A stretch of 35,563 nucleotides of DNA from a virus. Within the stretch, counting starts at the first letter, position 1, and every line of letters starts with the position of its first letter. The notes under the pieces are model-generated. The model was not told where the DNA came from. It worked only from the letters and a program-made list of their open reading frames with translations, and did not search any database. The stretch covers positions 1 through 35,563 of the IMG/VR virus record IMGVR_UViG_3300031707_000084; one strand, written 5' to 3'. Shown here in pieces: positions 1-35,563 of the stretch. Position numbers and translations under genes: made by a program.

Positions 1-984
1 GCTGTCGGAAGAGGTAATTTCGGGTCAGCTGTGATGTATGTGTCGCATACATATGGGAAAACATGGACAGCCAAAGACACAAGTTCCTGGAATTGTATTG
101 CAATGTCCAGCGACGGAAAAATTCAAACGGCTGGAACTTATAATGGAAAAATCTATGTCTCATATAATTTTGGGGATGCCTGGACTTTGAAAACTACAAA
201 TGGTGATTATAATATACGGGCAGCAATGTCCTCAAACGGACAAATACAAGCAATAGCGGCTGATGGTATGTGGTTATCAAAAAATTATGGCCAGACATGG
301 ACACATGTGGCTCAACCTGGCTATGATATTCGAGCTTTTGCTATGTCCAAAAATGGAAAATATTTGGCTGCGGCTTCATATAATTCAAATGTTTATGCTT
401 CCACCAATTATGGTAATTCCTGGTTTCAGATAAAATCATTAGGACACTATAATACTTCCATGGCAATGTCCAGCGATGGGAATGTTATACTGCTAGGTAC
501 AGATACGGAAATATTTGACGCCTATGTTCCTATTCAAACATTTCATAAAATATCTTCTTACGGCGAATGTTATATATCCAGTTCAGCCACGACGACATTA
601 ACGACACAAAGCACTTTTTATTTACTTGCAGGAATTACTACAGCGGGTTCTTATTTATCAGGATTTACACACGCGAGTCCGGGTCGATTGACTTACACGG
701 GAACAACAAAAAATTTTATTGTAACTGCTGTGCTCGGGGGTTTACAATTTTCAACTATTTCAGAATTTTTTGCGGCCAGGTTGGTTAAAAATGGAACTAC
801 AATAGTGTCAAGTGAAACAGGGACGCAGATTATAGGAGGCACGGGCCATAGACCGTGTATGAATTTACAAACAATAGTTGAATTGGCAACAAATGATTAT
901 ATAGAAATTTATGTAGCATGCACCACCGCAAACAGCAAAACTTTGACAGCACAATGGGGTAATTTAATGGTTAGACCAGTTTGA
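1..984 (+). CDS. C-terminal part of collagen-like / Asp-box propeller tail fibre (gene split by contig ends)
   Basis: This is the 3' part of the gene that begins at 33664. The 127-bp end overlap restores one open frame of 918 codons, and position 1 falls exactly on a codon boundary of that frame. The fragment continues a row of Asp-box-like repeats (SHTYGKTWT, SYNFGDAWT, SKNYGQTWT, STNYGNSWF), each separated by an AMSSDG-type strand, as in sialidase/BNR beta-propellers. From about position 540 it changes to a domain with GRLTYTGTTKNFIVTA, then LVKNGT, then NDYIEIYVAC, the pattern of TNF/C1q-like jelly-roll fibre tips. Inferred role: distal receptor-binding head of a trimeric fibre. The Asp-box aspartates are mostly Asn or other residues and no sialidase catalytic set is visible, so binding is more likely than cleavage. 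The apparent start at position 31 is only an internal Met. Confidence 0.85.
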   Translation, partial: AVGRGNFGSAVMYVSHTYGKTWTAKDTSSWNCIAMSSDGKIQTAGTYNGKIYVSYNFGDAWTLKTTNGDYNIRAAMSSNGQIQAIAADGMWLSKNYGQTWTHVAQPGYDIRAFAMSKNGKYLAAASYNSNVYASTNYGNSWFQIKSLGHYNTSMAMSSDGNVILLGTDTEIFDAYVPIQTFHKISSYGECYISSSATTTLTTQSTFYLLAGITTAGSYLSGFTHASPGRLTYTGTTKNFIVTAVLGGLQFSTISEFFAARLVKNGTTIVSSETGTQIIGGTGHRPCMNLQTIVELATNDYIEIYVACTTANSKTLTAQWGNLMVRPV

Positions 985-999
985 TAAAGGAGAATTATT

Positions 1000-1242
1000 A
1001 TGGAAATGTCAAACATTTTTTCGTATTATGAGCTCAAAGGAAAAAACGTGGCCACGCTTGTTGATGTCAACGACAACGTGGAGATCCAGTTCAAAAGATT
1101 TAATTCCGACACAGGCGAAGAAATGGCAAATGCTTTGTCACATGTCCCGGTATCAATTGACGAACTTAACGGAATGAAAATAGATTACCAAGCGAAAATT
1201 AATTTAATAGACGATTTTATAACGGAAGTTAATAACTTGTAA
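1000..1242 (+). CDS. Small hypothetical protein (80 aa) between fibre genes
   Basis: An 80-residue acidic protein with no signal peptide, membrane segment or family I recognise. It starts 15 nt after the fibre stop codon with a clear AAAGGAG site seven bases before ATG, so it is almost certainly translated as part of the late block. Its sequence is a mix of short beta-type and helical stretches (ELKGKNVATLVDV, then a helical C-terminus KINLIDDFITEV). A position directly behind a large trimeric fibre gene is where phages often keep small fibre-assembly chaperones, but that is inference from position only. Confidence 0.75.
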   Translation: MEMSNIFSYYELKGKNVATLVDVNDNVEIQFKRFNSDTGEEMANALSHVPVSIDELNGMKIDYQAKINLIDDFITEVNNL

Positions 1243-1273
1243 ATATTTACATCGAATTTAAAAGGAGTTCTCA

Positions 1274-2107
1274 ATGCCATTTCCTCCAAGCCCGACGCCA
1301 GATCAGCAGTATACAACGGCCCTAGGCACGACTTACAGCTATAGTGCAGACCGCACCGCCTGGATAATCGTCTCATCGGGTGGGGGAGGGACTGGCGAAG
1401 CTATTATAGGCTCTGGTACTGTCGATACTCTGCCTGTTTTTATTGACACCACGGTCGTCGCCAACTCTGTTATAACACAGACTCTCGGTTGTGGAGTTGA
1501 TAGTCGTGTTGACATCAACGCGAAAATATTTGGAATATCCCTTGACGCAACGGAAATACACACGCCGTTTTATTCATCTGACAATCCTTTAAATGTCGGT
1601 GTCTATTTTGACAATACGGCGTTTGATCCTCTTGACACCACGTCCCACTATATTCGCGGAGAGCAATATGTGGACGAGGGTGGGTTAGCGGAGGGCGGCA
1701 ATGTTGTCATAGGCACAACGAGAGATTTTAGAGTAAGGGACTCGGACGGGTCAGTCAACTTTTCGGTCACTAATAACCAGGGCATGTGGGACGGCGGTAC
1801 ACCACGGTCATTTACCCACATTGACGGCTGGCAGGGTATCGGATTTACGAGTAATTTTGCATATGCTCCTCTGTCAATTTTAGGGTCTAATAAAAAAGGT
1901 ATTTACACTTTTGACGGACGCATACAGCTATCGTCGGACACTATTGATATGAACAAATGGAACGAGTTTTGGATCTCGGCAGACCAATCGCCATCCGCGC
2001 CCACCCCCGGGCAGGGGTGGGCAGTGATTTTGTTTTTTGACGGCACAGATGTCAAGGCTCGTCGGGACGACGGAAAAACATCACTTTTGTCAACAAGTTG
2101 GAGTTAA
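1274..2107 (+). CDS. Tail fibre-like protein with FPxxP...YT..GT.Y.Y anchor module
   Basis: A 277-residue predicted structural protein. Residues 1-36 (FPPSPTPDQQYTTALGTTY, ending RTAWII) share a module with the N-terminus of the collagen-like protein at 4853, which points to a common virion-attachment anchor. A glycine-rich linker (SSGGGGTGEA) follows, then a section like GSGTVDTLPVF...NSVITQT, typical of phage fibre shafts. The rest is beta-rich and ends with an FFDGTDVKARRDDG strand motif common at fibre C-termini. It has a strong AAAGGAG site and lies within the fibre block. It lacks collagen triplets, unlike its neighbours, so it may be a short fibre or a base for the longer ones. The exact receptor or partner is unknown. 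Confidence 0.75.
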   Translation: MPFPPSPTPDQQYTTALGTTYSYSADRTAWIIVSSGGGGTGEAIIGSGTVDTLPVFIDTTVVANSVITQTLGCGVDSRVDINAKIFGISLDATEIHTPFYSSDNPLNVGVYFDNTAFDPLDTTSHYIRGEQYVDEGGLAEGGNVVIGTTRDFRVRDSDGSVNFSVTNNQGMWDGGTPRSFTHIDGWQGIGFTSNFAYAPLSILGSNKKGIYTFDGRIQLSSDTIDMNKWNEFWISADQSPSAPTPGQGWAVILFFDGTDVKARRDDGKTSLLSTSWS

Positions 2108-2110
2108 TAA

Positions 2111-4843
2111 ATGAGCGAATGTTTTTGGCAGGGAACAACTGGCTTAAGAGGCTTTACTGGCGTCGGAGGGCCGCGCGGTGTTCAGGGATCTCCTGGCCAG
2201 CCAGGTCAGCAAGGTCCTATTGGTGTGGGTGACGAAGGCCCGCGCGGTATTCAGGGTAAGACAGGTATTGTAGGCATGACGGGCGTTCAGGGCCATCCAG
2301 GATGCTATGGACAGACTGGAGTTGGGGTTGAAGGACAGACGGGAGTTCAGGGATTAACAGGTTTATATGGTGGCGGTATTACAGGTCTGCAGGGGCTTAC
2401 GGGTTTGGCTAATTTTATCGAGGCCGCTTCTTATCCATCAATTGGAGTTCCTCCAGAGCTCTTGTGGAATGCAACGGATGAGGCTTTGTTTGCTGGAGTG
2501 TCGGGAATCAGCAAGTGGGTGCAGATTTCCGCAGGTTCAAAAACTGGAAATACTGGTTTACAAGGTATAACAGGTTTATATGGACAAACAGGAATCGATG
2601 GAAAGACAGGAATTCAAGGTCTGACCGGTTTTTATGGACAAACAGGCATTCAAGGTGTGACAGGGTTCGTTGGCGGAACAGGCATTCAAGGCGTGACAGG
2701 TTTAATTGGAGGAACAGGCTTTCAGGGCGTGACAGGGCTCGTCGGAGGAACAGGAATTCAGGGTGGTACTGGTTTACAAGGCGGGACTGGAATTTCAGGA
2801 GTTACTGGAGTAGGACAGACAGGAATACAAGGACATACAGGAGTAATGGGCCCGTCAGGATTGACAGGAGCAGAAGGAGTTATTGGTCCCACAGGTGTTC
2901 AAGGCTTGACAGGAACAGAAGGCGTTAAAGGGTTGACTGGTGCGGAAGGTGACCAGGGAATTACTGGATTTGTTGGCTTAGAGGGCACGACAGGTACTCA
3001 GGGAATAACTGGAGTTTCGTCCATCGGTGGAACAGGTATTCAGGGCGTGACAGGAATTCAGGGTCTAGGAGTAACGGGAGACACAGGTATTCAGGGTGTG
3101 ACTGGGTTGAGTTTGATTGGGGAAACTGGAATTCAAGGCGTGACAGGATTGATTGGAGGAACAGGTATTCAAGGTGTAACGGGACTTATCGGTGAGACAG
3201 GAATTCAGGGTGTGACAGGTATTTACGGAGGAACAGGCATTCAAGGCGTGACGGGACTTATCGGTGAGACAGGAATTCAAGGCGTGACAGGGTTGATTGG
3301 AGGAACAGGCATTCGAGGCCTGACGGGTTTGACAGGTGAGACAGGCATTCAAGGCGTGACTGGATTGGTAGGTGGGACAGGAATTATTGGACTTGATGGA
3401 GGAACAGGCATCCAAGGTGTAACGGGACTCATCGGAGAGACAGGCATTCAGGGGATGACAGGTCTCGTTGGCGGGACGGGTATTCAGGGCGTGACGGGAC
3501 TCATCGGAGAGACAGGAATTCAGGGGGTGACGGGACTCGTCGGGGAGACAGGCATTCAGGGCACGACAGGATTCTATGGACAGACAGGAATTCGCGGCCA
3601 CACAGGATTAGGCATTCAGGGCGAGACAGGCTTATACGGTCAGACTGGATTTCAAGGCATAACAGGGATAAGCGGTGGTGGGACAGGCATCCAGGGCGTG
3701 ACAGGGCTCATTGGGGAAACAGGTATTCAGGGGGTGACTGGTCTGATTGGCGGGACAGGTGTTCAAGGCGGGACAGGTCTCGTTGGAGGGACAGGCATTC
3801 AAGGCGGGACAGGGCTTCGAGGAGAAACAGGCATTCAAGGGATAACAGGTCTCGCCAATTTTATCGAGACCGACGCAAAACCGCTGCCGCCTGTCAGTCT
3901 GGTTCCAGCGCTGGTCTGGGCAGCAGAGAGTGAAACCGTTTACGTTGGCGTGACAGGATTGGCATGGATACAAGTTAGTGCTGGAGCTTTACAGGGCGGA
4001 ACAGGCTTTTACGGACAAACAGGCATTCAGGGTTGGACAGGATTTTATGGACAAACAGGGATTCAAGGCGGGACAGGTATTCAAGGCGGGACGGGCATAC
4101 AAGGTCTGACTGGATTCTACGGTCAGACGGGAATCCAAGGCGTGACAGGATTGATTGGCGGAACAGGAATTCAGGGCGGAACAGGTATTCAAGGTGGAAC
4201 AGGTATTCAAGGGCTGACTGGTCTGATCGGCGGAACAGGTATTCAGGGTGAAACAGGAATTACTGCCGCGACAGGCATTCAGGGTGTGACAGGTTTCTAC
4301 GGACAAACAGGAATTTCGGGTGTGACGGGTATTTTAGGGACATTGGGCGGGACGGGTGGGACAGGAATCCAAGGACAAACAGGAATTCAGGGGGTATTTA
4401 CGCCTGCTTATGGCGGTCTTTATCAAGATAATGGTACCACCGGTATATTTACAAATATAACTAGTGCTGCGTGGTTTAAACTTTTGATTACCGATAGTAC
4501 AGCAATGCAGTCATCTAATGTTAATGTATCAGTACCAACATGTGATATGACTTGTTTGACAAACGGAAATTACGATATACAATATGCACTTCATGGTACT
4601 CTTTCTCAGGCAGGAACTGATATGGATTCTAAATTGTTTATTGACGGAACGCAAACGAGTTATGCCTCATGCAGAGGTAGTGGAATTGTACCTGTGATGT
4701 ATACAACCAACGGGTTTGTACCACTAGTTACTAATAATGTTATTGATGTAAGAGTGACAAGTGCAGCATCTGGCGGTGGTGGTGGTTATCCTATCAATTT
4801 TATATGTAAGAAATTTGCGTTATCGATGTTCAAATTAAATTAA
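2111..4843 (+). CDS. Collagen-like fibre with C1q/TNF-like C-terminal domain (910 aa)
   Basis: A long fibre made of Gly-X-Y triplets, mostly in a 12-residue cycle such as GGTGIQGVTGLI. Collagen blocks lie at about residues 9-95, 146-575 and 630-760. They are interrupted twice (about 97-141 and 580-626) by a near-copy of one module, LANFIE...P...LLW...G...WVQISAG. Residues about 762-910 form a non-repetitive beta-rich tip (YGGLYQDNGTTGIF, NGNYDIQYALHG, SKLFIDGT) that looks like a C1q/TNF jelly roll, the usual trimerising partner of collagen stalks. Proline is rare and threonine dominates the Y position, as in some spore and phage collagens. Inferred role: long host-contact fibre. It starts three bases after the preceding gene, with GGAG upstream. 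Its DNA repeats could vary in number or be mis-assembled. Confidence 0.88.
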   Translation: MSECFWQGTTGLRGFTGVGGPRGVQGSPGQPGQQGPIGVGDEGPRGIQGKTGIVGMTGVQGHPGCYGQTGVGVEGQTGVQGLTGLYGGGITGLQGLTGLANFIEAASYPSIGVPPELLWNATDEALFAGVSGISKWVQISAGSKTGNTGLQGITGLYGQTGIDGKTGIQGLTGFYGQTGIQGVTGFVGGTGIQGVTGLIGGTGFQGVTGLVGGTGIQGGTGLQGGTGISGVTGVGQTGIQGHTGVMGPSGLTGAEGVIGPTGVQGLTGTEGVKGLTGAEGDQGITGFVGLEGTTGTQGITGVSSIGGTGIQGVTGIQGLGVTGDTGIQGVTGLSLIGETGIQGVTGLIGGTGIQGVTGLIGETGIQGVTGIYGGTGIQGVTGLIGETGIQGVTGLIGGTGIRGLTGLTGETGIQGVTGLVGGTGIIGLDGGTGIQGVTGLIGETGIQGMTGLVGGTGIQGVTGLIGETGIQGVTGLVGETGIQGTTGFYGQTGIRGHTGLGIQGETGLYGQTGFQGITGISGGGTGIQGVTGLIGETGIQGVTGLIGGTGVQGGTGLVGGTGIQGGTGLRGETGIQGITGLANFIETDAKPLPPVSLVPALVWAAESETVYVGVTGLAWIQVSAGALQGGTGFYGQTGIQGWTGFYGQTGIQGGTGIQGGTGIQGLTGFYGQTGIQGVTGLIGGTGIQGGTGIQGGTGIQGLTGLIGGTGIQGETGITAATGIQGVTGFYGQTGISGVTGILGTLGGTGGTGIQGQTGIQGVFTPAYGGLYQDNGTTGIFTNITSAAWFKLLITDSTAMQSSNVNVSVPTCDMTCLTNGNYDIQYALHGTLSQAGTDMDSKLFIDGTQTSYASCRGSGIVPVMYTTNGFVPLVTNNVIDVRVTSAASGGGGGYPINFICKKFALSMFKLN
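2400..2535 (+). repeat. Fibre interruption module, copy 1
   Basis: This stretch encodes LANFIEAASYPSIGV...LLWNATDEALFAGV...KWVQISAG. It breaks the collagen triplets and recurs at 3845-3990 and 34310-34458. The W, N-F-I and W-V-x-I/V-S-A-G positions are conserved, suggesting a folded hinge or stabilising knot in the stalk. Confidence 0.75.
3845..3990 (+). repeat. Fibre interruption module, copy 2
   Basis: This stretch encodes LANFIETDAKPLPPVSL...LVWAAESETVYVGVTGLAWIQVSAG, a diverged copy of the module at 2400-2535 in the same gene. It lies between two collagen blocks and is followed again by collagen triplets. Confidence 0.75.
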
Positions 4844-4852
4844 GGAAAATAT

Positions 4853-6220
4853 ATGTCTTTTCCGGCAAATCCGTCCGACCAGCAGACCTATACCAATCCG
4901 ATCGGTACGGTCTACGTTTATAATCTGTCAAGAAATGCGTGGAACATTCGCACGACAAACATAGGCGTAACAGGCATACAAGGATTGACAGGCCTTGCAT
5001 TAGGATCCACAGGTATTAGCGGCCAGACTGGGATTCAAGGCGGGACTGGAATTCTTGGACAGACTGGAATTCGAGGTATGACAGGGCTTGGGGGACTCGT
5101 CGGTGGCACGGGTATTCAAGGCGGGACAGGGATCATCGGCGGGACAGGCATCCAGGGCGTGACAGGGCTCACTGGACAGACGGGGATTCAAGGTGTGACT
5201 GGAATTGGCGGGTCAGGCACTGTTGGTGTGACGGGATCGTGGCCAGGAAGCATTACTGGTATCATAGGTGCTCCAACGATTGGCTACACAGGCCTGGCAG
5301 GATATACTGGATTTTTTGGAGCCGGATTCACTGGTGCTTATAAAGGCACGGTTGTTTATGATCCATCTCCTAGCACCTATGCAGATTTCCGTCCGTGGGG
5401 GACCTACAACTACATGTATTCGGACACAGGTGGTTATAACGGTACAACACTTTACAGGTGGTCTCTAGAGATACCAACTGGATCAACAATTTCCGACGCA
5501 ACATTATATCTCAAATGCATGGCGGCTGGTCCTTCAATGCCGACGACAATTTCTGTACGCCAACTAAAACATAATTGGGGTATTACTGATACAAATCCTG
5601 GAGGAATTACCAGCGAAAGTCCTGCAACACACGGACAGGCAACATGGCGGCGATCTTATGATTATAATGGAGCAGGTGGAGATGTGGCGTGGACGGGCGG
5701 CGGAAACTTTAATGTCACGGCAGATGCTTCTCCACTGACCAGTTCCGTCACAACATCGTTTGCGGCTGGTACGTGGTATTCGTGGCCTGTTACTCCTATG
5801 GTGCAAAACTGGTTTACAAACGGGCAACCAAATTACGGACTTTGCGTATGGAATGACCAGACGCATGCGAGTGGAGATAAACAAGTTTACTGGTATGGCG
5901 ATCACACCGCAGCCACGGCACCATATTTGGCTGTCAATTATTATCAGTATAATAATACTGATACAACACAAGTAATTCCTGTATACGTACAAATGACGCC
6001 GATCGCCCGCTTCATTGATTCAACAACCATGGCGTACAATACATCTCATATTACTGATGGCAGTAACTTGATTGACATTCGCGGTGGTGGCTGGTCTGAC
6101 TCGCACTTAATGCTTGGCGCTTACCATTTATGGATTGACACATCTGGTAAGCTACGTATCAAGTCGACCTATCCAACATCAACAAGTGACGGGACGGTCG
6201 TCGGAGCCCAGACAGCGTAA
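4853..6220 (+). CDS. Collagen-like fibre with DNRLRE-type beta domain (455 aa)
   Basis: Residues 1-36 (FPANPSDQQTYTNPIGTVY, ending RNAWNI) repeat the anchor module of the protein at 1274. A short collagen section follows (about residues 40-163, including GGTGIQGVTGLTGQTG). Residues about 165-365 resemble the DNRLRE/CBM96 family of beta-sandwich adhesion domains: LYRWSLEIPTGSTISDATLYLKC, a Trp-rich middle, then TPMVQNWFTNGQPNYGLCVWN. The C-terminus (YHLWIDTSGKLRIKSTYPTS, then DGTVVG) is a motif seen at the ends of many phage fibre proteins. Inferred role: carbohydrate-binding fibre of the virion. It sits nine bases after the 910-aa fibre with GGAA upstream. The family assignment of the beta domain is by eye. 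Confidence 0.8.
   Translation: MSFPANPSDQQTYTNPIGTVYVYNLSRNAWNIRTTNIGVTGIQGLTGLALGSTGISGQTGIQGGTGILGQTGIRGMTGLGGLVGGTGIQGGTGIIGGTGIQGVTGLTGQTGIQGVTGIGGSGTVGVTGSWPGSITGIIGAPTIGYTGLAGYTGFFGAGFTGAYKGTVVYDPSPSTYADFRPWGTYNYMYSDTGGYNGTTLYRWSLEIPTGSTISDATLYLKCMAAGPSMPTTISVRQLKHNWGITDTNPGGITSESPATHGQATWRRSYDYNGAGGDVAWTGGGNFNVTADASPLTSSVTTSFAAGTWYSWPVTPMVQNWFTNGQPNYGLCVWNDQTHASGDKQVYWYGDHTAATAPYLAVNYYQYNNTDTTQVIPVYVQMTPIARFIDSTTMAYNTSHITDGSNLIDIRGGGWSDSHLMLGAYHLWIDTSGKLRIKSTYPTSTSDGTVVGAQTA
4970..5340 (+). repeat. Collagen-coding repeat tract in the 455-aa fibre
   Basis: Gly-X-Y coding DNA of the same GGTGIQGVTG type as the neighbouring fibre, with several identical runs such as GGCGTGACAGGGCTC. The similarity between paralogous genes favours exchange between them. 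Confidence 0.85.
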
Positions 6221-6235
6221 GGAGAAATTCAACAA

Positions 6236-6517
6236 ATGAGCCATTCGAATTGTGCATTTTCAATGGGGAAATATTCTGCTGATGAGACCACCATCTGTAG
6301 TATTTGCGATGCTGCTGGAATGAGTGGTGATACTTATTGGTTTCGCGGTAGTTTATATACAATCTGCAACAACCATAATTTAGCGGATGTACTGCCTGTG
6401 GATACCAATAACACCAGAATTTTACGGGTCTGTCCGGGCAACTGCCCGGACGGTTCGGAGCGATGCATCTGGCCGCTGAGCCGAGACGCGTCGGCGGAAT
6501 CAATCATTTCGGATTAA
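6236..6517 (+). CDS. Cysteine-rich hypothetical protein (93 aa)
   Basis: No recognised family. The first half has a CSIC pair and a later CNNHN; the second half has CPGNCPDGSERC. This spacing suggests one or two small metal-binding knuckles, but no standard zinc finger is complete. It starts 16 nt after the fibre stop; the AAGGAG site is about 11 bases before ATG, somewhat long. The part downstream of codon 66 is much more GC-rich and contains a perfect hairpin (6432-6451), and another frame (to 6618) also looks protein-like there. The true C-terminus is therefore uncertain. It is the last gene before a 180-bp gap that ends the fibre block. Confidence 0.6.
   Translation: MSHSNCAFSMGKYSADETTICSICDAAGMSGDTYWFRGSLYTICNNHNLADVLPVDTNNTRILRVCPGNCPDGSERCIWPLSRDASAESIISD
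6432..6451 (+). other. Perfect 9-bp hairpin inside the 93-aa gene
   Basis: GTCCGGGCA and TGCCCGGAC are exact reverse complements separated by two bases, so a very stable 8-bp stem with a four-base loop can form in RNA. No T-run follows, so it is not an ordinary terminator. It sits seven bases downstream of the AATTTTA stretch in the 93-aa frame. Confidence 0.7.
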
Positions 6518-6618
6518 TTTCGACGGCAGCGGGTAGAAATATAAGACTGCAGGCTAATATCAACGACTGGACTTGTGTAGCTTGTAGAGGCACATTCTGG
6601 ATGGATCGCTTAGCCTAA
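6463..6618 (+). CDS. Possible overlapping small ORF or frameshift extension (51 aa)
   Basis: This frame is open from 6412 and has its first ATG at 6463. It ends with a protein-like stretch, INDWTCVACRGTFWMDRLA, containing a CxxC pair and several aromatic residues. It is in the -1 frame relative to the 93-aa gene and extends past that gene's stop, across sequence that would otherwise be empty. The ribosome binding site is poor (GGAG only two bases from ATG). Three readings are possible: an independent small protein, a -1 frameshift extension of the 93-aa protein, or chance. I favour none strongly. Confidence 0.25.
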   Translation: MHLAAEPRRVGGINHFGLISTAAGRNIRLQANINDWTCVACRGTFWMDRLA

Positions 6619-6672
6619 TAGTCCGTTAATTTTTTAGTATAGTTGGGCTTAATAGTCCGTTAATATTTTAGT
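6616..6672 (+). repeat. Pair of 23-bp direct repeats upstream of the ejection genes
   Basis: Two copies at 6616-6638 and 6650-6672 share TAATAGTCCGTTAAT followed by an AT-rich tail ending TTTTAGT, with one mismatch. They start 34 bp apart and lie immediately before the ribosome binding site of the gene at 6697. They may be a regulatory or recombination site. Nothing else is visible in 6619-6696. Confidence 0.7.
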
Positions 6673-6696
6673 CAATTTTATACGAAGGAGTTAAAA

Positions 6697-7548
6697 ATGG
6701 ATCCTCTTACATTGGCAGCACTCGGACTCGGTGGCGGAGCGTTAATCCGCGGAATAACCGGCGGGATAACCTCGGGAGCAGCGGCGAGAGCGCAAACACA
6801 GGCGGCCAGAGAAGCCCAAGCACAGCAGGAAAAATATTACGGTCAAGCGACTGGGTGGCAACAGCCGTTCTACGCTGCGGGCCTGCAAGGGCTGCAGCAG
6901 TTGCAGACATCGGACTATACCGTCCCGGTCAGTCAATATGCCTACGGGCAACAGGCACCAGCGCCATATACTCCGGAAGCCTTCAATTTCCAGGCAGACC
7001 CTGGATATGCCTTCCGTTTGGCTCAAGGGGCCGCCGCAGTTGAGCAAGGAGCCGCCAATCGGGGTGCAGGCATGTCAGGTGCCACTCAACGCGCTTTAGC
7101 CTCCTACGGGCAAGGGCTTGCCTCGCAGGAATGGGGGGCAGCTAGTGATCGATATGCCCGACAGCGCCAGCAAGGATTGGCGGAACAGCAGGCAGCATAT
7201 GGACAATATGGCGCAGAGCGCCATTTTGATTATGGCCAACAGCAGGATTATTATAATAAATTGATGCAACAACAGCAGCAACGATATGGCCAGGCAGGGC
7301 AGTTGGCAGGTTATGGGGCCCAGGCTGCAGGCAATTTGAGTCAGTTGGCGACCGGCATGGGCCAGGATGTGGCCAATATTATCGGTCAGCGGGGTCAAGC
7401 CAGATCCGCGGGAATAATGGGTGTCGGACAATCTCTCGGACAAATAGGCACAGGGCTCGGACAGGCAACCTATATCCCATATGCCAACCAGCAGGCCGAA
7501 TTAGATCGCAAGGCATATGGTGGCTTTTATCAGCCACCGACAGCATAA
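6697..7548 (+). CDS. DNA ejection / internal virion protein (P22 gp7 position)
   Basis: A 283-residue Ala-, Gly- and Gln-rich protein. It starts with a glycine-zipper-like hydrophobic segment (LTLAALGLGGGALIRGITGG). The diagnostic section is FQADPGYAFRLAQGAAAVEQ, then RGAGMSGATQRALASYGQG, then ASQEWGAASDRY, characteristic of podovirus DNA transfer proteins that leave the capsid with the genome and help it cross the envelope. A long Gln/Tyr-rich helical stretch follows. Size and place (first of three consecutive genes before the tailspike) match P22 gp7. AAGGAG lies seven bases upstream of ATG. Family assignment is confident; its detailed action is inferred. Confidence 0.88.
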   Translation: MDPLTLAALGLGGGALIRGITGGITSGAAARAQTQAAREAQAQQEKYYGQATGWQQPFYAAGLQGLQQLQTSDYTVPVSQYAYGQQAPAPYTPEAFNFQADPGYAFRLAQGAAAVEQGAANRGAGMSGATQRALASYGQGLASQEWGAASDRYARQRQQGLAEQQAAYGQYGAERHFDYGQQQDYYNKLMQQQQQRYGQAGQLAGYGAQAAGNLSQLATGMGQDVANIIGQRGQARSAGIMGVGQSLGQIGTGLGQATYIPYANQQAELDRKAYGGFYQPPTA

Positions 7549-7566
7549 AATAAAGGAGAATTTCTA

Positions 7567-9045
7567 ATGCCGTTTCAATTGAATCCACAAATTCCGATGT
7601 CGTACGACTACGGGCCAACTCCGCTCGAGCAAATGGGGCAGGTCTTGACTTTAGCGGACCTTGCCCAACAGCAACGGATAGGCCGCCAAAAGTTGGCGAC
7701 AGGAGCGTACGATTTGCAGAAACAGGCCGCACTCAAAAGATTTTTTGCTCCGCCGACGCAGGTTGCTCCTGCACCTACCGCCACTCCCGCGCCCGCATTT
7801 CCTGGTGTGCAAGGTGTTGCACCCGAGTTGGCTCCGCCAACAGCACAGACGCAGTTTGGAAACCCGATGATGCAGAAAATCTACCAACAGTCATTGGAAG
7901 GCACCGCAAAGGAAGCACCGTTGCCCGGGGCTGGATTATCTCCATACGCTCCTGCTGCCGTCCAGTCAACAATGTTGGCTGGACAGACACCTCCTGTGAC
8001 GCTGCCGCCCGAAGAGAAAAAGGTGGTGACGCCCGAGGAGGAATTTGATTTCAACAAATATTATGATAATGCTTTTAAGACGTATTCTCGAATGTTAAAC
8101 GACCCGATGCTGTCGGGGTATGGGTTGGATGCTCTTGACAAACTGTCTCAAATTGGTGAACGCCATCAGAGGGCACTATACTATGGAGAAAAGGCCAAAG
8201 CCAAGGAAAAAGAGCCAAAGACAAAATCCGTTATCGGAGAATATTTAAACATCAACCGTTATGATCCAGATGCCAACGATGCACAGGTGAGGTGGCAGAG
8301 CATGATCCCCGATGTGGCACGGATGACTGGGGAAACAATAGAGAAACTGTCGGCAATGACTCCCGCTATGTTGCGTACTGAGCAGTATATGGATAAATTG
8401 AAGCCTAAAGTAAAGGAAATAACCACCGAGCAGATAATGTCTCTCGGAAAGGCTTTCAATACCGATGTCGGAGCATATGATGTTGTCAACCAGCATGTCA
8501 ACAATATACAGACCATGTATGACAAAATTCTGGAAGAAAAAGCCAGACAAAAAATATCCCCAGATGAGAAAAATGCTGGACAGATATTAAAACCATATGA
8601 CAAGGCTATTTCGATCAGCTATTTGAGAGCCACCAACCCTGAATCGAGCCGCATGTTCAATACCGATCAAGATTTCCTGCAACAAATTTTGGCCACGAAG
8701 TTATCAGATATTCCAAAATTAATAATCGAAGTTTTAAAAGGCGGAAGTTTATCTCCCACAAGTCGTACATCATATTTGGAGGCCGCAAAGGCTTTGAAAA
8801 CATCGTGGGAAACAGCGACTCTGCTGCCAAATATCAAATCGGCGGTAAACACGGCACTGGAATTCGGGGTCGATCCTGACAAAATCATACCGTCGAAATA
8901 CGGGGACTGGGCCAGTATGGTTGCTCCTCCCGGAAACGAAAAAGGATTAAGAACAGCCATAAATCTTTACAACGATAGCAATGCATCGGATGAGGATAGA
9001 GCTAAGGCTATTGAGGTATTGACAAAACTAGGATTAATAAAATAA
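7567..9045 (+). CDS. Probable ejection/internal virion protein (P22 gp20 position)
   Basis: A 492-residue protein with an N-terminus like many ejection proteins (PTPLEQMGQVLTLADLAQQQ), a Pro/Ala-rich linker at about 58-150, and a charged, mostly helical remainder. No enzyme motif was seen. Its length is close to P22 gp20 and it lies second in the three-gene ejection cluster, with AAAGGAG before ATG. Function is inferred from position, helical composition and size rather than from a recognised domain. Confidence 0.7.
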   Translation: MPFQLNPQIPMSYDYGPTPLEQMGQVLTLADLAQQQRIGRQKLATGAYDLQKQAALKRFFAPPTQVAPAPTATPAPAFPGVQGVAPELAPPTAQTQFGNPMMQKIYQQSLEGTAKEAPLPGAGLSPYAPAAVQSTMLAGQTPPVTLPPEEKKVVTPEEEFDFNKYYDNAFKTYSRMLNDPMLSGYGLDALDKLSQIGERHQRALYYGEKAKAKEKEPKTKSVIGEYLNINRYDPDANDAQVRWQSMIPDVARMTGETIEKLSAMTPAMLRTEQYMDKLKPKVKEITTEQIMSLGKAFNTDVGAYDVVNQHVNNIQTMYDKILEEKARQKISPDEKNAGQILKPYDKAISISYLRATNPESSRMFNTDQDFLQQILATKLSDIPKLIIEVLKGGSLSPTSRTSYLEAAKALKTSWETATLLPNIKSAVNTALEFGVDPDKIIPSKYGDWASMVAPPGNEKGLRTAINLYNDSNASDEDRAKAIEVLTKLGLIK

Positions 9046-9054
9046 AGGATTTCT

Positions 9055-11877
9055 ATGTCAAAAAAATATGACATGCAAAGTGTTGATAATCTTCTGACAG
9101 TACTGTCAAAACCAAAACCGCCAGTCGTACCGACTCCGCCAACCCCGCCAGTTGCGGATACTACTCCTCCTGTCCAAGCACAACCGCAGCCTGGTTGGTT
9201 GGGGAATCCTTTGCAGGCGGTTACTCCGTCCAGTCCTTTGTCGACGGGATTAAGGGAACAGGCGAAACAAGGTTTTGGGGAAACCGCGGGATTATTTAGA
9301 GCGGGATATCCAGGTCAGGCAACATGGCATGCGCTGGGAACAGCCAGTAATCTTGTTGGCGGAGCAATGGTGGCCCCGATCGCAGCAACATTTCCTCGCA
9401 CGATGGCGGGTGTAGGAAGAGGAATGGAATTTGTTGCCCAAAACGCTCCTTCGTTTTTGACCACGGCGTCGGGTATTCCTATTCCGCTGTCGGGTACCCC
9501 TCAGCGGCCAATCTCGCAGGAAATGGCAACCATGAAAGAGCAATACCCGTCTGTCTATCGTACAGGTGGTGACATTTTAAACACCGCCATGATGGTCCCC
9601 GCAGCGAAAGCTGTAGGGGCGTTAAAAGGCGTAAAACTACCTGCCGTTGCCCAGCGTGAAGCGTTTTTAAATGCATTAGGGGGAGCACCAACAGCCGAAA
9701 AGAATCCTGGGCTATTTGTCAAGGGTTTCGAACAGGTTGTTGCTAATGCAATACGCAAAATTCCCATTCAGGCAAGTGATAAAATACTAAAACGATTTCC
9801 TGGATCAACTTTTGAACAACAAACAGGTTTGCAACAGTTGTTGACAAAATACAACTTTCACGGCGAAGCGGCAAAATTAGATAAAAAATCGATGATGAGT
9901 ATGCGAAACAAAACCATCGAAATGATGGCAGATCCGTTGGTAAATAAAACGGATTTAAGTATTTTGAAAAGTTATGCCGACGAACAATTGGTAAAAATGA
10001 CTGCGGCGGGGACAGAAGAAATAAAATTGCCAGAAAGCCGTTATAAGCAGATTAATATTAGAGGGGCGGGTCCGATTAATACAGTAATTAACACTGTCGG
10101 TATCGGCTTCCACGGGATCAGAAAAATGGCTCCCCCCACCACCATGATAAATCGTGCAAAGAATGCGATAGGAAAAACCGAAGGTGGTACGCTCAGTTTC
10201 AGAGATCTTGTCGAGCGACCTGGAGTACAACAGTTACTGGCCCAACCTATTCCACCACCTCGACCTCGACCAAAACTGACTTTTAAGAAACTAGGGGAAC
10301 AGGGTTCGGTGCAGCTGCCTGGCGGAACGCCACCACAACCGAGCTGGCGCAAAAAACAAAAATTGTCAGAATTTGTTGAACCTCAGACAGGATTCAAAGG
10401 AAAAGAGCAGCAAACCTATAGTGTAAATAGGAATCTTACACCAGATCAAGTGAAAGAATTTAAAGCTTGGCAAAAAAGACGAATCGGGACAGGGAGAGAA
10501 GAAACATCGTGGAAACCAAAAGAAATTTCTAGTCCGGAGGCGAGCGAGTTGGGTTTATACACCCCAGGTACGACTGGTTATATAATATATGATCCCGACT
10601 TACCGCGTATACCTTGGAAGGAACACGTTTATGGTGATAATCCAATTCCCGGGTCTAAAGAAATATTAGGTGAAGACTATGGCCATGGGAAACTCAAAAA
10701 ATTTGAATCTACCCCTGGGGGTGGAACAAAAGAATTGGAAACAAATGTTAAATATAATTTAGACCCTAAAAAACACAAAACCATAAATTTGTATGAACCA
10801 ATGACAGACGATCAAATTCATGGTATACAATATGGGGGTGGAGAGGATGAATTAAGAGATGCGGTGCATGATATAATAAGAGATACAGAAGGGAAAATAT
10901 CAGGTAAAAAACTGTATGATGAGTTAATTGATTATAAAATTCGTTCTTATAAAACCTGGGATGAAAATGATGAACTTATTGGTTGGAGTGTGAAAGATCC
11001 ACAAAAAGAAGCTATAAAAAGTGTTAATTCTTATATCTCCCAATCTGGTTTTATTGGTTTTAATAATGAAGATGCTATTTTTGCAATAACTAAATTGCCA
11101 GAAGTAAAAGTCACGAAGATACTTCATCAACCAAGAAAGATAGCTTGGCAGGACATAGCAGGAAAAGTATTACCGACAGATGTGGAACACAAACTGCCTC
11201 TTACTCTTTCCAGTTTAGGGGCTACAAAAAGAAAAATCTCTTTTGTTCCAAAAACCTTAGGTAATCTTGGTAAGAAACTAGGAGAACAAGGTTCAGTGCA
11301 GTTGCCCGGCGGGACACCTCAACCGACACCGTTGAGTAAAATAGGAATGACACAAGTTGGCCCCATGATGAGTAAAGAAGAAAAATTATTGGCTAAAGAT
11401 TTATTTGCAAATAAGGAGAAAGAATTAAATAATACTCATAATTACTATGGTGATGCTTTTAAAAAGGCTAAAACAGAAGATGAGTTAAAGAACTTAAATA
11501 AAAAATATCAAGATAAATTACTTTCAATTAAAGTCAAATATGATAAAGAGTTTTATCCAAATGCGGTGGCGGATCCTGTTATTGCATCACGGCTACAACA
11601 TCTTCGGTCAATAACAGTGGACCATGCAAACTACCTTATTAGAGCCAAACAATTAGAGAAAGAAAGAATTTTAAGAGAACCTTTGTTAGCAATAGGATCA
11701 GTAAAAGATCCTGAAAATAAACTTTTGCTCGAAAGAATATTGAAGGGAGAATCTCCTGTTAAAAAAGGAGCGACTAGAAGAGAGCGTCACGCAGAAAATT
11801 TATTGAAATCACAATACGAAGCTGAAAAGACTTTTTTAGACTTATTACAAAAGCCAACGTTAAAGGAAGGTAAATAA
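9055..11877 (+). CDS. Large probable ejection protein (P22 gp16 position) with inserted module
   Basis: A 940-residue protein, larger than P22 gp16. The N-terminal third has a proline-rich start (residues 22-45) and hydrophobic stretches at about 97-125 (GTASNLVGGAMVAPIAA), suited to membrane interaction. At residue 411 and again at 740 it carries KKLGEQGSVQLPGGTP. The DNA between these copies, and after them, is clearly more AT-rich than the start of the gene. The intervening section (for example TTGYIIYDPDLPRIPWKEHV and DELRDAVHDIIRDTEGK) looks like a separate globular domain that I cannot name. The C-terminus is charged and coiled. The stop overlaps the tailspike start by one base, supporting coupled translation. 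Ejection role is inferred from position. Confidence 0.75.
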   Translation: MSKKYDMQSVDNLLTVLSKPKPPVVPTPPTPPVADTTPPVQAQPQPGWLGNPLQAVTPSSPLSTGLREQAKQGFGETAGLFRAGYPGQATWHALGTASNLVGGAMVAPIAATFPRTMAGVGRGMEFVAQNAPSFLTTASGIPIPLSGTPQRPISQEMATMKEQYPSVYRTGGDILNTAMMVPAAKAVGALKGVKLPAVAQREAFLNALGGAPTAEKNPGLFVKGFEQVVANAIRKIPIQASDKILKRFPGSTFEQQTGLQQLLTKYNFHGEAAKLDKKSMMSMRNKTIEMMADPLVNKTDLSILKSYADEQLVKMTAAGTEEIKLPESRYKQINIRGAGPINTVINTVGIGFHGIRKMAPPTTMINRAKNAIGKTEGGTLSFRDLVERPGVQQLLAQPIPPPRPRPKLTFKKLGEQGSVQLPGGTPPQPSWRKKQKLSEFVEPQTGFKGKEQQTYSVNRNLTPDQVKEFKAWQKRRIGTGREETSWKPKEISSPEASELGLYTPGTTGYIIYDPDLPRIPWKEHVYGDNPIPGSKEILGEDYGHGKLKKFESTPGGGTKELETNVKYNLDPKKHKTINLYEPMTDDQIHGIQYGGGEDELRDAVHDIIRDTEGKISGKKLYDELIDYKIRSYKTWDENDELIGWSVKDPQKEAIKSVNSYISQSGFIGFNNEDAIFAITKLPEVKVTKILHQPRKIAWQDIAGKVLPTDVEHKLPLTLSSLGATKRKISFVPKTLGNLGKKLGEQGSVQLPGGTPQPTPLSKIGMTQVGPMMSKEEKLLAKDLFANKEKELNNTHNYYGDAFKKAKTEDELKNLNKKYQDKLLSIKVKYDKEFYPNAVADPVIASRLQHLRSITVDHANYLIRAKQLEKERILREPLLAIGSVKDPENKLLLERILKGESPVKKGATRRERHAENLLKSQYEAEKTFLDLLQKPTLKEGK
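10285..10328 (+). repeat. Direct repeat A, left copy
   Basis: Encodes KKLGEQGSVQLPGG. The copy at 11272-11315 differs at six of 44 bases, all at third codon positions. The two copies bracket a module of about 990 bp within one reading frame. Confidence 0.85.
11272..11315 (+). repeat. Direct repeat A, right copy
   Basis: Second in-frame copy of the KKLGEQGSVQLPGG segment. Only silent changes separate it from the left copy, so the peptide itself seems to be under selection. Confidence 0.85.
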
Positions 11878-14276
11878 TGACAGCATCACTCAGTGCAATT
11901 CCTAAATGGCAAGTACTTGACGGAAACGGAATACCCATATCGGGCGCAATGCTGGAGACTTATATTGTGTCAACCAGCACACCAGCCCCGCTGTATACCT
12001 CATATGCGGGTACGGAGGTCGCACCCTGGCCGTTAGTTTTCGACGAAGCAGGCACCGCGGAAGTATGGCTTAATCCAGCAACCATTTACAAAATGATTTT
12101 AAAGGATGCCGACGGGGTGGTACAATGGGAAGTCAACGGAGTCCAGGGTTCCGGGTCAGGTGGCAGCGGCGTAATGCTGACTGTCAACACGGTTGTTGGA
12201 TCAACAAACTCGATGAAATCCCTAGTCTCGGGATCGGCGTTGTTTGTACAATGCCTTGGATATAGGGCAATCGGCGACCTCGGCGGAGGAACTTTCTGGT
12301 ACAACCCCTCGGCGACGGATGACGACGGTGGAATGGTGATAATGGGTACGGATGCTCCCGCAACGGGACGCTATGTCCGCCTGTTTACAGGAGGTGTTTC
12401 CCCAAGATTTTTCGGCGCTTATGGAAATGGAATTACATCCGACACAGCTTACTTTTCCGCTGCCAACACATATGCTGCAGCAAACGGTTTGACGATTTAT
12501 GTTCCGTCCGGGTCATTTCTGCTTTCCAGCAACCCTAACCTGACCGTTGTAGTCGAATTTTCTCCAACAGGAAAAATAATCTATTCGGCTTTTTCGCCGA
12601 ATATCGATCCGATAATTTCCGATCTAACGCAGCATTTTATTCTCACGGCGGCAATTGACAACCCGAAATTTCCAGCTGGTACGGTCAGCAGACCCGAGTG
12701 GTTCGGGGCCCTGGGAGACAATGTCGACGACACCATCCCCGTTCAGGCGGCGGTTTTGTCCTGCGTCAACGGCGGCAAGGTGCAACTTTCGGACGGAACC
12801 TTTGTTGTCGGCGAGGATGCCCCATCACAGGCAACACTGACACTTGTAAACAACATCGAAATTGCAGGAAAAGGAAAATCCTCAATCCTGAAGTTCAAGA
12901 ATTCGCTGGCCACGAATTACGGACTGCTGGGATCCGCTCCTGGTGTCGATACGGAAAATGTCCGTCTGCATGATTTTGCGATCGACGGCAACCGTGCGGG
13001 AGGAACCCAAACAGGCGGAATCGGCGTAAAACTGTACGGACGAAATTCCGTGTTGTCAAACCTTTTTGTGCACGACTGCTCTTCGGTTGGTATTTTTCTC
13101 GGGCAGGTTGCCGATACCACAGGTTTGTCGGAAATAACCAACTGTACCGCAAACAGAAACAAGACAGGTATATCCGTCAACGGTCTGGTAAATTCCCGTG
13201 TTGTCAACAACGATGTCTATAATAAAACAGATACGGACCAGACAGGTCTGCTGATTACCGATTGTGCCACCACCTTGATTGATGGCAACAGACTGGACGG
13301 CACAGGTGGAGTTGGAATCTATGAGGTTGCTCCATGCGACACCACCTATGGCATCAACTTTATTGCGGGTTATGCGACCGACCTGCATGAGACAGCCACC
13401 AGATATGTGTCTCTGACCGATAGCTTCAAAAGTGCGTGGCACGGCGACAATACGAGCAAAAACACCTTGATCGTCGAGAAAAAGATTTACGTCGGAGACA
13501 CCACAACGGCAGGATACCTGCTACTGGACAGTTCGAGCCCGGTGGATGCAACAACCTGGACCTGGCAGGCACAGTTGGATGTCAAGGGTGACGCAACTGT
13601 CCGCCAGAACATGGTTGTCAGAAATAATTTGCGTGTTGATGGCACAACCACGATAAACTACATGGATAACCTCGAGGTTGATTCCCTTCATGTAAACAAA
13701 ATCGAGAGACAATCCGTAGGTTCGAGGCCCGACCAAACCGCTATCAGTGTGGAAAACGGTCTGCTTATCAGGCCTCCCGACCAGACGGCCAACGACGCCA
13801 CCGTATTTTATCCTTTACAATTCGGACTGAATACGACCGAGGCGGTACAGTTGTGCTGCATTGATATGACCTATACATCTGCGGCGGCCGGGTACAGAAA
13901 ACTGTTTACAATACCGTCAAACTCGATGGTCATATCTTCACAAATGAACAATGAGACGACGATAACCTTTACAGGCGGTGCAAATATGGTCAGCCTCGGA
14001 GTTGACCCGACACAGGGTTGGACTCCTCCGGGCGACACTGACAAATACGGGTCGGCAATAGGCACAAAAAATACCAAATCGGTTGCTTTATATGGGGCAA
14101 CGCCAAACGAAACCGTCTTGGCTTACGAGTGGAATATCGCCAACAAATCGGCCGAAGATGTCTATGTCTCACCAACCAACGGTGCTGGGGCGACGGCGGT
14201 TGGGACATTTACAGGCACCATACGAGTGCGGCTCATGTATTGGCATGTGCCGTCTCTCGGTAACTCGTCATATTAG
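11877..14276 (+). CDS. Tailspike with pectate-lyase-like parallel beta-helix
   Basis: A 799-residue virion protein. Residues about 7-85 form the widespread phage N-terminal module (IPKWQVLDGNGIPISGAMLETY, FDEAGTAEVWL, YKMILKDADGVVQW) that binds the virion. Two beta-helix entry motifs follow: FFGAYGNGITSDTAYFSAA with YVPSGSFLL, and RPEWFGALGDNVDD with GGKVQLSDGTFVV. After these come right-handed helix rungs with VRLHDFAIDGN, NLFVHDCSSVGIFL and ITNCTANRNKTGISV. The C-terminal 230 residues are a separate beta-rich domain. By analogy such spikes bind and often cut surface polysaccharide; no catalytic residues are assigned here. The start overlaps the previous stop. It is last in the virion block, as in P22. 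Confidence 0.88.
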   Translation: MTASLSAIPKWQVLDGNGIPISGAMLETYIVSTSTPAPLYTSYAGTEVAPWPLVFDEAGTAEVWLNPATIYKMILKDADGVVQWEVNGVQGSGSGGSGVMLTVNTVVGSTNSMKSLVSGSALFVQCLGYRAIGDLGGGTFWYNPSATDDDGGMVIMGTDAPATGRYVRLFTGGVSPRFFGAYGNGITSDTAYFSAANTYAAANGLTIYVPSGSFLLSSNPNLTVVVEFSPTGKIIYSAFSPNIDPIISDLTQHFILTAAIDNPKFPAGTVSRPEWFGALGDNVDDTIPVQAAVLSCVNGGKVQLSDGTFVVGEDAPSQATLTLVNNIEIAGKGKSSILKFKNSLATNYGLLGSAPGVDTENVRLHDFAIDGNRAGGTQTGGIGVKLYGRNSVLSNLFVHDCSSVGIFLGQVADTTGLSEITNCTANRNKTGISVNGLVNSRVVNNDVYNKTDTDQTGLLITDCATTLIDGNRLDGTGGVGIYEVAPCDTTYGINFIAGYATDLHETATRYVSLTDSFKSAWHGDNTSKNTLIVEKKIYVGDTTTAGYLLLDSSSPVDATTWTWQAQLDVKGDATVRQNMVVRNNLRVDGTTTINYMDNLEVDSLHVNKIERQSVGSRPDQTAISVENGLLIRPPDQTANDATVFYPLQFGLNTTEAVQLCCIDMTYTSAAAGYRKLFTIPSNSMVISSQMNNETTITFTGGANMVSLGVDPTQGWTPPGDTDKYGSAIGTKNTKSVALYGATPNETVLAYEWNIANKSAEDVYVSPTNGAGATAVGTFTGTIRVRLMYWHVPSLGNSSY

Positions 14277-14287
14277 GGTGGTGACAC

Positions 14288-14545
14288 ATGGAAGAATTGA
14301 AGCAGTGGTGTATGGAGCAGTTTGATAGGTATGTGACAAAAGATTCATTTTACGGTTTCTTGAAAATTACGATTCCCATCATTTTAATTTTTGTGTCGTC
14401 TTGTTTGGCTTATGCGTTAGTCAACAACACGAAGATGGCCACAGCCGAAGCAAAAATTGCCGAACACTCATTGCTCTTGGAGAAACTGCATACGGAAATT
14501 AACAGAAAATTGGATGCACTCATTCAAAGGGAGAGCGACAAATGA
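14288..14545 (+). CDS. Small membrane protein, holin/XhlA-like (85 aa)
   Basis: One clear transmembrane segment at about residues 24-46 (FLKITIPIILIFVSSCLAYALV) is followed by a charged coiled-coil tail (AEAKIAEHSLLLEKLHTEI). This arrangement resembles the XhlA/hemolysin-type lysis accessory proteins. It follows the tailspike and overlaps the next membrane-protein gene by four bases, forming a lysis-type pair. Function is inferred from topology and place. Confidence 0.65.
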   Translation: MEELKQWCMEQFDRYVTKDSFYGFLKITIPIILIFVSSCLAYALVNNTKMATAEAKIAEHSLLLEKLHTEINRKLDALIQRESDK

Positions 14546-14778
14546 AACTGATAAAAAAAATATGGCAGTGGCTTGATGGCAAGAAACGGACGATCGCATG
14601 CGTGTATTGGTCCGCATGGATACCTGCCGTAACCCTGATTTGGCCGACGACAGTACCGCATAAAATCGCGGTAATTTCTGGGCTTGTAGGGCTGGTATTT
14701 TCGCTGCTCGGACTCGGACATGCGGCAATAAAAAAACTATATCCAACGGATATACCTACAGAAGGAATAGACAAATGA
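14542..14778 (+). CDS. Probable holin (78 aa, two membrane segments)
   Basis: A short basic N-terminus (MKLIKKIWQWLDGKKR) precedes two hydrophobic stretches: about 17-36 (RTIACVYWSAWIPAVTLIWP) and about 41-62 (HKIAVISGLVGLVFSLLGLG). A short polar tail follows. Size and topology fit a class II-type holin. ATGA overlaps link it to both neighbours (14542-14545 and 14775-14778). No signature motif proves pore formation. Confidence 0.65.
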   Translation: MKLIKKIWQWLDGKKRTIACVYWSAWIPAVTLIWPTTVPHKIAVISGLVGLVFSLLGLGHAAIKKLYPTDIPTEGIDK

Positions 14779-15020
14779 GACAGAGACTAAGTTGGGACAG
14801 TATTCACGCTGCTGTTGTACAGGCAAGAATACTCGAAGAAAAAGCACTTAAGTGCCTGACGATTGCCCGGCGTATGCTTCCTGGTGCAGATGAGACCGTG
14901 ATGGAAGATCAGGCAACCGATCTTATGTTCCTGCCCGATCGCAGCATTTTGGCCACACTTCAGCGTCAGTCAGATCTCGCAGCAAAACTTGAGTCAACGG
15001 CCAATAAATTACGGTTGTGA
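14775..15020 (+). CDS. Small hypothetical protein at the end of the lysis cluster (81 aa)
   Basis: A soluble, mostly helical protein with no recognised domain. Its start shares ATGA with the holin-like gene, so it belongs to the same transcript. Its last four codons overlap the 3' end of the opposing gene at 15009-15125. It lacks the catalytic features of a muramidase, amidase or peptidase and is too short for one. It is the last plus-strand gene of the late block. Confidence 0.65.
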   Translation: MRQRLSWDSIHAAVVQARILEEKALKCLTIARRMLPGADETVMEDQATDLMFLPDRSILATLQRQSDLAAKLESTANKLRL

Positions 15021-15125
15021 GCGTCTTTCCCACTCCTCTAAAATCAGGAACATTGCCAAGTCCTGGTTTGTTCCGTCTCCTCTTCCCTCCGCCAATACCG
15101 CACGCAATTCTTCTATCCAACTCAT
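15009..15125 (-). CDS. Very small minus-strand protein (38 aa)
   Basis: Translates as MSWIEELRAVLAEGRGDG, then about 20 more residues ending LEEWERRSQP. It has an excellent AAGGAGG site six bases before ATG. It is acidic and probably two helices. It lies divergently from the regulator gene at 15215, and its end overlaps the plus-strand gene at 14775. No family recognised. It might be a small regulator or host-directed peptide; this is inference. The strong Shine-Dalgarno and balanced composition are the reasons for calling it. Confidence 0.6.
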   Translation of the reverse strand: MSWIEELRAVLAEGRGDGTNQDLAMFLILEEWERRSQP

Positions 15126-15214
15126 AATGCCTCCTTGTTACCCAAGCCGTCCGTATTAAAAGATTATTAAAAAATTTGTTTATTTTTTCTGGTGAGTACG
15201 ATAACATATAGTAT
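15126..15214. promoter_or_regulatory. Divergent intergenic region with candidate promoter for the HTH regulator
   Basis: An AT-rich spacer between two divergent genes. On the plus strand TTTATT (15179-15184) and TAACAT (15202-15207) are 17 bases apart and would start RNA at about 15213-15215, on the ATG itself. TATAGT (15207-15212) is an alternative -10. The minus-strand gene must also be expressed from here or by read-through from the right; no convincing minus promoter was found. Confidence 0.35.
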
Positions 15215-15916
15215 ATGCTATTGCGCAAACACAAACATATTACTCCCCTGCACCGTAAACGTAACAATCGTTGGGGGACCGACGCACTATTGCAAGGACA
15301 GTGCAAATATAACGAAGAATTATTGCCGTCTAATCGGTACAACCGCAGCTATGAGGGTAATGCGGCATTAGCCACCAGTGCCCTCAGACAAGCCCACCCC
15401 GCACGTTGGCCTATAGCGTATAACGGTCTCGATATGTTCGCAATAATTTCCGGAATGAGTTGGGAGGCGTCAGAAAAATACCGCAAACAACTACCCGAAA
15501 AAGAGCAGGATATGTTGATTCTTGTTTACAAACACGAAAAACTGCAGGTTGATATTGCGGAGATGCTGTCACTGACGCAGGGGGCCATCAGCGCTCGTAT
15601 ACGCAGGGCATTTAAACGGTTGAGATTTTTAAGACACCCGCCTCGATTTCCCGAGCCAATTCCGTTGCCTGAAAATCCGACACTGCAGCAGATAACTCTT
15701 TTTGTGACCACAAAAAAAATATGTGACTTAATCAAATCAGGAGTTATGCATCAAACAGAAATTGCAAAAAAACTTGGGATTAACCAGTGCACCGTTTCGA
15801 ATATAATACACGCCCGCACAATCAACCCGCCGAAAAACCAGAAGTTTTTTTACATCACCACTGAACTAAAGTCCCCGCGATACAAAACGACTTCGCGGAT
15901 CGTGTTCGCAAAATAG
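15215..15916 (+). CDS. Transcription regulator with two helix-turn-helix segments (sigma-r4-like)
   Basis: A 233-residue basic protein. Residues about 92-137 (KQLPEKEQDMLILVYKHEK, VDIAEMLSLTQGAISARI) match the sigma-70 region 4 / LuxR-type HTH pattern. A second HTH lies at about 178-201 (HQTEIAKKLGINQCTVSNII). The N-terminal 65 residues are basic and unlike anything I know. It is the only plus-strand gene between the two large transcription units, and its stop abuts the stop of the opposing gene at 15917. No ribosome binding site precedes the ATG, so the mRNA may be leaderless or the true start may be downstream. Possible roles are late-gene activator or early-gene repressor; the sequence does not decide. 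Confidence 0.7.
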   Translation: MLLRKHKHITPLHRKRNNRWGTDALLQGQCKYNEELLPSNRYNRSYEGNAALATSALRQAHPARWPIAYNGLDMFAIISGMSWEASEKYRKQLPEKEQDMLILVYKHEKLQVDIAEMLSLTQGAISARIRRAFKRLRFLRHPPRFPEPIPLPENPTLQQITLFVTTKKICDLIKSGVMHQTEIAKKLGINQCTVSNIIHARTINPPKNQKFFYITTELKSPRYKTTSRIVFAK

Positions 15917-16285
15917 TTATTTTCCAAAAGAAATAGTTATTGTCGCACCCAACTTTTTTGACAAATCAGACAGTGTCTCTAATGTAATCTGCTGCTTCTC
16001 CACCAGCTTCTCGACGGCTGGTACTTTGATTGATGGAGCGGCCAGCGCCACCTGCGCCACATTATCACCTACTGTCGCCTTGCATGTGGAACATTTTTTC
16101 TGATTGTTTCCGGTCGCAATAAAAGGTTTTTGACAGACGACACAAATCTTTTCCTTCTTCTCCATAATTTTTTCTCCTAATTTTATAGGTTTTGTGGGAC
16201 GTATCATGCAACTGCAACATTCGTCCTGATTGTCAACAACTGTCTCAAACAGTTTATTACAAGCCGAGCACTTTCGTTTATTCAC
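15917..16285 (-). CDS. Tandem zinc-ribbon-like protein (122 aa, GTG start)
   Basis: Two related knuckles follow one another: KRKCSACNKLF with DECCSC, then EKICVVCQKPF with KKCSTC (two CxxC pairs each). This is a duplicated four-cysteine metal-binding unit. The C-terminal half is a hydrophobic/helical region ending KKLGATITISFGK. The frame is open back to an ATG at 16393, but the GTG at 16285 overlaps the stop of the upstream gene (GTGAATAA), so I choose it. A second start inside the frame, ATG at 16165 with AGGAG upstream, could make an 82-aa form containing only the second knuckle. It is the last gene of the early operon. Target (DNA, RNA or protein) unknown. Confidence 0.65.
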   Translation of the reverse strand: MNKRKCSACNKLFETVVDNQDECCSCMIRPTKPIKLGEKIMEKKEKICVVCQKPFIATGNNQKKCSTCKATVGDNVAQVALAAPSIKVPAVEKLVEKQQITLETLSDLSKKLGATITISFGK

Positions 16286-16475
16286 AGATTCCCTTTTCCA
16301 TTCCTCTATCTTGCATAATCGCGGCGTCCGCCAATCTAGCTTGCATAATCGCGACGGCCGCGCGGAAATATTTTTGACACAGGTACTCGTCATCGTGCTC
16401 CAACCACTCTTTTTTTGTTATGTGTAAAACAACACGATGATGACCACACACAACAACAGTCGCCTCCTCCTGCAT
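16278..16475 (-). CDS. Small hypothetical protein (65 aa)
   Basis: Begins MQEEATVVVCGHHRVVLHIT and continues with EWLEHDDEYLCQKYFRAAVA. The ATG at 16475 is preferred over one four codons upstream because GGAGG lies five bases before it. The C-terminal part is an Ala/Met/Arg-rich helix. It has two cysteines and a histidine pair but no full metal motif. Its stop overlaps the GTG start of the next gene, indicating coupled translation. Function unknown. Confidence 0.6.
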   Translation of the reverse strand: MQEEATVVVCGHHRVVLHITKKEWLEHDDEYLCQKYFRAAVAIMQARLADAAIMQDRGMEKGICE

Positions 16476-16506
16476 AAAATCCTCCATTCATTTTTTGCGT
16501 CTAATT

Positions 16507-16884
16507 TTAATAACCTCGAATATCCGAAATCACACGCCAATAAGCGATCATTAATGCCTGTTCCTTGTTTACATTAGGAAACCTCCTCATAATCGCCCGA
16601 ATAGTGTTTGGGTGCGGCACGGCCAGCCGCCGATAGCCTTTCGGCCGCCGCGACGGAATTAATTCTGGATAGATGCCGTAATCCAGCGATCCCGCATCCA
16701 GCCCCCCGATTGCGTCTATGGGATCGGCGGAAGGGAGCGCCAGCAAGTGGGTTTTGGCCACACCGTAACTGCTGTGTCGGAGGATTAGCGCTCCGCTCTC
16801 GGCCGTAAACCGCGGCACTTTGACAACCGACCCGGATGGGGCCCTGCTTTGCAATATGTCAAACCGCGTTGCGTGTCTCATCAT
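16507..16884 (-). CDS. Hypothetical protein (125 aa)
   Basis: An Arg/Pro-rich protein with no recognised family. The C-terminal third (PHPNTIRAIMRRFPNVNKEQ, then ALMIAYWRV) is helical and might be a small DNA- or protein-binding unit. GAGGAG lies just before two consecutive ATG codons (16884 and 16881); spacing favours the second. The gene overlaps the 3' end of the upstream 55-aa gene by 26 bases. Local GC is higher than in neighbouring early genes. Confidence 0.6.
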   Translation of the reverse strand: MMRHATRFDILQSRAPSGSVVKVPRFTAESGALILRHSSYGVAKTHLLALPSADPIDAIGGLDAGSLDYGIYPELIPSRRPKGYRRLAVPHPNTIRAIMRRFPNVNKEQALMIAYWRVISDIRGY

Positions 16885-17026
16885 TTCTCCTCGGACAATC
16901 GTCTATATTGACAAAACGAAAACAGCATTCAGGCTGTACGATCACCAATTCGGGACGCCACTGCGTCTCCTGTATAATCCGCGTGCTGTCGGGGTAATGA
17001 TATTCGCAGGTCAAGTCGCAATTCAT
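16859..17026 (-). CDS. Small hypothetical protein (55 aa)
   Basis: Reads MNCDLTCEYHYPDSTRI, then WRPELVIVQPECCFRFVNI, and is Cys-containing (five cysteines). The ATG shares ATGA with the stop of the preceding gene at 17023, and the gene runs into the start of the next one, so it exactly fills the apparent gap. That fit, more than any homology, supports it. Function unknown. Confidence 0.6.
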   Translation of the reverse strand: MNCDLTCEYHYPDSTRIIQETQWRPELVIVQPECCFRFVNIDDCPRRNDETRNAV

Positions 17027-17391
17027 GAGTCTTGTAGCCGCTCCTTATCATAAAAATCCTTTGGATTAATATACCCATTACCACTGCATATGCTACAATC
17101 TCCATTTTCATCTGCAGTATCTCCAGTTATACCACACGGTGACCCTTCACATGCAGGACATAATTCAATATCATCCGGATTAACTTTTCCACTACCATTA
17201 CATATATCACAGGCGGGGTCCCCCGTCGCGAAATCTTTACAGACAGGACAATCTATCATACATACTCTTTTTGGACGAGATTTTTCAACTTCTTTGTCCC
17301 AGTTATGGGACGCGCCACAGGAGCAAAAGCAATCCCAGCACCCTTCTTCGACTTCTGAATCTACAAGTTTTTTACCACAAGCACAACGCAT
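17023..17391 (-). CDS. DnaJ-type zinc-finger protein (122 aa)
   Basis: It has many CxxC pairs: CACG, CWDCFCSC, CPVC, CDICNGSGKV, CPAC and CSICSGNGYI. The CxxCxGxG elements are those of the DnaJ central zinc region and of small redox or chaperone-like proteins. There is no J-domain, so it is not a whole DnaJ. An AAGGAGG site lies five bases before ATG. It lies in the early operon amid other Cys-rich small genes. Possible roles: binding or mimicking host zinc proteins, or assisting folding; both are inference. Confidence 0.7.
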   Translation of the reverse strand: MRCACGKKLVDSEVEEGCWDCFCSCGASHNWDKEVEKSRPKRVCMIDCPVCKDFATGDPACDICNGSGKVNPDDIELCPACEGSPCGITGDTADENGDCSICSGNGYINPKDFYDKERLQDS

Positions 17392-17412
17392 ATTTCCTCC
17401 TTGGGTTTTATT

Positions 17413-17556
17413 TTATTTTTCTTCTATTTTCCACGACGTTCCATCTTCATTAATAATTCTATACTTCCCATTTTTGTACCATGCTTTATAACCGTTTGGT
17501 TTCGTCCTTCTCTCAAGCGGGCAAATCTCCATCCCTGTGTCTCTCCCCATTTCCAC
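17413..17556 (-). CDS. Small hypothetical protein (47 aa, GTG start)
   Basis: The reading frame between the genes at 17023 and 17586 ends with a convincing beta-type sequence, KPNGYKAWYKNGKYRIINED, then GTSWKIEEK. The most likely start is GTG at 17556 with AGGAA eight bases upstream; ATG at 17550 or 17532 are alternatives. The frame is open up to a stop next to the end of the upstream gene. Small, basic and soluble; no family recognised. Confidence 0.5.
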   Translation of the reverse strand: MEMGRDTGMEICPLERRTKPNGYKAWYKNGKYRIINEDGTSWKIEEK

Positions 17557-17585
17557 ATAGACCGTTCCTGCAAGTACCGGAGACC

Positions 17586-18038
17586 CTAAATAAAATCAAT
17601 CAGGTTTATTTTTGGTCCTTTGTTTTCATCTGGTACCTCATTTGGATTGATTGGTTTTAAAAACGGGCTGCTTAAATAATAATTAATCTCGGCTTTCTTA
17701 TTTTTAGCAACTTCGTCCGACTTGTTAAGTTCTGTTTCAAAATCAAATTCAGGTTTGATCATATCTGCACACACATCACAAGTCAGTTTTATAGCTTCCT
17801 TCGTAAAATATACCGCCCCGCAATCATCATTTAACCCATCCACCCATTTGTAGGATATTTTGAACAAGTGCTTGTATTTTTCTGTTGGAATATTATCGCC
17901 ACGCAGTATACCTTTGTCTCGTAATCTTTTCAACATCATGTTTCGACCGGAAGTTTTGAATTTAAATTTTATTATGCAAGCCACCGCCCGGGAAGGGTAG
18001 AATTCTCTTTTGTCGCCAGAAAAAAAATATGGTTGCAT
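17586..18038 (-). CDS. Antirepressor-like (KilAC-type) winged-helix protein, tentative
   Basis: A 150-residue protein whose residues about 14-95 (YPSRAVACIIKFKFKTSGRN, LKRLRDKGILRGDNIPTEKY, AVYFTKEAIKLTCDV) resemble the C-terminal DNA-binding domain of phage antirepressors. There, a helix pair is followed by LR..GIL...N.P and a final VT..G strand. The acidic C-terminal tail is not part of that family. AGGAAA lies eight bases before ATG. It is located just downstream of the primase-helicase in the early operon. If correct it would regulate early genes; otherwise it is a hypothetical early protein. Confidence 0.45.
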   Translation of the reverse strand: MQPYFFSGDKREFYPSRAVACIIKFKFKTSGRNMMLKRLRDKGILRGDNIPTEKYKHLFKISYKWVDGLNDDCGAVYFTKEAIKLTCDVCADMIKPEFDFETELNKSDEVAKNKKAEINYYLSSPFLKPINPNEVPDENKGPKINLIDFI

Positions 18039-18051
18039 TAGTTTTCCTTTT

Positions 18052-20127
18052 TTATAATTTTTTTATGACTTCATCCAAATTGAATAAAGAAGGATTAGGA
18101 ATTTCCGGTACTACCACCTTCGGTTCTTCTTTTATCAAATCTGAAAATAATATACCTTTACATCTTTTTCCAACTTTTAAAAAATACTCTTTTTCGATTA
18201 GTTTTACCTTTGGAATCATTGATTTGAGTATGCTGCTATACCCAAAAATACCGGAATCTTCAAACATTTTGGTCAGGACAGGATGACTGTTGGCTAATAA
18301 AAGCATCTTTTTTCCGTCTTGTAAAAATTTAATTTTTAGGCCACACCTGGCCAAAGCAGAGTCATACCCACCATCAAGCATTTCCTGCAGCTGCATATCA
18401 GTATTATACTCCCTTATTTTTAGGGTGAGTAGTTTTTCAACGAATGAATCGAAAGATATTTCCGATTTATCAGCTTTATCACTATAAGCTTCAGTCAAAG
18501 ATCGAGTAACCATATCAATTATTAACTTATCTCTGTTGACATCAAACTCGGAGTTAGAGAGCAAAGTAATAATGTATGCCGCTGGAATTGCATAAAGATT
18601 TGCAGCCGCCAGATTTATTTTAGTATTATTCTGTGAAATATACGAAAGAATTTTATCAATATTAAATTGAATAAGATCGATATTATCTATTATATACCTG
18701 TAAATTCTACGACACTTGTCTTGCGAAAAACACCGTATAAGCTCCTTTTCTTTTGCAGACCATGAGGTATGATCATCACTAGGTACAACCAGAGAAATAG
18801 ACAAAGTACGACGAGACAGCGTTTCTTTTTTATCAGTGCAATTACCAACCGAAGCAAAAGTAAAGCCACACTGAAAACTACGTTTTATGGCACGTTGCTG
18901 TTTTGTTCCTTTTGATATGCTGGCACCGCCAGTGGTGGCACTCAAAGCCACATCGTTAATACCGTCGATCGCAGACTGAGCGATGACGGAAGACGGTTCG
19001 TGTTCGTCTAAAATGCAGGATACATTTCCGTTTATCGACTGCATAGTACCAGCAACGGTCGACCCACCCGTAAGATGTATACCCCCTCCAGCAGATATTA
19101 ATGGTTGTGATATTCGCTTAAGTACAACGGTTTTTCCCGAAGCAGAGGATCCAGTTATCTCAATTATCGGGACAACATTAGTCAGGCTTGGGCACATCTG
19201 GGCCAGCGTCCCACCGTAAAAAAGAAGAGCGCTGTCTTTATTCATAAAAGACAGCTTTTGGCAGATATTTAATTGATCTATAATTATAGTTGCGTCAGAA
19301 GGTGTGTCAGCTAAAACTATTTTTGAATCCATAGGCATATAATAACCACTAAAAATAGTGTTGGCCTCTTCATATCCATATCTAGTACCGTCACAATACA
19401 CAGCGTTACCAATATTTATAACATTGCAGGCTGTCCCGTCGTGCGTGTCCCTCCACAACCCAAGCTCATTAAAACTTCTATTGGCGAAACAACCTATATT
19501 TTTGCAGCCCTTAAATAACCACTGCGCTGCCGCTTCGACATCAATGCCGACACACTTATTACCTGCATACTTTGGGAAGTCATTCAGCCACGCAGACTCG
19601 GATGAGTAGACAGATAATAGCCATTTGTGAGAAACATCTTTTGCTCCAAAAAATACCGGGAAATGGCCGTCTGATGAGTGTATGACAAAATCATTGTCAC
19701 GGGTAACACCTAAAAACTGTATGTGATTTTGTATCTGATCTATGGAAGGTATTTCCGTCGCATTAGAAGTAGCGTTTGCACTTGATGCACCACTGGATAA
19801 AAGCAAAGATGTCTGGTCAGATTCGTTTGTCACCGTCTGTTGCCGAGTAAAAGGGGTGAAGTTTTGCATTGTGTAATGATCTATTACTGCTCCTATATCA
19901 CGTCCGGTACAGTGAGCGTGATAACAATAAAATTGCGGATGACCCTCACCGTGATTAAAATATATAACGGAGTCGGCTGGATTTTGTATGCCACCAGAAT
20001 GTTCCCCTTGCCACGGACACTGAACAAATATTTTTTCCGTGTCCTCTGAAACATATATGCCGGTCGATTTAGACCACGCAACAAAATCACACCTGGACAA
20101 CCAGGAATACTTATCTGTTATAATCAT
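18052..20127 (-). CDS. Zinc-finger primase-helicase (replicative ATPase)
   Basis: A 691-residue replication protein. The N-terminus carries a primase-type zinc-binding module: CPWQGEHS (C37, H43) and FYCYHAHC (C68, C73). A Ser/Thr-rich linker at about 98-125 leads to a middle domain, then a P-loop ATPase with Walker A GSSASGKT (326-333) and Walker B VSCILDE (369-375), resembling the DUF927/superfamily 3-like helicases of phage and plasmid replicons. Inferred role: unwinds the fork and, with the adjacent AEP-like protein, primes DNA synthesis. It starts two bases after the stop of the upstream primase gene. No TOPRIM catalytic motif is visible, so priming chemistry probably resides in the neighbour. 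Confidence 0.8.
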   Translation of the reverse strand: MIITDKYSWLSRCDFVAWSKSTGIYVSEDTEKIFVQCPWQGEHSGGIQNPADSVIYFNHGEGHPQFYCYHAHCTGRDIGAVIDHYTMQNFTPFTRQQTVTNESDQTSLLLSSGASSANATSNATEIPSIDQIQNHIQFLGVTRDNDFVIHSSDGHFPVFFGAKDVSHKWLLSVYSSESAWLNDFPKYAGNKCVGIDVEAAAQWLFKGCKNIGCFANRSFNELGLWRDTHDGTACNVINIGNAVYCDGTRYGYEEANTIFSGYYMPMDSKIVLADTPSDATIIIDQLNICQKLSFMNKDSALLFYGGTLAQMCPSLTNVVPIIEITGSSASGKTVVLKRISQPLISAGGGIHLTGGSTVAGTMQSINGNVSCILDEHEPSSVIAQSAIDGINDVALSATTGGASISKGTKQQRAIKRSFQCGFTFASVGNCTDKKETLSRRTLSISLVVPSDDHTSWSAKEKELIRCFSQDKCRRIYRYIIDNIDLIQFNIDKILSYISQNNTKINLAAANLYAIPAAYIITLLSNSEFDVNRDKLIIDMVTRSLTEAYSDKADKSEISFDSFVEKLLTLKIREYNTDMQLQEMLDGGYDSALARCGLKIKFLQDGKKMLLLANSHPVLTKMFEDSGIFGYSSILKSMIPKVKLIEKEYFLKVGKRCKGILFSDLIKEEPKVVVPEIPNPSLFNLDEVIKKL

Positions 20128-20129
20128 AA

Positions 20130-20918
20130 TTATCCTTTCCTCACGCTTTTAATCGAAGGAATAAATTTACCGTTGAGTTTATGCAAAAGATCAAGTTTAG
20201 TTAGTAATTCTGTGGAAAGATAAGTGCCATCAAACCGGTAACTGATTTGATGGTTAGAATCCGAAGTTTCTTTCAGCTGAAAATTAGGAAGATAAAAAAA
20301 TCTTGAAGTATCAAACGATGACAAATCAAGTCCAAACGCCAAAGGACCAAGAAGATACAACAACACCGATGCACACCGTTTGTAAGTGCTGTAGTTCACC
20401 ACATTGTTGAGTGGGAGCAGCAGACGAAACTTACCGTTTCCAGAAAAAGTATCATATCTTATATAATTAAGCTTATAAGAATCAATAAATTCTATAAGCT
20501 TAGTTTTCAGGTCCGGCATAAACCGGTCAATATCGTCATAATCCAGGATCATACAATTGTGTCCTCGACACAAGGATTTACGACGAATCGACCAGCAGTC
20601 TACTTTGATAGGGTAATAAGACAAAGCGTTTTTAAGTTTGTTTGAAATAACAAAACTCGATCTCTCATTTAAACTTTTATAGTACCTGATAAAATCCATT
20701 GGATTTACCTGAGCTAACAAAGATATGTTAAAACTCCAGGTATCTTTATCTGTCGAGGAGTAACTAGTAAAATACAATATAGTAGACAAAACCTGTCGCC
20801 AGGTCAGAGTCTGCAGGCACTGACATATGGCGACAGGTTCTGCCCTGGCCAGAGATCTGGCCAGGTTAAACTGAAATGGCTGAGATTTATCAACCGTTAT
20901 TTCAATTTTACTGTTCAT
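20130..20918 (-). CDS. AEP-like primase (Prim-Pol catalytic domain)
   Basis: A 262-residue protein whose centre fits the archaeo-eukaryotic primase pattern of phage replicons. Motif I is MILDYDDIDR (D126, D128), followed by TFSGNGKFRLLLPL (about 157-170, a K/R version of motif II). Motif III is the Asp/Ser-rich stretch LDLSSFDTSRFFYLP (198-211). It lies between a probable ssDNA-binding gene and the helicase, all in one operon. Inferred role: makes primers from rNTP or dNTP at the phage origin. The first 100 residues are helical and unassigned. Family assignment is by motif reading only. Confidence 0.7.
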   Translation of the reverse strand: MNSKIEITVDKSQPFQFNLARSLARAEPVAICQCLQTLTWRQVLSTILYFTSYSSTDKDTWSFNISLLAQVNPMDFIRYYKSLNERSSFVISNKLKNALSYYPIKVDCWSIRRKSLCRGHNCMILDYDDIDRFMPDLKTKLIEFIDSYKLNYIRYDTFSGNGKFRLLLPLNNVVNYSTYKRCASVLLYLLGPLAFGLDLSSFDTSRFFYLPNFQLKETSDSNHQISYRFDGTYLSTELLTKLDLLHKLNGKFIPSIKSVRKG

Positions 20919-20921
20919 GTT

Positions 20922-21467
20922 TTAGATCTTTGAAAGAACATCATTAAGATCTATTTTGTCCGGTGCTTTGTCTTTAGATGACTCAACCACCGACGCCGAC
21001 GGGTCAACAAGCCTTTTGTTTATCTGCTCTGTAATCCACGCAGGACGCACATAAGCAACTGCGGTTATAGGATCAAGACCGTCAGCCAGTTTTGAAATAG
21101 ACTGTACTCTGGAATAACCGGACTCATCCTGAATAAGATTCAACATAACATTTTTTCCAATCAGCTTAGATGTATCAAAACCGTCAGGAACTTCGTGATC
21201 AGGCAATTTTCTGCCAACCAACCCCTCCAGACGGGCCCTGAGCTTTGACTTAGGGTGCAAACTGGGAGTAATATATTCGCTGATCAGATGCCTTATTTCA
21301 ATGCCTGCCTCGTTTTTGTAACCAACCTTAGTCTGATACACAGCAACACAAGTTGTCTTGCTTTCCCCTTTATCGTTAACATACTGGAATGGATCTGAAA
21401 AATCTACGATAATAGCCTGCTGGATCCCTGTCGGACGACTGTAAACAACTGATTTTTTGATAATCAT
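20922..21467 (-). CDS. Probable OB-fold/ssDNA-binding-type replication protein
   Basis: 181 residues: a beta-rich body (SRPTGIQQAIIVDFSDPFQY, CVAVYQTKVGYKNEAGIEIR), then a LHPKSKLRARLEGLVGRKLP helix, then FDTSKLIGKNVMLNLIQD and a short strand (YSRVQSISKL). The last 35 residues are acidic and flexible (SKDKAPDKIDLNDVLSKI), as in single-strand binding proteins whose tail recruits partners. It is next to the primase. I recognise the architecture as one common in phage replication operons but cannot name the family with certainty. Confidence 0.55.
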   Translation of the reverse strand: MIIKKSVVYSRPTGIQQAIIVDFSDPFQYVNDKGESKTTCVAVYQTKVGYKNEAGIEIRHLISEYITPSLHPKSKLRARLEGLVGRKLPDHEVPDGFDTSKLIGKNVMLNLIQDESGYSRVQSISKLADGLDPITAVAYVRPAWITEQINKRLVDPSASVVESSKDKAPDKIDLNDVLSKI

Positions 21468-21478
21468 AAAACTCCCTT

Positions 21479-21691
21479 TTAAATAGTGGTTTTTGGTGTT
21501 TGTTGAGCGGTGGTTTTGTGTGAATCAATCAAATTATTAAGACAATGACGAATAACGTCCGGCAATCGCATCCCCGATGCGGTTGCTATTAAGGTGAGAT
21601 CGTCCAAGACGCCTTTGTAAAGATTGATTGAATAAGTGATTTTCGGATCACCCGGCCGACTTTTTAAATTTGGAATCATTACTGGTCGCAT
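21479..21691 (-). CDS. Ribbon-helix-helix regulator (70 aa)
   Basis: Residues about 18-55 (ITYSINLYKGVLDDLTLIAT, SGMRLPDVIRHCLNNLID) match the CopG/Arc ribbon-helix-helix pattern: one strand and two helices with the turn at G40. Such proteins bind palindromic operators as dimers or tetramers. It is the first gene of the leftward early operon, with GGGGAG eight bases upstream of ATG and a promoter at 21723-21751. Likely an autoregulator acting on palindromes in the control region next to it. Confidence 0.7.
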   Translation of the reverse strand: MRPVMIPNLKSRPGDPKITYSINLYKGVLDDLTLIATASGMRLPDVIRHCLNNLIDSHKTTAQQTPKTTI

Positions 21692-21722
21692 TACCTTTTC
21701 TCCCCTTTTTGATTGTTATGTT

Positions 21723-21751
21723 ATTATATAAAGTCTACAAGAAAAGATAAA
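21723..21751 (-). promoter_or_regulatory. Early leftward promoter candidate
   Basis: On the minus strand a perfect TATAAT (-10, 21728 to 21723) is 17 bases downstream of TTTATC (-35, 21751 to 21746). Transcription would start about 25 bases before the RHH regulator's ATG and read the whole early operon. Confidence 0.6.
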
Positions 21752-21966
21752 CTAAAAAAATAATTTTTTATTCCTATCTATTAATTAAAGTATTAATAGA
21801 TTACTAAGAACTTCTTTCTCTTTTACAGTAAAACTAAGGTTCGATCTCGCCGGTATTCCCGGCTTTCTAAAGCTTGTTCTAACTTACCTAAACCTACTAA
21901 GTTGCCTGTTGTAAAGCAAATTCACGTTTTTTGCCGAGCTTATTAACATATAATCAATCACTTACA

Positions 21967-21986
21967 TTACTTAACAAATTAAGTAA
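21967..21986. repeat. 8-bp inverted repeat with CAAA loop
   Basis: TTACTTAA, CAAA, TTAAGTAA form a perfect stem in the AT-rich half of the control region; a possible operator. Confidence 0.6.
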
Positions 21987-22027
21987 CGGTTTTAAAACGC
22001 AGTTTGTAATAACTCGTTAATAAAAAA

Positions 22028-22039
22028 GTTTACGTAAAC
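22028..22039. repeat. 12-bp palindrome GTTTACGTAAAC
   Basis: A perfect dyad. It is followed directly by CCAAAAT, a seven-base loop and ATTTTGG (22041-22061), so two dyads stand side by side. Confidence 0.65.
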
Positions 22040-22061
22040 GCCAAAATCTGATGAATTTTGG

Positions 22062-22077
22062 TTATCCTATAGGATAA
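22062..22077. promoter_or_regulatory. 16-bp palindrome TTATCCTATAGGATAA (operator candidate)
   Basis: A perfect 16-bp dyad. With flanking bases, GGTTATCCTATAG (22060-22072) is the exact reverse complement of CTATAGGATAACC at 22274-22286, so the motif occurs twice in opposite orientation about 200 bp apart. Confidence 0.6.
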
Positions 22078-22273
22078 GAAATCATTTAAGCCTCCATCGC
22101 ATAGATTTACAAAACAGATTAAAAGCGTGATAAGTTTAATTTATCATAGGGGAATTTTAGAACGGTGGCCAAAATCACGGTAAAAAACGTGAAAGATGTT
22201 TTGTTGTATCACAATATCACGAAAACCCGTCAAAAACAAACATATATATATAAGCCATAAATATACAGAGGTG

Positions 22274-22286
22274 CTATAGGATAACC
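22274..22286. promoter_or_regulatory. Second CTATAGGATAACC site
   Basis: A thirteen-base exact match, in inverted orientation, to the palindrome-containing site at 22060-22072. A TA-rich stretch follows (22290-22335). Confidence 0.55.
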
Positions 22287-22384
22287 CTAAATAAATACCC
22301 CTATATAATATATATATTTTTAACTTTTATATACTAAACGTGGAAAACCGTTTTGAAGCCATTGGAAATGTAAGGGTTAGGACC

Positions 22385-22430
22385 TTAGTACGTTTTAAGA
22401 ACGCTCAATCCCATTTCAAAAACGTACTAA
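22385..22430. repeat. 12-bp inverted repeat with 22-base loop
   Basis: TTAGTACGTTTT (22385-22396) and AAAACGTACTAA (22419-22430) are perfect reverse complements. This may be a hairpin or a two-half-site operator. Confidence 0.65.
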
Positions 22431-22500
22431 AAGCCAACCTACCAACGCTGTATGGGTCCGGAGAAAGCTGGTCTTTACGCTCTCCAGCACCAGTTCCTGG

Positions 22501-22519
22501 CCTCCTGGCAGCCAGGAGG
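22501..22519. repeat. Strong GC-rich hairpin
   Basis: CCTCCTGGC and GCCAGGAGG around a single A (effectively an 8-bp stem with a three-base loop). Flanking bases can add further pairs in RNA. No T-run follows. Confidence 0.7.
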
Positions 22520-22542
22520 CTGGCAGATCGAGGGGTCAGGGC

Positions 22543-22572
22543 ATGCTGAGTAGCTTCGGGGGTACTCAGCAT
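22543..22572. repeat. 10-bp perfect stem with 10-base loop
   Basis: ATGCTGAGTA (22543-22552) pairs with TACTCAGCAT (22563-22572); the loop contains CTTCGGGG. It lies 24 bp after the hairpin at 22501. Confidence 0.7.
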
Positions 22573-22585
22573 ACCCCGAAACGGA

Positions 22586-22601
22586 ATTTAAGCGCTTAAA
22601 T
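22586..22601. promoter_or_regulatory. 16-bp palindrome ATTTAAGCGCTTAAAT, site 1
   Basis: A perfect dyad within a 28-bp unit (22575-22602) repeated at 22659-22686 with one mismatch. Related core sites occur at 22908-22917 and 23005-23016, making a four-site family likely to bind a dimeric protein. Confidence 0.75.
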
Positions 22602-22613
22602 GAGGCTACACTT

Positions 22614-22804
22614 GCTGTAGACTTTCCTACAGCCACGTCCTGGACTATCCTGCAGCCACCCGAAATGGAATTTAAGCGCTTAAATGGCTGTGGACTATCC
22701 TACAGCCACTTGCTATCCAGTTTCTTTTTCAGACCCTGTCCTGGACTATCCTGCAGCCACTGGTCTTTTTCAGACCCTGTCCTGGACTATCCTGCAGCCA
22801 CTGG
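22614..22804. repeat. Iterated GGACTATCC(T)GCAGCCAC repeats including a 41-bp tandem pair
   Basis: Five related copies: 22618-22636 (diverged), 22637-22659, 22690-22709, 22738-22760 and 22779-22801. The last two belong to two identical 41-bp units (22723-22763 and 22764-22804). Some copies carry their own dyads: GCTGTAG/CTACAGC (22614-22633) and TGGCTGT/ACAGCCA (22685-22708). The arrangement is iteron-like. Confidence 0.75.
22670..22685. promoter_or_regulatory. 16-bp palindrome ATTTAAGCGCTTAAAT, site 2
   Basis: Identical 16 bases to site 1, 84 bp downstream (eight helical turns), with the same CCGAAA-type left flank. Confidence 0.75.
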
Positions 22805-22907
22805 TCTATGAGACCACCTGTGTTGATAACTTGTTAGTTAACTGTTAAACTATATTATCCAAGGACTTACGGGGCTAAATGGTATACATAATGTGCGTTA
22901 TACGCCC

Positions 22908-22917
22908 TTAAGCGCTT
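22908..22917. promoter_or_regulatory. TTAAGCGCTT core, site 3
   Basis: The core of the 16-bp palindrome recurs here inside CTTAAGCGCTTGAG, with one side diverged. It lies between two copies of CCAAGGACTT. Confidence 0.6.
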
Positions 22918-23004
22918 GAGTACCAAGGACTTGGCTAAGGATATCGGATTGCCACCATAGGCAACCAGGGGGGTTGGAACGGTGCCCCCAAGATATGGCG
23001 TCAT

Positions 23005-23016
23005 TTAAGCGCTTAA
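23005..23016. promoter_or_regulatory. TTAAGCGCTTAA core, site 4
   Basis: A perfect 12-bp dyad; the next flanking base pair is lost compared with sites 1 and 2. It is the copy closest to the late operon. Confidence 0.65.
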
Positions 23017-23226
23017 GTAGCATTGATAAGACCCCCTCTCTCCCATCCAAAGTTGCGGGCTGCACAACACCTCGACCCTCCCCCCTAGACCATGGACCAG
23101 GAGTCCCAACTGGACTCGGCAGGTGGGGGGGTCTCCCCCCTAGGGGACATGTCGGTTTTATGACTCATTTTCTTTTTTTTCAAATTCTAAAAAATTTTTT
23201 TGGGGGTGCCAATGTCTTTGGTTTTT

Positions 23227-23247
23227 GCCCTATTTTTAGGGCTTTAA
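23227..23247 (+). terminator. Hairpin GCCCTA/TAGGGC before the late operon (terminator or attenuator candidate)
   Basis: A perfect 6-bp stem with a TTTT loop (23227-23242) followed by TTTAA. It would stop or pause rightward transcripts coming from the control region about 70 bases before the first late gene. A modest stem, so strength is uncertain. Confidence 0.45.
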
Positions 23248-23313
23248 TACTTTGTTAATAATTTTTCTAGTGCTGTGCCTAACACACCGGGAAACCCCGA
23301 GGAGTAAAAATAG

Positions 23314-23700
23314 ATGGCATTTCCTCCGCAAAAACTTGTTGGCGACGGCAGCCCCCAATCGATCATGAAGCCCCGCAAGGGGGATTTACTTGCAAACAAT
23401 CTTCTAGACTATTATTCCGATTCCACTCGTCAACAGGATCTCATAGCGGTAATTGACAAACACGTACACTCCGCTGACGGTCGCGTTGCGATACAGGCCC
23501 TGGAGTTGCTTTGCAACAGGTTATGGGGTCGTCCTGTGCAGAGGGAGCTGGTGGCGGGCCGTGTTGACCATACGGTGCGAGGTCTGACCATAAAATTTGT
23601 TTCTCCCACGACAAGGGAAATTTCTGCCACGGCCACCATCACTTCTGATGCTGATGTGGCCGAAATCGACTCAACCGCAACATTAGCAGAGGGCACATAA
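23314..23700 (+). CDS. Probable terminase small subunit (128 aa)
   Basis: The first gene of the late block, with CGAGGAG upstream. Residues about 36-78 (QQDLIAVIDKHVHSADGRVA, then IQALELLCNRLWGRPVQ) form a helical unit of the R/K-x-A-x-x-x-L-x-x-R-x-(Y/W)-G-(K/R)-P type that I associate with phage packaging or DNA-binding small proteins. The C-terminus is Thr/Ala-rich and probably disordered. Position ahead of TerL supports a DNA-recognition role in packaging. The family is not certain, and no canonical HTH is obvious. Confidence 0.5.
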   Translation: MAFPPQKLVGDGSPQSIMKPRKGDLLANNLLDYYSDSTRQQDLIAVIDKHVHSADGRVAIQALELLCNRLWGRPVQRELVAGRVDHTVRGLTIKFVSPTTREISATATITSDADVAEIDSTATLAEGT

Positions 23701-23701
23701 T

Positions 23702-24280
23702 ATGGTGAAAATCAATCCATTGGGTGACAGGGTTGTTTTGATTCCTGCCAATCCACAAAAGGCATCTCCGGGTGGTATTATTATTCCCGAGACGTTGGCG
23801 GATTCCGAGCGGCCAAGGAGAGGCACGGTTTTTGCAATTGGTCCAGCGGTCGCTGGGCTGCAGCCTGGTGACGACGCGTTGTACGGTAAACATTCCGACG
23901 CCGTCGAGGTTTGTCTTGACGAGCGCAAATATCTCTTTATCAACGAGGAGGATGTGCTGGTTATTTTCTCTCCGCTCAGGACCCTGACGAATGTTCTAGT
24001 TGTCTCCCCTGAGGTGCGGGAGAAGTCGGCGGGTGGTCTGTGGTTGGTTGACATTTGGAAGAAGCTCCGTATGGAGTCCTTGACCGAGAGGGGTTATTGC
24101 ATAGGCACGGTGCTGGTATGCGGGCCGCAGGTCACGGGTGTCAAGGTTGGTGATCGTATTGCCTATGTTGAGACGCAGTACGAAGTCCAACCTGCTGAGC
24201 CGTTCGGTCAGCCTGGGTGGCCCGAGTACGTGCATTTCATCCGTTCTGACGAAATCCTATGTCTATACACGTCCATATAA
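23702..24280 (+). CDS. Tandem double GroES-like co-chaperonin (192 aa)
   Basis: Residues 1-90 are a full GroES/Cpn10-like domain: INPLGDRVVLIP, the mobile-loop element GGIIIP (24-29), RGTVFAIGP, PGDDALYG and EEDVLVIF. Residues about 96-192 repeat the same order in diverged form: NVLVVSPEV, GGLWL (111-115), GTVLVCGP (135-142), VGDRIAY (149-155) and SDEILCLY (182-189). Both halves keep the hydrophobic loop tripeptide that docks into GroEL. Known phage co-chaperonins (T4 gp31) have one such domain; plant Cpn20 has two. Inferred role: works with host GroEL to fold capsid or fibre proteins. It follows the preceding gene by one base and lies beside terL. Confidence 0.85.
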   Translation: MVKINPLGDRVVLIPANPQKASPGGIIIPETLADSERPRRGTVFAIGPAVAGLQPGDDALYGKHSDAVEVCLDERKYLFINEEDVLVIFSPLRTLTNVLVVSPEVREKSAGGLWLVDIWKKLRMESLTERGYCIGTVLVCGPQVTGVKVGDRIAYVETQYEVQPAEPFGQPGWPEYVHFIRSDEILCLYTSI

Positions 24281-24298
24281 TTTACAAAGGAGAAACTG

Positions 24299-24637
24299 AT
24301 GACTGAATCCGGAGTAAAGTATGAGCTGGAATTGGCGTCATTTTGTGCAAACATTGCTCTTGCCAAGTTAGAGGAATCGAAGGCTGCGGTCCGTACGCGT
24401 GAGTTGGAATACGGTATGGCGCAGTTCCAGCAGCAGGTGATGTTGATGCAGGCCCAGGAGTTTGACAAGCAAGAAGTTTTGCGGAAGAGCAACAACGAGG
24501 TTTATGACATATTGAAGAGGCGGGGTTTGTCTGATGACCTTTGTAAAAAAGCTACTGCGTTGGGTGATAAGGAGTTGTTGTCGGGTTATGGATTATCGAG
24601 GACGCCGCTTGTTGTGGAGGTGTCCAATGCCATATGA
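24299..24637 (+). CDS. Coiled-coil hypothetical protein (112 aa)
   Basis: Mostly one long charged helix (ALAKLEESKAAVRTRELEYG, then QFQQQVMLMQAQEFDKQEVL) and a shorter C-terminal part. No family recognised. It has an AAAGGAG site seven bases before ATG and sits in the late operon between the co-chaperonin and two small conserved-looking genes. The 3' end overlaps the next gene by 11 bases. It may be a packaging accessory protein, by position only. Confidence 0.65.
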   Translation: MTESGVKYELELASFCANIALAKLEESKAAVRTRELEYGMAQFQQQVMLMQAQEFDKQEVLRKSNNEVYDILKRRGLSDDLCKKATALGDKELLSGYGLSRTPLVVEVSNAI

Positions 24638-24773
24638 AATCAGATATGTCAAGGGGTCAAAAAGGCCGTGGAAGGTTGTTAAAAAGGACACAGGAAAAAC
24701 GGTTGGGTCGAGCTCGAGTGAGGCTATGGCGAAGGCCAGTATAAGGGCCAGGTACTGGGGGGAGAATAAATGA
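24627..24773 (+). CDS. Small conserved-type phage protein (48 aa)
   Basis: Reads MPYEIRYVKGSKRPWKVVKK, then DTGKTVGSSSSEAMAKASIR. This is the shape of a common small phage/bacterial protein in which two strands (YEIR, WKVV.KDTGK.VG) precede a helix rich in Ala and Arg. The frame is open further upstream to 24534, but that part has poor composition, and GGAGG stands six bases before the ATG at 24627. It overlaps the preceding gene by 11 bases and shares ATGA with the next. Function unknown. Confidence 0.7.
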   Translation: MPYEIRYVKGSKRPWKVVKKDTGKTVGSSSSEAMAKASIRARYWGENK

Positions 24774-24943
24774 ACATTGTTACAAAATTTGAGTTGCACC
24801 AGCCAGTTGTCATCAAGGAATTGCATCCGTTGATGGGTACTGTCGTCAAGATAGAGTTTAGCGGCGTGCTGCTTTACAATGTGCAATATTGGTGGAACGG
24901 TGAGCAGAAGTATGCGTGGTGCTTCGAGGATGACATACGATGA
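24770..24943 (+). CDS. Small hypothetical protein (57 aa)
   Basis: Reads MNIVTKFELHQPVVIKELHP, with a strand-rich middle (GTVVKIEFSGVLLYNVQYWW) and an ending WCFEDDIR. The (Y)xVxYWxNG...F.(E/D)D pattern resembles short phage proteins that accompany packaging genes. Its ATG overlaps the previous stop (ATGA at 24770) and its TGA overlaps the TerL start (ATGA at 24940), so it is translationally coupled on both sides. Too short for automatic calling but convincing. Confidence 0.7.
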   Translation: MNIVTKFELHQPVVIKELHPLMGTVVKIEFSGVLLYNVQYWWNGEQKYAWCFEDDIR

Positions 24944-26556
24944 CTATGGGATCTGGTCACTTGTCAACTGTCGAGAAGCCGTTGACCAAAAAGGCTGTCA
25001 ATGAGTCGTTGTCGTTTTTGACGGTGTCGGCTCAGACCGATGAACAAAAGCGTGCCGTGACAAAATTGATTGCCGATCGTAAGGCGGCCAGGAAGACGAC
25101 GCAGTTTAAAAAGCTTGCTCTTCCTTCCGAGGAAAATGTCGTCGTTGCTGAGCAGATGGAGCTGCCTGAAGCTTTTCAACCTCTCCTGACCATGAAATGT
25201 CGTTACAAGGTTTATCACGGCGGACGTGGATCCGCCAAGTCAATGTCGTATGCTATTGCCTTGCTTATACTTGCGTCGATGAAGAAGATAAACATTTTGT
25301 GTTGCAGAGAGATCCAGAATTCCATAGCAGATTCGGTTCATCGTCTTTTGTCAACGCTGATTGAGAAGTATCATTTGTCGGACACATTTGAGATTCAGAG
25401 GAATATCATTCGTTGTATTTCGACGGGCTCCGAGTTTCATTTTGAGGGGCTCTTCCGGAACACCGATAAAATAAAATCTTATTATGATGTTGACATTGCG
25501 TGGTTATGCGAGGCCCAGCCTGTGTCGGAAGACAGTCTCCAGATTTTGTTCCCCACGATTCGCAACGCAAACTCTGAAATCTGGATCGAATTCAATGACA
25601 AATACGCGGACGATCCTGTATACCGCAGGTTTGTCACCGACCCGCCGAGCAATGCTCTTGTTCGTAAAGTATCCTATCTGGATAATCCGTGGTTCCCGCC
25701 GGAGTTGCAGGCGGAGATGGATAACGATTTTAGGTATCGTCCCAAGGCTGCGGCGAATATCTGGCTTGGTGATTTGAAAGGGGCTGGCGGCCTAGTCTGG
25801 GAGTTTGATCCAAAGGTTCACATCAGGGAATTTTCCAAAGAGGATTTGAAATCGGCAAATGTTTTTATGGCAATCGATCCGCATCAGGTGCATTTTTCCG
25901 CAGCGGTCTGGGTTGCGTTGATACCGTCTCCCGATAAGTCAAGGATGTACAAGTGGATATTTGCCGAGTGGCCTCGAATAGCAACTCTGAATGGTAGTTT
26001 TGCGGATGTCCGCACATCTGTCAACTACGGCGGGACCTACTCCGACATGGCCAGGGAGTTTTATGCAACCGAGTCAGAATCAAGGTTTTGCGACCCAGGT
26101 AAATCCCTGAAAATTTACGGTCGTTTTATCGATTCCCGTTTCGCTGCGGGGACAGGGGCTGCCAACTGGTCATCAAAAACCGAGGGTATTGTGGCGGAGT
26201 TTGCTAAACGCGAAAACGGCGGTCTGGATTTTATCAGTCCTCCCTGCACGATAATCGATTCTCGGCGTGATGTGATAAAAAAGGATATGGAGTACAACAC
26301 GAAAATCGCCTTGTCGTCAATCAATCAGCCCAGTCTGTATGTGTCGGAGAGCTGCCAGAATGTGATACAGTCGTTTACCAGCCACCGCTACGAGGAGGAT
26401 TCCGAAAAAGAAAGCGATCGGTTTAAGGATTTTTCGGATGCAATCAGGATCTGCTATTCGGGGTTTGCAGACCATAAATACAAGGACCCGAACAAAAAGA
26501 TTTTGAATGATTATTATGATTTTGGTACTTCCGGAAGAGATTGGATGGCGCTGTAA
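24940..26556 (+). CDS. terL: Terminase large subunit
   Basis: A 538-residue packaging motor. The ATPase domain has Walker A GGRGSAKS (94-101), the coupling-type segment CREIQNSIADSV (122-133), and Walker B VDIAWLCE (184-191) with Glu191 as catalytic carboxylate. The nuclease domain begins with VFMAIDPHQ (D313) and includes RMYKWIFAEWPR and, near the C-terminus, the acidic ERFKDFSDAIRICY-like end. It cuts concatemers and pumps DNA through the portal. The first 60 residues are an extra charged N-terminal extension. ATGA overlap with the upstream gene. Without termini the packaging strategy (headful or other) is unknown. Confidence 0.92.
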   Translation: MTMGSGHLSTVEKPLTKKAVNESLSFLTVSAQTDEQKRAVTKLIADRKAARKTTQFKKLALPSEENVVVAEQMELPEAFQPLLTMKCRYKVYHGGRGSAKSMSYAIALLILASMKKINILCCREIQNSIADSVHRLLSTLIEKYHLSDTFEIQRNIIRCISTGSEFHFEGLFRNTDKIKSYYDVDIAWLCEAQPVSEDSLQILFPTIRNANSEIWIEFNDKYADDPVYRRFVTDPPSNALVRKVSYLDNPWFPPELQAEMDNDFRYRPKAAANIWLGDLKGAGGLVWEFDPKVHIREFSKEDLKSANVFMAIDPHQVHFSAAVWVALIPSPDKSRMYKWIFAEWPRIATLNGSFADVRTSVNYGGTYSDMAREFYATESESRFCDPGKSLKIYGRFIDSRFAAGTGAANWSSKTEGIVAEFAKRENGGLDFISPPCTIIDSRRDVIKKDMEYNTKIALSSINQPSLYVSESCQNVIQSFTSHRYEEDSEKESDRFKDFSDAIRICYSGFADHKYKDPNKKILNDYYDFGTSGRDWMAL

Positions 26557-26574
26557 CTTTAACAAAGGAGTTTT

Positions 26575-26751
26575 ATGGGAAAAACTATGGGCGATCTGGG
26601 CGATACGTATGCTACAATCAAAAAGGGCAAAGTTAAGATGGGTACGAAGTCCAAACAGTTTAAGTTTTTGATGTTGAAGAAGTTGCCGTTGACTGTTGTT
26701 AAAAAGGGTGAAGGTAAAAAGGTTACCGAAAGGCTGAATGTGAAGAAATAG
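26575..26751 (+). CDS. Small basic protein (58 aa)
   Basis: A Lys-rich peptide (MGKTMGDLGDTYATIKKGKV, then KSKQFKFLMLKKLPL) between terL and portal. It has a strong AAAGGAG site six bases before ATG and no overlap with neighbours. It may bind nucleic acid or acidic head proteins, but there is no recognisable domain. It ends 65 bases before the portal start; the gap holds no other feature. Confidence 0.65.
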   Translation: MGKTMGDLGDTYATIKKGKVKMGTKSKQFKFLMLKKLPLTVVKKGEGKKVTERLNVKK

Positions 26752-26816
26752 TGTTTAATAACTTGTTAATATTTCAGTTAGCAGTTAGTTAGCAGCATCT
26801 AATGAAGGAGTTTTTA

Positions 26817-28964
26817 ATGGAATTCCAGTTGGACGAAAATATTTCCGACCTCGGGACTCCGCCTGTCCCTCCTGTTGTCACAGATGAATTAAATCTTGAA
26901 CCTGAGGCAGAACCAGAAGAGACCGACGCCGAAATATTGGTTGAGGCTCGGGAGCGTTTCAAAATATGTTCGGAAATGTCCGAAGAAATTCGGGCCAACG
27001 CTTTGTCCGATCTGATGTTTTTGTCTGGCGACGACGAAAACAAAAATCAGTGGAGACAAGAGGCGCTTGCCGAGCGTGCGCTTTATGGTCGTCCCGCAAT
27101 TACCGTCAATAAATTGCCTACCACCGTTAACCAGGTCGCAAACGACATACGGCAAAACAATCCATCTATTAAAGTGAGGCCCATTGATTCGGTTACTGAT
27201 CCTGCCACGGCGGAGGTCATCAGTGGGTTGATACGCACAATCGATTATAAACCCGCGGTTGATAACGCCACATATTATGCGGTTGCTTGTGGAGAAGGAT
27301 TTTTTCGCATTTCTACACGGTGGATTGAGGGAACTTTTGACCAGGAGATAATTGTTGAAAGAATAGAAAATCCGTTAAGCGTTTATTTTCCAATCAACAT
27401 CATAAAAATGGCGGATTACAGTGACGCCCCGTATTGTTTTGTCCGATTTGTGATATCCAAAGATGAATTCAAGGCCAAGTATCCCAATCAGCCTGACATG
27501 TCTCACTGGGACGGCGGGACTGGCGACAGGAACTGGGTAGAGGAAAATGCTGTTTGGATCGCAGAATATTTCCGCGTCGAAGAAACACCAGTAACTCTCT
27601 ACAAGCTATCCAATGGTGAAGTGGTAGAGGAAGTGCCTGATTCTATTTTGTATCCAGACATAACGGTAGTAGACGATAGAGAATCTACCAAACGTAAAGT
27701 CATGCGTTATCTTATTACACAGTTTTCCATTCTTGAAAGAAACGAAATTCCGTCGCGATATATTCCGGTGGTTCCGATTTTGGGGCAGGAGATGAATGTT
27801 GACAATAAGAAAATTTATAATTCCCTTATTCGTTTTGCGAAGGATCCACAGCGAAAATACAATCATTTGAAATCGGCCGAGATTGAGATTATCGCCTTGG
27901 CCCCGATATCGCCGTTTATGTGTGCCGAGGGTGTGACTGACGGACATGAGGACGAGTGGGCGGTTTTAAACAAAAAACATCTAGCAAAAATAACATACAA
28001 GCCCGATATCCGACTCCCAAGTGCGGGAATGCCGCAACGCATAGATCCCCCCCAAGTGCCTGGCGCGGTTGTAAATGCTATACGGGAAGCAAGCGACGAC
28101 ATAAAAGCTTGTACCGGAGTGTTTGATGCAGGTCTTGGAGCAAAAGGCAACGAAACGAGCGGGCGGGCCATAATTGCTCGCACCCGTCAATCTGACACGG
28201 TAACCTATCATTTCGTGGAATCCGTGACCGCCGCCGTAAAGTTAATGGGTAAAATTTTTATCGACATGATACCTGTACTGTACGATGTTCCCCGTGCCAT
28301 CAGAATCCTCGGCGAAGATATGCAAGACGAAATAGTAATGGTTAATCAGTTGCATAAGACGTTCAACAATGACAATCGTCTGTATGATTTGAAAACGGGA
28401 AGATACGATCTGATAGTTAGTGTGGGTCCGTCTTATGAGTCTCGCAGAATAGAGGCCGCGCAGAATTTGATTAATCTCATACAATCCGTTCCGCAAATTG
28501 GTCTGGTGTCAAGTGACATTCTCGTTCGTAATCTGGATTTCCCTGGAGCGCAGGAACTTTCAGATAGGTTGAGAAAAACAATACCTCCAAATCTGTTGGA
28601 GAAAGAATCTTTCGGAAAAAATATCACGGAACCGCAGTTGAGGGAAATAATTGCCGACCTGGAAAAACAGATGGCAATAGTTGCCACTCTGCAGCAGCAG
28701 CGGGCACAGATGGGTCAGATGATTCAGGCGTTACAGAAACAGTTGGCCGATAAACTGCAGGCCGAGCAGATAAAGGCCGACACCGCGGTTATACGCGCCT
28801 CGTCCGAAGTCAAGAAATCCCAACTGGCTCTTGAGCAGGAAAAAATAAAACAGGGATTTGCTCAATCCAGACACGCGGTTGATACGGCAATTGATTTTGC
28901 AAACAGAAATATTACAGGGCAATACCAGCCCGAGGGACCGGCACCAACGCCGAGACAGTTTTAA
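26817..28964 (+). CDS. Portal protein (P22 gp1-like)
   Basis: A 715-residue portal, close to P22's 725. The start is set at the ATG (26817) seven bases after AAGGAG; an earlier in-frame ATG (26802) precedes that site and is unlikely. After an acidic N-terminus come RFKICSEMSEEIRANALSDL with MFLSGDDENKNQWR, and NKLPTTVNQVANDIRQNNPS, both typical of the P22 portal family. Later helices (NETSGRAIIARTRQSD, AVKLMGKIFIDMIPVLYD) fit the stem/crown. The C-terminal 110 residues form a long Gln-rich coiled coil (the barrel in P22). It forms the dodecameric DNA gate at one capsid vertex. Confidence 0.88.
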   Translation: MEFQLDENISDLGTPPVPPVVTDELNLEPEAEPEETDAEILVEARERFKICSEMSEEIRANALSDLMFLSGDDENKNQWRQEALAERALYGRPAITVNKLPTTVNQVANDIRQNNPSIKVRPIDSVTDPATAEVISGLIRTIDYKPAVDNATYYAVACGEGFFRISTRWIEGTFDQEIIVERIENPLSVYFPINIIKMADYSDAPYCFVRFVISKDEFKAKYPNQPDMSHWDGGTGDRNWVEENAVWIAEYFRVEETPVTLYKLSNGEVVEEVPDSILYPDITVVDDRESTKRKVMRYLITQFSILERNEIPSRYIPVVPILGQEMNVDNKKIYNSLIRFAKDPQRKYNHLKSAEIEIIALAPISPFMCAEGVTDGHEDEWAVLNKKHLAKITYKPDIRLPSAGMPQRIDPPQVPGAVVNAIREASDDIKACTGVFDAGLGAKGNETSGRAIIARTRQSDTVTYHFVESVTAAVKLMGKIFIDMIPVLYDVPRAIRILGEDMQDEIVMVNQLHKTFNNDNRLYDLKTGRYDLIVSVGPSYESRRIEAAQNLINLIQSVPQIGLVSSDILVRNLDFPGAQELSDRLRKTIPPNLLEKESFGKNITEPQLREIIADLEKQMAIVATLQQQRAQMGQMIQALQKQLADKLQAEQIKADTAVIRASSEVKKSQLALEQEKIKQGFAQSRHAVDTAIDFANRNITGQYQPEGPAPTPRQF

Positions 28965-28976
28965 GAAAGGCTTTAT

Positions 28977-29837
28977 ATGTCAACCGACAACACAGTCGAG
29001 ATTGAGAAAGTGGTAAGTGTTAATGAACCTGTTGAAGAAGAGACTGAAGAGAAAAAAGAAGTAGAGGAAATAGAGGAAGTTGATAAAGAGGAAAAAGACG
29101 AAAAAGACGAGACCGCTGAAGAAGAGGAAATACCTAAGGAGAGGCCTCGCGGAGACCAGGATGCAGCCTGGAAAAGACTGCAGCGGCGTAAGGACGACTA
29201 TAAGCAGAGAGCTGAGCGGGCAGAGGCAATGATACAACAGCAGATGTATCAGCAACTCCAGCCGCAGCAACAACCAGTGCAGGAATCCGACGAACCTGCC
29301 AGAGATCAGTACGCGGACGATGCTGGTTATTTGAAGGCTTGGATGGAATGGAGCAAGCTGGGAATTACGAAACAGGTCAGGCAGGAATTTTATCAGCAAC
29401 AGCAGGAGACACAACAAACACAGGCAAAAGAGGCCTGGGATAAAAAACTTGCGGTGACGAGAGAAAAATATCCTGATTATGATGAAGTATTGGAAGAAGC
29501 TTTAGATATCAAAATCCCAGAAAATCTATACCCTGCGCTGACAACAGCGTTGCAGGAGTCTGATCTGGGTGGAGATATATGGTATTATTTGTCAAGTAAC
29601 CCCGATGAAGCTAGGCGGGTGATGCAGATGTCCCCAACCAGAGTTGCCTTGGAAATAGGTCGGTTGGAGTCGATTCTCGAAAGTGAACCGAAACAGACCA
29701 AGAAGGTTTTGGTTTCAAAAGCTCCGTCTCCTGTCATGGCTCCGAAAGCGTCATCCGGGAAATCATCCCGTGATCCTAACAAAATGACGCCAGAAGAATA
29801 TTATGCGTGGAGGATGGAGGACAAACGAAAAAAATAA
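28977..29837 (+). CDS. Scaffolding protein
   Basis: A 286-residue protein with an extremely acidic N-terminus (about residues 5-50), a basic/Gln-rich coiled segment (WKRLQRRKDDYKQRAERAEA), and a C-terminal part with YPDYDEVLEEAL, WYYLSSNPDEARRVMQMSP and ALEIGRLESIL. These C-terminal motifs recur in scaffolds of P22-type podoviruses. It ends in a basic helix (EEYYAWRMEDKRKK) suitable for coat binding. Between portal and coat, as expected. It directs procapsid assembly and leaves before or during packaging. Confidence 0.85.
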   Translation: MSTDNTVEIEKVVSVNEPVEEETEEKKEVEEIEEVDKEEKDEKDETAEEEEIPKERPRGDQDAAWKRLQRRKDDYKQRAERAEAMIQQQMYQQLQPQQQPVQESDEPARDQYADDAGYLKAWMEWSKLGITKQVRQEFYQQQQETQQTQAKEAWDKKLAVTREKYPDYDEVLEEALDIKIPENLYPALTTALQESDLGGDIWYYLSSNPDEARRVMQMSPTRVALEIGRLESILESEPKQTKKVLVSKAPSPVMAPKASSGKSSRDPNKMTPEEYYAWRMEDKRKK

Positions 29838-29861
29838 CTTTAACAAAAGGAAATTATTACT

Positions 29862-31094
29862 ATGCCAACAGCAAGCAATACTAATTTAACTTCTGACATC
29901 ATCCTGAAGGAAGCTCTGACCATTATGAAAAATGCTCAGGGTATGATTCCTTCGGTTGATCGTCAGTACGACGCCCAGTTTGCCGCAGGTGGAGCATCCA
30001 TCGCGGGTCCAATCGGGCCAAGTCTTCGTATCCGTTTTCCTGCCCGTTATGTCGCCACCGAAGGCGAAACGATGGTCGAACAGGATTCCGTTGATACGGC
30101 AGTAACCTTGACAGTTTCGACTGCCATGCACGTCGGAATGAATTTTGGATCCAATGAGCTTACTCAAAGTATCCAGAATTTTTCTAAAAACTACATCGCG
30201 CCCGCAGTGTCTACGCTGATCGATGCTGTGGACAGAAAACTCGCGAGTACGTATGTCAACGCATATAACAGCGTCGGAACTCCTGGAGTTTCTCCTGCAA
30301 CGACTGCAGTGTGTAACCAGGCAGGTTCGATGTTGACAAAGTATTGTGCGTTGAACGACCAGAACAGAATGGCCGTTGTCAATCCCGATGCACGGGCAAC
30401 ACTCATTGGTGCTTTCTCCACTCTGTACAATGCTCCCGCGGCAATCACCTCCCAGTTTGAGACTGGCGTGCTTGCAAAGTCGTGGGGTTTTGAATGGCGT
30501 GAATCGAACTGCATCAACAGCCACACGAATGGTGCCGTAGATGCAACATCTTCGTCTCCATGTGTGCTGGTTAACGGTCCCGACCAGAGTGGTTCGACAA
30601 TTAAAATTGACAAGCTGGCTGCTCTTGCTGTTTTAAAAGCAGGAGATGTTTTTCAGCTCGCTGGAGTCTATGGAGCCAACCCAGTGTCCGGGCAGAATCT
30701 CGGGCATCTGCAGCATTTTTCCGTCACTGCCGATACGACAGCCAGCGGTGGAGGAACCATTGCGGCCCTGCCAATCGCTCCGTCGATTGTAACCAGTGGA
30801 GCGTACAAGACGGTAACCAACAGTCCTGCCAACAACGCGTCCGTTGTTTTCCTGGGCGTGGGCGGTGGTGTGTATCCGCAGAACCTGTGCTTCTCGCGCA
30901 GCGCCATCACACTTGCAACAGCAGACATTGAGCTTCCTGAAGTTAAGTTTCGCTCTCGCAACAACATGGATGGAATTTCTCTGCGTATCGTCAAGGACTA
31001 CACGATCGCAACCAATAAAAACCCGTGCAGAATCGATATTCTGTTCGGTGTTAAAATGGTTCGGCCGGAGTGGTGCACCAGGATGTATGGTTAA
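29862..31094 (+). CDS. Major capsid (coat) protein, P22 gp5-like
   Basis: A 410-residue coat protein close to P22 gp5 (430). Family features: start SDIILKEALTIMKNAQGMIP, then SLRIRFPARYVATEGETMVE, then TLTVSTAMHVGMNFGSNELT. The C-terminus is GISLRIVKDYTIATNKNPCR, then DILFGVKMVRPEWCTRM. The HK97-type fold is expected. It follows the scaffold gene and is followed by a terminator hairpin, allowing strong separate expression. AAAGGAAA lies upstream of ATG. Codon use looks smoother than in the fibre genes, as for a highly expressed protein. Confidence 0.9.
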   Translation: MPTASNTNLTSDIILKEALTIMKNAQGMIPSVDRQYDAQFAAGGASIAGPIGPSLRIRFPARYVATEGETMVEQDSVDTAVTLTVSTAMHVGMNFGSNELTQSIQNFSKNYIAPAVSTLIDAVDRKLASTYVNAYNSVGTPGVSPATTAVCNQAGSMLTKYCALNDQNRMAVVNPDARATLIGAFSTLYNAPAAITSQFETGVLAKSWGFEWRESNCINSHTNGAVDATSSSPCVLVNGPDQSGSTIKIDKLAALAVLKAGDVFQLAGVYGANPVSGQNLGHLQHFSVTADTTASGGGTIAALPIAPSIVTSGAYKTVTNSPANNASVVFLGVGGGVYPQNLCFSRSAITLATADIELPEVKFRSRNNMDGISLRIVKDYTIATNKNPCRIDILFGVKMVRPEWCTRMYG

Positions 31095-31103
31095 TTGAAG
31101 TAA

Positions 31104-31141
31104 AAAGGAAGAGGGAGGAAATCCTCCTCCCTTTTCTTTTA
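31104..31141 (+). terminator. Rho-independent terminator after the coat gene
   Basis: GGGAGGA (31113-31119), five-base loop, TCCTCCC (31125-31131), then TTTTCTTTT. The A-rich left flank pairs with the T-run, so it could work in both directions. It probably limits transcription into the tail genes. Confidence 0.8.
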
Positions 31142-31154
31142 TCAAGGAGAAAAA

Positions 31155-31895
31155 ATGTCATCGATCTGCACAACTACTATTGGACATCTGATATCCCGTG
31201 CTTTACGGATGTTGGGAGTAAAAGAAGCTGGGGAGCCTTTGGGATCCGAGGAATCCAAGGACGCACTGCAGGTTGCCAATTTCATGTTGGCACAGTGGAG
31301 TTTGGAAAAGCTGACGGTTTACAAAGTAGTAAATGAATTATTTGATATTGTTCCTGGACAGAGCGAATACACTATCGGTCCGAGCCCAGATGCGAATTGG
31401 AATACCGATCGTCCGATAATTTTTGAGAAGTCGTCGATGTTTATCAGAGAGACAGTATCGGGTGTCAATTCTGATACACCTCTCGAATATTACACGAATG
31501 ACCAGTTTCAGCAGATCAACCAGAAATCAACCCAATCCTCTATTCCCGTTTTTTGGTCGTGGGACAGAAATTTTCCTCTTGCTACAATAAAAATGTATCC
31601 AGTCCCGTCTTCAGCGTTGAAGATCGGATTGAGCCAGACAATGCAGTTTGACAAATTCAACTCAGTCAGTGATGCAGTTGGTCTTCCGCCTGGCTATGAT
31701 GCAGCAATCGCGTACAACCTCGCAGTCGAATTAAGTCCTGAGTATGGGGTGTCATCCGGAGTATTGCAGACCATAGCTGCAAAGGCAGAAGAGACAAAAG
31801 CGAATCTCAAGCGTGTCAACAAAGAGATGTTGATACTAGATCTTGACAGAGATTTGGTGCCATCCGGTCGATACAACATAGTAACGAACAGGTAA
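31155..31895 (+). CDS. P22 gp4-like head-completion/tail accessory protein
   Basis: A 246-residue protein of the gp4 family: TTIGHLISRALRMLGVKEAG, ALQVANFMLAQWSLEKL, YTIGPS and YNLAVELSPEYG, with a helical C-terminus. It is longer than P22 gp4 (166 aa), as in many relatives. It binds below the portal and forms the first ring of the neck. AAGGAG lies eight bases before ATG. Place between coat and gp10-like gene is exactly that of P22. Confidence 0.85.
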   Translation: MSSICTTTIGHLISRALRMLGVKEAGEPLGSEESKDALQVANFMLAQWSLEKLTVYKVVNELFDIVPGQSEYTIGPSPDANWNTDRPIIFEKSSMFIRETVSGVNSDTPLEYYTNDQFQQINQKSTQSSIPVFWSWDRNFPLATIKMYPVPSSALKIGLSQTMQFDKFNSVSDAVGLPPGYDAAIAYNLAVELSPEYGVSSGVLQTIAAKAEETKANLKRVNKEMLILDLDRDLVPSGRYNIVTNR

Positions 31896-31905
31896 AAAAT
31901 TCTCG

Positions 31906-33378
31906 ATGAAATGTTCCATTATTGGTCCTACTTTTGAGGGCAGATCAACTGCTATTGACTCACAGTCGTGTGTCAATTTCTATCCCGAGGTTTCGTCTTC
32001 TCTGGAAGCCAAAAATGTTATTGCTCTAATTGGGACTCCTGGATTGAAATTGTTTACTTCTGCGGGCAGCGGCGGAAATCGCGGAGAGTTTGTGACCGCA
32101 CGACAGAGACTGCTGACTGTCATCGGTAACACACTGTGGGAGATAAATGAAAACAAGTCGGCAACGAATCGCGGAACGCTGAATACGCACGAAGGTCGTG
32201 TCGAGTTTGCGGAAATACAAAATACCGCAGTCGGCATGGGTGGGTCGCAAGTGATGTTGGTCGACGGAATTTACGGATACATTTTTAGAACCGATACAAA
32301 TGTTTTTGTGCAGATAACAGGAAACTATACAGGCGGTACAAGCATAGTTTCCATCAACGGACGGTTTTTGCAGAATGTCAACGACACGGGAACAGTGATT
32401 TACTCAGGTCTGTACGACGGCCTTTCCTGGGATATCGGCGGAAGAAATTTTGTTACGGAGGGAAGTCCCGATCCCGTGCAGGCCATAAAAACGATCAACA
32501 ACGAGTTATGGATTTTTGGATCGAACAGCACGGAAGTCTGGTTTAGCACACCCAGCGCGGAGGAGCCGTTTGCAAAAGTCAATTCGGGGCACATAAATAC
32601 GGGAGTTTCGGGGAAATATTCCGTGGCAACGATGCAGAATCAGGTTATTTGGCTTGGATCAAATGTTTCGGGGACGGGAACCATATGGCAGGCAAGCGGT
32701 TATTTGCCTGATCGCATCAGCAATCACGCGATTGAGTATATCATCAATAAAATTGACGACATATCGGATTGCATATGTTATTCATATAATCAGGAAGGAC
32801 ATAATTTCGTTGTTTTCAACTTTATTTCCGGAAACAAGACATTGGTTTACGATTTGACAACCCAAATGTGGCATGAAAGAGCGAGTTTTGACAAGTTGAC
32901 AGGAAATAACAATCGCCATAGAGCAATTTGTGCGGTTTTATGGAACAACAAGGTGATGGTTGGTGATTATGCCAACAATAATATTTACGAATATGGTTTA
33001 GACACATATACGGACATAGGAGCGACAATACGGCGTATACGGACGGCACCCCACATCCATCAGGACCGAAAAAGACTGTTTTTCCGTCAATTTGAGCTGG
33101 ATTTTGAGCGTGGCATTGGTTTACTTCCGACAACCAGCGATACGACATCGTACGACTATAAATCCGATCCGCAAATTATGCTCAGTTGGAGCAATGATGG
33201 AGGTTACACATATAGCGGAGAACATTGGTCTACCGCGGGGAAAATCGGAGAGCGGACATGTACGGCATCGTGGAACCGTCTTGGGAAATCCCGAGATCGG
33301 GTATTCCGCATCGAGTGTACTGCTCCCGTTCGATGGGTTTTGATAGATGCGAGAATGACTACAGAATCGGAGGATTAA
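31906..33378 (+). CDS. P22 gp10-like packaged-DNA stabilisation protein
   Basis: A 490-residue neck/tail-hub protein, near P22 gp10 (472). N-terminus GPTFEGRSTAIDSQSCVNFY, then GTPGLKLFTSAGSGGNRGEF and LTVIGNTLWEIN, matches that family. The remainder is a beta-propeller-like set of repeats ending with LFFRQFELDFERGIG and SRDRVFRIECTAPVRW. It plugs the portal-gp4 channel after packaging. Weak ribosome binding site (AGGT), so coupling to the upstream gene 10 bases away is likely. Confidence 0.88.
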   Translation: MKCSIIGPTFEGRSTAIDSQSCVNFYPEVSSSLEAKNVIALIGTPGLKLFTSAGSGGNRGEFVTARQRLLTVIGNTLWEINENKSATNRGTLNTHEGRVEFAEIQNTAVGMGGSQVMLVDGIYGYIFRTDTNVFVQITGNYTGGTSIVSINGRFLQNVNDTGTVIYSGLYDGLSWDIGGRNFVTEGSPDPVQAIKTINNELWIFGSNSTEVWFSTPSAEEPFAKVNSGHINTGVSGKYSVATMQNQVIWLGSNVSGTGTIWQASGYLPDRISNHAIEYIINKIDDISDCICYSYNQEGHNFVVFNFISGNKTLVYDLTTQMWHERASFDKLTGNNNRHRAICAVLWNNKVMVGDYANNNIYEYGLDTYTDIGATIRRIRTAPHIHQDRKRLFFRQFELDFERGIGLLPTTSDTTSYDYKSDPQIMLSWSNDGGYTYSGEHWSTAGKIGERTCTASWNRLGKSRDRVFRIECTAPVRWVLIDARMTTESED

Positions 33379-33379
33379 A

Positions 33380-33667
33380 ATGGCTTTTTCTCCCCCTCCG
33401 ATCAGGACGGTATTGACTGATGATAATGGAATATTGACTTATCCCTGGCAACGATATGTGAATGATGAGTATGCCGCAATCAGGGATTCAACTGGTGGAG
33501 GCGGGCAGGGAGCAACTGGACTTCAGGGAATTCAGGGCTCGGCAGGAAAGCCTGGAGCAAAAGGTGATGATGGACAACCCGGAGCAAAAGGAGAACAGGG
33601 AGTGACAGGGCTGGCGGGTCTCGGCATTGAAGCGGACAATTTAGCGTATAGTTGGATGTTGACATGA
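33380..33667 (+). CDS. Short collagen-containing neck/fibre-adaptor protein (95 aa)
   Basis: Residues 1-37 (MAFSPPPIRTVLTDDNGILT, then YPWQRYVNDEYAAI) resemble a widespread short N-terminal phage neck/fibre module. Residues about 42-80 are classical collagen triplets (GKPGAKGDDGQPGAKGEQG), with more Pro, Lys and Asp than the Gly-X-Thr fibres downstream. A short tail ends LAYSWMLT. It occupies the P22 gp26 (tail-needle) position. It may be a trimeric adaptor linking the fibres to the neck. Strong GGAGG site; its stop overlaps the next start (ATGA). Confidence 0.75.
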   Translation: MAFSPPPIRTVLTDDNGILTYPWQRYVNDEYAAIRDSTGGGGQGATGLQGIQGSAGKPGAKGDDGQPGAKGEQGVTGLAGLGIEADNLAYSWMLT

Positions 33668-35563
33668 TAATTTTAACAACACAGAATCTTACGGCATATT
33701 GCGACGCCACATCTACGTCCGCGCCGTCCTGGCAGGCATCGTATGCCGATCATATACCCGAGGTGTCGTTTACCGAAGGAAACAGTTGCGGAGTGTTGAC
33801 TGACACTACGGCAGTGACAATAGTCGATGTTCCCATTTATGGAACTAAGCGGGCGGTAAAAACAATATCGTTCTGCAATTTAGATTCTGTCACCCAGACC
33901 TTTACGGTTTTGCTGGATGACGGCATAACTCAGACAATACTGTTCGTTAGGACCATCCCCCCGAATGAAAACCTGATTATCGATACGGAAATTTATCCAC
34001 AAATAAATGTTCAAGGACCGACAGGTATTCAGGGTGTGACAGGGCTCGTTGGTGAGACGGGTATTCAGGGCGTGACAGGAATATCGCTTGGGGAAACTGG
34101 CATACAGGGCTTGACAGGCCTCGTCGGAGAAACAGGTATTGCTGGTGTGACGGGGGTTGGACAGACTGGAATTCAAGGTGAGACAGGAATCTGTGGACAG
34201 ACAGGAATTGAGGGACAAACAGGAATTCGTGGTCCGACAGGAATTCAAGGTGAGACAGGAGTTCAGGGTGGGACAGGGATTGAAGGACAGACGGGGATTC
34301 AGGGTTTGACTGGACTCCAGAATTTTATTGACCACGCGGATTATCCGGGTTTTACGCAGCCAGCAATTTTACTTTGGAATGAGGACGACGAAGCGCTGTT
34401 TGTTGCGGGGTTAACTGGGATAAACAAATGGGTAATGATTTCTGCGGGGGCAAAGTCAGGGGCTCAGGGCGTGACGGGAATTTTTGGTGGTGGGACTGGG
34501 CTGCAGGGAGTGACTGGAGTCGGACAGACGGGAATTCAGGGTGTGACCGGGTTTGGAATTCAGGGAGATACTGGTATTCAGGGTGTGACTGGAGTCGGAC
34601 AAACAGGAATTCAGGGAGATACAGGAATTCAAGGATTTACAGGTTTGGCTCTTGGATCGACGGGTATTCAAGGCGTAACAGGTTTTTGCGGGGAGACAGG
34701 TATTCAGGGTGTGACAGGATTCGGAATTCAAGGTGATACAGGCATTCAAGGTGTGACAGGGATTCGGGGTCTGACAGGAATTCAGGGTGTGACGGGATTC
34801 GGAATCCAAGGTGGTACAGGCATTCGGGGAGTGACGGGAGTCGGACAAACGGGAATTCAGGGTATGACAGGTCTTGGAGGTATGACCTCTACGGGAACTA
34901 CACCACATTTGACAAAATTCTCCAATACTTATTCATTACAAAACTCCATAGTTCAAGATGATGAAACATGTGCATATGTTTATAAATCAACATATGATAA
35001 CACTAACTATTGTACATTATCAACCGATAATATTTCTATCGAACAATTAAATAATGGTCTATATTTTGGCGGCGTGGAAGTAACGGAAAATTTATGGGAT
35101 TCCACCTGGAATACCGCCACCAACAGTTTAACATTTAATACTTTATTAACAGGTGTTAATTGTATAGATATTGCGACTAGTAGCAATAGTCGGTACAGAA
35201 CGGCAAGCGATACCAGCAGCGGTTGTAATAGAATTTCCAATGATTACGGAAAAACTTGGACAAACGGACCTTATGCATCTTATGCCATAGCCATGTCAAG
35301 CGACGGCAGAATACAAACATCTATAGCTGGAAATGCAATTAGTTCTTATGATTACGGGGTTACTTGGGTAGTAGGTGCCGGCGGGTTTGATCAGGGATAT
35401 AGAATTGCAATGTCTTCTGACGGGCGACACCAGACAGCTGTCGGAAGAGGTAATTTCGGGTCAGCTGTGATGTATGTGTCGCATACATATGGGAAAACAT
35501 GGACAGCCAAAGACACAAGTTCCTGGAATTGTATTGCAATGTCCAGCGACGGAAAAATTCAAA
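33664..35563 (+). CDS. N-terminal part of collagen-like / Asp-box propeller tail fibre (gene split by contig ends)
   Basis: This frame runs off the window end and continues at position 1 (918 residues in all). Residues 1-118 are a beta-sandwich of the common phage fibre-base type (MIILTTQNLTAY, AVKTISFCNLDSVTQTFTVL, IPPNENLIIDTEI). Collagen triplets follow (119-217 and 266-408), interrupted at 217-264 by the module also found twice in the 910-aa fibre. A linker leads to the Asp-box region starting at about residue 525 (SNDYGKTWT, SYDYGVTWV). The start overlaps the preceding stop (ATGA) with only a weak site of its own, so translation is coupled. Bases 35437-35563 duplicate 1-127. Confidence 0.88.
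   Translation, partial: MIILTTQNLTAYCDATSTSAPSWQASYADHIPEVSFTEGNSCGVLTDTTAVTIVDVPIYGTKRAVKTISFCNLDSVTQTFTVLLDDGITQTILFVRTIPPNENLIIDTEIYPQINVQGPTGIQGVTGLVGETGIQGVTGISLGETGIQGLTGLVGETGIAGVTGVGQTGIQGETGICGQTGIEGQTGIRGPTGIQGETGVQGGTGIEGQTGIQGLTGLQNFIDHADYPGFTQPAILLWNEDDEALFVAGLTGINKWVMISAGAKSGAQGVTGIFGGGTGLQGVTGVGQTGIQGVTGFGIQGDTGIQGVTGVGQTGIQGDTGIQGFTGLALGSTGIQGVTGFCGETGIQGVTGFGIQGDTGIQGVTGIRGLTGIQGVTGFGIQGGTGIRGVTGVGQTGIQGMTGLGGMTSTGTTPHLTKFSNTYSLQNSIVQDDETCAYVYKSTYDNTNYCTLSTDNISIEQLNNGLYFGGVEVTENLWDSTWNTATNSLTFNTLLTGVNCIDIATSSNSRYRTASDTSSGCNRISNDYGKTWTNGPYASYAIAMSSDGRIQTSIAGNAISSYDYGVTWVVGAGGFDQGYRIAMSSDGRHQTAVGRGNFGSAVMYVSHTYGKTWTAKDTSSWNCIAMSSDGKIQ
34018..34885 (+). repeat. Collagen-coding repeat tract of the split fibre gene
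   Basis: Gly-X-Y coding units of the GIQGVTG/GIQGxTG type, with GGTATTCAGGGTGTGACAGG recurring almost unchanged. An interruption at 34310-34458 holds the third copy of the LxNFI...W...WVMISAG module. Confidence 0.88.
34310..34458 (+). repeat. Fibre interruption module, copy 3
   Basis: Encodes LQNFIDHADYPGFTQPAILL, then WNEDDEALFVAGLTGINKWV and MISAG. It is the most diverged of the three copies but keeps the same order of conserved positions. Confidence 0.7.
35437..35563. repeat. 127-bp terminal direct repeat (circular overlap)
   Basis: Identical, base for base, to positions 1-127, inside one coding sequence whose frame is kept across the join. Best explained as assembly overlap of a circular or circularly permuted genome. 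Confidence 0.95.

Follow-up and report, generated by a model that had tools for sequence, protein, structure and literature searches.

The gene at positions 23702-24280 of an IMG/VR virus record encodes a protein which, judged by profile searches and structure prediction, consists of two head-to-tail GroES/Cpn10 domains in one chain. By analogy with known co-chaperonins, we consider it about 70% probable that the two covalently joined domains assemble in a ring and cap the GroEL of the host in place of host GroES, thereby providing a wider cage for head-protein folding. The preliminary description of this DNA had already seen GroES-like features in both halves of the 192-residue protein, and profile matches and structure predictions agree with it.

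Gene and genomic setting

The whole record (35,563 bases) is here called the window. The co-chaperonin gene is a single intact open reading frame (ORF) from ATG to TAA, and it lies among the following genes:

23314..23700, + strand, ORF of 128 aa, its stop one base ahead of the co-chaperonin ATG
23702..24280, + strand, tandem GroES-like co-chaperonin gene, 192 aa (ORF, Pfam Cpn10, PHROG 3188)
24299..24637, + strand, ORF of 112 aa in the same operon-like run
24627..24773, + strand, small ORF, start overlapping the preceding gene, ATGA overlap with the next gene
24770..24943, + strand, small ORF, ATGA overlap with the terL start
24940..26556, + strand, terL, large terminase subunit (PF04466, 3e-35)
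26802..28964, + strand, P22-like portal protein (PF16510, 2.4e-151)
28977..29837, + strand, head scaffolding protein (PHROG 8865, 9.1e-40)
29862..31094, + strand, major head protein, 410 aa, the presumed client (PHROG 283, 1.6e-64)

The one-base gap upstream and the ATGA overlaps of the last small genes before terL place the co-chaperonin gene in an operon-like run that leads into the genes for the terminase, portal, scaffold and major head protein. Neither the 128-aa nor the 112-aa ORF matched any family in Pfam and PHROG profile searches. By eye, the former faintly resembles an ORF of 125 aa that precedes terL in a related contig (L115), and it is possibly a small terminase-like protein. No Cpn60/GroEL gene was found in the record, which is weak evidence since the record may be a fragment.

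A good start codon for a second gene is lacking at the domain junction, where the nearest in-frame GTG codons are at 23954 and 24014, and the ORF thus reads as one polypeptide. Internal initiation at GTG 23954, which would release a free C domain, is unlikely, because the AGGAGG sequence is only 2 bases upstream and therefore too close. Codon-position composition is alike in both halves of the gene. So far one copy of this tandem gene has been seen, and single-protein searches of viral contigs and genome contigs returned no close relatives of the full protein. A near-identical relative of the window (L002) begins inside terL and does not reach the gene.

Two other features of the window were recorded. 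Between divergent modules lies a mostly non-coding stretch of approximately 1.6 kb (21692-23313), in which the palindrome TTTAAGCGCTTAA occurs three times (22575-23024; 0.05 matches expected) together with GTCCTGGACTATCCTGCAGCCAC repeats; this is possibly a replication origin or a regulator site. Long collagen-like repeat proteins of the GTGIQGVTGL type are encoded at 2111-4843, 4853-6220 and 33380-35563, and they are probably tail fibres.

Two GroES domains in one chain

The domains and their diagnostic segments are positioned as follows:

23702..23974, + strand, N-terminal GroES domain, residues 1-91 (Pfam Cpn10, AlphaFold2, Foldseek)
23771..23785, + strand, mobile-loop motif GGIII, residues 24-28, aligned to GGIVL of Escherichia coli GroES
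23840..23872, + strand, roofless segment GPAVAGLQPGD (GPAVAG, residues 47-52)
23975..24277, + strand, C-terminal divergent GroES domain, residues 92-192 (PHROG 3188, hhalign, AlphaFold2, Foldseek)
24032..24046, + strand, second mobile-loop motif GGLWL, residues 111-115
24122..24154, + strand, second roofless segment GPQVTGVKVGD (GPQVTG, residues 141-146), by anchor-to-anchor measurement

The N half is unmistakably a GroES/Cpn10 domain. Residues 3-88 match Pfam Cpn10 (PF00166) at E 2.6e-16 and 59.9 bits (cut-off 21.1), the full protein matches PHROG 3188 'co-chaperonin GroES' at 1.1e-17, and residues 3-58 match PHROG 931 'head morphogenesis' at 2e-5. AlphaFold2, run on the full-length protein with an alignment of 29 phage Cpn10s in which no homologue covered the C half, gave an N-half barrel in which pLDDT is at or above roughly 90. 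In Foldseek this model found GroES (5opx_O) at an rmsd of 1.4 Å as well as T4 gp31 (1g31). Several of the 'phage' records that match the N half were rejected as phage sequences, as their gene content is that of bacterial groES-groEL loci on faecal scaffolds.

The C half is considerably more divergent. Taken alone it matches PHROG 3188 (E 1.6e-4, positions 9-92 of 96), and Pfam Cpn10 gives no match. Pfam reports instead a GroES-like ADH_N motif at 0.011; an alcohol-dehydrogenase-type reading was rejected, as that match is limited to 22 residues of the shared GTV..GP..VGD pattern and alcohol dehydrogenase folds rank below Cpn10 in Foldseek. Single-sequence hhalign against a profile of single-domain Cpn10s, from which the window protein was left out, gave a probability of 95% (E 3.6e-8, score 43.8), the best of 100 shuffles reaching 19.4. 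With HMMs built from other phage Cpn10s both halves outscore 1000 of 1000 shuffles, at 15-20 bits for the C half vs 78 bits for the N half. The C half also scores higher against single-domain Cpn10s of P22-portal-type phages than against canonical ones.

In the full-length model, which had no homologues for it, the C half reaches a pLDDT of only about 37-58. Given a Cpn10 alignment, its core strands rise to 85-95, a result conditional on that alignment, and the top Foldseek matches of the resulting model are all Cpn10 (TM about 0.6). Taken together, these comparisons and models indicate that the C half is a divergent but real GroES domain. Structure prediction and profile searching of each half, both proposed in the preliminary description, have thus come out in favour of the two-domain reading, the C barrel only under the alignment just mentioned and its profile match though Pfam Cpn10 is silent.

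Mobile loops and roof segments

The two motifs named in the preliminary description, GGIII and GGLWL, are indeed at the expected places, and a hydrophobic tripeptide follows GG in the mobile loop of both halves; loop motifs of this type bind GroEL. Between fixed anchors the mobile-loop segment measures 28 residues in the N half (+2) and 34 in the C half (+8), vs 26 in E. coli GroES. The roof segment, measured in the same way, is 8 residues in each half vs 17 in E. coli GroES. A roof is likewise missing from several of the single-domain Cpn10s that related phages encode. In T4 gp31 the loops are longer (22 vs 16), the roof loops are absent and the chamber is larger and more open (PMC6318259). 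As gp31 is an accepted member, the roof hairpin is a variable feature of the GroES/Cpn10 family and not a requirement.

Co-chaperonin genes near terL in related phages

Viral contigs were searched with alignments of terL and portal and then scanned for Cpn10. A same-strand Cpn10 gene is present in 19 of the 64 terL loci having more than 2.5 kb upstream; in 18 it precedes terL by no more than about 3 kb, and in one (L075) it lies downstream. The loci were chosen by likeness to the terL and portal of the window, and 18/64 therefore describes this phage type rather than phages generally. In further portal loci the Cpn10 gene is immediately upstream of portal. All Cpn10 genes at these terL and portal loci are single-domain, none tandem. 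The nearest terL/portal relatives (L034-L036, L114, L115) have no Cpn10 in the available DNA, so the gene is patchy and not obligatory in this phage type. Environmental phages of the P22-portal type accordingly often carry a GroES gene near the terminase, though with a patchy distribution. The suggested role in morphogenesis is plausible, and the synteny in 18 of the 64 loci strengthens it.

Within the L034-L191 set, a Cpn10 gene just upstream of terL or portal is common (L182, L102, L089, L161, L146), and the mobile loop is often altered (e.g., RRLSDILYVPN) in place of the GG-tripeptide. Another virus, L031, has two different single-domain Cpn10 genes adjoining each other on the + strand (7705-7998 and 7983-8306), a pair that possibly represents a step before fusion.

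Other two-domain candidates and the origin of the tandem

The preliminary description held that known phage co-chaperonins are single-domain. This has to be corrected in view of PHROG 13932 'co-chaperonin GroES' (200 positions, 77 records). Its members are approximately 190 aa long and come in part from cultured phages: Cellulophaga phage phi38:1 (gp089, 194 aa, adjoining terL), Calle and the Flavobacterium elemo phages; its relatives include 68 Flavobacterium-phage records. Matches to PHROG 3188 fall in the second half of the phi38:1 protein and in the first half of the elemo protein, so that the PHROG 13932 proteins are probably two-domain. A paper on flavophages lists 'chaperonin cpn10' as a core gene of the Pervagoviridae, and two domains are unmentioned in the portion used here (PMC8776804). 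Within the limited literature set searched, no paper describing a tandem GroES in phages was found; databases already contain a similar, probably two-domain layout for a few marine phages, which seems to have drawn little attention.

PHROG 13932 was reached via contig IMGVR_UViG_3300020044_010116 (L018), which contains an ORF of approximately 287 aa (3551-4414, + strand) with a clear central GroES domain (HMM 3.6e-16). Weakly GroES-like segments flank it, the first and the third being near shuffle level, and residues 5-191 match PHROG 13932. A separate single-domain Cpn10 gene (4374-4658) follows directly. From its sequence, the long protein is possibly a triple GroES.

Membership of the window protein in PHROG 13932 was ruled out: there was no match at E up to 1, and hhalign end to end gave 5%. 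In the tree, where the long branch of the window's C half calls for caution, PHROG 13932 second halves cluster together with support, separately from either half of the window protein. Thus the window tandem likely arose independently of PHROG 13932, and on sequence it looks like the better-conserved tandem. Its N and C halves are not paired in the tree either, the C half sitting on a long end branch (2.56), and they resemble each other over 21 residues only (BLASTP 8e-5; Smith-Waterman score 51 vs a shuffle maximum of 48). These results reject a recent internal duplication. An old one is conceivable, since the roof deletion is common to both halves.

Somewhat short of even odds is the wider proposal that GroES domains have been fused at least twice independently in phages, in the terL slot: two here, two in PHROG 13932 and perhaps three in L018. 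The lids would then not be simple symmetric seven-fold rings; they would make up a class of GroEL caps peculiar to phages, asymmetric and roofless, which alter the cage for head proteins and whose origin is unrelated to chloroplast Cpn20.

Proposed function and alternatives

In the proposed mechanism, the ring would consist of three or four tandem subunits, i.e., six or eight domains, or else of three tandem subunits and one host GroES, giving seven domains. It would cap GroEL during late infection, replacing host GroES; host GroEL would serve, as the record has none. Cpn20-type proteins substitute for GroES in E. coli and assemble as trimers or tetramers, or join single-domain partners in mixed rings, and six- and eight-domain concatemers function with GroEL (PMC3542282, PMC5780408). 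Loss of the roof together with longer loops, as in gp31, could make the cage wider and more open for phage head proteins. The client would most likely be the major head protein; gp31 is essential for the folding of T4 gp23 (PMC3012670). At about 44 kDa, however, the head protein of the window ought to fit into a GroEL cage of ordinary size, so a larger one is not an absolute requirement.

It is also conceivable, though we regard it as unlikely, that only the N domain acts as GroES and that the C domain, GroES-derived and without GroEL binding, is an adaptor which, for example, binds the head protein or breaks the seven-fold symmetry of the lid. The far greater divergence of the C half in HMM score (20 vs 78 bits) and end branch, its loop of eight extra residues and a proline-rich insert ahead of its last strands all fit such a role, and Cpn20 excluded domains with other roles have been discussed (PMC3542282). 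However, GGLWL is exactly at the position of GGIVL in GroES and the strand pattern is complete.

Very improbable in our view is that the protein mainly targets a host ring other than GroEL, for instance ClpP, or is a decoy that removes GroEL from host use rather than a productive lid. The idea draws on the PDB entry that supplied the best full-length solved relatives, whose title names a ClpP complex, but the gene is in a late packaging and head operon, where Cpn10 recurs in related phages. That assembly or sequencing error joined two separate Cpn10 genes, as the single metagenomic record, the lack of coverage by L002 and the adjoining pair in L031 might suggest, is the least credible explanation given one frame with no stop, no suitable second start at the junction, like codon-position composition and comparable proteins of approximately 190 aa in cultured phages.

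If the tandem protein does cap GroEL as proposed, a phage double-domain, gp31-like roofless lid would be a compact natural system for asking how an even number of GroES domains can close a GroEL ring of seven-fold symmetry. The same system could test whether the geometry of the lid is matched to the folding of capsid proteins.

Comparison with known systems

The single-domain Cpn10s of P22-portal-type phages (L182, L102, L089, L161) occupy the same slot upstream of terL or portal, and several are equally roofless. Unlike the window protein, they have one domain and a mobile-loop segment approximately 4 residues shorter than that of GroES. The PHROG 13932 proteins share with the window gene their length, a GroES-like character in two halves and a position directly upstream of terL and portal. 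Their more GroES-like half is the second, whereas in the window protein it is the first, and their first half bears only a weak likeness to GroES (70% in hhalign, over 29 columns).

Double-domain co-chaperonins have been regarded as peculiar to plastids and placed only in plants, algae and an apicomplexan derivative (PMC3542282). Among PDB entries, the full-length protein is best matched by Cpn20 and Cpn23 of Chlamydomonas (7ekq), which have two domains; this bears out the likeness to Cpn20 in architecture that the preliminary description pointed out. Chloroplast Cpn20/Cpn21 also has two head-to-tail GroES domains with a mobile loop in each. Cpn20 is, however, a plastid protein of the plant, alga and apicomplexan lineages, while the window protein is encoded in a phage record near terL; and apicomplexan cpn20 is described as roofed in both domains (PMC3542282), whereas the window protein is roofless in both. 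T4 gp31 resembles the window protein in being roofless and having a longer mobile loop, and it is a phage co-chaperonin for head-protein folding, but it is a heptamer of single domains, whereas the window protein has two domains in each chain.
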